A DNA stretch of 64,000 nt, from the NCBI RefSeq assembly GCF_000384415.1, contig NZ_ARVU01000001.1, forward strand, positions 1,426,001 to 1,490,000, read 5' to 3'. The notes beneath the pieces were generated by a model. The model searched no databases. It saw only the letters and a program-made list of their open reading frames with translations, and was not told the origin of the DNA. The translations under genes and the position numbers were made by a program. Positions 1-64,000 of this stretch are shown in pieces; position 1 is the first letter of the stretch, and each line of letters starts with the position of its first letter. This DNA comes from Cycloclasticus pugetii PS-1. GTDB lineage: Bacteria > Pseudomonadota > Gammaproteobacteria > Methylococcales > Cycloclasticaceae.

Positions 1-927
1 CATTACCGCGCTAAACTCTCTACATAGGTCTGCAGAGATAGGTTCTGCTCCGTTAAAAAGCAGGCGGACATGTGATAAATCAAGATTAACTTGGTTTTCT
101 GGTTTAAAGCGTTTTAAAACATGTTTATAACCAAAATTTGGTGACGATAAAATCGTCGCTTTTTTCTCACTGGCTTTTTCAAGCCACAATGCCGGACGAC
201 GAACAAACAAGTCGGTTGGCATAATATATTGATTTATATTGACGAATAAGGGTGTCAAATGAAAACCAATAATGCCTAAATCATGAGTCAATGGCATCCA
301 GCTAAAAAAGCTGTCCCTATAATCAAATGCACTGCATTCAATAATGCCATATAAATTTGTTACTAAATTTTTATGTGTTAATACAACACCTTTAGGGTCG
401 CCAGTAGAACCAGAGGAGAATTGAATAAACGCTGCTTGCTCAGGGTTAATATCTGCCAGCGCTCCTAAAGTATCAAAGGTTTCAATTTTATCGAGCATCA
501 GTGCTTTTTGCTCAATCACTTTGTAAATAGACTCTTTTCCGTGTTCTTCAGCAAAAACTTTTAACCGCTGCAAAGCCTTTCTAGTCGTTGCGATATACGG
601 TGTTTTAAGCTTTTCAAAAACATTAAATACTTTTTCACGGTGTCCATCACTGGTTCCAATCGCTAATGGCACAGCGACAATACCGCCATATTGGCACGCC
701 CAAAACGCATCAATAAATTGTTCGTTTTCAGCTAAGTGAATGATTAACTCGTTCCCTTCAGACGCTCCTTTTTGCTGAATATGGTGCAGCAAGCCTAGCG
801 CCCGTTTTTTTAAAGCGGGGTAACTCACTTGGCGCTCGTTGTCTTTACTACTGATATAGGTAATGGTTTTACTGGCATCTTGGTTGTTATCAAGTGCTTC
901 AACCAGTGTTTTTGGAAATTGATTCAT
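1..927 (-). CDS. Fatty-acyl-AMP ligase / long-chain acyl-CoA synthetase, partial (C-terminus beyond the window)
   Basis: Reading leftward from an ATG at 925-927, the frame stays open for 309 codons to the window edge, so only the N-terminal half is present. It carries the adenylate-forming enzyme P-loop (FSSGSTGDPKGVVLTHKN) and the downstream WMPLTHDLGIIG block, which resembles fatty-acyl-AMP ligases that load acyl carrier proteins as well as acyl-CoA synthetases. The expected reaction is ATP-dependent activation of a carboxylic, probably fatty, acid. The gene lies 60 bp downstream of a phosphopantetheinyl transferase on the same strand, which favours a carrier-protein-linked pathway. Whether the product is an acyl-AMP, acyl-ACP or acyl-CoA cannot be decided without the missing C-terminal domain. 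Confidence 0.88.
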   Translation of the reverse strand, partial: MNQFPKTLVEALDNNQDASKTITYISSKDNERQVSYPALKKRALGLLHHIQQKGASEGNELIIHLAENEQFIDAFWACQYGGIVAVPLAIGTSDGHREKVFNVFEKLKTPYIATTRKALQRLKVFAEEHGKESIYKVIEQKALMLDKIETFDTLGALADINPEQAAFIQFSSGSTGDPKGVVLTHKNLVTNLYGIIECSAFDYRDSFFSWMPLTHDLGIIGFHLTPLFVNINQYIMPTDLFVRRPALWLEKASEKKATILSSPNFGYKHVLKRFKPENQVNLDLSHVRLLFNGAEPISADLCREFSAVM

Positions 928-987
928 AACGTATGTAAGGTCGTATTTAATAACGTATATTTGATGGCAGCGCGTATTTTATAGCGA

Positions 988-1728
988 TTAAATAAATTGA
1001 GGTGGATTTTCATGATCAAATGTAGAGATAATTGGTTCGCAATGCTTAGACCGTAGCATTAACGATGCACTGACTTTTTCACCTACCTTTAAAGATACAC
1101 ATGACCAATCTGCTGCACTCCCATACTCAACTGGGCACTCTAAGAGCCTATTTGGTGGTGTCAAACTAAAACCACAACGAGACACACCCATTCCCAGCCC
1201 TCTACCCGTTGCTTTGATAAAAGCTTCCTTACAGGTCCAAATGTTAAAAAAAGTCTCTTCGCGTTGTGCTGCGCTAATATTGACCCATTGAGCTTGTTCA
1301 CTGCTTGAAAAGTTACGCTTTACTAAGCCCTCTAAATTATCTAAATAACGCCAATGCTCAAGATCAACACCAATATCTTCTTCTAAGGTCATTGCCACCA
1401 GGGCCTGCGAGCCAGAATGTGAAACATTAAACGATAATGCTTGATTTTTTAGGTACGGTTTACCAAATTCAGTTGTATCAAATTGCAGCTCAACTGGGCT
1501 GATACCCAAATAGCATGACAGCAATCGCTTAAGCTGTACTCTCATCGACAATGCTAATGCTCTATTTTGTTGATGCTTTAATCGATTTATTTTTAGCCAC
1601 TCAGTTTCACTCACTATAGTGTGAGCCTTGCTAGTTATTGGCACCATCAGGTCAAACACCCACACATGTACCTCTCCTTGCTTCAAGTAAGGTAACTGTT
1701 GCCTATTTTTTGGAGTAAAACTAACCAT
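988..1728 (-). CDS. Sfp-type 4'-phosphopantetheinyl transferase
   Basis: This 246-residue protein should transfer phosphopantetheine from CoA onto a carrier-protein serine. The Sfp-family metal and CoA-binding motifs are both visible: IGVDLEHW in the middle and FNIWTCKEAFIKATGRGLG further on (W-x2-KEA-x2-K). The length fits the two-lobed Sfp/Gsp class rather than the short AcpS class. It sits upstream of, and is probably co-transcribed with, the acyl-AMP/CoA ligase, and faces away from the acyltransferase-hydrolase gene across 49 bp. The target could be a dedicated carrier protein left of the window; the housekeeping AcpP is encoded in this window at 15218-15454. Confidence 0.9.
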   Translation of the reverse strand: MVSFTPKNRQQLPYLKQGEVHVWVFDLMVPITSKAHTIVSETEWLKINRLKHQQNRALALSMRVQLKRLLSCYLGISPVELQFDTTEFGKPYLKNQALSFNVSHSGSQALVAMTLEEDIGVDLEHWRYLDNLEGLVKRNFSSSEQAQWVNISAAQREETFFNIWTCKEAFIKATGRGLGMGVSRCGFSLTPPNRLLECPVEYGSAADWSCVSLKVGEKVSASLMLRSKHCEPIISTFDHENPPQFI

Positions 1729-1777
1729 AATGAACTACTATGCATTTAAACGTTAAGTTTTTAATTAAAACACGGGC

Positions 1778-4075
1778 ATGAGCGACGACTCAAAAAATAA
1801 AATAGAGACGCAGCAATATACGATAAACCCAGGCACTTACCACTGGACTTATCATGCTATGAAAGCCTTATTTAAGGTTCTTAGCCTGACGGTTCGCACT
1901 CATGGCAACCCATCCTCTTGGTTAGAAGGCGATATCTTTTTATTCAATCACTTTGCTCGATTTGAAACCTTTATTCCACAATATTTAATTTACGAAAAAA
2001 CAAAACACTACTCTAGGTCAATTGCTGCAAACGAGTTATTCGCTGATAATGTTTTCGGTCGTTATTTGATTGATTTAGGTGGTATACCAAATAACATTGA
2101 TGGGCTTTTGTTTCATATAGCAAAAGATATTTTACACCAACAAAAGCTCGTTGCCTTCCCCGAAGGTGGTATCGTAAAAGACCGACGTGTGCTTGATAAA
2201 GAAGGCCGCTACAGTATTTATTCACGTTCACATAATGAGCGGCGAAAACTACATACTGGGCCAGCAGTTATTGCCTTAGCAATCGCTATTTTCAAACAAA
2301 CTGTTCGTGACCTTAGTGAACAAGAAAACACAGAGACCCTCTCTTTATGGGCGAAAGAATTAGGCTTTGAAGACAAACAGCAATTGCTGGAACTGTGCAA
2401 AAAACCCACCCTTATCATCCCCTGCAATATTACCTTTTACCCCTTACGAATTGGTGAAAATGCATTAAGCAATACGGTACGATTTTTTGTTAATAACTTA
2501 CACCATCGTATCTCGGAAGAATTATTAATCGAAGGTAACTTTTTATTTAAAGATACCGATATGGACATTCGTTTAGCTAAGCCTCTTGTCGTAGAGGATT
2601 ACTGGACCAGATTAGAATCAACGATTACAACCACCTTTGTTAACCACTCAGATTTAGCGCTAAAACAACTTTTAAATAAAGTTGAGCATAACGGTAATTT
2701 GAACAACCTATTGTTTCGTCTGAGTTATCAACGCAACGCTAATAGAATTCGTGATGATTACATGCATGCTATTTATGACAATGTCACTATTAACATTGCT
2801 CATATTGCCGCAACGCTGATCATGCATTTTGTTGCCGAAGGAAAGACCTATATTAATAAAAAAAAGCTGCATCAATTGATTTATGGAAGCATTAAGGCGT
2901 TACAAAAAAGCGACACGCTAAGCTTTCATCGAACGCTGCAAAACCCCTCTATTTATCGCAATTTGTTAATGACAAAAAGCGAGACTTTTGACCTGTTTTT
3001 AAAAAGTGCCTACGAGGCAAACTTGCTTGAATCATCGGGTGTGTACTATAAATTTACCGAACACCTTTCCGCCGAACAAGATTTTGATAGCATTCGATAT
3101 AAAAACCCTATTGCTGTAAATGCTAATGAGGCTGCATCCATTCCTCAGGTCAGAATAGCTATTAAAACCAGCTTAGCCTTTAAATTTGACAAACAATCCC
3201 ACCGGTTTGCCCACCTACTATTTGAAGATGAGTTACTTGAATACCATTGGGATATTTCACAGTTTAAAGACCCAAAACACCAAGTAATCAATCAACAACA
3301 ACACATCAGCGAAAAGTCCGCCCTTCCCTATCTGTTAATGCCAAAAACATATAATGGGCAGTGCGTCGTGTTTGTTCACGGTTTGCTTTCAACGCCTATT
3401 GAACTTAAAACATTGGCTGAAAAATTTGTTGCCCAAGGATATATCAGCATCGGTTGCCGCCTAAAAGGCCATGGAACATCACCATGGGACCTACACAAAA
3501 GAAGCTGGCAAGATTGGCGTCAATCTCTTCAACAAAGTATCAAAATAGCACATTGTTACAGCAAAGATGTACACCTCGTTGGTTTTTCAAGTGGTGGCCT
3601 GTTGGCTCTGATGGTTACTGCGAGTCATCACCTTAATATACGTTCAGTTACCGCGTGTTCAGCCCCCGTCAGTTTTAAAGACCCTTTATCTCAACTGGTA
3701 AAAATCACTCACTACACGAATAAATTTATACAAAAAATCAGTAACTCTGATGGTATTTTGCCATTTAAAGCCAATCTACCCGAACACCCCCACCTTAATT
3801 ACCACCACACCCCAATTGCAGCCATTAATCAGCTCTTAATTTTAATTAAAAAAACCCTCCCCAGATTAAAAAAAATTAACTGCCCTGTCTTCCTGATCCA
3901 AGGTGATAACGACCCTGTAGTTGCCCCATCCAGTTACCAAACACTTGCCAAACACATACCAACTAAACTATTACACTATCAATGGGTTAGCTCTAACCGG
4001 CATGGCATTTTGTACGAGAATACAGAGGGCTGCCAACAAAAGGTCATTGACTTTATCTGTCAGCAAAACAAATAG
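1778..4075 (+). CDS. Acyltransferase / alpha-beta hydrolase fusion protein
   Basis: A 765-residue two-enzyme fusion. Residues about 40-260 form a PlsC/PlsB-like acyltransferase: NHFARFE gives an H58-x4-E63 variant of the usual HX4D, and FPEG lies at 127-130. Residues about 280-500 are a mostly helical region, perhaps related to the helical part of PlsB-type enzymes. Residues about 520-765 are an alpha/beta hydrolase: oxyanion region VFVHGLL, nucleophile elbow GFSSG (S604), acid in IQGDNDPVV and late histidine in SSNRHGILYE, so the triad looks intact. No signal peptide is evident. It is divergent from the PPTase-ligase pair, which suggests acyl transfer coupled to ester or thioester hydrolysis in lipid metabolism. 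Substrates are unknown. Confidence 0.8.
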   Translation: MSDDSKNKIETQQYTINPGTYHWTYHAMKALFKVLSLTVRTHGNPSSWLEGDIFLFNHFARFETFIPQYLIYEKTKHYSRSIAANELFADNVFGRYLIDLGGIPNNIDGLLFHIAKDILHQQKLVAFPEGGIVKDRRVLDKEGRYSIYSRSHNERRKLHTGPAVIALAIAIFKQTVRDLSEQENTETLSLWAKELGFEDKQQLLELCKKPTLIIPCNITFYPLRIGENALSNTVRFFVNNLHHRISEELLIEGNFLFKDTDMDIRLAKPLVVEDYWTRLESTITTTFVNHSDLALKQLLNKVEHNGNLNNLLFRLSYQRNANRIRDDYMHAIYDNVTINIAHIAATLIMHFVAEGKTYINKKKLHQLIYGSIKALQKSDTLSFHRTLQNPSIYRNLLMTKSETFDLFLKSAYEANLLESSGVYYKFTEHLSAEQDFDSIRYKNPIAVNANEAASIPQVRIAIKTSLAFKFDKQSHRFAHLLFEDELLEYHWDISQFKDPKHQVINQQQHISEKSALPYLLMPKTYNGQCVVFVHGLLSTPIELKTLAEKFVAQGYISIGCRLKGHGTSPWDLHKRSWQDWRQSLQQSIKIAHCYSKDVHLVGFSSGGLLALMVTASHHLNIRSVTACSAPVSFKDPLSQLVKITHYTNKFIQKISNSDGILPFKANLPEHPHLNYHHTPIAAINQLLILIKKTLPRLKKINCPVFLIQGDNDPVVAPSSYQTLAKHIPTKLLHYQWVSSNRHGILYENTEGCQQKVIDFICQQNK

Positions 4076-4113
4076 CGTAAAATAAACGTTCTTTAAACCA
4101 CTAGTACTTTCCA

Positions 4114-5400
4114 ATGCGCGTTCACCTTAAAACATTAGGCTGCCGATTAAACGAAGCTGAAATAGAATCTTGGGCAAATGATTTTGTTGCCGAAGGGCAC
4201 CAGCTTGTTAATCAAGAAACTGAGGCCGATATTTTGGTACTCAACACCTGTGCGGTCACGCAAGGAGCCGTAAGAAAATCTCGCCAACTTGTGCGAAAAA
4301 CACATCAAAAAAACCCGAGGGCAAAACTTGTTGTGAGCGGTTGTTATGCCACCTTAAATGAGCAAGAAACTGTTACCTTAGATGGCGTTGATCTACTCGT
4401 TAATAACCAACAAAAAGACCAATTAGTCACCTTAACACTTAATGAACTAAGTGAAGAAACAATGCCGAGCATTGCAACTGAACCTAATGAGGTTGCGTTA
4501 TTTTCTAGGGGACGCCAACGAGCCTTTATCAAAGTGCAAGATGGCTGCCGATACCGTTGTAGTTTCTGCATCGTCACCATTGCCAGAGGTGATGAGAAAA
4601 GCAAATCTATTGACAGTATCGTCGCCGAAGCCAACGCCCTCCACCAACAAGGCATTTCAGAGATTGTTATTACAGGCGTACACCTAGGTGGTTATGGTAG
4701 TGATACAGGTAGTAATCTATACAATTTAGTAACAGCCTTATTACAACAAACAAGTATTCCAAGAATCCGTATGGGGTCTTTAGAACCATGGGATTTACCG
4801 CAAGGCTTTCTTGAATTATTTAAAAACCCAAGGTTAATGCCACATATGCATTTACCAATACAAAGCGGCTCAGACACGGTACTTAAAAGAATGTCTCGGC
4901 GCTGTAAAACAAGTGAGTTTCGTGCGCTTGTATTAGAAGCACGTAAAATAATGCCGAACATCAATATCACATCCGACATCATTGTTGGGTTTCCCGGTGA
5001 AACTGATGACGAGTGGCAACAAACGCTAGATTTTGTACAAGAAATGCAATTCGGTGACTTACATATTTTTACCTACTCAACTAGAGAAGGCACCAAAGCA
5101 GCCTCTATGCCAAACCAAATTAGTACGCAGATCAAAAAAAGCAGAAGCCAAGCTCTTCATACCCTTGCGGCATCAGCAAAACGCGCCCAAATGGATAAAC
5201 TAGTCGGTCACACTGTTAATGTTTTATGGGAGGATAGCCACCAAGTTGAGACTGACGGTGTCAGCACATTATTCGGTTATAGCCCAAATTATTTACGCGT
5301 TAAAATCACTAGCACAGAGCCTGAAAAACTCAGTAACCAAATCATTCCTTGCAAGCTGACTTCAATTGAAAATAATGTATTTAATGCCGAATTAGCCTAA
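4114..5400 (+). CDS. mtaB: tRNA t6A37 methylthiotransferase (radical SAM, MtaB family)
   Basis: This 428-residue enzyme belongs to the MiaB/MtaB/RimO methylthiotransferases. N-terminal cluster cysteines are C10, C46 and C77 (TLGCRLNEAE, LNTCAV, VSGCYA). The radical-SAM cluster is CRYRCSFC (C145, C149, C152), followed by IARGDEKS and a C-terminal TRAM-like segment. The opening GCRLN sequence and overall length fit MtaB, which converts t6A37 to ms2t6A37 in tRNA, better than MiaB or RimO, but the subgroup call is by motif recognition only. It begins 38 bp after the acyltransferase fusion and overlaps the end of the convergent cysZ by 9 bp. Confidence 0.82.
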   Translation: MRVHLKTLGCRLNEAEIESWANDFVAEGHQLVNQETEADILVLNTCAVTQGAVRKSRQLVRKTHQKNPRAKLVVSGCYATLNEQETVTLDGVDLLVNNQQKDQLVTLTLNELSEETMPSIATEPNEVALFSRGRQRAFIKVQDGCRYRCSFCIVTIARGDEKSKSIDSIVAEANALHQQGISEIVITGVHLGGYGSDTGSNLYNLVTALLQQTSIPRIRMGSLEPWDLPQGFLELFKNPRLMPHMHLPIQSGSDTVLKRMSRRCKTSEFRALVLEARKIMPNINITSDIIVGFPGETDDEWQQTLDFVQEMQFGDLHIFTYSTREGTKAASMPNQISTQIKKSRSQALHTLAASAKRAQMDKLVGHTVNVLWEDSHQVETDGVSTLFGYSPNYLRVKITSTEPEKLSNQIIPCKLTSIENNVFNAELA

Positions 5401-6123
5401 CTCTCCTCGTTCATAAAATAGTTTAGTGGCACCTGCTACTGCTACTGCAGGTGCAAACAAATTGATGACAGGAATAGTGGTTGCCAACAAACTTATACTG
5501 CCAAACGTCATCGTGTTGACACGAGATCTGTTTAGCATACGTTTTTGATCACTAAATAAAATCTTGTGGTTTTCAAATGAATAGCCTGCATATTCAAATG
5601 TTAAAAACCAAGCACTAAATAATAACCATAGCGGCAGGCTAATTACATTAATGCCAGGTATCACCGACAGTATTAACAGTGGAACCGCACGAAGTAAATA
5701 GTATGTGATCTTACGTAATTCCAACCCTAACATCTGAAACATTTCTTTAAGAAACGTGTCAGCATTTACTTCAACATAAGGCTGCCCCTTTAGATGCGCT
5801 TCTACGCCTTTGGATAACTGGCCATAAAAAGGTGCCGCAATAATGTTAGCAACCAAGGTAAAGCAATAATAAACAATCGCTAAAATACTGGTCATAAAGA
5901 TAGGCAAAATCAACCACGCTAACCAAGATAACCAACTTGGCAACATAGAATCGACCATTGTTGATAAATAGTGCCACAGCAGCCAACTTGCCACACTAAA
6001 GAGCACCACATTAATCATTAGGGGAATAATAACGAAACGCCTTAATCCTGGCTGGCGGATTAAGTGGAAGCCCGCAATAAAGCTGCCAATACCATGAGAA
6101 AATGATGTTAGGTTTGTTTTCAT
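5392..6123 (-). CDS. cysZ: CysZ/EI24-family membrane protein
   Basis: A 243-residue membrane protein with several hydrophobic helices (residues about 30-55, 65-95, 140-170, 205-225). The start GIGSFIAGFHLIRQPGLRRF and the later helix pattern match the EI24/CysZ family, whose E. coli member mediates sulfate uptake for cysteine synthesis. No cysteine-biosynthesis gene is adjacent, so the sulfate role is carried over from the family. It overlaps mtaB by 9 bp end to end and is divergent from the MinD-like gene across 100 bp. Confidence 0.82.
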   Translation of the reverse strand: MKTNLTSFSHGIGSFIAGFHLIRQPGLRRFVIIPLMINVVLFSVASWLLWHYLSTMVDSMLPSWLSWLAWLILPIFMTSILAIVYYCFTLVANIIAAPFYGQLSKGVEAHLKGQPYVEVNADTFLKEMFQMLGLELRKITYYLLRAVPLLILSVIPGINVISLPLWLLFSAWFLTFEYAGYSFENHKILFSDQKRMLNRSRVNTMTFGSISLLATTIPVINLFAPAVAVAGATKLFYERGELG

Positions 6124-6223
6124 TTTATAGATTATAAATTTTTAACTTATTGGGAAGGTATTTTGATAAAATCAAAGTTACTTTAACTTAACGTTTTACA
6201 GTAACGGACTAGCGATTGATCAA

Positions 6224-7837
6224 ATGGAATTAGCTTACACTAACACAAGTATAAACAGTATGAGCCAGCCAAAAGCAAAAGTTATCACAGTCACCAGTGG
6301 TAAAGGGGGCGTTGGTAAGTCTAGCACGGCCACTAATCTAGCGCTTTCTCTTACCGCGTTAGACAAAAAAGTGTGTGTATTTGATGCTGATGCTAGTTTG
6401 GCCAACATTAATATTCTATTAGGTATTCAACCAACGTATACCTTACAACATCTTTTAAACGGCGAAAAAAACTTAAAAGAAATTATTATTGATGGGCCAC
6501 GCGGCTTAAAAGTTGTTCCCGGCGCGACCGGAATTGCTGAATATGCGCAATTAACAAATGAGCAAAAACTGATCTTATTAGCGGCTTTAGATAAACTCCA
6601 ACAAGATTTTGATTATCTCATTATAGATACGGCTGCAGGCATTGGGGATGATGTTCTTGATTTTATTAGAGCCTCACAGTTTTCAATTATTATTATTACC
6701 CCCGAACCCACTTCTTTAACCGACTCCTTTTCATTACTTAAAGTTTTAAAACGCTCAAACTATAATCGAACTTCATATATTCTCGTGAATATGGCTTTAG
6801 ATGCCGAGAATAGCCAAGCAATATATAAACGTTTTGAGTCGGCTGTAAAAAAATATATTGATGTTGACATTAACTACCTGGGCTATATTCAAGTAGATGA
6901 AACCATGATTTCATCCATCAGGCTTCAATGCCCTGCTGTATTGTTAAGTCCAGACTCTAATGCAAGTGGCTGCTTTAAAAAATTGGCTCAAGAATTAGAC
7001 AAAGAGGTTGCTGAACAAACTGTCGACTCATTCAGTGAGTTTTGGCGCCAGCAAGATGGCATTGACTCACGTGCTCAAACACCTTCTGAAACACCAGTCG
7101 TTACGTTTAAAGAAGACACTTTACCTAATACTGTCACACCGCCTGCTAGTGTAAAAACACCGCTTAGCTTTAAACAAGCCGCCGATTTTTGCATTGCCCA
7201 ATTATCAACGGGTGATGTAACAGAAGAAGATTCAGCCGCTTTTTTAGAGCAACTTGCCCAGTTTCAACCACAAGTACCCGAAGAGCCCACGACTCAAGCA
7301 GATCAAGCACCCTCTTCGTCATCTATCCGAGAACTATACAATTACCTTGAACAACGCTCTTTTCCTAAAGACGAACTGCGAGAAATCGTCACAACACTTG
7401 AGCAAGTATATTTTGAAAAACACGCAGAAAGTCTTAATAGTTTTGAATCGAGCAGCTTAAAATTATTTGCTCAGTTCAGCGGAAATGAAGACGACTTACA
7501 CTATCTCAATCAGCAACTTAGTTCATGTTTCCAACGCGAATTTAAGAAGCCGCTATATAATGTTCTTGAGCACCTTGAAAGTTTAGTCAGCTCAAACAAT
7601 TTTAGCCAGCAAAGCTTTGACGACCTGTTAAGTGAATTATTATCCAGTTATCAGAAAAAATTTAATGAGGCTTATAAAACCATGGCTGATGAAAACCTCA
7701 AATCCGCAAGGGAAGAAATTTCAGTTTTACAAAAGCAATTAAGCGACATTAATAACGAACTAAATGACACAAACAACACGCTAACCGAAAAAATAATGCT
7801 GTTAAATAAGATCCAAGCACTTCTACCCTCTTCCTAA
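6224..7837 (+). CDS. FlhG/MinD-like P-loop ATPase with long C-terminal extension
   Basis: Residues about 18-270 form a ParA/MinD/FlhG ATPase: deviant Walker A SGKGGVGKSS (residues 25-34), switch I VFDADASLANINILLG, and Walker B DYLIIDTAAGIGDDV. The LANINILLG sequence is typical of the FlhG (FleN/YlxH) branch that controls flagellar number. Residues about 270-537 are an extra, low-complexity then helical segment ending in a probable coiled coil. FlhG proteins are normally under 310 residues, so this is nearly double length. The gene stands far from the flagellar cluster. A second start at M13 (position 6260) is possible. Function may be positioning of a polar structure; this is inference. Confidence 0.75.
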   Translation: MELAYTNTSINSMSQPKAKVITVTSGKGGVGKSSTATNLALSLTALDKKVCVFDADASLANINILLGIQPTYTLQHLLNGEKNLKEIIIDGPRGLKVVPGATGIAEYAQLTNEQKLILLAALDKLQQDFDYLIIDTAAGIGDDVLDFIRASQFSIIIITPEPTSLTDSFSLLKVLKRSNYNRTSYILVNMALDAENSQAIYKRFESAVKKYIDVDINYLGYIQVDETMISSIRLQCPAVLLSPDSNASGCFKKLAQELDKEVAEQTVDSFSEFWRQQDGIDSRAQTPSETPVVTFKEDTLPNTVTPPASVKTPLSFKQAADFCIAQLSTGDVTEEDSAAFLEQLAQFQPQVPEEPTTQADQAPSSSSIRELYNYLEQRSFPKDELREIVTTLEQVYFEKHAESLNSFESSSLKLFAQFSGNEDDLHYLNQQLSSCFQREFKKPLYNVLEHLESLVSSNNFSQQSFDDLLSELLSSYQKKFNEAYKTMADENLKSAREEISVLQKQLSDINNELNDTNNTLTEKIMLLNKIQALLPSS

Positions 7838-7867
7838 TTTCTTAAGATGGCGCAAAGCCTCGCTAGA

Positions 7868-8644
7868 TTAACGACCAAACAAAGTAGAATAGTTTTTAGC
7901 ACTCATTTGTGCTGTGGCGTCTAAGGATAAACCTCTTAATTCTGCCATTTTTTCTGCCACATATTTTACGTAATTAGGGTAATTTGGCTTTCCTCGCATC
8001 GGAACAGGCGCCAAATAGGGAGAGTCTGTTTCTATTAAAAAACGGTCATTGGGCACTTTTTTTGCCACTTCTTGAACTTGCTTAGCATTTTTAAATGTAA
8101 CAATGCCTGAGAATGAGATATAAAACCCTAAGTCCAGTGCTTGTTTTGCCATCTCCCAATCTTCAGTAAAACAATGCAAAACACCAGCACACTCACCAGC
8201 AGATTCTTCCTGCATAATTCTAATTGTGTCCTGCTTTGCATCACGGGTATGGATGATAATCGGCTTATCAATTTTCTTTGCCGCCCTGATGTGATGACGA
8301 AAACGTTGCTGCTGGGTAAGTACCTCAGTCTCTTTTTCAATTCTAGAATAATCTAAGCCGGTTTCACCAATGGCCACAACCTGATCTTTCAAGGCAATAT
8401 CCACTAATTCATCAACACTTGGATCATGGCCATCCATCTCATTAGGGTGCACACCGACCGATGTAGAAATATTTGCAAAACCGTTCACCAAATCTCGCAT
8501 TGCAGGGTAATCTTCCCAATTAATTGACACACATAACATATGCTCTAATGAATCAGCTTTCGTAGCTTCTAAATATTCACTAAGACTATTTGAGAAAGGG
8601 CTTAGATCAACACGATCTAGGTGGCAATGTGAATCTATAAACAT
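7868..8644 (-). CDS. TatD-family metal-dependent hydrolase (YcfH-like)
   Basis: This 258-residue protein is a TatD-family nuclease. Visible metal ligands are HCHLD near the N-terminus, E in GETGLDYSR, IIHTRDA, LHCFTE and ETDSPYLAPVPMRGKPN near the C-terminus, covering the TIM-barrel active site. In gammaproteobacteria the YcfH member commonly follows holB, as here with pilZ between. Its start lies only about 20 bp beyond the strong terminator that follows pilZ, so it may depend on readthrough or on a promoter overlapping that hairpin. It converges with the MinD-like gene. Confidence 0.92.
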   Translation of the reverse strand: MFIDSHCHLDRVDLSPFSNSLSEYLEATKADSLEHMLCVSINWEDYPAMRDLVNGFANISTSVGVHPNEMDGHDPSVDELVDIALKDQVVAIGETGLDYSRIEKETEVLTQQQRFRHHIRAAKKIDKPIIIHTRDAKQDTIRIMQEESAGECAGVLHCFTEDWEMAKQALDLGFYISFSGIVTFKNAKQVQEVAKKVPNDRFLIETDSPYLAPVPMRGKPNYPNYVKYVAEKMAELRGLSLDATAQMSAKNYSTLFGR

Positions 8645-8665
8645 AGGTATTATCCTCTATAAATA

Positions 8666-8690
8666 AAAAACGGCCTTAAAGGCCGTTTCA
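8666..8690 (-). terminator. Rho-independent terminator after pilZ
   Basis: Read leftward, AAACGGCC and GGCCGTTT form a perfect stem around a five-base A/T loop, followed directly by a T-rich tract (TTTTTTATTT counting the stem end). This is a textbook intrinsic terminator for the holB-pilZ transcript and lies just upstream of tatD. Confidence 0.85.
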
Positions 8691-8710
8691 AGAACATTCA
8701 TCAAGTAACA

Positions 8711-9067
8711 TTACATGGTGTGTGTAGGTCGCCCAGTTGCAGAGGTTCCTGCCAAATATGTTTCTATTTTTGCTCGCGCTGCACCACCATCTTGTTCATT
8801 AAATTGAACACCAACACCGTTCGATCTGGAGCCTTCTGCGCCCACTGGGGTTATCCAAATAATTCGCCCAGCAACCGGAATTCTTTCTGCCTCGCCCATT
8901 AGACTCAACAACATAAATACTTCATCACCTAAGCTATATTTCTTATGGGTTGGGATAAACAAACCGCCCCCCTCAACATAATCCATAAACGCCGCATACA
9001 ATGCATTTTTATCTTTAATCGTTAAAGATAAAATTCCTTGGCGAGACTCTTTTCCTGTAGGGGTCAT
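8711..9067 (-). CDS. pilZ: PilZ-domain protein, type IV pilus assembly PilZ type
   Basis: A 118-residue single PilZ domain. The pattern, from RQGILSLTIKDKNALYAAFMD through GGLFIPT, a YSLGDEVFMLLSLM strand and GRIIWITPVGA to GVGVQF, matches the short PilZ proteins needed for type IV pilus biogenesis. It lacks a clear RxxxR arm, as is known for this subgroup, so c-di-GMP binding is doubtful. It follows holB by 11 bp, the standard order in gammaproteobacteria. Confidence 0.88.
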   Translation of the reverse strand: MTPTGKESRQGILSLTIKDKNALYAAFMDYVEGGGLFIPTHKKYSLGDEVFMLLSLMGEAERIPVAGRIIWITPVGAEGSRSNGVGVQFNEQDGGAARAKIETYLAGTSATGRPTHTM

Positions 9068-9078
9068 TTAACTAGCCT

Positions 9079-10068
9079 TTATTTACGTGTTAGTGAATAA
9101 CTTTGTATCGCGAACTCTTCTAGCATTAACTGTTGGTTAACTTGATTAGACTCTAACGATGTTAAATAATTTAACTGCTCTAACAAAGTATGCATTCCTT
9201 TTAAGTGTAGCGTTTCTATAAAAACTTTCAAGTCAGCTCTCAGGTCAGGGTTCATTAGCTGATTATCTAAGGCACCATGAGCGCACTTGATTGCATCAGA
9301 TAGCCACGACATCAGCCATTTTAAAACAGGCAAGCCTTTTAGGCTAATACATTTTTCAGCAAATAGGACTGGATCTAAACGCCCTTTCAAAAGCTCTATA
9401 AAGTTATTCAGTAACAGCTTTCTGATCTTCAAGGCCTCTTTTTGCCATAATTCTTTAGCATAAAGAGGCGCGTTGTTAGCTAAACTCAAATATTGTTCTG
9501 GCTCCTTACAGCCCAAACCAACTAACCAATCCTTTGCCTCAGTCAGCTCAATACCCTTAACGGTTATAAGCTGACAACGACTTCTTATTGTTGCGGGTAC
9601 TTTCGACAGTTGATTCACTATCAAAACCAGGCAGGTATTTTCGCTAGGTTCCTCTAAGGTTTTCAGTAAACTATTAGCCGCTGAATGAGACATCGCATCG
9701 GCTGGGTCAATAACAACAATTCTTGGTTTAGTATATTGATTGCTTAATGCTAATGATGACATTAACTGCCGGATGGGTTCAATTTTAATACTCGTTTTGC
9801 CCTCTTCAGGTATTACATGAAAGAAGTCTGGGTAATTATCAGCTTTAAACAATAAACACGCTTCACATAAACCGCAAGCAAACGGCTCATCAAGAGATGA
9901 AGAACAAACAGCTCGATGGGCAAACGCGATAGCCAACGATGACACCCCTAACCCTTCGTTGCCAACTAAGATCAAAGCACTGGGTAAGCGGTCTTGCTTT
10001 AAGTAACGAGATAATGGCCTCCAATAGTTTTGTAACCAAGGGTAAACTGCTTGTAATTGATTACTCAT
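9079..10068 (-). CDS. holB: DNA polymerase III delta-prime subunit
   Basis: This 329-residue clamp-loader subunit has the AAA+ fold with a degenerate nucleotide-binding loop (VGNEGLGVSSLAIAFAH), a four-cysteine zinc module (C-x8-CGLCEAC region), DPADAMSHSAANSLLKTLEEP, and the SRC motif (TIRSRCQ). Delta-prime is the catalytically inactive stator of the clamp loader, in line with the altered P-loop. Its start overlaps the end of tmk by 8 bp, indicating translational coupling. Confidence 0.93.
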   Translation of the reverse strand: MSNQLQAVYPWLQNYWRPLSRYLKQDRLPSALILVGNEGLGVSSLAIAFAHRAVCSSSLDEPFACGLCEACLLFKADNYPDFFHVIPEEGKTSIKIEPIRQLMSSLALSNQYTKPRIVVIDPADAMSHSAANSLLKTLEEPSENTCLVLIVNQLSKVPATIRSRCQLITVKGIELTEAKDWLVGLGCKEPEQYLSLANNAPLYAKELWQKEALKIRKLLLNNFIELLKGRLDPVLFAEKCISLKGLPVLKWLMSWLSDAIKCAHGALDNQLMNPDLRADLKVFIETLHLKGMHTLLEQLNYLTSLESNQVNQQLMLEEFAIQSYSLTRK

Positions 10069-10690
10069 CTAGCAATATTTTGTCTAAGTAAACGGCTATA
10101 TTTTTCTGTACTTGTTGCAAAGGGTCAGAGGCATCAACAACACCAAAGCGTTTAGGTTCTGCCTTTGCTCTATCCAAATATACTTGCCGAACATTTTCAA
10201 AAAATACTTTTTTTTCAGATTCAAAACGGTCAGGATCACTTCTATTCGCCGCGCGTTGTAAGCCAATATCCACCGACAAGTCTAACAAAATGGTAAGGTC
10301 GGGCAACAAGCCCTTTTGAACAAATTGTTCTAGCCAGCTAATATCAGCAACTTTAAAATGACGCCCGCCCCCTTGATACGCATACGTAGCGTCCGTAAAA
10401 CGATCACACACAACCCACTTGCCAGATTCTAAGGCCGGCATAATGACGTTTTTAATGTGTTGAGCCCGTGCCGCAAACATTAAGAGAAGCTCAGACTCAT
10501 CACATAATAACTCATCATCATGGTCTAATAACAAGCCTCGAATTTTTTCGGCTATTTTTGTGCCACCAGGCTCTCTCGTTGTAACAACCTCTTGCCCGGC
10601 TAATTTTATATAGTTAGCAATGAACTCCAGATTTGTTGTTTTACCAACACCTTCAACGCCTTCAAGGGTTAAAAACTTTCCCACTTTCAT
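10061..10690 (-). CDS. tmk: Thymidylate kinase
   Basis: A 209-residue dTMP kinase that makes dTDP for DNA synthesis. The P-loop is LEGVEGVGKTTN, followed by the DR-type motif VVTTREPGGT and the later VCDRFTDATYAYQGGGR substrate-binding segment. It lies 2 bp after mltG and overlaps holB, the usual mltG-tmk-holB order. Confidence 0.96.
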   Translation of the reverse strand: MKVGKFLTLEGVEGVGKTTNLEFIANYIKLAGQEVVTTREPGGTKIAEKIRGLLLDHDDELLCDESELLLMFAARAQHIKNVIMPALESGKWVVCDRFTDATYAYQGGGRHFKVADISWLEQFVQKGLLPDLTILLDLSVDIGLQRAANRSDPDRFESEKKVFFENVRQVYLDRAKAEPKRFGVVDASDPLQQVQKNIAVYLDKILLDE

Positions 10691-10692
10691 TA

Positions 10693-11691
10693 TTATTGCT
10701 TCCGTTGGTATTTGTTAACCGCTGCATTATGTTGCTTCAACGTTTCAGAAAATATATGCGTGCCATCACCATTCGATACAAAATATAAGTTTTTAGTGTC
10801 TTCTGGGTGTAGAACTGCGTCGATCGCCGCCTTACTAGGCATTGCTATTGGTGTCGGTGGAAGCCCATAACGTGTATATGTGTTATAGGGAGTGTCCTTA
10901 CGTAAATCTCTATACCTTATATCACCGTCATACCCATCTCCCATACCGTAAATAACAGTTGGGTCTGTTTGTAGTTTCATACCTATTTCAAGTCTACGGA
11001 TAAAAACACCCGCTATCTGCTTTCGTTCGTGAGCAGCCCCCGTTTCCTTCTCTACAATAGATGCTAGAATCAGTGCATCATAAACGCTTGGTATCACTGT
11101 TCTTACATCTCTTTTAGGCCATGCTGAATTAACGAAAACCTGCATCGAACGGTATGCACGACGAAGAATATCTACATCAGATGTATTTTTAATAAAAAAA
11201 TATGTTTCGGGTAATAGCATCCCCTCTAAATGTTTTTCCGGAATATTCAATAACGTTAAATACTGACTGATACTCGCTTGTTCAGGCAGTGTTTTTTTAA
11301 TCGCTGGATGCTCTCTAATGTCCCTTAAAACTTCCTTAAACGTTTGGCCTTCAATAATTGAAATAGCATATTGATTAACCTTGCCTTTGACTAGAAAATT
11401 CAATATTTGCACCGGTGTCAAACCTGGAGAAAATTCGTACTCACCTGCTTGTATTTTATTGGCAGCTCCTTCAAACCGTACATGCCATTTAAACCAAGGT
11501 CCATCTACCACGCCTTTCTTATCCAGCGTTGAAATAATTTGATTTAGGTTTTGACCTTTTTCAATGTTCACAACAACAGAGCCCATCTCGTTAGAAATAG
11601 ACGATTCATTCATTGCATAGTTGTACATCATCCAAAACCAACCAAATAATAAACTACAAACAATAATTGTTATTGCTAATAAGCGCCGCAT
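10693..11691 (-). CDS. mltG: Endolytic murein transglycosylase MltG (YceG)
   Basis: This 332-residue inner-membrane enzyme cleaves nascent glycan strands and is thought to set strand length. It has one N-terminal membrane helix (residues about 4-24), a LysM-like segment (IEKGQNLNQIISTLDKKGV) and the YceG catalytic domain with EGMLLPETYFF and ASIVEKETGAAHER, the latter containing the catalytic glutamate. Its start overlaps the pabC stop by one base (TAATG), so the two are translationally coupled. Confidence 0.94.
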   Translation of the reverse strand: MRRLLAITIIVCSLLFGWFWMMYNYAMNESSISNEMGSVVVNIEKGQNLNQIISTLDKKGVVDGPWFKWHVRFEGAANKIQAGEYEFSPGLTPVQILNFLVKGKVNQYAISIIEGQTFKEVLRDIREHPAIKKTLPEQASISQYLTLLNIPEKHLEGMLLPETYFFIKNTSDVDILRRAYRSMQVFVNSAWPKRDVRTVIPSVYDALILASIVEKETGAAHERKQIAGVFIRRLEIGMKLQTDPTVIYGMGDGYDGDIRYRDLRKDTPYNTYTRYGLPPTPIAMPSKAAIDAVLHPEDTKNLYFVSNGDGTHIFSETLKQHNAAVNKYQRKQ

Positions 11692-12548
11692 TAGTTTTTT
11701 CCCGCGTGTTGATCGACTTGATGCTGAATATCAGCCAGTACGCTATCTAACGCCCAGTGTGCATACGGACCCACCTCTTTAATAAAGGCTTTGTCATCAA
11801 TTCTAAGTTGTTTAATAGCTCGTATAGGCATTAAACTATTTGTCATAAAAACCTCATCTGCATCTATTACGTTCTCCACAGACAGCTCCATTTCTCTACA
11901 ATCCATTCCTTCTTGAGTCGCTTGAGCTATTAAGTAATCACGAATGATTCCTCTAACTCCCGCATTTTCTAATGTAGGCGTCATTAAAACACCCTTGCTA
12001 ACAATAAAAATATTACTCATTGTTCCTTCAATCACTACGCCCTCAACATCGAGCATTAAACCTTCGGTTGAAACAGTATCGCCAAATTCACTACGTGCTA
12101 ACACTCGTTCTAATTGATTCAAGTGTTTAAGCCCAGCCAATAAGGGTTGGCGGCTTAGCTGAGTATGACATAAAACAAGGTCTAAACTAAGCAGTGGATT
12201 TTTAACCGTTGCCTTAGTTGCAGAAAAAGACACTAGCCGTGTTACGTTAGGGTTTTTTGGCGGCAAAAAACCTCTTTTACCGACACCTCTTGAAATCAAT
12301 AATTTTATAACCCCACATTGATTTGTCTCGATGAGCTGAAAGATTTCTCTTTCTAAAATATCCTTATTAAGAGGTGGAAAACCCAGCACTTCGCAACCTT
12401 TTTGTAAGCGCTGCAAGTGTTCTTCAAGATAACAAGGGCAACCAAACTCCACTAGAATGGTTTCAAACAGGCCGTCACCATATTGTAAGCCCCTGTCTGA
12501 AGCATTAATTGAGTCACCATATTGACCATTAATTAGGGTCTTATCCAT
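11691..12548 (-). CDS. pabC: Aminodeoxychorismate lyase
   Basis: A 285-residue fold-type IV PLP enzyme that releases pyruvate from aminodeoxychorismate to give p-aminobenzoate for folate. Visible features are INASDRGLQYGDGLFETI at the N-terminus, GLKHLNQLERVLAR with the PLP lysine, and EGTMSNIFIV. It overlaps pabB by 8 bp and is followed by mltG. Branched-chain and D-amino-acid aminotransferases share the fold, but the pabB neighbour decides the call. Confidence 0.92.
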   Translation of the reverse strand: MDKTLINGQYGDSINASDRGLQYGDGLFETILVEFGCPCYLEEHLQRLQKGCEVLGFPPLNKDILEREIFQLIETNQCGVIKLLISRGVGKRGFLPPKNPNVTRLVSFSATKATVKNPLLSLDLVLCHTQLSRQPLLAGLKHLNQLERVLARSEFGDTVSTEGLMLDVEGVVIEGTMSNIFIVSKGVLMTPTLENAGVRGIIRDYLIAQATQEGMDCREMELSVENVIDADEVFMTNSLMPIRAIKQLRIDDKAFIKEVGPYAHWALDSVLADIQHQVDQHAGKN

Positions 12549-13890
12549 TACTAATATTCAACGCTTGTAATAAAGCTTTGGCTTTATGTCGTGTTTCTTC
12601 AAGTTCTTTTTCTGCAATTGAATCCGCCACGATTCCTGCCCCTGTCCTCAATATTAACTGCCTATCATTAATGGTAAAGGTTCTTATTAATATGTTTAGG
12701 TCTAAGTTGCCATTACGATTAATGTAGCCCATCGACCCGGTATAGGCACCCCTTGGCGTTTTTTCTAGTTCATTAATGATCTCCATACAACGAACTTTAG
12801 GACAACCCGTTATTGTACCGCCCGGGAAAACTGCTTTAATCACGTTTGAGGGCGACATGCCCGAGACCAATTTACCAGTGACGTTTGAGACTATATGATG
12901 CACTTCTGCATAAGATTCCAAGCTCATTTTCTCATCAACCTTTACCGTACCGGTTGTACAAATTCGCCCAAGATCATTACGAATGAGGTCAATCAACATA
13001 ATATGTTCTGCGCTTTCTTTTGCATTAAAAAGTAACTCTTGCGCAAAACTATTGTCTAACAGTTCATCTTTATCTCTGGGCCTTGTGCCTGCGATAGGTC
13101 GCATTTGCACAACATCGTCAACACAACTAATTAAACGCTCCGGAGATGATGAACAAATAACCGTCTCGCCGAAACAAGCCAACCCAGCAAAAGGTGAAGG
13201 GTTATGTACCCTTAGTGAACGATAAACATCTAAATAATCACTCTGACCAGCAAACTCACCGGCCCATTGCCTAGAAAGATTAACCTGTAAGGTATCTCCT
13301 TCAATTAGATATGACTTAATCTTTTTTACACCCGCTAAAAAGGCGTTCGACGGGTCTTCTTTTAACTTGACTGTTGGATAGTTAAATCCACTCTTTTCCA
13401 GGGTCTCTAGATCAACCAATACTTGTTTAATTAAAGCATCATGTCCCTTTTCGCACACAATCCAGCAACGGTTATCCTGATGGCTTCTTATGATGGCTAA
13501 AGGGATTCTTACAGCACTCACCACCGGTAAGCTTTTATCTACTTGCAGATCGGAAAGTTTTTCTTCAATAACACCAATAAGTTCATAACTTAAAAAGACA
13601 AACCAGCCCCCCGTAAAAGGAAGTTTGTCAGCCTTGCTTGGTACTTTCTCTCGTTCAAAAGCATGATCAAACTTAGCGAAAAATTGATTATTTTTTATGC
13701 TTGATGATTCAATTTTTTCGCCAGGAAAACCGAACAATATATCGAAAGCATTGGCTGAATGACTTGCATCATTACTTTCTAATAAAAATGGATAGCGCTG
13801 AGGATTCGCCGCATGGCAATCTAATAGGTCGAAATCTGAAGCAATTTCGATTTTAAGGTAATCGCCACAGTCTTTTATATCCAGTGTCAC
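12541..13890 (-). CDS. pabB: Aminodeoxychorismate synthase component I
   Basis: A 449-residue chorismate-utilising enzyme that makes 4-amino-4-deoxychorismate for folate. The C-terminal chorismate-binding domain shows SSSPERLISC, MRPIAGTRPR, HIMLIDLIRNDLGR and FPGGTITGCPKVRCMEII. At the position where E. coli PabB has a catalytic lysine (PIKGT), this protein has alanine (A267), as in anthranilate synthase TrpE. Coupling to pabC and the fab cluster supports PabB, but a TrpE-like mechanism cannot be excluded. No glutaminase (pabA) is seen nearby. Confidence 0.85.
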   Translation of the reverse strand: MTLDIKDCGDYLKIEIASDFDLLDCHAANPQRYPFLLESNDASHSANAFDILFGFPGEKIESSSIKNNQFFAKFDHAFEREKVPSKADKLPFTGGWFVFLSYELIGVIEEKLSDLQVDKSLPVVSAVRIPLAIIRSHQDNRCWIVCEKGHDALIKQVLVDLETLEKSGFNYPTVKLKEDPSNAFLAGVKKIKSYLIEGDTLQVNLSRQWAGEFAGQSDYLDVYRSLRVHNPSPFAGLACFGETVICSSSPERLISCVDDVVQMRPIAGTRPRDKDELLDNSFAQELLFNAKESAEHIMLIDLIRNDLGRICTTGTVKVDEKMSLESYAEVHHIVSNVTGKLVSGMSPSNVIKAVFPGGTITGCPKVRCMEIINELEKTPRGAYTGSMGYINRNGNLDLNILIRTFTINDRQLILRTGAGIVADSIAEKELEETRHKAKALLQALNISNG

Positions 13891-13905
13891 CTGGCAGGGT
13901 ATAAG

Positions 13906-15144
13906 CTAAAGTCGTTTAAAGACGAGCGTGCCGTTAGTACCACCAAACCCAAATGAATTTGACACAACAACATTCATTTCCATTTGACGTGCTTCATTTG
14001 GCACATAATCTAAATCACAATCAGGATCAGGCGTAAATTGATTAATGGTCGGTGGCGCCACTTGATCACGCAACGCTAAAACAGAAAATACTGCCTCTGC
14101 GCCACCGGCTGCTCCTAGCATATGACCAGTCATGGACTTGGTTGAACTCATCGGTACTTTATAAGCATTATCACCTAATAAAGTTTTAGCTGCGTGCGTT
14201 TCAGCAACATCCCCAGCAGGTGTCGAGGTACCGTGGGCATTGATATAACTGACTTGTTCTGCATCTAAAGAAGCGTCTTTTAAAGCATTTCGCATGCAAC
14301 GGTATGCGCCATCACCATTCTTTGATGGCATGGTCATATGAAATGCATCGGAGCTCATTCCATAGCCGGCTAATTCTGCATAAATTTTTGCACCGCGTTT
14401 TTTAGCATGCTCATATTCTTCAAGCACCAAAACACCGGCACCATCACTTAAAACAAAGCCATCACGGTCTTTGTCCCAAGGACGACTCGCCGTTCCGGGT
14501 GAATCATTCCTACGTGACAAGGCACGCGCAGAAGAAAACCCACCATAAGACGTTACTGACGTGGCCATTTCTGCTCCGCCAGCCACCATCACATCAGCAT
14601 CACCGTATTGAATAATGCGCATTGCATCGCCAATATTATGCGCACCTGTTGTGCATGCCGTTACAATGGCGAAATTTGGCCCTTTCAATCCACGTAAAAT
14701 TGAAAGGTTTCCTGAGATCATATTGATGATGTTTGATGGCACAAAAAACGGTGAAATCTTTCTTGGCCCACCTTTTTGAAAGCCTTCAAAACCAGCTTCA
14801 ATGCCTGAAATACCACCAATACCTGCACCAATGGCTACGCCGATTCTTTCAGCATTTTCATCCGTCACCTCAAGACCAGAATCATCTAAAGCTTGGATTC
14901 CAGCCGCAACACCGTAATGAATAAATGGATCCATTTTTTTTGAATCCTTACGAGAAAGATAGTCATTTACATCGAAATCTTTAACGGCTCCACCAAAATT
15001 TGATGGAAAATCAGTTGTATCAAACCGAGTTATCGGGGCAATACCACTTTGACCATTTAAAATATTTTCCCAAGAATCTGCAACATTACCACCAACTGGT
15101 GACAACAAACCCAACCCTGTAACTACTACTCGACGTTTAGACAC
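13906..15144 (-). CDS. fabF: 3-oxoacyl-ACP synthase II
   Basis: This 412-residue condensing enzyme elongates acyl-ACP with malonyl-ACP. The active-site cysteine is C164 in [10 protein letters not shown]; catalytic histidines are in [11 protein letters not shown] and [13 protein letters not shown]; the C-terminal glycine-rich [12 protein letters not shown] is present. Length and motifs are standard FabF. It follows acpP after a terminator hairpin and precedes pabB by 15 bp. Confidence 0.96.
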
Positions 15145-15166
15145 AATATGAACTCTCTAACATAAA

Positions 15167-15202
15167 ACAAGCACGGCTTACGATAAAGTAAGCCGTGCTT
15201 GA
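15167..15202 (-). terminator. Terminator/attenuator between acpP and fabF
   Basis: Read leftward, CAAGCACGGCTTAC pairs with GTAAGCCGTGCTTG around a short A/T loop, followed by TTTTATG. A hairpin here would end most acpP transcripts and allow limited readthrough into fabF, fitting the much higher demand for acyl carrier protein. Confidence 0.75.
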
Positions 15203-15217
15203 TAAAAAGAAATTGAT

Positions 15218-15454
15218 TTATTCTGCGTTATTATTAACGTAGTCAATTGCTTGTTGAACAGTTGTGATACCTTCAGCTTGTTCATCAGGAATCTCACAAT
15301 CAAACTCTTCTTCAAGAGCCATCACTAACTCAACCGTATCCAATGAATCTGCACCTAAGTCATCGATGAATGATGCTTCGTTTGTTACTTCTTCTTCCTT
15401 CACACCAAGTTGTTCTGCAACGATTTTTTTGACGCGCTCTTCAATATTACTCAT
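15218..15454 (-). CDS. acpP: Acyl carrier protein
   Basis: A 78-residue acidic carrier protein with the phosphopantetheine attachment site DLGADSLDT (S37). I place the start at 15454 ([11 protein letters not shown]), because it has a good AGAGGGAA ribosome-binding site upstream; the frame opens 11 codons earlier, but that extension is not conserved in ACPs. It is the central carrier for FabD, FabH, FabG and FabF encoded around it. The upstream region holds a duplicated promoter segment. Confidence 0.97.
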
Positions 15455-15480
15455 TTTTCTATTCCCTCTGTATTTTTGGA

Positions 15481-15501
15481 ACCACAAATTTAATTTGTGG
15501 T
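15481..15501. promoter_or_regulatory. Perfect palindrome upstream of acpP (possible operator)
   Basis: ACCACAAATT and AATTTGTGGT form a 21-base perfect inverted repeat centred on 15491, about 27-47 bp before the acpP start. It lies downstream of two possible -10 boxes, so it would be in the leader or near the transcription start. It could be a repressor operator for fatty-acid control or an RNA hairpin; no known consensus was matched. Confidence 0.55.
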
Positions 15502-15547
15502 GTTCATATTATATTGCTAAATTTGTGGTCTTCTTATTATATTGCTA
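15492..15547. repeat. Two adjacent 28-bp direct repeats carrying a -10 box before acpP
   Basis: Positions 15492-15519 and 15520-15547 are direct copies with only two mismatches and no spacer. In the leftward direction each copy contains GCAATATAAT, so a TATAAT -10 box is present twice, 28 bp apart. A TTTAAA or TTAAAC -35-like element lies 16-17 bp before the upstream copy only. This looks like a tandem duplication of an acpP promoter core. Confidence 0.7.
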
Positions 15548-15619
15548 AATTAAAAAAGTTTAAACAATTCTATATATCAAACCAAGGACTACTACTAAAA
15601 ACTTACGATCAATTATTCA

Positions 15620-16354
15620 TTACCCCATATACATGCCACCATTAACATGTAAAGTTTCCCCTGTAATGTAAGCCGCTTTATCAGAACATAAGAAGGAAAC
15701 AGCATTTGCTATCTCTTTTGCATCACCAAGACGCCCAAGAGGAACCCCTTCCAATAATGAAGCTTTTTGCTCATCTGGTAAGGCTTTTGTCATATCTGTG
15801 TCAATAAAGCCTGGAGCCACCGTATTGACTGTGATATTTCTTGAGCCAACTTCTCTCGCTAACGATTTACTAAACCCGATAATCCCTGCCTTAGCAGCTG
15901 CATAATTTGCTTGCCCAGCATTACCGGTTACACCAATAACTGAGGCAATACTAACAATCCGCCCTTTTTTATTTTTCATCATACCGCGCAAACAACCTTT
16001 ACTAACGCGGAATATTGAACTTAGATTGGTTGAAATAATATCATCCCACTCATCATCTTTCATTCTGAGCATAAGATTATCTCTGGTAATCCCAGCATTA
16101 TTCACCAACACTGTAGGCGCACCCACGGTAGATGTAATGTCTTTCAAGACCGACTGAATTGAATCTGTGTCGGTAACATCTAACGTCATTCCTTTACCTG
16201 AATCAGATAGATAATCTGATATAGCCGCCGCGCCGTTATCAGAAGTGGCCGTTCCAACAACATAAAAACCATCAGCGACCAGCTGTTGCGCAATGGCTTT
16301 ACCTATCCCACGACTTGCTCCAGTAACCAATGCAATTGGTTTATTATTCATCAT
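15620..16354 (-). CDS. fabG: 3-oxoacyl-ACP reductase
   Basis: This 244-residue short-chain dehydrogenase reduces 3-oxoacyl-ACP with NADPH. The cofactor loop is VTGASRGIGKAIA, NNAG is in LVNNAGITRDN, and the catalytic Ser-Tyr-Lys set is in SIASVIGV and ANYAAAKAG. GETLHVNGGMYMG closes the protein as in FabG. The start region overlaps the fabD stop by 4 bp; the next codon is also ATG. Confidence 0.96.
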   Translation of the reverse strand: MMNNKPIALVTGASRGIGKAIAQQLVADGFYVVGTATSDNGAAAISDYLSDSGKGMTLDVTDTDSIQSVLKDITSTVGAPTVLVNNAGITRDNLMLRMKDDEWDDIISTNLSSIFRVSKGCLRGMMKNKKGRIVSIASVIGVTGNAGQANYAAAKAGIIGFSKSLAREVGSRNITVNTVAPGFIDTDMTKALPDEQKASLLEGVPLGRLGDAKEIANAVSFLCSDKAAYITGETLHVNGGMYMG

Positions 16355-17289
16355 AATGCCTCTATCGTTTTATTAAATGAGCGCTCATCACCTAACGAGT
16401 AAAGTGCTAATGATTTATTAATTCTTTTATTTAATCCACTTAGCACTTTACCTGGACCACACTCAATAATGGTATCTATTCCGGCATCAGTTAACATCTC
16501 AACTGTCTCAACCCAGCGTACCGGCGTGTGTAATTGTTTCATCAGAGCCTGCTTAATATCAGATGCATCGTTATGTTGCGCTACATCCGTATTGTGTATG
16601 ACTGAAATGGTTGGTATTGAAAACCTAACTCCGCCCAATACAGCCATTAACTTTTCAGCAGCTGGAGCCATCAACGCACAATGTGAAGGTACACTGACTG
16701 GTAACGGCAACGCTCTTTTTGCGCCCTGTTCTTTCGCCAACTCTATTGCTCTATTAACTGCGTTCGTATTACCTGCAATAACAACCTGACCTGGTGCATT
16801 AAAATTAACAGCCGAAACAGTTTCTCCCTCAGCCGCTTGATTACAAATATTTACTAAGTCAGCTACTTCAAGACCTAATATTGCAGCCATCGCTCCCTCA
16901 CCTTCAGGGACGGCTTGCTGCATAAACATCGCACGTTGCTCAACCAATTTAACTGCATCAACAAAGTCCAAACTTCCCGCACAAACAAGCGCTGTATATT
17001 CACCCAAGCTATGGCCAGCCATAAACGAGGGAGTAACTTCCGCTGTAGATTGGAGCACGCGCCACATGGCAACACTTGCTGTTAGTATCAAAGGTTGTGT
17101 ATTTTGTGTTTGGTTCAACTCTTCAACAGGCCCATTTTGGGCTAACGCCCATAAATCACGGCCTAATGCTTGTGATGCCTCATCGAAGGTTTCTTTGATT
17201 TGATTATAGTGAGCAGACAGATCACCTAGCATACCGACAGCTTGGGACCCCTGGCCTGGAAAAACAATGGCTATTTTGTTTGATGACAT
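16351..17289 (-). CDS. fabD: Malonyl-CoA:ACP transacylase
   Basis: A 312-residue enzyme that moves malonyl from CoA to ACP. The opening IVFPGQGSQAVGM and nucleophile motif AGHSLGEYTA (S94) are diagnostic, and the histidine lies in PVSVPSHCALM. It sits between fabH and fabG, with a 4-bp overlap into fabG. Confidence 0.97.
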   Translation of the reverse strand: MSSNKIAIVFPGQGSQAVGMLGDLSAHYNQIKETFDEASQALGRDLWALAQNGPVEELNQTQNTQPLILTASVAMWRVLQSTAEVTPSFMAGHSLGEYTALVCAGSLDFVDAVKLVEQRAMFMQQAVPEGEGAMAAILGLEVADLVNICNQAAEGETVSAVNFNAPGQVVIAGNTNAVNRAIELAKEQGAKRALPLPVSVPSHCALMAPAAEKLMAVLGGVRFSIPTISVIHNTDVAQHNDASDIKQALMKQLHTPVRWVETVEMLTDAGIDTIIECGPGKVLSGLNKRINKSLALYSLGDERSFNKTIEAL

Positions 17290-17321
17290 AATGTATTAAA
17301 TGATTTGAATTTACTGAAGAC

Positions 17322-18284
17322 TTACATTTTTACAAGAGCAGAACCCCAGACAAAACCACCACCAAAGGCTTCCATCAAGACTATTTCACCTTTTTTAATT
17401 CGCCCATCTCTAACTGCTTGATCTAATGCAAGAGGCACTGAAGCAGCAGAAGTGTTGGCTTGATTTTCTATCGTGAGAACAACCTTTTCCATCGGCATAT
17501 TCAGCTTTTTTGCAACCGAGGAAATGATTCTTATATTAGCTTGGTGCGGTATTAACCAGTCAACATCTGATTTATCCATGTTGTTGGCTTCAAGTGTTTC
17601 ATCCACAACACGGCTTAATGTTTTAACCGCAACTTTATACACATCATTGCCGTGCATCGTCATGAAAGCCTGATCACCTTCTTGTTTTTGGTCTTTGATT
17701 GGATTGTTCACATACAGCAGATCTTGATATTGACCGTCGGCGTTCATATGCGTTGATAAAATACCGGGCTCTTCTGATGCTTCTACCACAACTGCGCCCG
17801 CACCATCACCGAAGATCACACACGAGCTTCTATCTGAATAGTCAAGAATCCTTGAATTCGCTTCTGAACCGACAACCAGTGCTTTTTTTGCGCCCCCAGC
17901 TTTTATAAATTGGGTTGCAATGCCCAAGGCATAAATAAACCCTGAACAAGCCGCCTGAACGTCAAAAGCTGCCCCACCGTTTGCGCCCAGCCTATTTTGT
18001 AAAATACACGCCGTACTAGGAAAAACCCTATCAGATGAACTGGTAGCAACAATAATAAGATCGATTTCAGAGGCATCTAACCCCGCTGCTTCAAGTGCGT
18101 TATTAGACGCAATCTCAGCCATACTGGAGACAGACTCTTTTTCATCGATAACGTGTCTTTGCTTTATTCCCGTTCTGGAATAAATCCACTCGTCAGTCGT
18201 CTCTAATGTTGATTCAAAATCTTTATTAGTAACAACTTTTTCAGGCAAATAACTACCTGTACCGGTTATTTTCGCATTAAACAT
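17322..18284 (-). CDS. fabH: 3-oxoacyl-ACP synthase III
   Basis: This 320-residue enzyme starts fatty-acid synthesis by condensing acetyl-CoA with malonyl-ACP. Active-site C113 is in VQAACSGFIYAL, with IPHQANIRI and the asparagine in NQANTSAAS completing the triad. It is the first fab gene after rpmF; the gap is only 66 bp, leaving no room for plsX, which lies between these genes in most relatives. Confidence 0.96.
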   Translation of the reverse strand: MFNAKITGTGSYLPEKVVTNKDFESTLETTDEWIYSRTGIKQRHVIDEKESVSSMAEIASNNALEAAGLDASEIDLIIVATSSSDRVFPSTACILQNRLGANGGAAFDVQAACSGFIYALGIATQFIKAGGAKKALVVGSEANSRILDYSDRSSCVIFGDGAGAVVVEASEEPGILSTHMNADGQYQDLLYVNNPIKDQKQEGDQAFMTMHGNDVYKVAVKTLSRVVDETLEANNMDKSDVDWLIPHQANIRIISSVAKKLNMPMEKVVLTIENQANTSAASVPLALDQAVRDGRIKKGEIVLMEAFGGGFVWGSALVKM

Positions 18285-18350
18285 AAACTAATGCCTTACC
18301 TAACAACACGAAGCTGAACGGCCCGAAGATACGTTAAAACAAAAACCTTA

Positions 18351-18527
18351 TTAATCTTTATCAGCGACAACTTGTTCGCCGCGGTAAAAACCATCCGCAC
18401 TCACATGATGACGCAAATGAACTTCACCAGTTGTAGGCTCAGTTGATAATGTTTTCGCTGTCAACGCATCGTGTGAACGACGCATACCACGTCTTGAACG
18501 TGATTTTTTACTTTTTTGTACTGCCAT
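18351..18527 (-). CDS. rpmF: 50S ribosomal protein L32
   Basis: This 58-codon gene opens [20 protein letters not shown] and ends GEQVVADKD before TAA. The basic N-terminus followed by [21 protein letters not shown] is clearly L32. It lacks the zinc-binding cysteines of some L32 forms. A GGAGAATTTGAG stretch precedes the start. It follows the DUF177 gene, the standard yceD-rpmF pairing. Confidence 0.96.
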
Positions 18528-18663
18528 CTCAAATTCTCCAGAGAATTAATAACCCTTATCGCTTTTAAGCCATAAGTCTTTCCACAACAAAACACATTTG
18601 TTTTGCTGACATTAGTTTTTGCCCATTGGACATTATTTCTTGAGTAGACGCTAAACCTTCTGT

Positions 18664-19176
18664 CTAATTCAACTTTAACTTTTCTAAAACCTCAAACGGA
18701 TTCTTCTTTTTTTCCGTTTCAAGCCCATAATCTTTGCTTGCGCTACTTTTAGGCAACTCAACCGGACACACTTCGTGCCTTGCTATGGATGGAAGCACTA
18801 ACACCACTTCTGCCTCAACGACATCGCTGATCAGCAAGCGCTCACCATCATACAAGTAAGGCTCACAATCATCTGGTATTAATGATGCTCTAGCCTCATC
18901 ATTGATAATCGCCAATTTCACATCTATATTGACCGGAAAATCAGTCAATTCTAAACAAGCGGCGCATTGTAACACGAGATCTGCTGAAATCCGACCTGTT
19001 AAAACAACAAATTTTCCGGCTTTTGAAAATGTTAAATCTGCCCTTATTGAAGAACTAGACGGATCAATATCAGCCTGTATTTGCTGTAATTCATCGTAAG
19101 GCAGTTCGCCTGTAATGTTTCGTTCTTGACTGGCGCACAACGATGGGTCAACTTCTATCTGCAATGTTTTGGTCAT
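18664..19176 (-). CDS. yceD: YceD / DUF177 family protein
   Basis: A 170-residue protein of the family linked to 23S rRNA accumulation. Visible hallmarks are LVLQCAACLELTDFPVN with a CxxC and the acidic strand region ending VVEAEVVLVLPSIARHEVCP. It pairs with rpmF 136 bp downstream, as in most bacteria. A promoter shared with the divergent maf-like gene must lie in the 39-bp gap. Confidence 0.9.
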   Translation of the reverse strand: MTKTLQIEVDPSLCASQERNITGELPYDELQQIQADIDPSSSSIRADLTFSKAGKFVVLTGRISADLVLQCAACLELTDFPVNIDVKLAIINDEARASLIPDDCEPYLYDGERLLISDVVEAEVVLVLPSIARHEVCPVELPKSSASKDYGLETEKKKNPFEVLEKLKLN

Positions 19177-19215
19177 ATTAGGTAAAATGATCTTAATTCA
19201 AATTAACTATATTAT

Positions 19216-19803
19216 ATGAAAAATCATCCGACATTAGTATTAGCTTCTAGCTCACCTTTTCGTAAAACGCTGCTAAAAAAAATTTATCCTAACTTTGAAA
19301 CCGCCTCACCGAATATTGATGAATCGTTTAAAGCCAACGAAAGCCCTATTCAACTTTCAAAGCGTCTCGCGTTTGAAAAAGCGACCGCGTTGACGCCAGA
19401 CTTTCCTAACCACCTCATTATTGGCTCTGACCAAGTCGCCATGCTTGGGGATCAGCAACTTACTAAGCCCGGCGAATTTAACAAGGCCGTACAACAGCTA
19501 ACACGCTCATCAGGGAAAACCATTGTCTTTTATACCAGCTTAACGCTTCTAAACTCTAAAACTCACGAGAGCATCACCGAAACAGACATCTGTAGAGTGC
19601 ATATGAAAACCCTATCTCTTGGGGAAATAGAAAACTATGTACTCAGAGACAAACCATATGGCTGCGCGGCTGCTTTTAAATCAGAAGGCCTAGGCATCGC
19701 TTTATTTGATCGCATTGAAGGTGAGGACCCCAATGCACTTATCGGGCTGCCTTTAATCAAGCTGACTAATATGTTAACAGCAATGGGCGTTAAAATACTT
19801 TAA
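19216..19803 (+). CDS. Maf-family nucleotide pyrophosphatase (YceF-like)
   Basis: This 195-residue protein opens with the Maf signature LVLASSSPFRKTLLKKI and has IGSDQVAMLG and CGCAAAFKSEGLG-like C-terminal features. Maf proteins hydrolyse non-canonical or methylated nucleoside triphosphates; location next to yceD-rpmF mirrors E. coli yceF, the m7GTP pyrophosphatase. The substrate is inferred from synteny. Confidence 0.9.
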   Translation: MKNHPTLVLASSSPFRKTLLKKIYPNFETASPNIDESFKANESPIQLSKRLAFEKATALTPDFPNHLIIGSDQVAMLGDQQLTKPGEFNKAVQQLTRSSGKTIVFYTSLTLLNSKTHESITETDICRVHMKTLSLGEIENYVLRDKPYGCAAAFKSEGLGIALFDRIEGEDPNALIGLPLIKLTNMLTAMGVKIL

Positions 19804-19806
19804 TAG

Positions 19807-20184
19807 TCAGGCCAGCAACTCTATCGAATAGCCATCAGGGTCTTTAACAAACGCTAAAATACTGTCTGTGCCCTTCATCGGCCCTGCTTCGCGTGTTACC
19901 GCCCCGCCTTTTTGACGAATTAGCTCACATGCTTCATAGACATCAGCAACTTGTATGGCAATATGCCCAAACGCATCCCCTAGGTCATAGGCACCTTTAT
20001 CCCAGTTATGCGTTAGCTCTATAACTGTACCGGCACTTTCAGGCTGATACCCGACAAACGCTAAGGTAAAACGGCCCTCAGGAAACTCCTTGCGCCTCAA
20101 TAGCGTCATCCCTAACACCTCTGTATAAAATTCAATAGAACGGTCTAAATCTGCGACACGAAGCATCGTATGTAATAAACGCAT
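19807..20184 (-). CDS. gloA: Lactoylglutathione lyase (glyoxalase I)
   Basis: A 125-residue vicinal-oxygen-chelate enzyme that isomerises the methylglyoxal-glutathione hemithioacetal. [19 protein letters not shown], the [10 protein letters not shown] metal region, GHIAIQV and [11 protein letters not shown] supply the expected His/Glu metal ligands. A strong AAAGGAGAAAT ribosome-binding site precedes the start. It converges on maf with a 3-bp gap; glutathione reductase at 31346 is a metabolic partner. Confidence 0.95.
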
Positions 20185-20210
20185 ATTTCTCCTTTAGAAA
20201 GTCTTAATAG

Positions 20211-20810
20211 TTAAAGCACCTTATGACCATTTAAATAATCTTGGTAATAAGTCACCACTTTTTTTACATACTGTTCTGTTTCCGGATAAGGTGGCACCTT
20301 ATTTCCATATTTCAAAACAGCTGATTCACCTGCATTATAAGCAGCTAGGGTTAGTTTAATATTAAATTTAAACAGTTCTAATAAATACCTTAAATACTGA
20401 ACCCCGCCACGAATGTTTTGCACTGCATCAGTACGGTTACTGACTCCATATCGTTTTGCCGTTCCAGGCATTAATTGCATCAAGCCTACGGCTCCAGCTC
20501 TTGAGACAGCCTTTCTATCATAAGCTGATTCAGCATGAATAATAGCCATCACCAACGCAGGGTCGACCTTATATTGCCTAGCTTGCTGTTTAATCAGCGG
20601 TGTCAATTGACGACGATTACGCTGAAAGTTTTTATACTCAATCGTGCCTTTTTTAGGCGTCCGCATAATAAGCTTAAAACCACTCCCGACGGGGTTATCT
20701 GTAAAATAAACATGGCCGTTTTTATCGACTTTTTTGTACAGGTCGGCCTGTGTTACTGGTATAGCAACCAGCAACAAAATAAGCAAAATAAAATGATTAA
20801 CACAACCCAT
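20211..20810 (-). CDS. Lytic murein transglycosylase with DUF4124 domain
   Basis: With the ATG at 20810 the product has 199 residues: a signal peptide (MGCVNHFILLILLLVAIPV), a DUF4124 segment (DLYKKVDKNGHVYFTDNPV) and a C-terminal SLT domain. The catalytic glutamate is in AIIHAESAYDRKAVS, followed by AVGLMQLMPGTAKRYGV and TLAAYNAGE. The reading frame opens 20 codons earlier at a TTG, but that start would bury the signal peptide, so I reject it. It should act in the periplasm on peptidoglycan and may be co-transcribed with gloA, 26 bp downstream. Confidence 0.9.
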   Translation of the reverse strand: MGCVNHFILLILLLVAIPVTQADLYKKVDKNGHVYFTDNPVGSGFKLIMRTPKKGTIEYKNFQRNRRQLTPLIKQQARQYKVDPALVMAIIHAESAYDRKAVSRAGAVGLMQLMPGTAKRYGVSNRTDAVQNIRGGVQYLRYLLELFKFNIKLTLAAYNAGESAVLKYGNKVPPYPETEQYVKKVVTYYQDYLNGHKVL

Positions 20811-21049
20811 ATATTTTCTCAAAAAGCCAAGGAGATTCAAAAGCTCTTTATAACACAGCTTCTTACCCAACTGCCTCGAATAAACCTTTACTGACAGTTA
20901 CAAAACAGGCAAATAAAATGAGACCTCCCTCACAAATTTAATCATATAATGACTAAATAAAGCAGATAAACTCACCAAACCCCAGCTGTTTACATCTGGC
21001 TTCAAATTTTGTACTAATATAAATACAAACCGTCAAACAGAGGAATTAA

Positions 21050-22069
21050 ATGTTACAACAAGACGAACCCAAACAAGCCGCCGAATATTTAAGGCAAGCG
21101 ATCCCAATGTTGTCACAACATAACTTACCTCCCACCCCCATCAACTACTCTATTTTTTACAGTTATTTATCTGGTAATTCCCAGACCCTTAATGACGTCA
21201 TCGATAGCATTATTAGTGAAAAAAAACCTTTTACATTAGCTATCATGCTGGAACTTTATGAAAAATACATCAATGGTGGAGCAACCCTAGAACAACAAGA
21301 AAAAATACAGCACTCCTTAGAAAAAGCCATGTCTTCAGCATCTGAAGAAGTCCAACAGGTCAGCAGTGGTGCCGGAGAGTTTGACAGCACGATAAACAAA
21401 CATGCAGAAACTTTATCCTATACAACTGACCCACAAGCTGCTGCACTTGTGCTCAAACAAGTCATGCAGGATACACGAGAGATGGTTAAGAACAATCAGG
21501 CCACCCAAGCAAGGATGCAAGAAACAAATGCTGAAATTCTTAAAATGAAAGCCGAATTAGAGGCAGTAAAAGCAAGCTCTGAAAAAGATGCGTTAACAGG
21601 CCTTAAAAACAGAGGCGCGTTTGATAAAGCGATAGATAACGTTGTTCATAGTGAAACCAATTTAAGTGCAACCCTGGTTCTACTTGATATTGATCACTTT
21701 AAGCGTGTAAACGATAATTTTGGCCACCTTGTCGGCGATCGAGTTATTCGTTACGTTTCCGCACTTTTAACCCAGATTGTTGGCTCAGAACACCATATTG
21801 CTAGGTATGGTGGTGAAGAATTTGCAGTTATTTTAACCGGCCTGGATATTGACAACGCGAAGCAGCTGACGGAAAAAATACGTATTGCAATGAGTAACAG
21901 TAAGCTGCAACGAAAAGAAAGTGGTGAAGCCATTGGAGAGGTAACAATCTCCGCAGGTATCGCAACAGTTAAAGCAACCGATAGTGTTGAACTGTTAATT
22001 GATCGCGCCGATAAAGCACTGTACCAAGCAAAAGAAGCAGGCCGAAATAAGGTTGTTATAGCCGCATAA
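21050..22069 (+). CDS. GGDEF-domain diguanylate cyclase
   Basis: A 339-residue soluble protein. Residues 1-150 are helical with no recognised sensor, residues 150-175 look like a coiled coil, and residues about 178-337 are a GGDEF domain. The active site RYGGEEF (254-258) and LLDIDHFKRVNDNFGH indicate an active enzyme making c-di-GMP from two GTP. The inhibitory RxxD site is absent (G245-S-E-H248 at that place). A GAGGAATTAA ribosome-binding site precedes the ATG. Two PilZ proteins in the window are possible effectors. Confidence 0.92.
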   Translation: MLQQDEPKQAAEYLRQAIPMLSQHNLPPTPINYSIFYSYLSGNSQTLNDVIDSIISEKKPFTLAIMLELYEKYINGGATLEQQEKIQHSLEKAMSSASEEVQQVSSGAGEFDSTINKHAETLSYTTDPQAAALVLKQVMQDTREMVKNNQATQARMQETNAEILKMKAELEAVKASSEKDALTGLKNRGAFDKAIDNVVHSETNLSATLVLLDIDHFKRVNDNFGHLVGDRVIRYVSALLTQIVGSEHHIARYGGEEFAVILTGLDIDNAKQLTEKIRIAMSNSKLQRKESGEAIGEVTISAGIATVKATDSVELLIDRADKALYQAKEAGRNKVVIAA

Positions 22070-22099
22070 TTATAACGATTAATTCTTACCTTCAATCAC

Positions 22100-22127
22100 A
22101 AAGGCTCATTTAATGAGCCTTTTCTTT
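22100..22127 (+). terminator. Rho-independent terminator between the GGDEF gene and the ABC permease
   Basis: AAAGGCTCA and TGAGCCTTT form a perfect stem around TTTAA, followed by TTTTCTTT rightward. It ends the GGDEF transcript and overlaps the last codons of the convergent permease, where a weaker T tract could also end leftward transcripts. Confidence 0.82.
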
Positions 22128-22888
22128 ACCCTATAGGCGGCTAAACTACCCGCCGTTATACTAAATACCAACAAGACCAATACATGCAGCAGAACCAATG
22201 ACACTTCTCCACCTGTCATTAACGGGCGCACCAAGGAAATAGCGTGATACAAAGGTAACACGGTAGCAATCCACTGAACCATTTGCGGCAAGGTATCTAT
22301 AGGGAAAAAGACGCCACTAACTAAAACCATTGGGGTAATAAATAGCGTCGTGTAATAAAGAAAAAAATCATAACTTTTGGCGCTTGAGGTCATTAACAAC
22401 GCCAATGATGAAAAACACAGCCCCGTTAGAAAAGCAACGGGCAACACTAATAACGCCCAGCCATTTTCCACCAACCCCAAGAAGGCAGCGACAATTAATA
22501 TAGCACTGACACTGATAAAACTCTTAGTCGCCCCCCAGAGTATTTCACCAAAAACCACCTCGCCGACATTCACCGGTGTCGTCAGCATGCCTAACCATGT
22601 TTGCTGCACTTCCATTCGAGTATAGGCGGAATACATGCCTTCAAAACTTGCCGAATTCAACGCGCTGGTGCAGACAACCCCTGAGGCCAAAAAAGCCATA
22701 TAGGGCATTCCCTCAACCTCGCCCACAAATCGGCCCAAGCCATAACCCAATACGATTAAATATAACAAAGGCTCACCAAAGTTACCCAGCAATGAAGGCC
22801 CAGCAAGCTTCCCCCAAACGCGAATATTTCGCGACCAAATTGACCGACTTCTGGATAAAAATAGTTTCAGTTTAGCTAGTTTATTCAC
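22106..22888 (-). CDS. ABC-2 type transporter permease (NodJ/YadH-like)
   Basis: This 260-residue protein has six hydrophobic segments and the ABC-2 signature region (FITPMVLVSGVFFPIDTLPQMVQWIATVLPLYHAISLVRPL). It forms the membrane part of an exporter with the ATPase encoded just upstream; the genes overlap by 8 bp. The family includes NodJ lipo-oligosaccharide exporters and YadH. Substrate unknown. Confidence 0.9.
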   Translation of the reverse strand: MNKLAKLKLFLSRSRSIWSRNIRVWGKLAGPSLLGNFGEPLLYLIVLGYGLGRFVGEVEGMPYMAFLASGVVCTSALNSASFEGMYSAYTRMEVQQTWLGMLTTPVNVGEVVFGEILWGATKSFISVSAILIVAAFLGLVENGWALLVLPVAFLTGLCFSSLALLMTSSAKSYDFFLYYTTLFITPMVLVSGVFFPIDTLPQMVQWIATVLPLYHAISLVRPLMTGGEVSLVLLHVLVLLVFSITAGSLAAYRVKKRLIK

Positions 22889-23813
22889 GCAAATCTCGCC
22901 CAGTTAACTTGATAAAAACATCTTCTAAATTCGCGGGACGAAACAGATAATCATCATGCGTCCCTTGCTCTAACACAGCCAAAGCATGGTTCATTTTCTC
23001 GCCATAAAAAAAGCAAATATCCCCTGATTTCTCAAACCGAGCGAGCGTTTTATCCTGCTTTAGCACCGATATTAAATCGTCCGAAGCTGCATGAACTTCA
23101 AGAACATGTGATTCAATTTCATCCTTAATCAACTCCTTAGGTGGCGAATCGGCCATCACCTCGCCGTAGTCCATCACAATAACCCGATCACATAAGCGCT
23201 CCGCCTCTTCCATATAGTGCGTCGTTAAAATTAGAGTAAGCCCCTGTTTTTTTAACTCGCGAAGCTTTTGCCAAATAGCTTGGCGTGCTTGTGGGTCTAG
23301 CCCAGTCGTTGGTTCATCCAGAATCAATAATTTAGGCTTATTAATCAAAGCCCTTGCCAATGACAGACGTCGTCTCATGCCTCCAGATAACGCTGATATT
23401 TTACAGGCCGCTTTATCTTCTAACGATGCAAATGCAAGAAGCTCTTTTGTTCGTTCTTTTAATGTTTTTTCGTCGATACCAAAAAAACGTCCATAAACGC
23501 ATAAATTTTCTTCAACGGTAAAATCAGGGTCCAAATTATCCATTTGAGGTACAACACCGACAGATTCCCTGATAAGCGATGCGTTTGCAGGCATCGGCAA
23601 CCCTAAAATTGACAGTTCTCCGGTATCTATCGGACAGTGACCAACCAACATCCTTAACGTCGTCGTTTTACCTGCGCCATTTGGACCCAATATTCCACAA
23701 AAACAACCCGCTTCAATATTTAAATCTAGCTCATTAACCACCTGTTTATTATTATAAAACTTGGAGATTTTTTTAATCTGTACGATGTGCGATGCAGAAT
23801 TGACAGCATTCAT
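22881..23813 (-). CDS. ABC transporter ATP-binding protein (NodI/YadG-like)
   Basis: A 310-residue ATPase with Walker A LGPNGAGKTTTLRML, signature LSGGMRRRLSLARAL, Walker B LLILDEPTTGLDP and the H-loop ILTTHYMEEAERL. The C-terminal extension (about 215-310) is typical of NodI-like ABC-A proteins. It overlaps the permease gene by 8 bp. A TATAAT (plus-strand 23847-23852) may be its -10 box. Confidence 0.93.
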   Translation of the reverse strand: MNAVNSASHIVQIKKISKFYNNKQVVNELDLNIEAGCFCGILGPNGAGKTTTLRMLVGHCPIDTGELSILGLPMPANASLIRESVGVVPQMDNLDPDFTVEENLCVYGRFFGIDEKTLKERTKELLAFASLEDKAACKISALSGGMRRRLSLARALINKPKLLILDEPTTGLDPQARQAIWQKLRELKKQGLTLILTTHYMEEAERLCDRVIVMDYGEVMADSPPKELIKDEIESHVLEVHAASDDLISVLKQDKTLARFEKSGDICFFYGEKMNHALAVLEQGTHDDYLFRPANLEDVFIKLTGRDLRE

Positions 23814-23970
23814 TATTAATAACGATAAACTTTTTATTGGCTAGATATTATAACTGGCTGGCTATAAAAAACAGTTATTATTCTGGGTGCCTGATGCTCA
23901 TAAAGACTGAACTTTTATCATTAAATATAGACTAACCTTTTATCTACATCATTGTAGGGATACATTTTAG

Positions 23971-25047
23971 ATGAGTGAAAACAATGGAACCAACATTGAA
24001 TACCTAAGCTATCTTGATGAACACGGAGCGTTATTACAACCTCTTCCAACGCCACTTCAAAACCGCGAAACGCTAACCCAGCTCTACCGCACACTCGTTA
24101 CATCAAGACTTTTTGATGAAACGATCATCAATCTACAGCGGGTTGGAATCATCGGCACCTATGCCTCGAATAGAGGGCAAGAAGCAATAGGAACCGCTAT
24201 TGGCAAAGCGATGCTTAAGGATGATGTCTTTATCCCCTATTACCGTGATATCTGCGCACAAATTCAACGAGGTGTACAGCTTGAAGAAATTTTGCAATAT
24301 TGGGGCGGCGACGAAAGGGGCAGCCATTTCAAACATCAAGCTCACGACTTCCCCCTCTGTGTACCAATCGCCACTCAACTCTGTCATGCAATAGGGGTTG
24401 CCTTTGCCCTAAAGTACAAATCCACTTCAAAGGTGGCGGTTGTAACTTGCGGAGATGGCGCCACTTCTAAAGGTGATTTTTATGAATCATTAAACATCGC
24501 TGGCGCCATGTCGCTTCCAACACTATTTATTGTTAATAACAACCAATGGGCCATCTCCGTGCCCTTAGCTCAACAAACCGCTTCAAAAACGCTAGCTCAT
24601 AAAGCACTTGCAGTTGGAATTGATGCAATACGTGTTGATGGTAATGACGTGCTCGGCATGTTAATTAGCATCGAAAACGCGCTGGAAAAAATACGAACTA
24701 ATCAGCGACCTTTTTTCATTGAAGCCATCACGTATCGAATTTGCGATCATACAACGGCAGATGACGCGACACGTTATATCAACCCTGCATTATTCGAAGA
24801 AGCTCAACACAAAGAACCCCTAATTCGTTTTAAAAACTACCTAACTGAACAGCTTTCATGGACAACAGATGAAGACCAACAATTATATGCCGCAGCACAA
24901 AAGCAGATCAACATAGCAGTCGCTAATTACAAACAGCTCCCTGCTCAACCCGCCGGGGAGTTTTTTGATCATATGTACGAAAAAATTCCTGCCGATCTGG
25001 CCGAACAAAAACAACGCTTTCTCTTGGCGCTTAAACATCATGAATGA
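23971..25047 (+). CDS. Pyruvate/2-oxoacid dehydrogenase E1 component, alpha subunit
   Basis: This 358-residue thiamine-diphosphate enzyme subunit has the TPP motif GDGATSKGDFYESLNIAGA...NNNQWAIS (residues about 155-192) and the phosphorylation-loop-like segment YRICDHTTADDATRY. It forms the heterotetrameric E1 with the next gene, decarboxylating pyruvate or a branched-chain oxoacid and acylating E2. Its stop overlaps the beta start by 8 bp. Pyruvate is the likelier substrate, but the family does not separate cleanly by eye. Confidence 0.9.
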   Translation: MSENNGTNIEYLSYLDEHGALLQPLPTPLQNRETLTQLYRTLVTSRLFDETIINLQRVGIIGTYASNRGQEAIGTAIGKAMLKDDVFIPYYRDICAQIQRGVQLEEILQYWGGDERGSHFKHQAHDFPLCVPIATQLCHAIGVAFALKYKSTSKVAVVTCGDGATSKGDFYESLNIAGAMSLPTLFIVNNNQWAISVPLAQQTASKTLAHKALAVGIDAIRVDGNDVLGMLISIENALEKIRTNQRPFFIEAITYRICDHTTADDATRYINPALFEEAQHKEPLIRFKNYLTEQLSWTTDEDQQLYAAAQKQINIAVANYKQLPAQPAGEFFDHMYEKIPADLAEQKQRFLLALKHHE

Positions 25048-26020
25048 GTGGACGATGATTGATGCGGTCAACCGCGCAATGGCTAATCAAATGCGAGTTA
25101 ATGACAACATTGTTGTATTAGGTGAGGATATTGGAGCCAATGGCGGTGTTTTTCGCGCCACAGATAAGCTGCAAAAAGAATTTGGGAGCAAACGCGTTTT
25201 TGATACACCCCTAGCCGAGTCAGCCATCGTTGGCATGTCTATTGGTATGGCCAGCCAAGGCTTAATTCCAATTGTTGAAATTCAGTTCATGGGGTTTATC
25301 TATTCCGCCATTGATCAAATTCTTAACCACGCTGCTCGCCTACGTAACAGAACGAGAGGCCGCTTAAGTTGCCCGATGGTTATTCGAGCACCCTTTGGCG
25401 GCGGCATACACGCACCTGAACACCATTGTGAAAGCACCGAAGCTCTTTTCGCCCATATTCCAGGCTTACGTGTGGTTATTCCCTCCTCGCCAGCCCGTGC
25501 ATACGGCCTATTAATTGCAGCCATACAAGACCCCGACCCCCTTTTATTTTTAGAACCAAAGCGTATTTATCGTGATGGAAAGCAAGCTATTAAAGATAAC
25601 GGCCAACCCTTACCTTTAGACACTTGTTTTGTGCTCCGTGAAGGTATTGACCTTACACTTATCAGTTGGGGCGCCATGCTTAAAGAAACCCTTGCTGCGG
25701 CAGAGCAATTAACACAACAGGGTATCGATGCAGAAGTTATCGATGTTGCGACCATTAAACCGCTCGATATTAGTAGCATAATCGATTCTGTTAATAAAAC
25801 GGGCCGCTGCATTATTATTCACGAAGCCGCTAAAACAGGCGGTGTTGGTGCTGAAATAGCCGCCCAATTAGCTGAAAAAAGCATTACTTCTTTACTCGCT
25901 CCCGTTCAGCGGGTCACTGGTTACGACACCGTTATGCCGATGCTCAAAAATGAGCATTATTATATGCCCAGTGCTCAACGCATCATAAACTCAGCAATAC
26001 AGATAATGGAGTACCGATGA
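25040..26020 (+). CDS. Pyruvate/2-oxoacid dehydrogenase E1 component, beta subunit
   Basis: I place the start at the ATG overlapping the alpha stop (MNEWTMIDAVNRAMANQM), giving 326 residues; the frame opens 25 codons earlier inside alpha, but that part is out-of-frame alpha sequence. LGEDIGANGGVFRATDKL, DTPLAESAIVGMSIGMA and the C-terminal transketolase domain are standard for E1-beta. Coupled to E1-alpha upstream and E2 downstream (4-bp overlap). Confidence 0.93.
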   Translation: MNEWTMIDAVNRAMANQMRVNDNIVVLGEDIGANGGVFRATDKLQKEFGSKRVFDTPLAESAIVGMSIGMASQGLIPIVEIQFMGFIYSAIDQILNHAARLRNRTRGRLSCPMVIRAPFGGGIHAPEHHCESTEALFAHIPGLRVVIPSSPARAYGLLIAAIQDPDPLLFLEPKRIYRDGKQAIKDNGQPLPLDTCFVLREGIDLTLISWGAMLKETLAAAEQLTQQGIDAEVIDVATIKPLDISSIIDSVNKTGRCIIIHEAAKTGGVGAEIAAQLAEKSITSLLAPVQRVTGYDTVMPMLKNEHYYMPSAQRIINSAIQIMEYR

Positions 26021-27117
26021 ATATATTTCATTTACCTGACTTAGGCGAGGGACTTCCAGATGCAGAAATCGTAGAATGGCATGTTAAAGTTGGCGATAGC
26101 ATCTCCATAAACGCTCCACTAGTCTCTGTTGAAACCGCTAAGGCTATTATTGATATACCGTCACCTGTCTCAGGTACTGTTAGCCATTTATATGGTGATA
26201 TTAATGAGGTGATAAAAACGGGTGACCCACTTGTAGAATTTGAAGGTGATACAGAGCACGATAGCGGAACAGTTGTCGGCGAAATGGAAACCAGCGATGT
26301 TTTAATAGACGATAAATCGAGCAGCAACAAAAGCATACGCTTTAATGCCAAAGCCACGCCTGCTGTTAGAGCACTTGCTCACCGCTTGGGAGTTGATCTA
26401 TCGATGGTCACGCCAAGTGGCCACGACGGCTTGATACAATCGGATGACGTTCGGCGTGTTGCAAGAATTCTATCTGCTGTCGGCCCAATGGAACCTTTAC
26501 GAGGCGTACGTAAAGCAATGGCTAGGAACATGAGCCAATCACATGCTGAAGTAGCGCCTGCTACGGTAGTTGATGATGCCGATATCAGCCTGATCAAAAA
26601 CACCGCCGATATCACCCCCAGGTTAATTCGTGCCCTTGTTGCAGCTTGCCAGACAGAACCAGCTTTAAATGCTTGGTTTGACTCACATGCTCTTGGTAGA
26701 CGCCTATTAAGCTCCATTCATCTCGGTTTAGCAGTTGATGCACCACAGGGTTTATTCGTTGCTGTTTTACGCGATATTGAAAAAGAAAATCTAAACGGTA
26801 TTAAACAAAAACTGGCAACTTTAAAAAGTAAAATTGAACAACGAAGTTTTTCAGCTGATGAATTACGAGGCTACACCATCACCTTGTCAAATTACGGCAG
26901 TATTGCAGGGCGCTACGCAATGCCCGTTGTATTGCCGCCCACCGTTGCGATTGTTGGCGCAGGTAAAGCTCGCGAAGAAGTTGTTGTAATAGAGGGAAAA
27001 ATGCTGATTAGAAATATCTTACCACTGGCCATCACCGTTGATCATAGGGTCGTTACAGGTGGTGAAGCCACGCGCTTCTTAAAAGCTTTCATGGAAGACC
27101 TTCAACAGCCCCATTAA
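26017..27117 (+). CDS. Dihydrolipoamide acyltransferase E2
   Basis: A 366-residue E2: one lipoyl domain with lipoylated K42 in VETAKAIIDIPSP, a peripheral-subunit-binding domain (ATPAVRALAHRLGVDLSMV, about 113-150) and a catalytic domain ending ITVDHRVVTGGEATRF with the active histidine. It transfers the acyl group to CoA. No E3 gene follows; the partial lpd at 63878 is the only E3 in the window. The gene converges on the DUF2064 gene with a 4-bp overlap. Confidence 0.93.
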   Translation: MNIFHLPDLGEGLPDAEIVEWHVKVGDSISINAPLVSVETAKAIIDIPSPVSGTVSHLYGDINEVIKTGDPLVEFEGDTEHDSGTVVGEMETSDVLIDDKSSSNKSIRFNAKATPAVRALAHRLGVDLSMVTPSGHDGLIQSDDVRRVARILSAVGPMEPLRGVRKAMARNMSQSHAEVAPATVVDDADISLIKNTADITPRLIRALVAACQTEPALNAWFDSHALGRRLLSSIHLGLAVDAPQGLFVAVLRDIEKENLNGIKQKLATLKSKIEQRSFSADELRGYTITLSNYGSIAGRYAMPVVLPPTVAIVGAGKAREEVVVIEGKMLIRNILPLAITVDHRVVTGGEATRFLKAFMEDLQQPH

Positions 27118-27713
27118 CTAGCCTGCCATCGCTTTAAATCGCTTAACGTATCGACATCCCAAAGCATCGGCAACAAGCTATATGTCAGTTTTGCACCTGT
27201 CAATGCCTTCAAGGTCTGGCTTAGTACCGTTGCTTCACCCCAATCAACCTGACTAAACATATTGTCGCGCACCTTGGTGCAACCAATTAATACAAAACCA
27301 CCATCTTCTGCCGGCCCCAAAACCACCTTCGAGTCTGTCAGTAACTGAAATGCTTCCATTAAATAATTGAGAGTAAAAACTGGGCAATCGGCACCAATCA
27401 ACACAACCCTATTTGCCTCGTGAAGCCCTTGCTCAAGAGCATACTTCATCTTATCACCCAGGTTAGCGCCGCGTTGTTTGCGTAGGGCAAATTTATATTT
27501 CTTAGCAACCTGCTGAAAAAAGTCATGTTGTAAATCAGGCGCACACCATAGTTGGACGCTGTAACTACTGCTAGCAGCTAACTCAACAACACTGCTTAAT
27601 AACGTTATATATACATCAGTTGCTGCCTTCACACCTAGTTCGGGTATCAAGCGCGTTTTTACAAAACCGTCTATAGGTGCCTTCGCAAAAATTTGCAGTA
27701 CTGTATCAGCCAT
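27114..27713 (-). CDS. DUF2064 / TIGR04282-type glycosyltransferase-like protein
   Basis: This 199-residue protein opens LQIFAKAPIDGFVKTRLIPELG and has VVLIGADCPVFTLNYL and GPAEDGGFVLIGC, the hallmarks of the DUF2064 nucleotide-sugar-transferase-like family. Members occur near radical-SAM and arsenosugar genes, neither of which is present here. Natural substrate unknown. A 7-bp inverted repeat (27740-27746 with 27753-27759) lies between it and dapC. Confidence 0.85.
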   Translation of the reverse strand: MADTVLQIFAKAPIDGFVKTRLIPELGVKAATDVYITLLSSVVELAASSSYSVQLWCAPDLQHDFFQQVAKKYKFALRKQRGANLGDKMKYALEQGLHEANRVVLIGADCPVFTLNYLMEAFQLLTDSKVVLGPAEDGGFVLIGCTKVRDNMFSQVDWGEATVLSQTLKALTGAKLTYSLLPMLWDVDTLSDLKRWQAS

Positions 27714-27800
27714 CAGATTTGCTATTATTGTTAGCTTGGAGCGTTTTATCCTAAACGCTAATCACCTATACTACCACGCTACAAAAAATATCCTTTCGTT

Positions 27801-28997
27801 ATGAACCCAGATTTAGCTTCTCTTCAACCGTACCCATTTGAGAAACTCGCTAAACTCAAGCACGGTATTACACCACCCAATCAGTTAGAGCATATCGCTT
27901 TATCTGTCGGCGAACCTAAGCACCCTACGCCTCAAATAATTACCGATGCGTTGCTAAAACACTTACATACCCTTGGCCAATACCCAACCACAAAAGGGCT
28001 AGACGAATTACGTCAAAGCATTGCCGCATGGCTTTCTCAACGTTTTGATATAAACCCTAACGCGCTTGACCCAAACACACATATTTTACCGGTTAGTGGC
28101 ACACGAGAAGCCCTCTTCTCATTCGCACAATGCGTTGTCCAACGAAGTGATAAGGCCATCGTTGCCATGCCAAACCCCTTTTATCAAATATACGAAGGGG
28201 CAACTTTATTAGCCGGTGCAAAACCATTCTTCATCAATTGTGATCAAGAAAACAATTACCTGCCCGATTACGACAAAGTAAGCACAAAAACATGGAAAAA
28301 CTGCCAACTACTTTATATATGTAACCCTGGCAACCCCAGTGGTGCAAACCATACCGAGGCACAACTAAGACAACTTATTGAACTAGCACACCGTTATGAC
28401 TTCATCATTGCGGCGGATGAATGTTATTCAGAGATATACACCACTGAACACAATAGACCATTAGGTTTATTAGAGGTCAGCCAGAACATGGGCAACACAG
28501 ATTTTTCACGTTGTGTTGTTTTTCATAGCCTGTCCAAGCGCTCAAACGCGCCGGGTTTGCGATCAGGGTTTATTGCTGGCGATGCTAAGGTTCTAAAAAG
28601 CTATTTTAATTACCGTACTTATCACGGCTGCACCATGCCAACGCCGACCCAACATGCCAGTATTGCCGCTTGGGGACACGAAGAACATGTTAATGAAAAC
28701 CGCATTCTTTATGCTCAAAAATTCAAAGATGTGCTGTCTATAATTGACGATAGCTTGGATGTAAAAGCACCCGACGCGGGCTTTTATTTATGGGCAAAAA
28801 CACCTATTTCTGATATCGACTTTGCACAGCAACTGTTCGAAAAACAACATATCACCGTGTTACCTGGGCAGTTTCTAGCCCGCAATACAAACGACGGCAA
28901 TCCTGGTTTAAATCATATTCGTATGGCGCTGGTAGCACCAGTGGGCGAATGTTTAGACGCCGCACACCGAATTAAACAATTCATACAAACTCTTTAA
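27801..28997 (+). CDS. dapC: Succinyldiaminopimelate aminotransferase
   Basis: A 398-residue class I/II aminotransferase of the lysine and peptidoglycan diaminopimelate route. It begins MNPDLASLQPYPFEKLAKL, has YICNPGNPSGANHT, DECYSEIY and the PLP lysine in FHSLSKRSNAPGLRSGF. Its place before dapD and dapE supports DapC over generic aspartate aminotransferases. Confidence 0.93.
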   Translation: MNPDLASLQPYPFEKLAKLKHGITPPNQLEHIALSVGEPKHPTPQIITDALLKHLHTLGQYPTTKGLDELRQSIAAWLSQRFDINPNALDPNTHILPVSGTREALFSFAQCVVQRSDKAIVAMPNPFYQIYEGATLLAGAKPFFINCDQENNYLPDYDKVSTKTWKNCQLLYICNPGNPSGANHTEAQLRQLIELAHRYDFIIAADECYSEIYTTEHNRPLGLLEVSQNMGNTDFSRCVVFHSLSKRSNAPGLRSGFIAGDAKVLKSYFNYRTYHGCTMPTPTQHASIAAWGHEEHVNENRILYAQKFKDVLSIIDDSLDVKAPDAGFYLWAKTPISDIDFAQQLFEKQHITVLPGQFLARNTNDGNPGLNHIRMALVAPVGECLDAAHRIKQFIQTL

Positions 28998-29024
28998 ACT
29001 ATCATTAAATTATAGGATTAACAC

Positions 29025-29843
29025 ATGCAAAACCTTGAAAACATTATCAATGAAGCTTTTGAAAACCGCGCTGACTTTGATTCAAAATCAGTCTCCTCAG
29101 AAATTCGCAGTGCCGTTGAACAAGCACTTGCTATGCTAGACAGTGGCGAAGGTCGTGTTGCAGAAAAAAAAGACGGCGACTGGGTGGTCAATCAGTGGTT
29201 AAAAAAAGCTGTTTTATTATCGTTCAAGATCAACGACAACCGCGTCATGGACCGTGATGAAAACCGCTTCTACGATAAAGTAGAGACTAAATTTGCTAAC
29301 TACACTGAAGAAGATTTTAAAAATGGCGGTATGCGTGCTGTACCAGGTTCAGTGGTTCGTGCAGGTTCATACATTGCACCTAATGTTGTCCTCATGCCCT
29401 CTTTCGTTAATATTGGCGCCTATGTAGATAGCGGTTCCATGGTTGATGGCTGGGCAACAGTTGGCTCATGTGCACAAATCGGTAAAAATGTTCATTTATC
29501 GGGCGGTGTTGGTATTGGTGGTGTTCTAGAACCATTACAAGCAGGCCCTACCATCATTGAAGATAATTGCTTCATTGGCGCACGCTCTGAGATTGTTGAA
29601 GGCGTTATTGTTGGCGAAGGTTCCGTGATTTCAATGGGTGTTTACATCGGCCAAAGTACAAAAATTTACAACCGTGAAACAGGCGAAATTATGTATGGCC
29701 GTATTCCTCCTTACTCTGTGGTTGTACCGGGCAATTTACCATCAAAAGACGGTACACATAGCTTATATGCGGCCATTATTATCAAAACGGTGGATGAAAA
29801 AACTCGCAGTAAAACTGGTTTAAACGATTTATTAAGGGATTAA
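29025..29843 (+). CDS. dapD: Tetrahydrodipicolinate N-succinyltransferase
   Basis: This 272-residue left-handed beta-helix enzyme succinylates tetrahydrodipicolinate. Hexapeptide repeats run about residues 105-220 (for example [22 protein letters not shown]). The C-terminus ends [14 protein letters not shown]. It follows dapC by 27 bp, and only one base separates it from the next gene. Confidence 0.96.
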
Positions 29844-29844
29844 G

Positions 29845-30195
29845 ATGCCCATCGTTATGTATGGTATTAAAAACTGTGACACCATTAAAAAAGCCAAAAA
29901 ATGGCTGACTGATAATGGGATCGAGTTTACGTTTCACGATTACCGGCAAGATGGCCTAAACGAAGCTCTTTTAAGCGCTCTCGAAGGCCGCCTTGGTTGG
30001 CAAGCGATGATTAACAAACGAGGTACAACATGGCGCAAACTTGATGATGAGGTAAAATCATCAATCGATAGGGAAAAGGCCATTAGCATCATGTTAGAAA
30101 ACCCCGCGATCATTAAACGTCCTCTCTTAGATACCGGCAAAACCCTAGCACTTGGCTTTTCCGCTGATCAATACCAACAACTATTGTCTACATGA
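29845..30195 (+). CDS. ArsC/Spx-family protein (YffB-like)
   Basis: A 116-residue thioredoxin-fold protein with MYGIKNCDTIKKAKKWL, a single cysteine at the ArsC-like active site and no CxxC. The RGTTWRKL and ENPAIIKRPLLD sequences are typical of YffB. E. coli yffB also lies next to dapE, so linkage to the dap genes is conserved, but its role is unproven; a glutathione-dependent reductase function has been proposed for the family. It overlaps dapE by 4 bp. Confidence 0.9.
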   Translation: MPIVMYGIKNCDTIKKAKKWLTDNGIEFTFHDYRQDGLNEALLSALEGRLGWQAMINKRGTTWRKLDDEVKSSIDREKAISIMLENPAIIKRPLLDTGKTLALGFSADQYQQLLST

Positions 30196-31319
30196 GTGAT
30201 ACATTAAACCTCACCCTTGCCTTACTTAAAAAGCAATCACTTACGCCTAACGATGCAGGCTGCATGGACTTGATGGCAGAGTACCTGCAAGAACGTGGCT
30301 TCAAAATAGAGTGGATGAACTTCGGCGAAACACGCAATATGTGGGCAAGAAAAGGCAGCGAAGCGCCGTTATTTTGTTTTGCAGGTCATACCGATGTGGT
30401 ACCCACGGGTCCACTAGAAGAATGGAGCACTCCACCTTTTGAACCTACCATCAAGGATGGCTTGGTCTATGCCCGTGGTGCCGCTGACATGAAAGGCAGT
30501 TTAGCGGCAATGATGACTGCTTGTGATCGTTTTATTACCGAACATAGCACTCACAACGGCTCTATTTCGTTCTTAATCACTAGCGATGAAGAAGGCCCCG
30601 CCCATGACGGTACTGTTAAAGTCATTGACACACTGAACCAGCGCAAAGAAAAAATCGATTTTTGTATCGTTGGTGAACCGTCGAGCCATAAACGTTTTGG
30701 TGATATGGTACGCGTTGGTCGACGTGGTTCGATCAATGGTTATTTGACCTTATTTGGTAAACAAGGCCATGTTGCCTACCCCGAATTAGTCGATAACCCT
30801 ATCCATGCCCTAGCCCCTATTTTGTCAAAAATAACGGCAGAAAAATGGGATGAGGGTAATGAATATTTCCCACCGACTAGCTTTCAAATCTCTAATATTA
30901 ATGCTGGAACCGGTGTTGAAAATGTTGTTCCTGGGCAACTTAATTTAGTGTTCAATCTACGTTTCTCGAGCGAATTAACACCCGAAGACATTAAACGGCG
31001 TATCACTTACATAGTGGACCAAAATTCAGATAATTATGAGCTTAGTTGGCAGGTATCGGGTTTACCATTTCTGACAGAGAAAGGAACATTAACCAACGCT
31101 GTTGAACAAGCCATTTATGAACTAACCGGCAGCACACCTGTTTTATCGACTGGCGGCGGCACATCTGATGGTCGCTTTATTGCCCCAAGTGGGGCCCAGC
31201 TTATTGAGCTAGGCCCCATTAACGAAACAATCCATAAGGTTAATGAATGCGTCCGTATTGACGATTTAGACACATTATCACTGACCTACTCTAAAATACT
31301 AGAAAATATTTTACTTTAA
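30192..31319 (+). CDS. dapE: Succinyl-diaminopimelate desuccinylase
   Basis: This 375-residue M20 metallopeptidase-family enzyme frees LL-diaminopimelate. Metal-binding motifs [27 protein letters not shown] and the late [14 protein letters not shown] are present. It completes a dapC-dapD-dapE run, supplying diaminopimelate for lysine and peptidoglycan. Confidence 0.96.
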
Positions 31320-31345
31320 CTACAAAACATAACTGGCTGATTTAT

Positions 31346-32695
31346 ATGAACTATGACTTTGATTTAATATCTATTGGTGGTGGTAGCGGTGGTATCGCTG
31401 GTGCGAATCGAGCAGCTTCTTACGGTGCTAAATGTGCGGTTGTTGAGCAAGCTAGGCTCGGTGGAACCTGCGTTAATGTTGGCTGCGTTCCTAAAAAGGT
31501 AATGTGGTTTGCCGCCTCGACAGCAGACATTATTCACTCGGCTAGCGATTATGGTTTTGACGCTTCACTCAATTCCTTTAACTGGCACTTGCTAAAGCAA
31601 AATCGAGACGCCTACATCAAACGCCTCAATGGAATTTATGGCAATAATTTACATAACAATAACGTCGAACATATTGAAGGAACCGCATCGTTTATTGATA
31701 GTCACACTATTCAGGTTGGTGACAAACAATATACGGCTAAACGTTTCCTCATTGCCACCGGGGGTAAACCGGCTGTCCCCAATATTCCTGGTGCGCAATA
31801 CGGTATTACATCGGATGGTTTTTTTGAACTTGAAAAACAGCCCAGCAAAGTGGCCATCATTGGTGCAGGGTTTATTGCCGTTGAGCTCGCAGGTGTCTTC
31901 CAAGCCTTAGGCACTCAAGTAACACTTATTATACGAGGTGACCACGCTCTTCGATCATTCGATAGTATGTTAGGTACTGAGTTAATGAAAGCCATGCAAC
32001 ACCAAGGTATTCAAGTTGAAACTCAAACCACACAAACGTCTATTGATAAAAGCCCAGAAGGAAAATTAACCATCAACACCACTACTGGCGTCGTTGACGG
32101 CGAATACGATGAAGTTATTTGGGCAATTGGACGTGAACCAAACACCGATTCATTATCTATTGAAAAGGCAGGTATTGAACTTGATAAACGTGGCTTTATC
32201 ACCACCGATGAGTGGCAAAAAACATCTCAAGAGCATATTTTTGCCGTCGGCGATGTGACTGGGCGAGCTGCCTTAACACCCGTCGCTATTGCAGCAGCAC
32301 GCCGCCTTTGCGACCGATTATTTAACGGCCAGCACGAGCGTAAATTAGATTACAACCTGATTCCTAGCGTCATCTTTTCACACCCGCCGATCGGAACAAT
32401 TGGCCTCACACAAGAGCAAGCCATCGAGCAATTTGGCGATGACGTAAAAACCTACACCTCCACCTTTAACCCTATGACACAGGCGCTATCAGTTGATAAA
32501 CAGCCCACCACTATGAAACTGGTAACCACAGGAAAAGAAGAAAAAGTGGTCGGTTGTCACCTGTTCGGTGAAAGCTCTGATGAAATTCTTCAAGGTTTTG
32601 CTGTAGCTATCAAAATGGGCGCAACCAAAAAGGACTTTGACGATACCGTTGCCATTCACCCAACAAATGCGGAAGAGTTAGTGACGATGACCTAG
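31346..32695 (+). CDS. gor: Glutathione-disulfide reductase
   Basis: A 449-residue flavoprotein disulfide reductase. FAD motif [17 protein letters not shown], redox pair [13 protein letters not shown] (C42, C47), NADPH-domain [17 protein letters not shown] followed by an arginine (IIRGDHALR) and C-terminal [12 protein letters not shown] with the active histidine all fit Gor rather than dihydrolipoamide dehydrogenase. It starts 26 bp after dapE. Confidence 0.95.
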
Positions 32696-32776
32696 CCTTT
32701 AATATCAATAGGCTCTTAGTCATCAACGGTCTTGTCACCCAAAAAACACTAACCTAGGTGACACCGGAGCAGCATG

Positions 32777-32802
32777 AAAGGAGGTTAGCTCTAACCTCCT
32801 TT
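32777..32802 (-). terminator. Stem-loop overlapping the stop codon of the DUF1244 gene
   Basis: AAAGGAGGTTAG and CTAACCTCCTTT form a 12-bp stem with a two-base centre (effective loop larger). It covers the end of the leftward gene and could terminate it and the convergent gor transcript, but the T tract on either side is poor. Confidence 0.5.
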
Positions 32803-33099
32803 ACGTCTTGCCTCACCGGCTTCAAATTCTGCTAACTGTTCAGGTGTTGCTGGTAATTGATATTTCTCTTTCCATTCGGCAAACGTCATGCCATACACAA
32901 CCTCTCTAGCCGCTTCATAATCAATATCAACATCTCGTTCTTTCGCTTCAGCCATATACCATTTAGAAAAACAATTTCGGCAAAAGTCTGCCAAATTCAT
33001 CAAATCAATATTTTGCACATCTGTCTTCGTTTGTAAGTGTTTAAGAATTCGCCTAAAAGTGGCGGCTTCAATTTCTAATTGTGTTTGTTTATCCATCAT
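32791..33099 (-). CDS. DUF1244 family protein
   Basis: This 102-residue protein matches the DUF1244 pattern: QTQLEIEAATFRRILKHL, LADFCRNCFSKWYM with a CxxC, DYEAAREVVYGMTFAEWKEKYQ. It is a small helical family with no established function. It lies 11 bp after zapE and is probably co-transcribed. Confidence 0.85.
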   Translation of the reverse strand: MMDKQTQLEIEAATFRRILKHLQTKTDVQNIDLMNLADFCRNCFSKWYMAEAKERDVDIDYEAAREVVYGMTFAEWKEKYQLPATPEQLAEFEAGEARRKGG

Positions 33100-33110
33100 T
33101 ATTCTCCTTT

Positions 33111-34214
33111 TTAGGGTAAGTGAGGCCTTTCTAAATATTCATGTGATTGCATTTCAAGCAAACGACTGACTGTACGTTCAAATTGAAAAGCCAGCTTTTT
33201 ACCTTGATACAACTTCTCAGCAGACACTTGTGCTGACATAATTAATTTAACATTATGAGCATATAACTCATCGACTAAATTAACAAAACGGTTCGCATGG
33301 TCATTACTCATATCATTCATTACCACAACGTCTGATATCAATACGGTGTGAAAACAGCGCGAAATTTCAATGTAGTCAGCTGAACCACGTGGAATATCAC
33401 AAATGACTTGATAATCAAACCATACAACCCCTTCTGAGCAATGCTTTACATCAATAATCCGCCCCTCTATTTCAAGTGCTGACTCAGGTTCAACATCTGC
33501 AACGGTTAAGTGTTCAAACAACTCATTTAATATTTTGTCTGTTTGATCATCCAAGGGAGAATGATAGATTTCCGCCTGTTCTAATTCTCGCAATCGGTAA
33601 TCTGTTCCACTGTCTAATTTTCTAACCTTACAGTTGGCCTTCAATGCCTCGATAGCGGGTAAAAACCTTGCCCGTTGTAGTCCATCCTTATATAAACCAT
33701 CCGGCTCGATATTAGACGTTGCAACTAAACAGATACCACGCTTAAATAAAGCCTCAAACAAGCGGCCTAACAGCATTGCGTCGGTAATATCGGAAACAAA
33801 AAACTCATCAAAACACAACACCCTACAACGTTGTGATATTCCATCGGCCACCTTTTGTAGTGGATCTTCAACATTTTTTATCTCACCGAGTTGTTTATGA
33901 ACTTTTTGCATAAACCGATGAAAATGTGTTCGCTGCTTTTCTTTAAATGGTAAAGAATCGTAAAAGATATCCATAAGATAGGTTTTGCCCTGCCCTACAC
34001 CTCCCCATAAGTAGAGCCCTTTGGGCGCCAATAAAAGAGGTTCTGATTTGGCCTTAAATATAGAAAAAAAACCTTTCTTTTCAGTTAGCTGGGAGGGTGT
34101 ATTGAGCAGCTCTTTATACAAATCATTTAAACACTGAATAATGACTTTCTGTGCATCATCTTTAATAAAACTTTTTTGCGCCAGATCAAGTTCATAGCGT
34201 TCTAATGGGCTCAT
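33111..34214 (-). CDS. zapE: Cell division ATPase ZapE (AFG1-like)
   Basis: A 367-residue AFG1-family P-loop ATPase. Walker A is GLYLWGGVGQGKTYLMD (71-78), Walker B VLCFDEFFVSDITDAM, and VATSNIEPDGLYKDGLQR is characteristic. In E. coli ZapE associates with the Z-ring. It is divergent from the rightward 110-residue gene across 100 bp. Confidence 0.93.
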   Translation of the reverse strand: MSPLERYELDLAQKSFIKDDAQKVIIQCLNDLYKELLNTPSQLTEKKGFFSIFKAKSEPLLLAPKGLYLWGGVGQGKTYLMDIFYDSLPFKEKQRTHFHRFMQKVHKQLGEIKNVEDPLQKVADGISQRCRVLCFDEFFVSDITDAMLLGRLFEALFKRGICLVATSNIEPDGLYKDGLQRARFLPAIEALKANCKVRKLDSGTDYRLRELEQAEIYHSPLDDQTDKILNELFEHLTVADVEPESALEIEGRIIDVKHCSEGVVWFDYQVICDIPRGSADYIEISRCFHTVLISDVVVMNDMSNDHANRFVNLVDELYAHNVKLIMSAQVSAEKLYQGKKLAFQFERTVSRLLEMQSHEYLERPHLP

Positions 34215-34314
34215 AGTGAAATATCAATAATTGTGTTAAATTGTTAATTTGAAGATATTGAAGTCGTTACCAAGCCAGCAACTTAAATTAAGTATATTGT
34301 AGCAATTATCCCTC

Positions 34315-34647
34315 ATGAACATTCAAGCAAATTTAACCGGTGTTAGCCTAATACCAAATCCTAAAAAGGCTGCCAACAAACCGACTGGCACACAGGAAGA
34401 TTTAAATGAAAAGCACATAGCAAGTCAGGAGAAAAACAGCCCGTTAACAACTAAAAACATTGAACGCGCTGAAATAATCCAAAAAATTGAAACGCTAAAT
34501 GACAGTCAAAAAGCCAATATTCATATTGACAACCTAGACTACAAAAACCAAAAATCAATCCAGTCATACCTTGATCATCAGGCTCTAGAAAGCCAAACTC
34601 TACGCGATGAACTTCACAGTCAATTAGGCGTAGATTTTTCTGTTTAA
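34315..34647 (+). CDS. Small hypothetical protein, helical C-terminus
   Basis: I do not recognise a domain with a known role. The 110-residue product is hydrophilic, with no signal peptide or membrane segment. Residues 1-45 are lysine- and asparagine-rich and probably disordered; residues 46-110 are charged helices ending SYLDHQALESQTLRDELHSQ then LGVDFSV. This terminal pattern resembles small uncharacterised gammaproteobacterial proteins. It opens a rightward group with yciB 18 bp later, so it is likely a real gene. Confidence 0.6.
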   Translation: MNIQANLTGVSLIPNPKKAANKPTGTQEDLNEKHIASQEKNSPLTTKNIERAEIIQKIETLNDSQKANIHIDNLDYKNQKSIQSYLDHQALESQTLRDELHSQLGVDFSV

Positions 34648-34665
34648 ATATACACCTCCTATACC

Positions 34666-35220
34666 ATGAAACTTCTGACTGATTTTTTTCCAATATTACT
34701 ATTTTTTATTGTCTACAAATGGCAAGGCATATACGCTGCAACAGTTGTCGCAATTATTGCGTCTGGCCTTCAGGTTGCTTCATTTTGGCTTAAAAATAAA
34801 CGAGTCGATTCAACACATATAATGACTTTCTGCCTTATGCTTCTTTTTGGTGGCGCAACACTCTACCTACAAAATGAAACCTTCATTAAATGGAAACCCA
34901 CAGTGATCAATTGGCTTTTTGCCTTTGCTTGCATTTCCACGCACTTTATTGGTAACACCCCTCTTGTTAAACGCATGATGAGCGGTGGATTAACACTTTC
35001 TGACAAAATTTGGACAAAACTAAATGGCATTTGGGCTCTTTTCTTTGTAGTACAAGGGCTTTTAAACCTGTATGTTATGTACAATTTCGACACAGATACT
35101 TGGGTAGATTTCAAATTGTTTGGAATGCTTGGGTTAACAATAATGTTTATTGTGGCTCAAGGCATTTACCTTACCAAGCACATCGAAGACCCTATAAACC
35201 AACCAGATAACCATAACTAG
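34666..35220 (+). CDS. yciB: Inner-membrane spanning protein YciB (septation protein A)
   Basis: A 184-residue membrane protein with five or six hydrophobic segments. MKLLTDFFPILLFFIVYKWQ, GNTPLVKRMM, and LSDKIWTKLNGIWALFFV are hallmark stretches of YciB, implicated in envelope integrity and septation. It is followed by bolA at 19 bp. Confidence 0.95.
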   Translation: MKLLTDFFPILLFFIVYKWQGIYAATVVAIIASGLQVASFWLKNKRVDSTHIMTFCLMLLFGGATLYLQNETFIKWKPTVINWLFAFACISTHFIGNTPLVKRMMSGGLTLSDKIWTKLNGIWALFFVVQGLLNLYVMYNFDTDTWVDFKLFGMLGLTIMFIVAQGIYLTKHIEDPINQPDNHN

Positions 35221-35239
35221 GAATTTTTCTACAGATAAA

Positions 35240-35536
35240 ATGACAAACCGTACAGATATAATAAAAGACACTTTAAATAAGGCTATTCAGCCCGAGTTCA
35301 TTCAAGTATTAGATGATAGCCAATCTCATGCAGGGCATGAAGGTGCTAAATCAGGTGGTGGGCATTTTTACCTGACCATTGTTTCTAATAAATTTGAAAA
35401 TAAATCAAGAATTCAACGTCACCAGCTTATTTATCGAGCATTAGGTGACATGATGAAAAGCGACATTCATGCACTTAGCATTAAAGCCTTTACACCAGAA
35501 GAAAAACCGACAACAGGAGATTTAAATGAAGGGTAA
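35240..35536 (+). CDS. bolA: BolA family protein
   Basis: This 98-residue BolA-fold protein has LDDSQSHAGHEGAKSGGGHF and SRIQRHQLIYRALGDMM, with the invariant histidines. BolA proteins bind glutaredoxins and Fe-S clusters and affect morphology and stress responses. Its end overlaps the parvulin gene by 11 bp. Confidence 0.92.
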   Translation: MTNRTDIIKDTLNKAIQPEFIQVLDDSQSHAGHEGAKSGGGHFYLTIVSNKFENKSRIQRHQLIYRALGDMMKSDIHALSIKAFTPEEKPTTGDLNEG

Positions 35537-36329
35537 ATTAGTCATCATTGGTTCAATTTTACTAGCATCTATCGCCCCACAGGCATTCGCAAACGAAGAC
35601 CCAACCATCGCTATTGTTAATGGACAAGAACTCAAACAATCAACCTTACAGTTTTACGCCCTAGAAAGGCGTCAAATCGATTCAAAAAACAATGTCCCAA
35701 TGAACCAACTGGTTGATGATATCGTTAACATGCAACTCCTAAAAGAAGAAGCTCATAAGAATAAGTTAGACAAATCTTCTGACTTTAAGGCACGCATGAA
35801 GTTTATTAATTTAAGCATGCTTTCTCAAGTCGCTATGATTGACTTTCTTGACAACAACCCTATTCCTGAAGAGCGTCTAAAAGAAGAATATGATGCTAAC
35901 ATTAACGAAATGGATGTCACGGAACTTAAAGCTAGCCATATCTTAGTATCAGAAGAAGCGCAGGCGAAAGAAGTTATTGAGAAACTCAACAAAGGTACTC
36001 CATTCGCTACACTTGCCAAGGAATACTCAACAGGACCAAGCGGCCCAAAAGGTGGGGATTTAGGTTGGTTTGCTCCGCAACGAATGGTACCTGAGTTCTC
36101 GAAAGCCGTGCTTTCTTTGAAAGATAATGAATACACTAAACAGGCTGTACAAACTCAATTTGGTTGGCATATCATTTTACGCACTGGGAAACGTGATGGG
36201 ACGCCGCCAACGTTTGAACAAGTCAAACCGAGCATTACGGCTAGTCTCGAACAAGAACATATTCAAAAACACATTAATGATTTAAGAAAAAAAGCAAAAA
36301 TCGAAATCACACCACAAAAACCTCAATAG
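35526..36329 (+). CDS. Periplasmic parvulin-type peptidyl-prolyl isomerase
   Basis: A 267-residue PpiC/SurA-like protein: signal peptide KGKLVIIGSILLASIAPQA with cleavage likely after AFA, a SurA-like helical chaperone N-domain to about residue 130, and a rotamase domain (ASHILVSEEAQAKEVIEKL, GPKGGDLGWFAPQRMVPEF, TQFGWHIILR). It should aid outer-membrane or periplasmic protein folding. It overlaps bolA. Confidence 0.92.
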   Translation: MKGKLVIIGSILLASIAPQAFANEDPTIAIVNGQELKQSTLQFYALERRQIDSKNNVPMNQLVDDIVNMQLLKEEAHKNKLDKSSDFKARMKFINLSMLSQVAMIDFLDNNPIPEERLKEEYDANINEMDVTELKASHILVSEEAQAKEVIEKLNKGTPFATLAKEYSTGPSGPKGGDLGWFAPQRMVPEFSKAVLSLKDNEYTKQAVQTQFGWHIILRTGKRDGTPPTFEQVKPSITASLEQEHIQKHINDLRKKAKIEITPQKPQ

Positions 36330-37324
<995 letters not shown>

Positions 37325-37327
37325 GTG

Positions 37328-37391
37328 TTTGCCGAGCAAATTCTCGGCGATACAACAATAAAGCATCAGCTTAACTTTTGATTAAGCTGAT
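37328..37391 (+). terminator. Two consecutive hairpins between adk and asd
   Basis: GCCGAG/CTCGGC around CAAATT lies just after adk, followed by ATCAGCTTAA/TTAAGCTGAT around a T-rich loop (37365-37391) with AATTT after it. The second is the better terminator candidate; the tail is short, so partial readthrough to asd is possible. Confidence 0.5.
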
Positions 37392-37433
37392 AATTTCACT
37401 TAAAACTTAATGATTTTGCAAGGAATAACCTAA

Positions 37434-38453
37434 ATGAAAACATATGATATTGCTGTTGTTGGCGCTACAGGCGCCGTTGGTGAAACGATGCTATCTATCC
37501 TTGAGGAAAGAAAGTTCCCTGTTGGAAATATTTACCCTTTAGCAAGCAGTCGCTCTGCTGGTGGCACTGTTCAATTTAATGGCAAAAACGTAAAAATCGG
37601 CAACCTCGCCGACTTTGATTTTAGTCAAGTTCAAATTGGTTTGTTTTCAGCAGGCGGTTCTGTTTCTGCAGAGTATGCGCCTAAAGCTGCCGCTGCCGGT
37701 TGTGTTGTTATAGATAACACATCACATTTCCGCTATGACGAAGACATCCCTCTCGTGGTGCCCGAAGTAAACCCAGAGGCCATCGCGCAACATACCAATA
37801 AAGGCATTATTGCAAACCCAAACTGCTCAACCATTCAAATGTTGGTTGCTTTAAAACCCATCTATGATGCGGTCGGTATTGAGCGTATAAATGTTGCCAC
37901 TTACCAAGCCGTTTCAGGCACTGGAAAAAGCGCCATTGAAGAACTAGCTGGGCAAACAGCAAAATTATTAAATGGCAAAAATGCTGAGGCCAAAGTATAC
38001 CCAAAACAAATAGCCTTTAATGCTTTACCCCAAATTGATGTCTTCCAAGACAACGGCTACACCAAAGAAGAAATGAAAATGGTTTGGGAAACCAACAAAA
38101 TTTTTAACGATGATTCAATCAAAGTTAACCCAACTGCTGTCAGGATACCTGTTTTTTATGGCCACTCTGAGGCATTGCACATAGAAACTAAAGAGAAAAT
38201 CAGCGTCGAAAAAGTCCGTGAGCTAATGTCCTCATTTGACGGAATTACACTTCTTGATGAACGCATTGACGGTGGTTATGCAACAGCAGTTACCGAATCA
38301 GCAGGTCATGATGATGTTTATGTCAGTCGCATCAGAGAAGATATCTCTCATCCTAGAGGGCTTAACCTCTGGGTCGTTGCAGATAATGTTCGTAAAGGCG
38401 CTGCATTAAACAGCGTACAAATTGCCGAAGTACTAGTAAAAAATTATCTTTAG
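37434..38453 (+). CDS. asd: Aspartate-semialdehyde dehydrogenase
   Basis: This 339-residue enzyme makes aspartate semialdehyde for lysine, threonine and methionine. NADP motif VVGATGAVGETML, catalytic cysteine in IANPNCSTIQML and the late RIREDISHPRGLNLWVVADN histidine block are present. It feeds the dap genes at 27801-31319. It precedes fimV by 73 bp, a common gammaproteobacterial pairing. Confidence 0.96.
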   Translation: MKTYDIAVVGATGAVGETMLSILEERKFPVGNIYPLASSRSAGGTVQFNGKNVKIGNLADFDFSQVQIGLFSAGGSVSAEYAPKAAAAGCVVIDNTSHFRYDEDIPLVVPEVNPEAIAQHTNKGIIANPNCSTIQMLVALKPIYDAVGIERINVATYQAVSGTGKSAIEELAGQTAKLLNGKNAEAKVYPKQIAFNALPQIDVFQDNGYTKEEMKMVWETNKIFNDDSIKVNPTAVRIPVFYGHSEALHIETKEKISVEKVRELMSSFDGITLLDERIDGGYATAVTESAGHDDVYVSRIREDISHPRGLNLWVVADNVRKGAALNSVQIAEVLVKNYL

Positions 38454-38526
38454 TCTATAGTTGATATTAATAATATATTTCACTAATTTATGGATAGACG
38501 ACTATCGTTAGTTTAGGAGCAACAAA

Positions 38527-40605
38527 ATGAACAAGCCTACAAAAACTATTGCCGCACTTTGCCTGTTAAATTCTGCAAGTGCCCACGCATTAGGTGTCGG
38601 GGAAATTACAACGTATTCTGCCTTAAATCAGTTGTTAAAAGCGCAGATTCCGCTTGTTGGCTCCAAACAAGAAGACCCCAGCAATATAAAAATAGGCATT
38701 GCTTCAAGAGAGACTTTTGATAAAGCAGGAATTGATAGGCCACACTATCTAACCCAATTAAAGTTCACCCCTGTGCTAGGTAAAAACGGTGAAATTACCG
38801 TTGATGTTCGTTCGACTGCAACCATAAAAGAACCTTTCGTAAACTTTATTCTCGAAGTTGAATGGCCCCAGGGGCGTACATTAAAAGAATTTACTATTCT
38901 TTTAGATCCGCCCATCACAATGTCTGATGTTAGAACCAACCCACTAGAACTACCTCAAACACCCAGCATTACACCAGTAACACCCGTAAACGATGCATCG
39001 GTAACAACATATACACCCCCTACCACTACTGTGCAAACTGCACCTGCCAGTGAATATGGCCCAACAAAAAGTCGCGATACTATCTGGGGTATTGCTAAAA
39101 AACTCATTACTAATAATCGTACTGTCACTCATCAACAAATGATGCTGGCCCTTTATGACAATAACCCAGAAGCCTTCTACAAAGAAAATATCAATGCTTT
39201 AAAAAAAGGAGCGGTGCTTAAACTTCCAAGCACTGAACAGGCAGAAAGCCTCAGCCCTACACAAGCCAGCAATGAATATATTAAACACAATACACTCTGG
39301 TCTTCATCAACTACCGTCTCCAGTACGCCAGCGGCCGTTGCAAAACTAGACCAGAAAGACCAAGCCCTTGCAGCGACATCCGACGTTAAAAAAAAACTTG
39401 AAAATAACCTAGATGAGGCAAAACTAACCTTATTAACACCGAAGCAAGATACTGAAAAAAATATACCTATAGAAGGCAACACCACTGATACCCCAATAGG
39501 TTCAACAAGCTCTACAGAGCAAGCAAACATTGCCATTGAGATGGCTACAACCCTTGAAGAAGAAAACAAAGAGGTTAAATCACGTCTCAATGATTTAGAA
39601 AAACAAGTAGACAAACTACAACGTTTATTAGCTTTAAAAGATGAGCAGCTAGCACAATTACAAGCAGCAAAACCTGTCGTTGCTGAATCAACAGCAACAA
39701 CTGTAAAGCCAGCCCCTATTGACACACCTGTCGAAAAAAATGATAGCAAGGATAATGATAACACCCTTGCCCTTTATGGCGGCGGCGCGCTCCTTGTTCT
39801 ACTTGGGCTATTTTTAGCACGTCGAAAAAAGCAACGTAAGGAAACACAGCCTGAGGACGTATTTTCTGATACACCAGCTGTTGTACCAACTATTGATACA
39901 GACAATACTGATACCTCATCTACTATACTCGAAGAAGAGCCTCTTTTAAGCGAATTCATACCCAGCGAATTCGGCAGCAGTGAACATACCCAAGAAGCGG
40001 ACCCTCTAACAGAGTGTGATGTCTATATTGCTTATGGTCGATTCCAACAAGCAGAAGATCTTATCAAAAGCGCGATAGAATCAGAGCCAGAAAACCTAGC
40101 TCTTAAATTAAAATTGCTTGATGTTTACTTTTCATCCAATAACGCTGAAGCTTTTGAAGAACAGGCCAGTTCATTATCAGACCTAAAAGATTCAGACCCT
40201 GACGCATGGAATAGCATTGTTGATATGGGCATGGACATCTGCCCTGACTCACCACTATTTCTAGCACCAGCAGAAGAAAACATTGAAATTCAAGCAGCAC
40301 CAATTCAAACTGATGACCTTGACCTTGATTTAGAAATACAACAAGACATTGAGCCTGAAGAAGCTAACCACGACGAAGAACCAAAGAGTGAGTTTGAATT
40401 TGATTTTGACCTAATCAAAAATCAAGATACACCACAGGATCTGAGCAACCCTACCAGTGAGAGTATTGAAACCATGTTTTCATTAGCACAAGCTTCTCTC
40501 GAAATGGAAGACACAGAGTCGGCTCGTCAAACATTAGAAGAAATATTGGAGAACGGTAACGATTCCGACAAAGAAAAAGCACAAAAGATGCTCGATAGTT
40601 TGTAA
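38527..40605 (+). CDS. fimV: FimV-like polar/pilus hub protein
   Basis: A 692-residue membrane protein with classic FimV architecture: signal peptide, N-terminal FimV domain (LGVGEITTYSALNQ through LLDPPITMSD), LysM-like segment (TIWGIAKKLI...LKKGAVLKLPS, about 185-238), coiled coil (about 340-385), one membrane helix near residue 418 followed by RRKKQRK, and an acidic cytoplasmic tail with TPR-like repeats and the C-terminal FimV helix pair ending KAQKMLDSL. It is shorter than the 900-residue P. aeruginosa protein. FimV organises polar type IV pili and flagella; pilZ at 8711 is a possible partner. Confidence 0.92.
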   Translation: MNKPTKTIAALCLLNSASAHALGVGEITTYSALNQLLKAQIPLVGSKQEDPSNIKIGIASRETFDKAGIDRPHYLTQLKFTPVLGKNGEITVDVRSTATIKEPFVNFILEVEWPQGRTLKEFTILLDPPITMSDVRTNPLELPQTPSITPVTPVNDASVTTYTPPTTTVQTAPASEYGPTKSRDTIWGIAKKLITNNRTVTHQQMMLALYDNNPEAFYKENINALKKGAVLKLPSTEQAESLSPTQASNEYIKHNTLWSSSTTVSSTPAAVAKLDQKDQALAATSDVKKKLENNLDEAKLTLLTPKQDTEKNIPIEGNTTDTPIGSTSSTEQANIAIEMATTLEEENKEVKSRLNDLEKQVDKLQRLLALKDEQLAQLQAAKPVVAESTATTVKPAPIDTPVEKNDSKDNDNTLALYGGGALLVLLGLFLARRKKQRKETQPEDVFSDTPAVVPTIDTDNTDTSSTILEEEPLLSEFIPSEFGSSEHTQEADPLTECDVYIAYGRFQQAEDLIKSAIESEPENLALKLKLLDVYFSSNNAEAFEEQASSLSDLKDSDPDAWNSIVDMGMDICPDSPLFLAPAEENIEIQAAPIQTDDLDLDLEIQQDIEPEEANHDEEPKSEFEFDFDLIKNQDTPQDLSNPTSESIETMFSLAQASLEMEDTESARQTLEEILENGNDSDKEKAQKMLDSL

Positions 40606-40629
40606 AAAACCACCTTTAATGCGATCGTA

Positions 40630-40659
40630 AGCATAAAAGCTGCACCTCCCTTTTATGCT
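40630..40659 (+). terminator. 10-bp stem-loop downstream of fimV
   Basis: AGCATAAAAG and CTTTTATGCT pair perfectly around a 10-base loop, 24 bp after the fimV stop. There is no T run after it. It is the best candidate for ending fimV transcription in the 270-base gap before soxY; no further gene is seen in that gap. Confidence 0.5.
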
Positions 40660-40875
40660 ATAAAATGCTCAATACGAACGTACGTAGACAAACAAAACCG
40701 ACCCTTTAATAAAGGCACCTTGCTCATTTGCAAAGAGTCTGCTGCTTGATTGTCATAAAGAACCCTACTTGAAAATACGTTTAATAATGACTAAGACTAG
40801 CGACTGCGCAAACGAAGGCTCCATTACAGACGGTTTTCCTTTATAGGTTTTAATCATAAGGCAACTATAAAAGAG

Positions 40876-41334
40876 ATGATTATTTCACGTAGAAAATTTC
40901 TAAAATTATTAGCGGTGGGTGCCAGCACTTGTTTAACCTTGATATCTCCCCTCACTAGTTGGGCGGCATGGGCTAACGATGCCTTTAATGCCGACACTCT
41001 TAATAAGGCATACCAACATTTATTTGGCTCATCGACCCTCATTAACAGTAACGAGGTAAAGCTAAAGGCGCCTAAAACAGCAGAAAATAGCGATGCTGTT
41101 CCTATTTCGATCAAAACCAAGCTAAAAGGTGTCGACTCAATTAGTATTTTTGTACAAGACAACCCTCAACCTTTAACGGCAACCTTTCAAATCCCACCAG
41201 ATACATTAGCATCTGTGTCGACCCGAATTCGTTTAGTTAAAACTAGCACCGTCATCGCTGTTATCAAAGCAGGAGACAAGTTATATAGTAGAAGCCAAAA
41301 AGTAAAAGTCTCATCAAGTGGGTGTACTCGTTAG
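40876..41334 (+). CDS. soxY: SoxY-like thiosulfate-oxidation carrier protein
   Basis: This 152-residue protein begins with a Tat-type signal (SRRKFLKLLAVGASTCLTL) and matches SoxY: AWANDAFNADTLNKAYQHLFG, VPISIKTKLKGVDSISIFV and the Ig-like core. SoxY carries sulfur intermediates on a C-terminal cysteine swinging arm, usually GGCGG. Here the tail reads SSSGCTR, so the cysteine (C150) is kept but flanking glycines are mostly replaced. It pairs with soxZ 45 bp downstream; no soxX, A, B or CD gene is visible. Function as a sulfane carrier is likely, full Sox activity uncertain. Confidence 0.85.
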   Translation: MIISRRKFLKLLAVGASTCLTLISPLTSWAAWANDAFNADTLNKAYQHLFGSSTLINSNEVKLKAPKTAENSDAVPISIKTKLKGVDSISIFVQDNPQPLTATFQIPPDTLASVSTRIRLVKTSTVIAVIKAGDKLYSRSQKVKVSSSGCTR

Positions 41335-41379
41335 CAACTTAATAATTCGTTATTAATCTCATCTTATTTGGAGATATAA

Positions 41380-41682
41380 ATGAAAGTGAGAGCAAAAATA
41401 ATAAATAACATCACTCATGTTAGGGTATTAGCTATACACCCCATGGAAACAGGTGAACGTATTGATAAAGACTCAGGCGAAAGGATATCCGCGAAATATA
41501 TTCAAAAACTTAGCTGCGAACACAACGGTAAAGAAGTTTTTCTAGCACAATTTGGCACATCAATATCTCAAAACCCTTATCTGGCTTTCTCATTTAAAGA
41601 GGGTAAAAAAGGCGATATTTTATCGTTACGGTGGAATGATAATACCGGCGATGTAAAAAAGACTGACACAACCATTAAATAG
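41380..41682 (+). CDS. soxZ: SoxZ-like sulfur carrier partner
   Basis: A 100-residue Ig-like protein with VRVLAIHPMETGERIDKDSG, SAKYIQKLSCEHNGKEVFLAQFG and the NPYLAFSFKEGKKGDILSLRW strand typical of SoxZ. It forms the SoxYZ heterodimer in the periplasm, exported with SoxY since it has no signal of its own. A TTGGAGATATAA ribosome-binding site precedes the start. It converges on fliT with a 14-bp gap. Confidence 0.9.
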   Translation: MKVRAKIINNITHVRVLAIHPMETGERIDKDSGERISAKYIQKLSCEHNGKEVFLAQFGTSISQNPYLAFSFKEGKKGDILSLRWNDNTGDVKKTDTTIK

Positions 41683-41696
41683 CTTATTTCTAACTA

Positions 41697-42005
41697 TTAA
41701 CCTGTTGTTAAATAGGCATTAATAGCTTTATGTGCATGCCCTGCTTGCGACATTTCCATACGAAGGCTATCACGCTGACTCAATAAAAATTGAGTTAGGA
41801 TTTTATTTTTATCTAGCACCAATTGAATACTTTCTGCCAATACTACAGCTTCGATATCTGGCGGTGTTTCAAACAAATGCTGTATGTCTGTATCACGTGC
41901 TTTTTCAAGCTTTACCACTGCATCCCATTCACCCTCTTGAGCTAGCTGAATGAGTTTTTCAGTATCCGCAAGAATAGAGTCAAGGCGTTGTAAATCACTT
42001 AGCAT
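41697..42005 (-). CDS. fliT: FliT-like flagellar chaperone
   Basis: This 102-residue helical protein follows fliS by 5 bp, the usual fliD-fliS-fliT order. Its sequence (LSDLQRLDSILADTEKLIQL, EGEWDAVVKLEKARD) has the small helical-bundle pattern of FliT, a FliD export chaperone. FliT sequences diverge strongly, so the call rests on position, size and the GEWD stretch. Confidence 0.75.
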   Translation of the reverse strand: MLSDLQRLDSILADTEKLIQLAQEGEWDAVVKLEKARDTDIQHLFETPPDIEAVVLAESIQLVLDKNKILTQFLLSQRDSLRMEMSQAGHAHKAINAYLTTG

Positions 42006-42010
42006 AAAAA

Positions 42011-42406
42011 TTAACGTTGCGCGGCATCAGGGCTTATTGCATCCCACCCCATTTTGATCTGACTCAAAAGCTTACCCGCTTCATCAAGCAAGGCAGCATC
42101 ATTCTTAATATTCGCCTGTAATAAAACGTGATTAATATATTCATAAAGTGCATCTAAATTCTTTGATATTTCACCACCTTGTTTGAAATCTAAACTCGCT
42201 CTAAGTCCTTCAATAATTGAAATAGCACTTCCAATTTGCTCACCTTTCTTAGCAACGTGCTGTTGCTTTAAAGCGCTTTTTGCAGACAATATTCGCGATA
42301 AGGCCCCATCCAATAGCATTTGGATTAACTTATGTGGTGATGCGTCCATTACACCACCATGTACGGATGTTTGTTGATACTGTTTTAATGCAGTTGCGCC
42401 ATTCAT
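42011..42406 (-). CDS. fliS: Flagellin export chaperone FliS
   Basis: With ATG at 42406 the product has 131 residues; GGAG stands the right distance upstream. A TTG four codons earlier lies inside that ribosome-binding site and is not credible. ALKQYQQTSVHGGVMDASPHKLIQMLLDGAL is the FliS N-terminal pattern, with EGLRASLDFKQGGEISKNLDALYEYI following. FliS binds the flagellin C-terminus before secretion. Confidence 0.95.
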   Translation of the reverse strand: MNGATALKQYQQTSVHGGVMDASPHKLIQMLLDGALSRILSAKSALKQQHVAKKGEQIGSAISIIEGLRASLDFKQGGEISKNLDALYEYINHVLLQANIKNDAALLDEAGKLLSQIKMGWDAISPDAAQR

Positions 42407-42431
42407 AGGATTCTCCAATTATAAATGTACT

Positions 42432-43814
42432 TTAATTATTACTATTTGAATTATAAGCACCTGGTAAATTAGCCAGCTGCTGTGTTAAAAAATTACTCTG
42501 ATTTTGTAAAGAACTTACCAGTATATCCATGGCGGTAAATTGACTTAATAGCCTACTTTCTAAGGACACTAACCGTCTATCTAGTGCTTCTCGCTGATCG
42601 GCAATATCATCCACGCTGACTTGTATACCGGCTGTTCTAGAATCAATGATTCCATTTGAGCCAATATAACCCTCAATAGCCATATCTAACGTATTGGCGA
42701 TGCCATTACTCGCAGCAAATAATTGTCCAACTTGATCAAAATTACTGTCCAAAGCAGCGTTTAACGTCTCGCTATTTAAGGATAGCTTACCCTCTTCATC
42801 TGTTGTAATACCTAGCTCTGCTAACGTGCTAAAAGGACCTGTAAGCCCAGTCACAGAAGAGGAAATTTCTTGTCTTATTAATGTACTAATACCGCGCAAA
42901 GTAGAGTCGCCCAATAGCAATCCTGCTGATTCTGTCGCCGCATCGTATGAACCCAGTGTATTAAAGGTATCAACTAAGCCGTTATAGTTGGCAATAAAGG
43001 TATCAATCTTAAACGTAATCGCCTCACGGTCTTGCGCAACCGTTAACTGCTCACCTGCACCAACTGAAACAGCATTAATCGTAATACCATCCAGCACATC
43101 CGAAAATGTATTGTTATTACTGCTGATTAATTGACCATCCACTTTTATTTGGCCATCTTGAGCTGCGCTTGGTGTATTTAATTGTGTATTGACTAAACGT
43201 GACAAACCAAATTCATCTGAATTTTCGCCATCACTATCGACTGCTGTTATTGTTATTGCATTATCTAAACCACTAGATGTTGCTGTAAAAACTAATTGTT
43301 GCCCCGAATCGACATTAATAATAGAAGCTGAAACACCTGTATTATCATTGGCAGCATTAATCGCATCTCTAATATCCGTTAGGGTATCTGTTGCATCAAT
43401 CGTTAAAGAAAAAGAATCAGCACCCTGGGTAAATGTTAGGGTGCCGTCTCCTATTGTATCCGTATCAGCAAAACCACTGGTTGTTATCAACTTGTGCGCT
43501 TGTGCTAACTGAACAACTTCAATGCCATATTGCGAGACATCCGCTGTTTCATCAGCCGTCGCAGTAAAAACCTCATCATTACTGGATAAAGCAGACCTGA
43601 GTTGAAAATCCGCTGTATCTTGCAAGTCTCGAACAGCCCCTTGAAAAATAGATAAAGCACTTTTCAAAGAACCAAACGCTGAAATATCACCTAAATATTC
43701 AGCTTCATTAAAGTCAAGCCTGTTTGATTTATCGACACCCTCTGCTTCAACCAACTGAGTGATCAATGTATTAACATCTATTCCAGACCCGATACCTGCT
43801 GATGAAATTGACAT
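42432..43814 (-). CDS. fliD: Flagellar filament cap protein FliD
   Basis: A 460-residue hook-associated protein 2. It opens ISSAGIGSGIDVNTLITQLVEAE, holds a flagellin-IN-like segment (DSFSLTIDATDTLTDIRDAI), and ends with a coiled-coil D0 helix (LVSLESRLLSQFTAMDILVSSL). FliD caps the growing filament. It lies between flaG and fliS. Confidence 0.95.
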   Translation of the reverse strand: MSISSAGIGSGIDVNTLITQLVEAEGVDKSNRLDFNEAEYLGDISAFGSLKSALSIFQGAVRDLQDTADFQLRSALSSNDEVFTATADETADVSQYGIEVVQLAQAHKLITTSGFADTDTIGDGTLTFTQGADSFSLTIDATDTLTDIRDAINAANDNTGVSASIINVDSGQQLVFTATSSGLDNAITITAVDSDGENSDEFGLSRLVNTQLNTPSAAQDGQIKVDGQLISSNNNTFSDVLDGITINAVSVGAGEQLTVAQDREAITFKIDTFIANYNGLVDTFNTLGSYDAATESAGLLLGDSTLRGISTLIRQEISSSVTGLTGPFSTLAELGITTDEEGKLSLNSETLNAALDSNFDQVGQLFAASNGIANTLDMAIEGYIGSNGIIDSRTAGIQVSVDDIADQREALDRRLVSLESRLLSQFTAMDILVSSLQNQSNFLTQQLANLPGAYNSNSNN

Positions 43815-43867
43815 AATGGTTTCCTTATTTACATAATACTGAAATAACTATGCAAAAAGCTTGCCTC

Positions 43868-44275
43868 CTACGCACTTTCGTTTACCAACAAACCACGAGC
43901 CGCATCTTCTGATTGCGCCTTGTTTTCAGCCAAATACGCTGCCATTGCTAACACATCTTCAGACGGAAAAGTCCGGATAACATCACCCGACTCCTTATCT
44001 GTTACCGTTATAACGGAACGACCAGTATCATCATGCACACTAAATTGTATAGATCGTTGAACGTTTTGAACAAAGCTATTCAAATCACTCACCGTTTCTT
44101 CAATTTTTTGTGCAGCTGATGACTGGCTACCGCTTACCTCTTCCGGCAAAGCTTGACCACCCATTGACTGATTACTTACCTTCTGTGCAATAACACTATC
44201 AGTTGATACGGTAACATTAGACGCCTTAGACGTTACCGCCTTTGGTGCCGAACTAACTAAATTTAATGTTTCCAT
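43868..44275 (-). CDS. flaG: FlaG family protein
   Basis: This 135-residue protein has a variable N-terminus and a conserved C-terminal FlaG domain (LNSFVQNVQRSIQFSVHDDTGRSVITVTDKESGDVIRTFPSEDVLAMA). FlaG affects filament length in several bacteria. It sits between fliC and fliD, and AGGAGGTAGTT precedes its start. Confidence 0.93.
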   Translation of the reverse strand: METLNLVSSAPKAVTSKASNVTVSTDSVIAQKVSNQSMGGQALPEEVSGSQSSAAQKIEETVSDLNSFVQNVQRSIQFSVHDDTGRSVITVTDKESGDVIRTFPSEDVLAMAAYLAENKAQSEDAARGLLVNESA

Positions 44276-44295
44276 AACTACCTCCTGTTTAGATT

Positions 44296-44327
44296 AATAC
44301 TGGCTCTATTTTCATAAAGCCAGTATT
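44296..44327 (-). terminator. Terminator between fliC and flaG
   Basis: AATACTGGCT pairs with AGCCAGTATT around a 12-base loop just after the fliC stop, with TAATCT following leftward. It should end most fliC transcripts, with limited readthrough to flaG-fliD. Confidence 0.65.
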
Positions 44328-44340
44328 TACCCTTAACGCC

Positions 44341-46197
44341 CTATTGCAACAAGGCTAATACGTTTTGTGGTAACGAGTTAGCTTGAGACAAAATTGACAC
44401 ACCTGCTTGCTGCAGAATTTGCGCTCTAGTCAACGCTGCAGTCTCTGCTGCAAAATCAGCATCTTGAATACGTGAGCGCGCTGCACTTAAGTTTTCTGAG
44501 GTAGTTGCTAGGTTAGCAATAGTAGATTCAAAACGGTTTTGAATCGCACCAAACGTACTACGCAAAGAACTCACAGCCGTTAATGCAGAATCAACCTGAC
44601 GAATGGTCGTTTCTGAATTAGCCACAGTATCCACAGCAGCTGTCGATAAACTTCCAGATACATCTGTTGATGAAGCTAGACCCAATGTTGTCAGACCAGT
44701 AGTTCCCGTCACTGTGATGCTTTCGTTAGAAACAACGTTCAAGGTACCATCAGTATTAAGCGCCGCAGAACCCTCACCATTTAACGCTGTATTAATAGCG
44801 TCTACCAGGCTTTGTGCTGTGGTATATGTACTATCAGCAACTGTAAAAGCTGTCTGAGTACCTATTTGTATACTAAAATCACCTGCTACTGTCACTGATG
44901 TGCCAGCTACCCCAGCTACATCACCGTCTGTGATTGCAGTTACCGTCTCTGAACCCGCCAATGCAAAGTTACCAGTAGAAGCATCCTCATCGGTAAAAGT
45001 AATATTAGTACCATCACTTTCTGCCGTAAAACCTGCGCTAGCATAACCTGTTGATCCAGTTATGGCTGCCAACAAATCAGCCGCATCCGTTATGTTTGTA
45101 TCCAGTGTTACTGTGAACAAGCTTCCACCTGGTGCCGTAACAGTAAAGTTACTATTTGCTGATGTGTCAGCATCTGAACCAGTTACATCTTGCACAATTG
45201 CAATGTTGCCCGGTGTTGCAAATGAAGCGCTAACAGTACGTCCGACTGTTGCTGCTGTACCTTCATTTACATCTGACAATGTAACGGTATCAGTATTATC
45301 CGACTCTGTCGTTAATCCAGATAGGGCAGATGTAGTTAACGAATCTGCTTTTGCTGCAGCAAACGCTGCGGCAAAGGAGTCTGCATTTGTTGCAACCGAA
45401 TCAGCTGCAAAATCAGTAGCAATTGTTACATTATTAGCATCAACAACAGTATAAACATCAGCGTTACCAGAGCCTGCATCTTGGAATGTAAAAACTACGC
45501 CTTCGACAGTGATCGTATCATTTGCCGCCGCAGGAGCATTTGCAAATGTGATTGTATCTGAACCCGCAGTGGCCGGTACCGTAGAGTAATCGGCAACAAG
45601 ACCAGCAGCAGCCGTTGTAAAGGTTGCGGCAGTACCATCAATTAGATCAGTTAGATTAGTCGATGATGTTGCTGTTGCTACCGCTCCAATAGAGTCCAGA
45701 CGTGTACTTGTTGATAAGTCTAAGCTGATCGTTTCGCCTACATTTGCACCCACTTGAAACTGGGCGCTACCAAACGTGCCATCAAGAATTTTTTGACCGT
45801 TAAATGATGTTTGTCCTGCGACTCTATCAATCTCAGCTAAACGTTGTTGCACCTCTAAGTTTAACGCCGCTCTATCTGATGATGAGTTTGTTGAGTTAGC
45901 AGACTGAATCGCTAGCTCACGAATACGTTGCAAGTTGTTACCAATCTCACCCAATGCGCCTTCAGCTGTTTGAGAAAGAGAGATAGCATCGTTTGCATTT
46001 CGAGACGCTTGGTTTAAACCACGAATTTGTGTGGTAAAGCGCTCTGAAATGGCAAGGCCGGCCGCATCATCTTTAGCACTGTTAATACGTAAACCGGAAG
46101 AAAGTCTTTGTAACGACGTGTTTAACGAACTTTGTGATGTATCTAAGTTACGTTGTGCCGTCAAAGACGCAATATTACTGTTAATAAATTGAGGCAT
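44341..46197 (-). CDS. fliC: Flagellin FliC with large central domain
   Basis: A 618-residue filament protein. Conserved D0/D1 blocks flank it: [20 protein letters not shown] and [16 protein letters not shown] at the N-terminus, and [15 protein letters not shown]-like helices through [18 protein letters not shown] at the C-terminus. The central region (about 170-530) is Ala/Thr/Ser/Asp-rich, almost free of lysine, and contains at least one flagellin-IN-like segment ([20 protein letters not shown]). It has no cysteine. A canonical FliA promoter lies upstream and a terminator follows, so it is probably transcribed alone. Confidence 0.96.
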
Positions 46198-46291
46198 TTT
46201 ATTGCTCCTATGTAAGCTTAATGCTTACTTTTTCTAAAACATGACGGATATATCTTTGAGTATGACTAGATATTCACCGCCTCCGCTTAAG

Positions 46292-46318
46292 GTATCGGCG
46301 CTATAAAAATATTCTTTA
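46292..46318 (-). promoter_or_regulatory. Sigma-28 (FliA) promoter of fliC
   Basis: Leftward sequence reads TAAA, 15 bases, GCCGATAC, matching the FliA consensus TAAA-N15-GCCGATAA with one mismatch. It lies about 95 bp before the fliC start. Confidence 0.9.
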
Positions 46319-46376
46319 GGATTTATTTTAAGTTTTTTGTAGGTTACAACTAAGTGGCATCACCAAGCCCCAAACA

Positions 46377-46422
46377 TCGACTCTATGAGTCAAAAATATT
46401 GACACCACATTTATAGAGTCGA
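46377..46422 (-). terminator. Inverted repeat after flgL
   Basis: TCGACTCTAT and ATAGAGTCGA are perfect 10-base arms separated by 26 bases, just after the flgL stop and before the fliC promoter. It may end the flgKL transcript, but there is no T tract and the loop is long. Confidence 0.4.
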
Positions 46423-46438
46423 CCTAGAGTTTATTTAA

Positions 46439-47674
46439 TTATAATAAATTAAATAATGATAAATTTTGCACTTTAACGAATGACTGCTGTGCTGCCTGCA
46501 AACTCACTATTTGAAGATTAAATCGACTGATCGCTTCTGCCATATCAAGGTCTTCAACCTGTGACTTTGCGCTTTGAAGGTTTAATAAGAAGTCTTGATT
46601 GGTTTCTTGTTGGCTATCTAGTGCATTTAGCCTTGCACCAATTTGAGAACGCACATCTAAAACACGGTTCAACGCGGTATCTAACTGATCCAAGTGATCA
46701 TATAAAGGGATAGAAACATTCGTTGCACTGGTAGCGCTTGTAAGCGATACATCAATTGCCAGCTCTCCTTCACCTGGCGTGTTAGCAATGATACGGAGTG
46801 TATTATTAGTTTGATCGAGATCAACTGTTGAATCATTACTGGTAACTGCCGCATTTAAAAGAGCAGCTACGTCATCGCCCGTTACAGCAGCAGAAATATC
46901 CACCGCTATGCTTGGTGGTGCAATCGCTGGCCCCGTCCCATCATCAAACTCATAATTAATACCGTTGATAGTCATTGACTGCGCATCTAAAGGCACCGAA
47001 TTAAAGGTTAACTCTGTTTCTTCTACCGCCGGTCTATTGGTCGCTAAATCCGTCGCTAAACTGTATAACGTAGTGAACACATCCTCTGCATTGCCATTTT
47101 TATCTTGCAGATTAAAAAACAATTCTGCACCTGAATTATTGTCTGACACCGTACGGTTTTCACCAATCTGTATCAAACGCTGACCTTGATCGCCTTGAAA
47201 ACTAAATACACCCGTGGCAGCCGAACCGGTAACCGCCTGTGTTTGTCCTTTAAAACCTGAATACAGGTAATCACCATTAGCATCTTTGGTATTGGCGAGC
47301 GCCACCATTTCGTCAAGACGCTGAAACATCTCGTTTGCTATAGATTGTCGGTCAGCTGCCGTATTTGTATCGTTGTACCCCTGCACGGCTAATTCACGGA
47401 CACGGTGTAAACTATTGGTTACACTTTGCAAGGTTGTATCAGACAACGACAAACGATTTTCTGCGTAATTTATATTCGTTTGAAACTGCGTGATTCGGCT
47501 GATGGATTGGTTAAAGTCGAGGACCTGAGCTGCACCCGACGGGTCATCAGATGGTGTAAGTATCCGTTTACCTAATGAGATTTGTTGCTGCGCTTGGTTA
47601 ACTTGAGCCTGCTGGAACATAATCGCATTAATACCCAATTGTTGAGCAAGGCTTGTTGAAATTCTATCGACCAT
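46439..47674 (-). CDS. flgL: Flagellar hook-associated protein 3 (FlgL)
   Basis: This 411-residue hook-filament junction protein has flagellin-like ends: FQQAQVNQAQQQISLGKRIL...PSDDPSGAAQVL and a C-terminal helix (FNLQIVSLQAAQQSFVKVQ then LSLFNLL). Its middle (about 220-330) is an insertion similar in style to that of FliC. Its start overlaps the flgK stop by one base (TAATG). Confidence 0.94.
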   Translation of the reverse strand: MVDRISTSLAQQLGINAIMFQQAQVNQAQQQISLGKRILTPSDDPSGAAQVLDFNQSISRITQFQTNINYAENRLSLSDTTLQSVTNSLHRVRELAVQGYNDTNTAADRQSIANEMFQRLDEMVALANTKDANGDYLYSGFKGQTQAVTGSAATGVFSFQGDQGQRLIQIGENRTVSDNNSGAELFFNLQDKNGNAEDVFTTLYSLATDLATNRPAVEETELTFNSVPLDAQSMTINGINYEFDDGTGPAIAPPSIAVDISAAVTGDDVAALLNAAVTSNDSTVDLDQTNNTLRIIANTPGEGELAIDVSLTSATSATNVSIPLYDHLDQLDTALNRVLDVRSQIGARLNALDSQQETNQDFLLNLQSAKSQVEDLDMAEAISRFNLQIVSLQAAQQSFVKVQNLSLFNLL

Positions 47675-49602
47675 TATCTGAAAGCTCCTAATAGCGTTTC
47701 GAAAATTGTACGAGACGTTAACACAACTTGACTAGCGGCTTGATACGCTTGTTGAAAACGAATTAAATTAGCCGCCTCCTCATCTAAATTAACACCACTG
47801 ACAGCATCTTTGGAGGCGATGGTTTGCGCCAAAAGACCATTTTGTGCAGCCGCATTAACTTCAGCCGACTGTGTCCGGCGACCCACATCGGCAATAACTT
47901 GACCGTAAACATCTTGAAATGAGGCGGTACCACCGGACAAACTCAAATTCGTTTGCAACCCAGCAAGGAAATGCCCATTTCGGTTATCACCCGTGCCACC
48001 TGAATTATCAACCAATGAGAAGGTATCACCCTCATCAGGCTGACCGGTTAGGGTAAAGCTAATATCGCCAAAACCAGCGACATTAACCGTATAGCTATCG
48101 CCGTTATTTGTTGCTGCATCGTAGGCCAAGGGCCCTCCCGTAGCATTACTAACCGTATATTGTTTTAATGTATTGTCATACGTTAAAACAACACCAGCCG
48201 GTAACGATGATGCTGATAAACCAGTCACCGCCACATTACTTAAACCGCCAGTTCCAGAGTTGCTGACGGTTTGCTCTGAGACAACCGGAAGCGCAACAGC
48301 AATATCTTTAGGGTCAGTTAACGCTAATGAGAAATTTTCAGCCGCATAACGTGTTGGGCTGATCACTCTATACTCATTATTAACATTTGCCGATGATAAA
48401 TCGAAGGTTAGCCCATCGTAATCAACCGATGCTCCAGACGATATAACACCACTGATAGAGGTATTATCAGATAACCGTGTAATGTTATAGGCTGTATTTG
48501 GTAGCGCCGTCCCATCCGTTGTAACACGATAATCGCTATTAATTATTTGTGATGGATCGGAAACACTGACAGCCAATGAGCCTGCGTTGGCATCGGCCTT
48601 AACATGGGTAATATTTGCTGTACTAAAAAAGTTTAGCCCCTGTTCGCCCTCTAGGTCGATACCATTGGCATGTTGATTATTTACTGAGAATGACAGACCG
48701 ATAGCTATTTCACCTAAGGCATGAACCGCTTCATCTAACACCTCATCTTTAAAACGTAAGGCTCCCCCTATTTCACCCCCTGTCATAAACTGGGTAATAG
48801 CTGTATCAGCGCCGCCCTGCTGAAAAATAACATCAACTCTAGTAGGGTCTAATGTAGACGGCTGCAAAGCCAGTGTATTGTTCGTATTACCTAAGACTAA
48901 AGTTTGCCCATTACCAATAAAAACATTGACCGCGCCATTTTCTTGCTCATTGGTTTTTACATTCACTAACTGAGACAAATCATCAATTAATTTATCTCGT
49001 TGATCCAATAAATCATTCGGCAAGTTACCATCCGAACCACCTAATGCGCTGGCGATCCTGTCATTAATCAGAGCAATATTTTCAGATAGGCTATTTACCT
49101 CGTCTATATTTCCCTGTAACGAACCGTTAACTTGCGTGCTAACACCATCAAACAATCGGTCTAATGTAGCAAAACGGTTTTCCAACACCTCGCCTTCAGT
49201 TAATAGCACTTGGCGTGCTGGAATAGATGTTGGATCATCTGCAACAGCTTGAACCGCATTGAAAAAATCTTGTAAGGCCGTACTTAACCCAATATTTTCA
49301 TCCGCTAACACACCATCAATTTGGTTAGCAAAGTTTAAATAAGTCTCTAATTCAGACACAGCAGTACTACTGCTTCTATATTGTGTGCTTAAAAAAGCAT
49401 CATAAAGCCTACTAACATTAGTCGCACTAACACCCGAACCAATATACCCAGCACCAGCCAGTTGTGGATTATTAGCATCTAACTCGACCCGTTGACGGCT
49501 ATAACCTTCTGTTGAAGCATTGGCAATATTATGACTGGTCGTGTCAAGCACACTTCTAAAGGCAGTTAAACCAGACAAGCCATTGAGTAATAAGTCACTC
49601 AT
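47674..49602 (-). CDS. flgK: Flagellar hook-associated protein 1 (FlgK)
   Basis: A 642-residue junction protein. It starts LLLNGLSGLTAFRSVLDTTS with HNIANASTEGYSRQRVEL, the FlgK-type rod/hook motif, and ends LIRFQQAYQAASQVVLTSRT. It is coupled to flgL, and 61 bp after flgJ, where a possible sigma-28 element lies. Confidence 0.95.
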   Translation of the reverse strand: MSDLLLNGLSGLTAFRSVLDTTSHNIANASTEGYSRQRVELDANNPQLAGAGYIGSGVSATNVSRLYDAFLSTQYRSSSTAVSELETYLNFANQIDGVLADENIGLSTALQDFFNAVQAVADDPTSIPARQVLLTEGEVLENRFATLDRLFDGVSTQVNGSLQGNIDEVNSLSENIALINDRIASALGGSDGNLPNDLLDQRDKLIDDLSQLVNVKTNEQENGAVNVFIGNGQTLVLGNTNNTLALQPSTLDPTRVDVIFQQGGADTAITQFMTGGEIGGALRFKDEVLDEAVHALGEIAIGLSFSVNNQHANGIDLEGEQGLNFFSTANITHVKADANAGSLAVSVSDPSQIINSDYRVTTDGTALPNTAYNITRLSDNTSISGVISSGASVDYDGLTFDLSSANVNNEYRVISPTRYAAENFSLALTDPKDIAVALPVVSEQTVSNSGTGGLSNVAVTGLSASSLPAGVVLTYDNTLKQYTVSNATGGPLAYDAATNNGDSYTVNVAGFGDISFTLTGQPDEGDTFSLVDNSGGTGDNRNGHFLAGLQTNLSLSGGTASFQDVYGQVIADVGRRTQSAEVNAAAQNGLLAQTIASKDAVSGVNLDEEAANLIRFQQAYQAASQVVLTSRTIFETLLGAFR

Positions 49603-49655
49603 AGGGCTGCTCTTTTTAAATGTTGATATGTCATATTATGTCTTCCATTGTTAAC

Positions 49656-49682
49656 GTATCGGCCTAACTGGCAAAACCTGAA
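49656..49682 (-). promoter_or_regulatory. Possible sigma-28 promoter of flgKL
   Basis: GCCGATAC occurs leftward at the end of flgJ, about 54 bp before flgK; 15 bases upstream is TTCA, two matches to TAAA. In other bacteria flgKL are FliA-dependent, which supports the site, but the -35 part is weak. Confidence 0.5.
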
Positions 49683-50590
49683 GCTGGAACGGTAAGACCA
49701 CTAAGCTGCGCACGATTAAGGATCGATAGTATTTTTTGGGCATACGCAGGATCGGTTGCATATCCTGCTTTTTGTAGGCCTTTTACAAACCCTTCGTTTG
49801 AATCTACTTGAGTTAACGCCTGCTGATAACGTGGGTTTTGTTGCAAGAACTGCACATAATCGTTAAAGCTCTCTTGGTAACTATCGTATGCTCGGAAAGT
49901 TGCTTGACGTTTTTCTGCAATACCATTTTCGTACTCAACCGTTTGTACTGAAACAGTTTTGCCTTCCCAGCCATGCGAGGCTTTTATACCGAATAAATTA
50001 TGACTACTTTGGCCTATTTTATTTCGCATAATGTGTTTACCCCAGCCGGTTTCTAGGGCAGATTGGGCTAATAATACTTTGGCATCCACACCCAGCTCTT
50101 GCGCTGCTTGTTGTGCCTGCGGCCACATTTTATGAATAAAATCTTCTGGTGAGTTAATGGCTGTTACGTTACTTGAAGGCTCAGCCGTTTTCACTTCTTG
50201 TAAGGCCCCTTGAATTCTTCGTACCGAGGCTTCTCGATAATCAGACAACCCCTGTGCCGCCACCATGTTTTCGCTTTTTACTTGGCCACCCATTTGCTGA
50301 ACAATCATATCCGCCAACCCCAAATGCCCCCGTTTGGATAAATCTAGAGAAATTTGATCGTCATACATCGATTCATAAAACTTTGTTTTTTCACCATCAA
50401 TTAACTCGGAATCAGGCACCGTATCTCGCATGCTTTTAAGCATCATTTTTAAAAACACGGTCTCAAATTGACGCGCCACTTGCTCTAGGGCTTCTTGTTT
50501 TTCACCCTGCCCGCCAGTGGCCTTAGCTTTTAATTGCGCTAAGCCATTAAAGTCTGCATAAACATCTGCTTGTGAGCCGTTTATATTCAT
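49664..50590 (-). CDS. flgJ: Flagellar rod assembly protein / muramidase FlgJ
   Basis: This 308-residue protein has the N-terminal rod-capping domain (LEQVARQFETVFLKMMLKSM, about 33-110) and a C-terminal glucosaminidase domain (LLAQSALETGWGKH with the catalytic glutamate, then NLFGIKA). The two-domain form is typical of gammaproteobacteria. Overlaps the flgI stop by one base. Confidence 0.95.
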   Translation of the reverse strand: MNINGSQADVYADFNGLAQLKAKATGGQGEKQEALEQVARQFETVFLKMMLKSMRDTVPDSELIDGEKTKFYESMYDDQISLDLSKRGHLGLADMIVQQMGGQVKSENMVAAQGLSDYREASVRRIQGALQEVKTAEPSSNVTAINSPEDFIHKMWPQAQQAAQELGVDAKVLLAQSALETGWGKHIMRNKIGQSSHNLFGIKASHGWEGKTVSVQTVEYENGIAEKRQATFRAYDSYQESFNDYVQFLQQNPRYQQALTQVDSNEGFVKGLQKAGYATDPAYAQKILSILNRAQLSGLTVPASGFAS

Positions 50591-51693
50591 TAGATAACAA
50601 TCAGCTCTGCAGTTAATGCGCCCGCGCCTTTTAGCGCCTCTAAGATCGCCACCAAGTCACTTGGACCCGCACCCACTTGGTTAACAGCCCGCACAATTTC
50701 ATCCAGCGATACACCAGGATCAAAAACAAACATGCGTTTATCTTCTTCGGTAACGGTTATATCTGTTTGTGGCGTGACAACTGTTTGCCCATCCGAAAAC
50801 CCGCCTGGCTGGCTAACATTTAAATTCTCGTTAATGGTCACTGTTAAATTACCGTGAGAGACCGCCGCTGGACGTACTTTGACCTGATTGTTTATGACAA
50901 CCGTACCCGTTCTTGAGTTAATAATAATACGCGCTGCTGATTGTGCCGGCTGCACTTCTAAATTTTCAAGCAATGACATAAAAGCAACCCGTTGAGCTGG
51001 GTCACGTGGCATATTCACTTTAACGCTGCCACCGTTTATTGAATGTGATGTTTGCGGACCAATAGCTTGGTTTATCGACATTGCTAAGCGATTAGCAGTT
51101 GTAAAGTCAAAGGTATGCAGGTTTAACGTTAAGGAATTACCATCATTAAAGGGGCTATAAACAGAGCGCTCTACCGATGCACCATTAGGGATATTTCCTA
51201 CGGTGGGTATATTCACACTTATTTTAGAACCATCATTACCCGATGCACTCAAACCACCCACAACTAGATTACCTTGCGCTATCGCATACACTTTTCCATC
51301 AGCACCTTTTAAAGGAGACATTAATAAGCTACCGCCGCGTAAACTTTTCGCCTCGCCAATCGCATTAACGGTCACGTCAATCATTTGCCCTGGTGTTGCA
51401 AAAGCAGGTAATGAAGCGTGAATAATAACGGCTGCAACATTTTTAGATTTTATTTGCACATTTGATGGGATTTTAACGCCCATTTGACTCAACATACTGC
51501 GCAAACTCTGGGAAGTAAAATCCCCCGATTTCACCTTGTCGCCGGTTCCATTTAAACCAACCACCACACCATATCCCACTAATTGGTTTGAGCGAACACC
51601 TGTAATAGAGGCTAGGTCTTTAATTCGCTCGGCATTAGCGTTTGTGATGCTCATTGCTAACAAAACCAATACTATTTTAAAATATCTCATCAC
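50590..51693 (-). CDS. flgI: Flagellar P-ring protein FlgI
   Basis: A 367-residue periplasmic ring protein: signal peptide [20 protein letters not shown], then [31 protein letters not shown] and [20 protein letters not shown]. The C-terminal [20 protein letters not shown] is diagnostic. FlgI forms the P ring with help from FlgA encoded at 57108. Confidence 0.97.
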
Positions 51694-51699
51694 CTTCTC

Positions 51700-52386
51700 C
51701 TAAAACGGGAACACCGCACTGATAAAGAAACGTGCTAACCAACCAATTTTATTAGCATCTGCCAGTGCACCTTCACCTGTATACATGATAGTGGCATCGG
51801 CAATTCTTGTAGATTCCACACTATTATCGGGGTTAATATCGGTTGGGCGAATAATGCCCGATAAGCGAATATACTCATTACCCTGATTCAAACGTACACG
51901 CTTTTCACCACGAATTTTTAAATAGCCATTCGGTAAGACATCTATCACGCTAACGGTAATGCTACCGCTGAGGCTATTATTTTGTGTGCTTTCTGTCTCA
52001 CCTGCAAAGTCACTCGCTGAAGCCAAACTGCTATCAAGATTCAAACCAAATTTAGAGGGGTCACTCATACCCAAGATGGTAGGCGTAGAAATTGAGGTAC
52101 TGTTATCTTTTTTGATATCAGTATCGGCTTGTTTCTTTGCATTGGTTTTTTCAACCAAATTAATCGTTAAAATATCACCGATTCTTCTGGCTCTTATATC
52201 TTCAAATAAACTCACCTCATAACCCGCTTGATAGATAGAACCATTATTGCTTTGTGGCACTTGATAAGAGGTCGGCTTAGCAGGCACATACTCCGGATCG
52301 TGGCGAGGTTTACTCATATTATCCATCATCGCGCAACCGGATAGCATGAACACTAAGACAAAGAGTTTAAGGGTTTTCATTATCAT
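51700..52386 (-). CDS. flgH: Flagellar L-ring lipoprotein FlgH
   Basis: This 228-residue lipoprotein has a lipobox (FMLSGC) and the FlgH core: SLFEDIRARRIGDILTINLV, GSITVSVIDVLPNGYLKIRGEK and RLSGIIRPTDI. It ends FISAVFPF. A start two codons later (52380) has better spacing to AAGGA and is an alternative. It forms the outer-membrane ring. Confidence 0.96.
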   Translation of the reverse strand: MIMKTLKLFVLVFMLSGCAMMDNMSKPRHDPEYVPAKPTSYQVPQSNNGSIYQAGYEVSLFEDIRARRIGDILTINLVEKTNAKKQADTDIKKDNSTSISTPTILGMSDPSKFGLNLDSSLASASDFAGETESTQNNSLSGSITVSVIDVLPNGYLKIRGEKRVRLNQGNEYIRLSGIIRPTDINPDNSVESTRIADATIMYTGEGALADANKIGWLARFFISAVFPF

Positions 52387-52396
52387 GATTCCTTGT

Positions 52397-53185
52397 TTAT
52401 AAATCCTGCATTAAACGTTGTAGCATTTGATCTGAATTTGAGATGGCCTTTGAGTTCATTTCATACGCACGTTGAGTTTCGATCATGCTGACCAACTCTT
52501 CTACAACGTTCACGTTAGAGGTTTCTAATGAACCACCTGATAACAGACCCACGCCTGTTTCGCCCGGTGTCGTTACTGTTGGGCTACCACTGGACAAAGA
52601 CTCCCTAAACTGATTTTCACCAATGGGGTCTAGACCTGTTGGGTTAATAAAGTCGGCCAGTGTAATATTGCCTACCTGACTTGGCGTAGAATTACCGGCT
52701 TGTAAAACTGACACTGTGCCATCCACACCGACAGTAACACTTAAGGCATCTTCTGGAATGGAAATAGAGGGCTCTAATGGGTAACCGCCTGATGTTACCA
52801 TTTGGCCATCGCCATCCAGTTTAAAGCTGCCATCACGTGTATAGGTAATACTGCCATCAGGTCTTAAAATCTGGAAAAAACCACGGCCATTTACCGCAAT
52901 ATCAAGCGAGTTTCCTGTTTGCTGAATAGTCCCTTGGGTATGCGTTTTTTCAGTAGCAACCGTACGAACCCCTGTACCAATCTGCAACCCCGTCGGCAAG
53001 ATATTATCTTGTGACGATTGCGCTCCAACTTGTCGTACATTTTGATACAACAAATCTTCAAACACCGCTCTCGACTTTTTGTAACCGGTTGTATTAACGT
53101 TGGCTAGGTTGTTTGAAATAACCGACATCCGCGTTTGTTGCGCTTCTAGTCCCGTTTTACTAATCCACATTGCTTGCGTTGACAT
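52397..53185 (-). CDS. flgG: Flagellar distal rod protein FlgG
   Basis: A 262-residue rod protein: [21 protein letters not shown] then [29 protein letters not shown] and the C-terminal [20 protein letters not shown]. Length and [15 protein letters not shown] identify FlgG. Confidence 0.97.
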
Positions 53186-53194
53186 TTAACTCTC

Positions 53195-53935
53195 CTAACT
53201 GACGCGCATCAATTGAGCGCTTGCTGCTTCGTTTTCACTGACTGTTTTCATCATTTTGACCTGTAACTCAAAATTTCGAGCCAGCTCAATCATGCTGACC
53301 ATCGCGTTGACAACACTCACATTACTACCTTCTACAGATCCTGATACCAAACGCACTTCGGCACTGGGTTGAGCATCTAGTCCGCTTTTTAATCGGAATA
53401 AACCATCCTTACCTTTTTCAACATCTGCTAGCTCAGGGTTCACCAATTTAATTCTATCGATGGTTGATAATGTTGCCGCACTATCACCCAGTGGAATAAT
53501 ACTAATCGTGCCATCGCTTCCAATTTCCACCTTGTCAGCCTCTGGTATCGCCACAGGACCACCGCCACCCATCACTGCTAAGCCTGTACCGGTTGTTAGC
53601 ACCCCATTGGGTGTAATTCTCAAATCGCCCGCACGGGTATAGGCTTCGGTGCCATCTTCTGCCTGAACAGCTAACCAGCCATCACCATTAATAGAGACAT
53701 CTAAGTCTCGGCCTGTTGACTGTATGGTGCCGTGGTCAAAGTCTATTCCAGGGCGCTCAGCCATCGCATAAACATTCGACGGAAGCCCTGCGCCATATAC
53801 TGGCATGCTTCTAAATTGAGACAAATCGGCTTTAAAGCCCGTGGTATTCGCATTCGATAAATTATGTGAATTCACCGCTTGCGCCAACATTGCTTGCTTG
53901 GCACCGCTCATTGCTACATAAAGGCTACTGTCCAT
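53195..53935 (-). CDS. flgF: Flagellar proximal rod protein FlgF
   Basis: This 246-residue rod protein starts MDSSLYVAMSGAKQAMLAQ, with HNLSNANTTGFKADLSQFRS and the C-terminal EGSNVSVVNAMVSMIELARN. It lies between flgE and flgG as in the canonical operon. Confidence 0.96.
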   Translation of the reverse strand: MDSSLYVAMSGAKQAMLAQAVNSHNLSNANTTGFKADLSQFRSMPVYGAGLPSNVYAMAERPGIDFDHGTIQSTGRDLDVSINGDGWLAVQAEDGTEAYTRAGDLRITPNGVLTTGTGLAVMGGGGPVAIPEADKVEIGSDGTISIIPLGDSAATLSTIDRIKLVNPELADVEKGKDGLFRLKSGLDAQPSAEVRLVSGSVEGSNVSVVNAMVSMIELARNFELQVKMMKTVSENEAASAQLMRVS

Positions 53936-53962
53936 TTAATTTCTCTCTTCTTGAATCAGTGA

Positions 53963-55243
53963 TTATCGAATATTAATAATGGCCGTTTGGATTTCATTCT
54001 CAGTTGAAATCGCTTGAGCATTCGCTTGGAAATTACGCTGAGCAGTAATCAAACTCACCAACTCCGTTGCAATATCAACATTAGAGGCTTCAAGCGCACC
54101 AGATTGAAGTGAGCCAAAGCCTGCCGTACCAGCAGAACCAATCACTCGGTCTCCAGCAGCAAATGTATCGGCCCAAGACGTATCGCCTAATTGACGCAAA
54201 CCATGTGAATTGGGAAAGGTTGCCAACGCTACCTGACCTAACTCTGTGGATTGACCATTGGTGAACGTTGCAGAAACAATACCTGCCTCATCAACACTGA
54301 TGCCGCTTAGACGACCAGATGCAAATCCATCTTGACTCAGTGAGTTAACAGCAAAATCGCCGCCATATTGGGTAGTATCCGAGTAATCAAAGTTTAACGC
54401 TAAGTTTGCAGCCCCATTACTCATTGGCAATGCATCAAAGGCAACATTGCCACTACTGGGCGTTGCCGCCTCAGCAATACTTTGAAATGAACCGAGGCTA
54501 TCAAAGGTCATCGTCAAAAAGTCATCGGCTCCCGCATTTAATGTTAATGGGTTACCATCTACATACGTATGCACTTGCCATTCATTACTACTGGGGTCAC
54601 TTGCAACGTAATACATCGTGGCAGGAAAATCATTGCCTAATGAGTCAAAAACCGTTGTTGATGTTGAATGGTTGTAACTATCCGCATCTGTTGCACTAAA
54701 TTCTGTTGGATCAATCGGGAAAGTCGTATACGTTGATGGAACAGTTTGTTGAGAATCCAGGTTTAATGTAGGTTCAACACTGGTTGTTGCCGACGGTGCA
54801 GAGTCACCCGTACTTAACTGTAATGAGGCTAGGTTCCCAGTATTAAATGTACCATTACCATTTGATGGGAATGTTTGTAACTGTCGTCCAGAACTATCAA
54901 CAACAAAGCCATCTTTATCGGTTGAATAAGCACCCGCCCGAGTATAAACATTAGTTCCATTATCACTTAGAACAAAAAACCCATCACCGTTGATCGCTAG
55001 ATCTAAACTACTGGAGGTAAATTCAACATTACCTTGGCCAAACTGCTGCGACACACTGGCAACACGAACACCACTACCCGGTGTATTACCAGACACACCT
55101 GTAAAAGAGGTAGCAAACACATCTGCAAACTCTGTACGGGACTCTTTAAAACCATTTGTAGAGGCATTGGCAATATTGTTACCAATCACCGATAAATCAG
55201 TTGCTGAGGCATCAAGCCCACTTAATGAAGTACGAAATGACAT
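53963..55243 (-). CDS. flgE: Flagellar hook protein FlgE
   Basis: A 426-residue hook protein: SFRTSLSGLDASATDLSVIG, NNIANASTNGFKESRTEFAD, VFATSF, and the C-terminal EASNVDIATELVSLITAQRN. The central domain is Ser/Thr/Asp-rich. It is preceded by the cap gene flgD. Confidence 0.96.
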   Translation of the reverse strand: MSFRTSLSGLDASATDLSVIGNNIANASTNGFKESRTEFADVFATSFTGVSGNTPGSGVRVASVSQQFGQGNVEFTSSSLDLAINGDGFFVLSDNGTNVYTRAGAYSTDKDGFVVDSSGRQLQTFPSNGNGTFNTGNLASLQLSTGDSAPSATTSVEPTLNLDSQQTVPSTYTTFPIDPTEFSATDADSYNHSTSTTVFDSLGNDFPATMYYVASDPSSNEWQVHTYVDGNPLTLNAGADDFLTMTFDSLGSFQSIAEAATPSSGNVAFDALPMSNGAANLALNFDYSDTTQYGGDFAVNSLSQDGFASGRLSGISVDEAGIVSATFTNGQSTELGQVALATFPNSHGLRQLGDTSWADTFAAGDRVIGSAGTAGFGSLQSGALEASNVDIATELVSLITAQRNFQANAQAISTENEIQTAIINIR

Positions 55244-55262
55244 AGTATTCTCCTAAACGTGT

Positions 55263-55943
55263 TTAAAATATTCTTGAAACATTGCTAAATGGCACACTGC
55301 CTAGACCCGACAGGTTCAGTTGCAATGGTTTACCTAGGCCGCCCAAGGTAACGCTGTCAACATCTGCCGAAATTTGTGTATCCAATTCAAAATTTTGACC
55401 GTCGATACGCGCTTTAGCATCAACGTTATAAAGCCCCGGAGACGCCACCGTTCCATCTGAACGTTTGCCATCCCATGAGAAAGCAACAGGGCCTGCAGAT
55501 TGTGTTCCTAGTGGAATGGTCTGCACTATCTGCCCTGCTTGGTCAGTAATATTGATTGAAACGTCTGGTGAACTGGTCGGTAACGTCAGCTCTCCATCAA
55601 TTGAGCCCCCCGCTGTTAAGACACCTGCCTGTAGCGGAACATTAACCCTTCTTCCCACTAAATTAGCTGCCTGTAGAGCTTGGTCATTTGATACAGATGA
55701 CGCAAATTCTGAGAAAGAGGTATTCAATCCATCAATGCCAGTGACTGTACTAAATTGTGCTATTTGACCTAAGAAATCACCACTTTCCATTGGCTTCATG
55801 GGGTCTTGGTTATTTAGCTGTGTAACCATCAGTTTGAGGAAATCGCCCTGCCCTAGATCACTGTTTGATTTACTGGTATTTGTCGCCGTACTTTGTTGAG
55901 CAAGGCCTAAACTTTGTAGCGTATTAAAATCGACTTCTGACAT
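55263..55943 (-). CDS. flgD: Flagellar hook cap protein FlgD
   Basis: This 226-residue scaffolding protein has LGQGDFLKLMVTQLNNQDPM then KPMESGDFLGQIAQFSTV, followed by the FlgD Ig/tudor-like domain (FSWDGKRSDGTVASPGLYNV). It caps the hook during assembly and lies between flgC and flgE. Confidence 0.95.
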   Translation of the reverse strand: MSEVDFNTLQSLGLAQQSTATNTSKSNSDLGQGDFLKLMVTQLNNQDPMKPMESGDFLGQIAQFSTVTGIDGLNTSFSEFASSVSNDQALQAANLVGRRVNVPLQAGVLTAGGSIDGELTLPTSSPDVSINITDQAGQIVQTIPLGTQSAGPVAFSWDGKRSDGTVASPGLYNVDAKARIDGQNFELDTQISADVDSVTLGGLGKPLQLNLSGLGSVPFSNVSRIF

Positions 55944-55955
55944 GGTTATTCTCCG

Positions 55956-56375
55956 TTACTGACCAATTTTTAATGTTTGTTGTAAAAGTTGCTTTGCCGT
56001 ATTTAGCACTTCAACATTATTTTTGTAGCTTTGACTTGCAGACATCATGTTGGCCATTTCTTCAACCACATTAACGTTTGGCTTAAAAATATATCCGTCT
56101 TGATTCGCCATTGGGTGTTGCGGCGCATATTCGCTGCGAAGAGGCGACTGGCTTTCGACCACGCCCAATACGCGAACTTTTTTTGCGGCCGATTGTTGGT
56201 TAGCCATTGCTCCGTCTAGCACTTCAGCAAAAATTGGCTGGCGCGCACGATATGTCTCACCGGTACTGCTGCTTACCGTTTCAGCATTCGCCATATTGCT
56301 GGCCACCAAATTTAAGCGGGTTGTTTGTGCGCTCATTCCGCTACCTGCCACATCAAAAATATTATATAAAGACAT
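55956..56375 (-). CDS. flgC: Flagellar proximal rod protein FlgC
   Basis: A 139-residue rod protein: SLYNIFDVAGSGMSAQTTRL, NLVASNMANAET, VLGVVESQSPLRSEY and VNVVEEMANMMSASQSYKNN. Two bases separate it from flgB. Confidence 0.97.
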   Translation of the reverse strand: MSLYNIFDVAGSGMSAQTTRLNLVASNMANAETVSSSTGETYRARQPIFAEVLDGAMANQQSAAKKVRVLGVVESQSPLRSEYAPQHPMANQDGYIFKPNVNVVEEMANMMSASQSYKNNVEVLNTAKQLLQQTLKIGQ

Positions 56376-56377
56376 GC

Positions 56378-56770
56378 TTATTCACCCCTTAGCGCTGAAA
56401 GGTAACTGGAAATTTTGCCGTTCACAAAACGCAGAGACGTTTGATAGTCCATTGCATTTTGCGCATACTTTGCTTGCTCAACCTGTGCATCCACCGTGTT
56501 ACCGTCTAGCGAAGCGCTTAACGGTGTACGATAAGCAAGAGCAACCGTCGCTGGTGTTTTATCAAACCCAATATGCTGATGATGTGTTTGTTTCACATGA
56601 CCTGCCGCTGTGTTGAGCCTGTTTAAAACTGACTTAAAATCAAAGTCTCTTGCTTTATAGCCTGGCGTATCGGCATTAGCCATATTAGAGGCTAATACTT
56701 CAGCGCGTTTAGAGCGATAAATAAGCGCTTGTTCGTGTACACCAAATAATGAGTCAATCGTTGTTGCCAT
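56378..56770 (-). CDS. flgB: Flagellar proximal rod protein FlgB
   Basis: This 130-residue rod protein has FGVHEQALIYRSKRAEVLAS, NMANADTPGYKARDFDF and a C-terminal YQTSLRFVNGKISSYLSALR. It is the first gene of the leftward operon and has a sigma-54 element about 30 bp upstream of its start. Confidence 0.97.
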   Translation of the reverse strand: MATTIDSLFGVHEQALIYRSKRAEVLASNMANADTPGYKARDFDFKSVLNRLNTAAGHVKQTHHQHIGFDKTPATVALAYRTPLSASLDGNTVDAQVEQAKYAQNAMDYQTSLRFVNGKISSYLSALRGE

Positions 56771-56800
56771 CTGTCACTCCTGTTTCGTTGAAAACAATAA

Positions 56801-56816
56801 AGCAGAAACCATGCCA
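56801..56816 (-). promoter_or_regulatory. Sigma-54 (RpoN) promoter of the flgB operon
   Basis: Leftward sequence TGGCAT-GGTTT-CTGCT fits the -24/-12 consensus TGGCAC-N5-TTGCW with exact spacing of the GG and GC pairs. It lies 30 bp before flgB, so rod-hook genes are probably class II or III, under RpoN and a FleQ/FlrC-type activator encoded elsewhere. Confidence 0.85.
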
Positions 56817-56871
56817 TTTTTTTAATCTAATTAAATCAATAGGTTATAAAAATAAAAGGGTGGGTAAATAG

Positions 56872-56902
56872 CGGCAAGAACGGCAAAAAAGCGGCAAAGC
56901 GG
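56872..56902. repeat. Short CGGCAA repeats in the flgB-flgA control region
   Basis: CGGCAA occurs three times (56872, 56881 and 56892) followed by a partial CGGAAA at 56900, spaced 9, 11 and 8 bases. They lie 55-85 bp upstream of the sigma-54 element, where an enhancer-binding protein would be expected to bind. Confidence 0.5.
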
Positions 56903-57107
56903 AAAGCATTGGGGACAAAATTACATACTTTTAATAACGGGGTAAGCTTGTACCAAGCACCCCTTCCTCTGCATTACCTTATATAGAACTATCTAAACGG
57001 TTCGTTATTATCATCTCCGATTCCATTTACAAATGTCTTTATTACGGCATATTTAATGCATATATATTTCTAACCTATACATCGTCACGATATTGCACAT
57101 AACGTTT

Positions 57108-57809
57108 ATGAAATCATTGTTAACACTAATCACTTTATTACTGCTGTTTTCTCCGCTGCTCTTTGCAACAGAGCAACCGTTTGAAGATCATCAAAATATT
57201 CTGGACAATGCACATACCTATTTAACCGACAGACTGGCTAAGCAACATTTAGAACACAATATTACCGTTCAAAACATAGACTCACGGCTCAAACTCAAAA
57301 AATGTTCTTCAGAGATTGACATAAGCCTCACCCAAGCGCCTGTAAAACCAGGAAAAAATACATTAAAAATTGAATGCATATCGCAGACTCCTTGGCGAAT
57401 ATTTATGACGGCACAGGTTCAACTTTTCAGCCATGCTTTGGTTTTTAACCAGCCGTTCAACAAAGGGCACCTTCTTAAAGAATCTGACATTACATTAAAA
57501 AAAATTGAACTGACAGGACATCGATCCGCTTACTTATCAGAGTCTAAACATGCGATAAATCATGTCTTAAAAAGGCGAGTTCGCCGAGGCGATCTTGTCA
57601 GTGTCAATATTTTGTCAACCCCAACCCTTATTAAAAAAGGTGACAACATCACAATCATTGCAAAAAACAAAGGCTTCCAAATCAGCATGAAAGGCATTGC
57701 ATTGATGGCCGGAGGCAAAAATGACAAAATCAAAGTGAAAAACATTAAAACCAAAAAAATCATCCAAGGAATTATTTCTGATTCGCAAACTGTTAGAGTA
57801 AGCATATGA
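57108..57809 (+). CDS. flgA: Flagellar P-ring assembly chaperone FlgA
   Basis: With ATG at 57108 the product has 233 residues and begins with a signal peptide (MKSLLTLITLLLLFSPLLFA); an upstream TTG five codons earlier would displace it. The SAF-like C-terminal domain (FNKGHLLKESDITLKKIEL, KRRVRRGDLVSVNIL, ISMKGIALMAGGKNDKIKVK) is typical. FlgA acts in the periplasm to help FlgI assemble. It is divergent from flgB. Confidence 0.93.
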   Translation: MKSLLTLITLLLLFSPLLFATEQPFEDHQNILDNAHTYLTDRLAKQHLEHNITVQNIDSRLKLKKCSSEIDISLTQAPVKPGKNTLKIECISQTPWRIFMTAQVQLFSHALVFNQPFNKGHLLKESDITLKKIELTGHRSAYLSESKHAINHVLKRRVRRGDLVSVNILSTPTLIKKGDNITIIAKNKGFQISMKGIALMAGGKNDKIKVKNIKTKKIIQGIISDSQTVRVSI

Positions 57810-57825
57810 GAGCGTCTATTAACCA

Positions 57826-57852
57826 TCAAGTTTCCTTACAAATCGCCGATAC
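57826..57852 (+). promoter_or_regulatory. Sigma-28 (FliA) promoter of flgMN
   Basis: TCAA, 15 bases, then GCCGATAC, against the consensus TAAA-N15-GCCGATAA (two mismatches in all). It lies 27 bp before the flgM start, so FlgM would feed back on its own sigma factor. Confidence 0.78.
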
Positions 57853-57879
57853 AGGTGATGCATAGCCACAGGAATTATT

Positions 57880-58203
57880 ATGTCTATTAATATCAAAAAA
57901 ACCGGCCATAAATCAGCTCAGAGCCCTGTTAACAAAGCAAATAACACCAAGAAAAACACCAAAAGTAGCGCCAAAAACGCTACTAAAACAGCTGATAGTG
58001 ATAGTATTGATTTAACTGAAAACGCATCCAAACTCCAACAAATTGAACAGTCTCTTCAAGACATTCCTGTTATTGATACCGGTCGTATAGAGGCCATTAG
58101 CCAATCCATTGAAGAGGGTCAGTACAACATCGATAATGAAAAAATAGCTGATCGAATTATTAAAAGTGAAACAGCGCTTCACCTTAAAAAGAAATCATCA
58201 TGA
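57880..58203 (+). CDS. flgM: Anti-sigma-28 factor FlgM
   Basis: A 107-residue protein with a disordered, Lys/Asn-rich N-terminus and a C-terminal sigma-28-binding part (DSIDLTENASKLQQIEQSL, then IDTGRIEAISQSIEEGQYNI and IADRIIKSE). FlgM holds FliA until it is exported through the completed hook. It overlaps flgN by 4 bp. Confidence 0.94.
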   Translation: MSINIKKTGHKSAQSPVNKANNTKKNTKSSAKNATKTADSDSIDLTENASKLQQIEQSLQDIPVIDTGRIEAISQSIEEGQYNIDNEKIADRIIKSETALHLKKKSS

Positions 58204-58691
58204 CAAAAAAATCATCGGATCAACTTATTGAACTAATACAACAGCTTGAGCACATCTCAGGTCAATTAAACAGCACCTTAAAAAAAGAACAAGCCGTTTT
58301 GAAGCTGAAAGACAGTCAGCAATTATTGGAACTTTCTGACGAAAAAAAAGCCTTAGTTACCCACCTAGAAAACCACACCAAAACCACGCATATTTTTTTA
58401 AGAAACATGAATATCAACAAAGGTCTTTACGGTTTTTCAGATGCCCTTTCCAGCTTAGCGCCTGGAGGTATCAAGACATTACTAGAAAAAGCCTGGTCCA
58501 ACATTCAAGCTTTAGCGGAAGACAATAAAGAACTGAATCAAATAAACGGCTCCATTATTGAGCTTAATCGTCGACACACCCAACGCTCACTGGATGTTTT
58601 ACGTGGACAAGCGAGCACAACCACTTCTACATACGGGGCAGACGGGCATGCCGCTAACAGTAAAGTATCAAGAAACATCTCCATTGCTTAA
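58200..58691 (+). CDS. flgN: Flagellar export chaperone FlgN
   Basis: This 163-residue helical protein (LIELIQQLEHISGQLNSTLK, EQAVLKLKDSQQLLELSDEK, INGSIIELNRRHTQRSLDVL) matches FlgN, chaperone for FlgK and FlgL. The C-terminal SSTTTSTYGADG-type tail is also typical. It overlaps flgM (ATGA). Confidence 0.92.
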   Translation: MTKKSSDQLIELIQQLEHISGQLNSTLKKEQAVLKLKDSQQLLELSDEKKALVTHLENHTKTTHIFLRNMNINKGLYGFSDALSSLAPGGIKTLLEKAWSNIQALAEDNKELNQINGSIIELNRRHTQRSLDVLRGQASTTTSTYGADGHAANSKVSRNISIA

Positions 58692-58697
58692 TTACAC

Positions 58698-59435
58698 GTG
58701 AACTTTATATCCAGTCTAAAGTCATTATTGCGCTCAGAAGAAGAGGAACAAACACCCAACCCTAACCCAAATTTTATCGTTCGGCCCTCTCGCATTAAAC
58801 ACATGTTGCAAATTCTAATGGAATCGCATGTACAAGTTTCGCTGGTATTCGATAATCAATTAGAGTGCACCAGTAGATTACTTGACGTATCAACAAACGA
58901 ATTAATACTCGATCAATTAAATAACCGAACCGCTCATCTTAAAATGCTACCCGGCACGGTTATACAAGTTAACGCCAAGCATCACGCCGTTCCTTTTAAT
59001 TTTAGCTCAACTATTACCGGCACATTGCACGATGGCAGCTACCTGATGGCGATGCCCGAAAAAATATATCACCCCCAAAAAAGATCCTTCTTCAGAGTAC
59101 CCATTGAGAATATCGAAAAGTATAAATTTACCGCTGCCATTCAGTTTTCTGAAAACCTTATTTCAGGCTATGTTTACGATGTTAGCTTCGGCGGTATTTG
59201 CATTGCGGTTTATTCAAACTCTTATGTGAAAAAAGGCTCTATTCTAACGCCTGCCAGCATGACCCTTAAAGACGGTAGTACTATTCAGTTAGATTTAACC
59301 GTTTGCTCTGTAAAAAAGTCTCCGTTAGAAGGCTTTACACGCGTCGGCTGCGAATTCCTTAACTTGGCCAGCCAAGAAAAAAGAGAGATCCATAAATTTA
59401 TTACAGCATGTGAACGCGAACGCGCAAAAAAATAG
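58698..59435 (+). CDS. YcgR-like flagellar brake protein (PilZ domain)
   Basis: A 245-residue protein starting at GTG, 6 bp after flgN. Residues about 30-120 form a YcgR-like N-domain; the C-terminal PilZ domain has the c-di-GMP-binding RSFFR (RxxxR) and DVSFGG (DxSxxG) motifs, so it should bind c-di-GMP. Members act on flagellar motors to slow motility. Position at the end of the flgAMN group supports that role. A GGDEF protein is encoded at 21050. Confidence 0.9.
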   Translation: MNFISSLKSLLRSEEEEQTPNPNPNFIVRPSRIKHMLQILMESHVQVSLVFDNQLECTSRLLDVSTNELILDQLNNRTAHLKMLPGTVIQVNAKHHAVPFNFSSTITGTLHDGSYLMAMPEKIYHPQKRSFFRVPIENIEKYKFTAAIQFSENLISGYVYDVSFGGICIAVYSNSYVKKGSILTPASMTLKDGSTIQLDLTVCSVKKSPLEGFTRVGCEFLNLASQEKREIHKFITACERERAKK

Positions 59436-59566
59436 TCTCCCTCAAGTTCACAAAGCTATAAAAATAAGCGTTTTGCGCTATCCCTAAAAAGCCCAATAGT
59501 GATATTATTTGACGCGAATTAATCAGGGTTCCATTTTTAAAATACATTTGACAATTCTTTAATATG

Positions 59567-59643
59567 GCCTCGGTAGCTCAGCTGGATAGAGCGCACCCCT
59601 CCTAAGGGTGAAGTCGCAGGTTCGAATCCTGCTCGGGGCACCA
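59567..59643 (+). tRNA. tRNA-Arg (anticodon CCU)
   Basis: A 77-base cloverleaf including an encoded CCA end. The acceptor stem pairs GCCTCGG with TCGGGGC (two G-U pairs), the D arm is GCTC...GAGC, the anticodon stem CACCC/GGGTG encloses loop CTCCTAA (anticodon CCT, reading AGG), and the T arm is GCAGG-TTCGAAT-CCTGC. It is an isolated tRNA gene 115 bp before sucA. Confidence 0.97.
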
Positions 59644-59758
59644 CTATAGTGCTAAATATTAAGCATTAACAAAATGAGTAATTTAAACCCTTATCTTTTC
59701 TTAAAACTCGATTACACTTACAAACCCCTACATAAATTTAGACAGACGGAATATTTTA

Positions 59759-62578
59759 ATGAACAATTTAATGCAGTTATTTAAAAGCACTTCCGCCCTA
59801 AATGGTGCTAATGCAAACTTTGTTGAAGACCTATATGAGCAATACCTCAATGACCCAGAATCAGTTGATGAGCAATGGCGAGAAAAGTTTCATTCCATAC
59901 GATCGAATGCTGAAACAGTTGATATCCCCCATTCATCTATTAAAAAACACTTTTCTAACCTCGCCAAGGCTCCCACCGGAGTTCGTGTCATTCAAGGCGG
60001 CCTTTCTTCAGAGCAATTAGCCAAACAAGCTGCTGTTTCAAGACTGATGAATTCATATCGAATTAATGGTCATAAACAAGCTAATGTAAACCCACTAACA
60101 CCACCAAAATCACAACTAATTGCTGAATTAGATATCGCTTTTCATGGGTTAAGTGAGCTTGACCTTAATACGCAGTTTGACACAGGTACCTTACACAACA
60201 CGCCTGAACAATTAGCACTGAAAGATATTCTGCCAATACTCAAAGAAACCTATTGCAACAGTATTGGTGTTGAATACATGCACATTAGCGACACTGAAAT
60301 GCGCTCTTGGGTAAGACGCCGTATGGAAGGCCCACGCGCTCGCCTAAACCTTGAGGCCGATCAGAAAAAATGGCTACTAAAGCTACTGACCGCCGCTGAA
60401 GGCATTGAAAACCACCTGCACAGAACCTATGTTGGGCAAAAACGTTTCTCACTAGAAGGTGGGGAAAGCTTAATTCCGATGCTTGACGAAATGCTTCAAC
60501 GACTAGGTGAGCATGGCGTCAAAGAAACCGTTATAGGCATGGCTCACCGTGGCCGGTTGAATGTTCTCGTCAATATTTTCGGTAAAAAGCCATCCATTCT
60601 TTTTGAAGAGTTTGAAGGCAAGCGTTCTGCCTCTCCAGCCAAAGACGGCTCTGGCGACGTAAAGTATCACATGGGCTTCTCCTCGGACATTAATACGCCA
60701 GGAGGGGAAATGCACCTTGCCTTGGCTTTCAACCCTTCTCATCTAGAAATTATCAACCCAGTTATTGAAGGCTCAGTACGTGCAAGACAAGATCGACGCG
60801 GTGAAACAGGCGAAGATGAAGTTGTTGCTATTCAAATACATGGTGATTCGGCTTTTTCTGGTCAAGGCGTGATCATGGAAACGTTGCAAATGTCTCGTAC
60901 CCGTGCCTATGGCACAGGCGGCACGATTCACATTGTTATCAATAATCAAATCGGCTTTACCACCAGTAACCCTGCTGATACACGATCAACATTGTATGCT
61001 ACCGATGTGGCTAAAATGCTGGAAACTCCTATTCTGCATGTTAATGCAGATGACCCAGAAGCCGTTTTGTTTGCAGCTCAGCTAGCCGTTGATTTCCGTC
61101 ATGAGTTTAGACAAGACATTGTTTTAGACATGGTTTGTTATCGCCGACGTGGCCACAATGAAGCGGATGAACCGGCTGTGACTCAACCATTGATGTATAA
61201 AACTATTCGTGAGCTACCGACTACGCGTAAAATTTACGCCGATCGTGTTGTTAATGAAGGCTCATTATCTGCCGACGTGCCGAAAAACTTAGAGTCGGAG
61301 TATCGTTCTTCTCTAGAAAAAGGTGAAATTGTCTCACGGCCAATTTTAGAACATAAAGTTAACCCGTTTGTTGCCAAATGGAATGCCTTTTTATCAAGCA
61401 AGTGGGATGACCCGTGCGACACCACGGTACCTGCCAAAGAGTTTCATGAGATCTCCGACCTCATGCTTACCTTACCGCCGGAATTTTCACTTCAAAACCG
61501 AGTGGAAAAAGTACTAGAAAGCAGAAAAAAAATGTCTGTTGGCGCCTTACCTATCGACTGGGGTTATGCTGAAAACATGGCCTATGGAACATTACTAAGT
61601 AAAGGTAGAAATATTAGAATGACGGGGCAGGACGTAGGCCGCGGAACATTTTTCCACCGCCATGCCGTTTTGCATAATACGCAAAATGGTGAGACCTATA
61701 CCTCGCTAAGACATATGTTTCTAGAACAAGGTAGATTCTCTCTCTATGATTCTTTTCTATCTGAAGAAGCGGTTCTAGGTTTCGAGTATGGCTACTCCAC
61801 AACAGAACCCGATGATCTAGTTATATGGGAAGCACAATTTGGTGATTTCGCCAATGGTGCACAAGTGCTGATGGATCAATTTATAAGCTCAGGTGAAACA
61901 AAATGGGGGCGCATCTGTGGTCTTGTTATGTTATTACCTCATGGTTACGAGGGCCAGGGCCCTGAACATTCATCAGCCCGCTTAGAGCGTTACCTACAAT
62001 TATGCGCCGAACATAATATGCAAGTTTGTGTTCCATCGACACCAGCACAGATCTTTCATTTATTACGCCGCCAAACATTGAGTTACTTCCGTAAACCACT
62101 GATTATAATGAGCCCTAAGAGCTTACTGCGACACAAACTAGCAACATCTACCTTAGAAGAGCTCACTGAAGGCAAGTTTCACCCACTGATTCAAGAAGTG
62201 GATGATATTGATCCTAATAAAGTCACAAGACTGATCGTCTGCTCTGGAAAAGTCTATTATGATTTACTCGAACAGCGCAGAAGCGATGGCCTTGAAAACG
62301 TTGCTATTTTCAGAGCCGAACAGCTTTACCCATTCCCTATCGATGAGCTACATGAGTCTTTTGAGCAATACCCTCAATTAAAACAACTCGTTTGGTGTCA
62401 AGAAGAGCCCAAAAATCAAGGTGCCTGGTACCAAATTAGACATCGGTTTTTTGATTTACTCAGCGAGAAGCTAGAACTTAAATATGCAGGTCGGCCTATG
62501 TCAGCATCACCAGCCGTTGGTCAATTTAGCCTACATGTTGAACAGCAACAAAAATTAATCCATACAGCACTTTATTAA
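59759..62578 (+). CDS. sucA: 2-oxoglutarate dehydrogenase E1 component
   Basis: This 939-residue thiamine-diphosphate enzyme decarboxylates 2-oxoglutarate in the TCA cycle. The N-terminal FVEDLYEQYLNDPESVDEQW binds the E2 core; GMAHRGRLNVLVN, HGDSAFSGQGVIMETLQ, VINNQIGFTT and the C-terminal LLPHGYEGQGPEHSSARLER are diagnostic. Presence implies a full oxidative TCA cycle, unlike many obligate autotrophic or methylotrophic gammaproteobacteria. It heads a sucA-sucB-lpd operon. Confidence 0.98.
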   Translation: MNNLMQLFKSTSALNGANANFVEDLYEQYLNDPESVDEQWREKFHSIRSNAETVDIPHSSIKKHFSNLAKAPTGVRVIQGGLSSEQLAKQAAVSRLMNSYRINGHKQANVNPLTPPKSQLIAELDIAFHGLSELDLNTQFDTGTLHNTPEQLALKDILPILKETYCNSIGVEYMHISDTEMRSWVRRRMEGPRARLNLEADQKKWLLKLLTAAEGIENHLHRTYVGQKRFSLEGGESLIPMLDEMLQRLGEHGVKETVIGMAHRGRLNVLVNIFGKKPSILFEEFEGKRSASPAKDGSGDVKYHMGFSSDINTPGGEMHLALAFNPSHLEIINPVIEGSVRARQDRRGETGEDEVVAIQIHGDSAFSGQGVIMETLQMSRTRAYGTGGTIHIVINNQIGFTTSNPADTRSTLYATDVAKMLETPILHVNADDPEAVLFAAQLAVDFRHEFRQDIVLDMVCYRRRGHNEADEPAVTQPLMYKTIRELPTTRKIYADRVVNEGSLSADVPKNLESEYRSSLEKGEIVSRPILEHKVNPFVAKWNAFLSSKWDDPCDTTVPAKEFHEISDLMLTLPPEFSLQNRVEKVLESRKKMSVGALPIDWGYAENMAYGTLLSKGRNIRMTGQDVGRGTFFHRHAVLHNTQNGETYTSLRHMFLEQGRFSLYDSFLSEEAVLGFEYGYSTTEPDDLVIWEAQFGDFANGAQVLMDQFISSGETKWGRICGLVMLLPHGYEGQGPEHSSARLERYLQLCAEHNMQVCVPSTPAQIFHLLRRQTLSYFRKPLIIMSPKSLLRHKLATSTLEELTEGKFHPLIQEVDDIDPNKVTRLIVCSGKVYYDLLEQRRSDGLENVAIFRAEQLYPFPIDELHESFEQYPQLKQLVWCQEEPKNQGAWYQIRHRFFDLLSEKLELKYAGRPMSASPAVGQFSLHVEQQQKLIHTALY

Positions 62579-62607
62579 AAAATAGACTTTAAAAAAAAGG
62601 AACAAAC

Positions 62608-64000
<1,393 letters not shown>

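Follow-up and report, generated by a model that had tools for sequence, protein, structure and literature searches.

What does a SoxYZ pair do when no other sox gene stands beside it? In the canonical Sox system, the arm of SoxY must enter SoxA for thiosulfate to be loaded. The soxYZ pair of Cycloclasticus pugetii PS-1 lies in an analysed stretch of 64,000 nucleotides (the window), and its features are listed in Table 1. The initial annotation had described it as isolated between fimV and the flagellar cluster, with a normal SoxZ and a SoxY tail, SSSGCTR, that keeps Cys150 and lacks GGCGG. It had also proposed that the pair may work with other partners or with a scattered Sox system.

The description of the genes was borne out. 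Both open reading frames are intact, and the translated SoxY ends with KVKVSSSGCTR and a stop; Cys150 is kept and GGCGG is absent. SoxY scored 138.7 bits against TIGR04488 (cut-off 125, E 1.9e-40) and 107 bits against PF13501. Its Tat signal passed TIGR01409 (20.7 bits, cut-off 16.7), whereas the PF10518 score of 14.5 bits lay below the 22.7 of that model. SoxZ scored 113.9 bits against TIGR04490 (cut-off 76) and 108.7 bits against PF08770. The family scores of both subunits are well beyond chance, and both matched by sequence the solved SoxY/SoxZ chains 2nnc, 2ox5, 2oxg, 2oxh, 4uwq and 1v8h. As a thiosulfate carrier of the TIGR04488 type, soxY has the score, the C-terminal cysteine, the Tat signal and the adjacent soxZ, and lacks the GGCGG arm. 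A GGAG ribosome-binding site was found by eye ahead of soxZ (41370-41373). Between 40550 and 41760 we counted one promoter-like site, compared with 3.4 in shuffled sequences, and one terminator-like site, compared with 1.0. The flanks were identified by a FimV_N match on the left and, downstream of soxZ on the opposite strand, by matches of fliT, fliS and fliD to PF05400, PF02561 and PF07195/PF02465, respectively.

Table 1. Features of the soxYZ locus, in window positions.
Feature	Position	Strand	Evidence and remarks
fimV, left neighbour	38527-40605	+	FimV_N PF25800; synteny
270-bp gap, place of soxC-soxD-soxX in related species	40606-40875	.	blastn/blastx
soxY	40876-41334	+	152 aa; TIGR04488, PF13501, TIGR01409; carrier subunit, Tat signal, altered arm
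SoxY carrier arm	41305-41331	+	residues 144-152, KVSSSGCTR; alignments
Cys150 codon of SoxY	41323-41325	+	
soxZ	41380-41682	+	100 aa; partner subunit; TIGR04490 113.9 bits
14-bp gap, place of soxA-soxK-soxB in G005 and G013	41683-41696	.	synteny
fliT, right neighbour	41697-42005	-	PF05400 60.3 bits; synteny

The host genome is a single contig of 2,383,924 bases, rated 99.99% complete. A profile search of the whole genome returned one SoxY match, one SoxZ match and a single PF13501 match, and no match to SoxA (TIGR04484) or SoxB (TIGR04486). For SoxC (TIGR04555), nothing in the genome exceeded the cut-off of 420; there was one partial match of 28 bits, of a type that also occurs in related species possessing a true SoxC. 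SoxX and SoxD were judged at the locus, where soxX and soxD are missing from their place beside soxY. The Sox thiosulfate-oxidising system therefore lacks SoxA, SoxB and SoxC genome-wide and SoxX at the locus. A second canonical soxYZ within a full operon elsewhere, which the initial annotation had considered as a case against an unusual role for this pair, was not found among these matches.

The origin of the pair became apparent when the sox loci were read across the genus, in which 18 genomes were searched (the present genome is G000). Ten of them (G002, G005-G008, G011-G013, G015, G016) carry soxY, soxA and soxB in the order soxC-D-X-Y-Z-A-(K)-B. Here, family models identified soxA, soxB and soxC; soxD and soxX were recognised from their position and cytochrome c domains, and soxK, which has no Pfam match, from its position alone. 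Of the 11 related genomes in which the upstream side was read (G014 counted), 10 have fimV to the left of the operon and G016 does not. On the right, fliT follows soxB in G005, G010 and G013 and not in G007, G008, G011, G012, G015 or G016, and both fimV and fliT flank the operon in G005 and G013. In G010 soxB adjoins fliT, and the assembly has no soxY match. The right neighbour is a sucA-like gene in G007, G011, G015 and G016, and other genes in G008 and G012. In the present genome soxYZ stands alone at the operon site, separated from fimV by 270 bp and from fliT by 14 bp. Searches of the left gap with blastn and blastx against the intact operons (E 0.01) gave no sox remnant. It is near certain that the pair is an in-place remnant of the full soxCDXYZA(K)B operon still carried by related species. 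The pair is thus isolated, as first described, because it is left over from a collapsed operon, an origin that synteny adds and that was invisible from the sequence of the window alone.

The same bare soxYZ was found between fimV and fliT in G001 and G004, and G009 has a bare pair with four extra genes ahead of fliT. Among these extra open reading frames (L056:10724-15442), a type II/IV secretion ATPase domain occurs in one, and CopD and cytochrome c domains in another. G017 shows the operon in mid-decay: soxC is frameshifted and followed by a piece of an IS1595-type transposase, soxD is broken (~36-53% identity), and soxYZ is intact with a SoxY that ends with GGCGG. A possible soxA trace of 27 residues is weak (E 0.009), and soxX, soxK and soxB were not seen at the G017 locus. 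The G014 contig ends after soxY, and G003 (80% complete) has no match to soxY, soxA or soxB. We also observed an 81-aa open reading frame between soxB and the sucA-like gene in G007. The sucA-like gene stands at window position 59759, and it follows soxB in G007, G011, G015 and G016 (L049, L051, L052, L053), which means that the flagellar stretch of ~17 kb (window 41697-59500) is missing there; these four genomes may have no flagella, or may encode them at another place.

To place the losses, we used a core tree built from the asd, adk, PPIase, ispA-like and AFG1-like genes of the window and sucA. In this tree the intact G008 lies beside ((G001, G017), (G000, G004)), with G009 elsewhere; core-gene support was 0.997 for G001 with G017 and 0.93 for G000 with G004. 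A concatenated tree that included the flagellar genes joined G000 to G017 and was rejected, being contradicted by the core genes. The flagellar cluster has probably recombined, judging from these topologies, and for this reason the core tree was preferred and the selection test was repeated on the SoxYZ gene tree. The flagellar genes and soxYZ each give a tree that differs from the core tree, which points to recombination or uneven rates; recombination may have moved alleles. As the soxYZ codons favour the gene tree by ~37 lnL (-7259.15 vs -7296.11), the number of independent losses is only approximate. soxA and soxB were lost at least twice and soxC probably four times, separately in G001, G017, G000/G004 and G009, because G017 keeps a recognisable soxC and its sister G001 has none. 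A recent loss would look the same as an old one in these data.

In the orphans, the arm of SoxY changed more than the body. Intact operons of the genus encode KVTIGGCGG where the present SoxY has KVSSSGCTR. In the 11 operon-borne copies (G014 included), 80 SoxY columns are invariant. Among the corresponding cells of the four orphans, G000, G001, G004 and G009, the arm had 18 changes in 36 cells, compared with 44 in 224 for the body and 12 in 60 for the signal region (Fisher p 2e-4 for arm vs body, with cells treated as independent). In G017, 2 of the 80 columns changed. Cys150 is unchanged in all orphans. We also considered a docking surface, since nine SoxY and five SoxZ operon-invariant positions changed in at least three of the four orphans (expected 3.1 and 0.9). 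This apparent footprint of a lost SoxXA/SoxB contact was rejected, because SoxA-bearing species beyond the genus also differ at most of the changed positions, including SoxY D59, V77, A132 and G134 and SoxZ K19, K30 and A69, which suggests that these sites are simply mutable. Conservation in those species is better at SoxY G72, arm column 147 and SoxZ R26.

The initial annotation had suggested comparing SoxY tails among relatives, and this was done across the order. In the order, 83 of 101 genomes had a SoxY match, and the best SoxY locus was read in each (16 in the genus, 67 outside); G014 was left out of the tail count. SoxA was above cut-off in 21 genomes, and the same 21 have soxA beside soxY. 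SoxY ends exactly with GGCGG in 21/21 genomes with SoxA and in 2/61 without it (G017 and G061). The other SoxA-less tails were GGCG, GGCA, GGCGTG and similar, GGCEI, GSCGP, SGCGA, xGCD/R/S and the types of the genus orphans. A cysteine lies within the last six SoxY residues in 83/83 loci. Five genomes (G023, G029, G034, G069, G097) have SoxA and no SoxB match, and they keep GGCGG, which indicates that the tail follows SoxA and not SoxB. On the order tree, each of the two traits changed six times, with three independent contrasts on supported branches, too few for significance (sign test p 0.25). A tail that follows SoxA fits the view that the active-site cavity of SoxA must accommodate the SoxY arm (PMC4423706).

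In the class, 369 genomes were considered and 70 soxY loci were read, picked from the better-scoring matches to a model that is itself named for GGCGG. With SoxA at E 3e-45 or better, 64 of 65 loci end with GGCGG, and G161 ends with GGCG. The half of the rule that couples GGCGG to SoxA holds out of sample in this selected set of loci. Where SoxA was absent or below cut-off, four of five loci end with GGCGG and one with GGCGN, which speaks against a loosened arm without SoxA; these were the best-scoring five of the 37 class genomes outside the order that have SoxY and no SoxA above cut-off, a biased choice, and one of these genomes is 75% complete. Altogether, SoxA was absent or below cut-off in ~37 of 191 class genomes with a SoxY match, besides two of the order, and many members of the class may carry a bare SoxYZ. 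SoxY proteins of family f6 (L119, L120, L122, L124, L125, L129, L136) have tails such as SQGCR, SEGCD and TKGCD, with the cysteine next to last; the one member scanned scored 50 bits on TIGR04488, and the family may represent another type of SoxY.

Selection on the orphan pair was estimated with a self-written branch codon model, in which the end branches of the four orphans were set apart. On the core tree, ω was 0.058 for the background and 0.121 for the pooled orphans (lnL -7296.11, compared with -7303.37 for one ratio and -7387.22 for orphan ω = 1). The gene tree gave 0.057 and 0.100 (lnL -7259.15; one ratio -7263.71, ω = 1 -7402.63), and 0.055 and 0.117 when the arm codons were removed (lnL -7032.21 vs -7039.16). 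The tree including flagellar genes gave 0.058 and 0.099. Orphan ω = 1 was rejected on both the core and the gene tree. A six-ratio fit yielded 0.054 for G000, 0.28 for G001, 0.045 for G004, 0.090 for G009, 0.063 for G017 and 0.058 for the background. In G001, synonymous sites are unsaturated and fixing ω = 1 costs 5.6 lnL; when G001 is kept at the background value, letting the other branches vary improves the fit by 1.35 lnL (-7302.02 vs -7303.37). The rise in ω is almost wholly that of G001, and relaxation is clear only there. The branch of the present genome is not raised, and its synonymous sites are saturated. Synonymous branch lengths reached 1.9 in G000 and 2.7 in G004, and fitting SoxZ alone drove the G000 branch to its bound; single-branch ω values are therefore unreliable for these genomes.

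A second measure, free of this saturation, divides the non-synonymous change of SoxY by the synonymous change of asd and adk. By our arithmetic, the ratio is 0.21 in G000, 0.32 in G001, 0.17 in G004 and 0.21 in G009, compared with 0.07 in G017; the ten genomes with intact operons range over 0.02-0.16, with a median of 0.06. asd and adk themselves showed no clear rise on the orphan branches (0.030-0.045 vs 0.034). A wholly neutral orphan branch would be expected to bring ~21-39 stops per genome, whereas none was observed, and soxYZ of the five orphan genomes (G017 included) has no stop or frameshift. Taken together, the rates and the stops indicate that the orphan pair changes faster than operon-borne copies and is still selected. 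Orphan soxYZ is under purifying selection.

These results bear directly on the main rival, slow decay, according to which the pair is a relic, functionless without SoxXA, SoxB and SoxCD and merely undeleted, with the loosened arm as the first sign. The elevated SoxY change is what a decaying gene would show and speaks against a carrier role; the ω of G001, the loosened arm itself and the operon visibly decaying in G017 also favour decay. Nevertheless, we regard decay as the less likely reading. To a first-order estimate, zero stops allow at most ~8-15% of neutral time per orphan branch, below the ~12-28% that, by our arithmetic, the extra amino-acid changes need. Moreover, the reading frames are undamaged, ω = 1 is rejected on both trees, the cysteine is kept in every SoxY locus of the order, and soxYZ is the part of the operon that survives in all five orphan genomes.

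Another rival is that a specific known pathway recruited the pair as one of its regular components, for instance sulfide use by sulfide:quinone reductase or flavocytochrome c, SoxT/TusA import, or a quinoprotein dehydrogenase as for fused SoxYZ. For Hyphomicrobium, it has been called conceivable that the SoxY cysteine passes sulfur on to SoxT1 transporters (PMC11582611), and a survey describes fused SoxYZ genes next to carbon (alcohol/methanol) genes (PMC11237559). With fimV and fliT as immediate neighbours and no fused quinoprotein-type carrier in a genome that has a single PF13501 match, we consider such recruitment improbable. For the scattered Sox system of the initial annotation, split sox loci in other bacteria can be cited (PMC11237559). 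As far as the SoxA and SoxB models can tell, however, it is already refuted, in a one-contig genome whose best SoxC hit is partial and in which SoxX was sought at the locus rather than by its own model. Reviving it would take enzymes too divergent for those models, and the same bare pair in three other species and the mid-decay of G017 make it very unlikely.

The reading that we favour, and hold to be the probable one from the comparisons above, is that the pair is a retained SoxXA-independent periplasmic sulfur/thiol carrier. It is more likely than simple decay, and the retention of the bare pair in related species hints at a function proper to the carrier. The survivor would be functional, consisting of a SoxY with an export signal, its SoxZ partner and one cysteine on a short arm. 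Once SoxXA is gone, GGCGG would no longer be demanded and the arm sequence could drift. Cys150 may still carry sulfane sulfur, sulfite or another thiol adduct, which would be handed to a periplasmic or membrane acceptor, donor and acceptor having no need of GGCGG. The earlier proposal of other partners has thus become likelier, through purifying selection on the orphan pair and the retention of soxYZ in other lineages, and the alternative of a scattered system is not supported. More tentatively, and with less than even confidence, SoxYZ might have a widespread second life as such a carrier: GGCGG would be imposed by the need to serve as a SoxA substrate, and upon SoxXA loss the arm would be remodelled while the cysteine is still selected, as repeatedly in this genus, with one genome caught in the act.

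Within one genus, intact, decaying and bare loci form a natural series along which the full operon shrinks to the carrier, and this series makes the question of what SoxYZ carries without SoxXA testable. There is also a practical consequence. As the present SoxY passes the curated thiosulfate-carrier model in a genome without SoxA or SoxB matches, a thiosulfate-oxidation call based on soxY is unsafe, and TIGR04488, named for GGCGG, is an annotation trap for SoxA-less genomes. The SoxY tail may help to separate SoxA-coupled carriers from others. We note that TIGR04488 passes non-GGCGG SoxY in the SoxA-less G000, G004, G009, G027, G030 and G065, with G001 (124.9), G025 (120.2) and G022 (50) falling below its cut-off of 125.

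Our literature search found no report linking the GGCGG arm to the presence of SoxA or describing this operon collapse. Several known systems are nonetheless close. The soxCDXYZAB operon reported for a Cycloclasticus MAG (PMC12510462) has the gene order of the intact operons of related species, whereas the present genome retains soxYZ only. With SoxYZ of the periplasmic Sox system (TIGR04488/TIGR04490), the present pair shares scores above the curated cut-offs, the Tat signal, SoxZ and the C-terminal cysteine; it differs in having no GGCGG arm, in a genome with no SoxA or SoxB match and no SoxC above cut-off. The cysteine of GGCGG is described as the established sulfur-binding site (PMC6067878). 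SoxY swinging-arm variants, sorted by arm into signatures 1a to 4, are described as polyphyletic, and changes around the arm cysteine are likewise seen in the present SoxY (PMC11237559). That survey dropped sequences without GGC, so the present SoxY, with SGC, would be left out, and the sections of it available to us do not tie the arm to SoxA. The fused quinoprotein-associated SoxYZ (TIGR04557) and the AACIE-arm SoxY (TIGR04487) are also SoxYZ-like carriers, kept apart from the thiosulfate carrier by NCBIfam. In contrast to the former, soxY and soxZ are here separate genes (66.3 bits of 140); in contrast to the latter, the present SoxY reaches 49.7 bits of 172 and its arm reads SGCTR, not AACIE. 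A parallel is found in methanotrophs, in which SoxYZ without SoxA, SoxB and SoxX is already known: Methylococcus is reported to keep SoxYZ and SoxCD without these three, and the role of the truncated pathway is called not clear (PMC8527097). Like Methylococcus, the present genome keeps SoxYZ without SoxA and SoxB (and, at the locus, without SoxX); unlike it, the present genome lacks SoxC too, and here the origin of the pair in operon collapse is visible.
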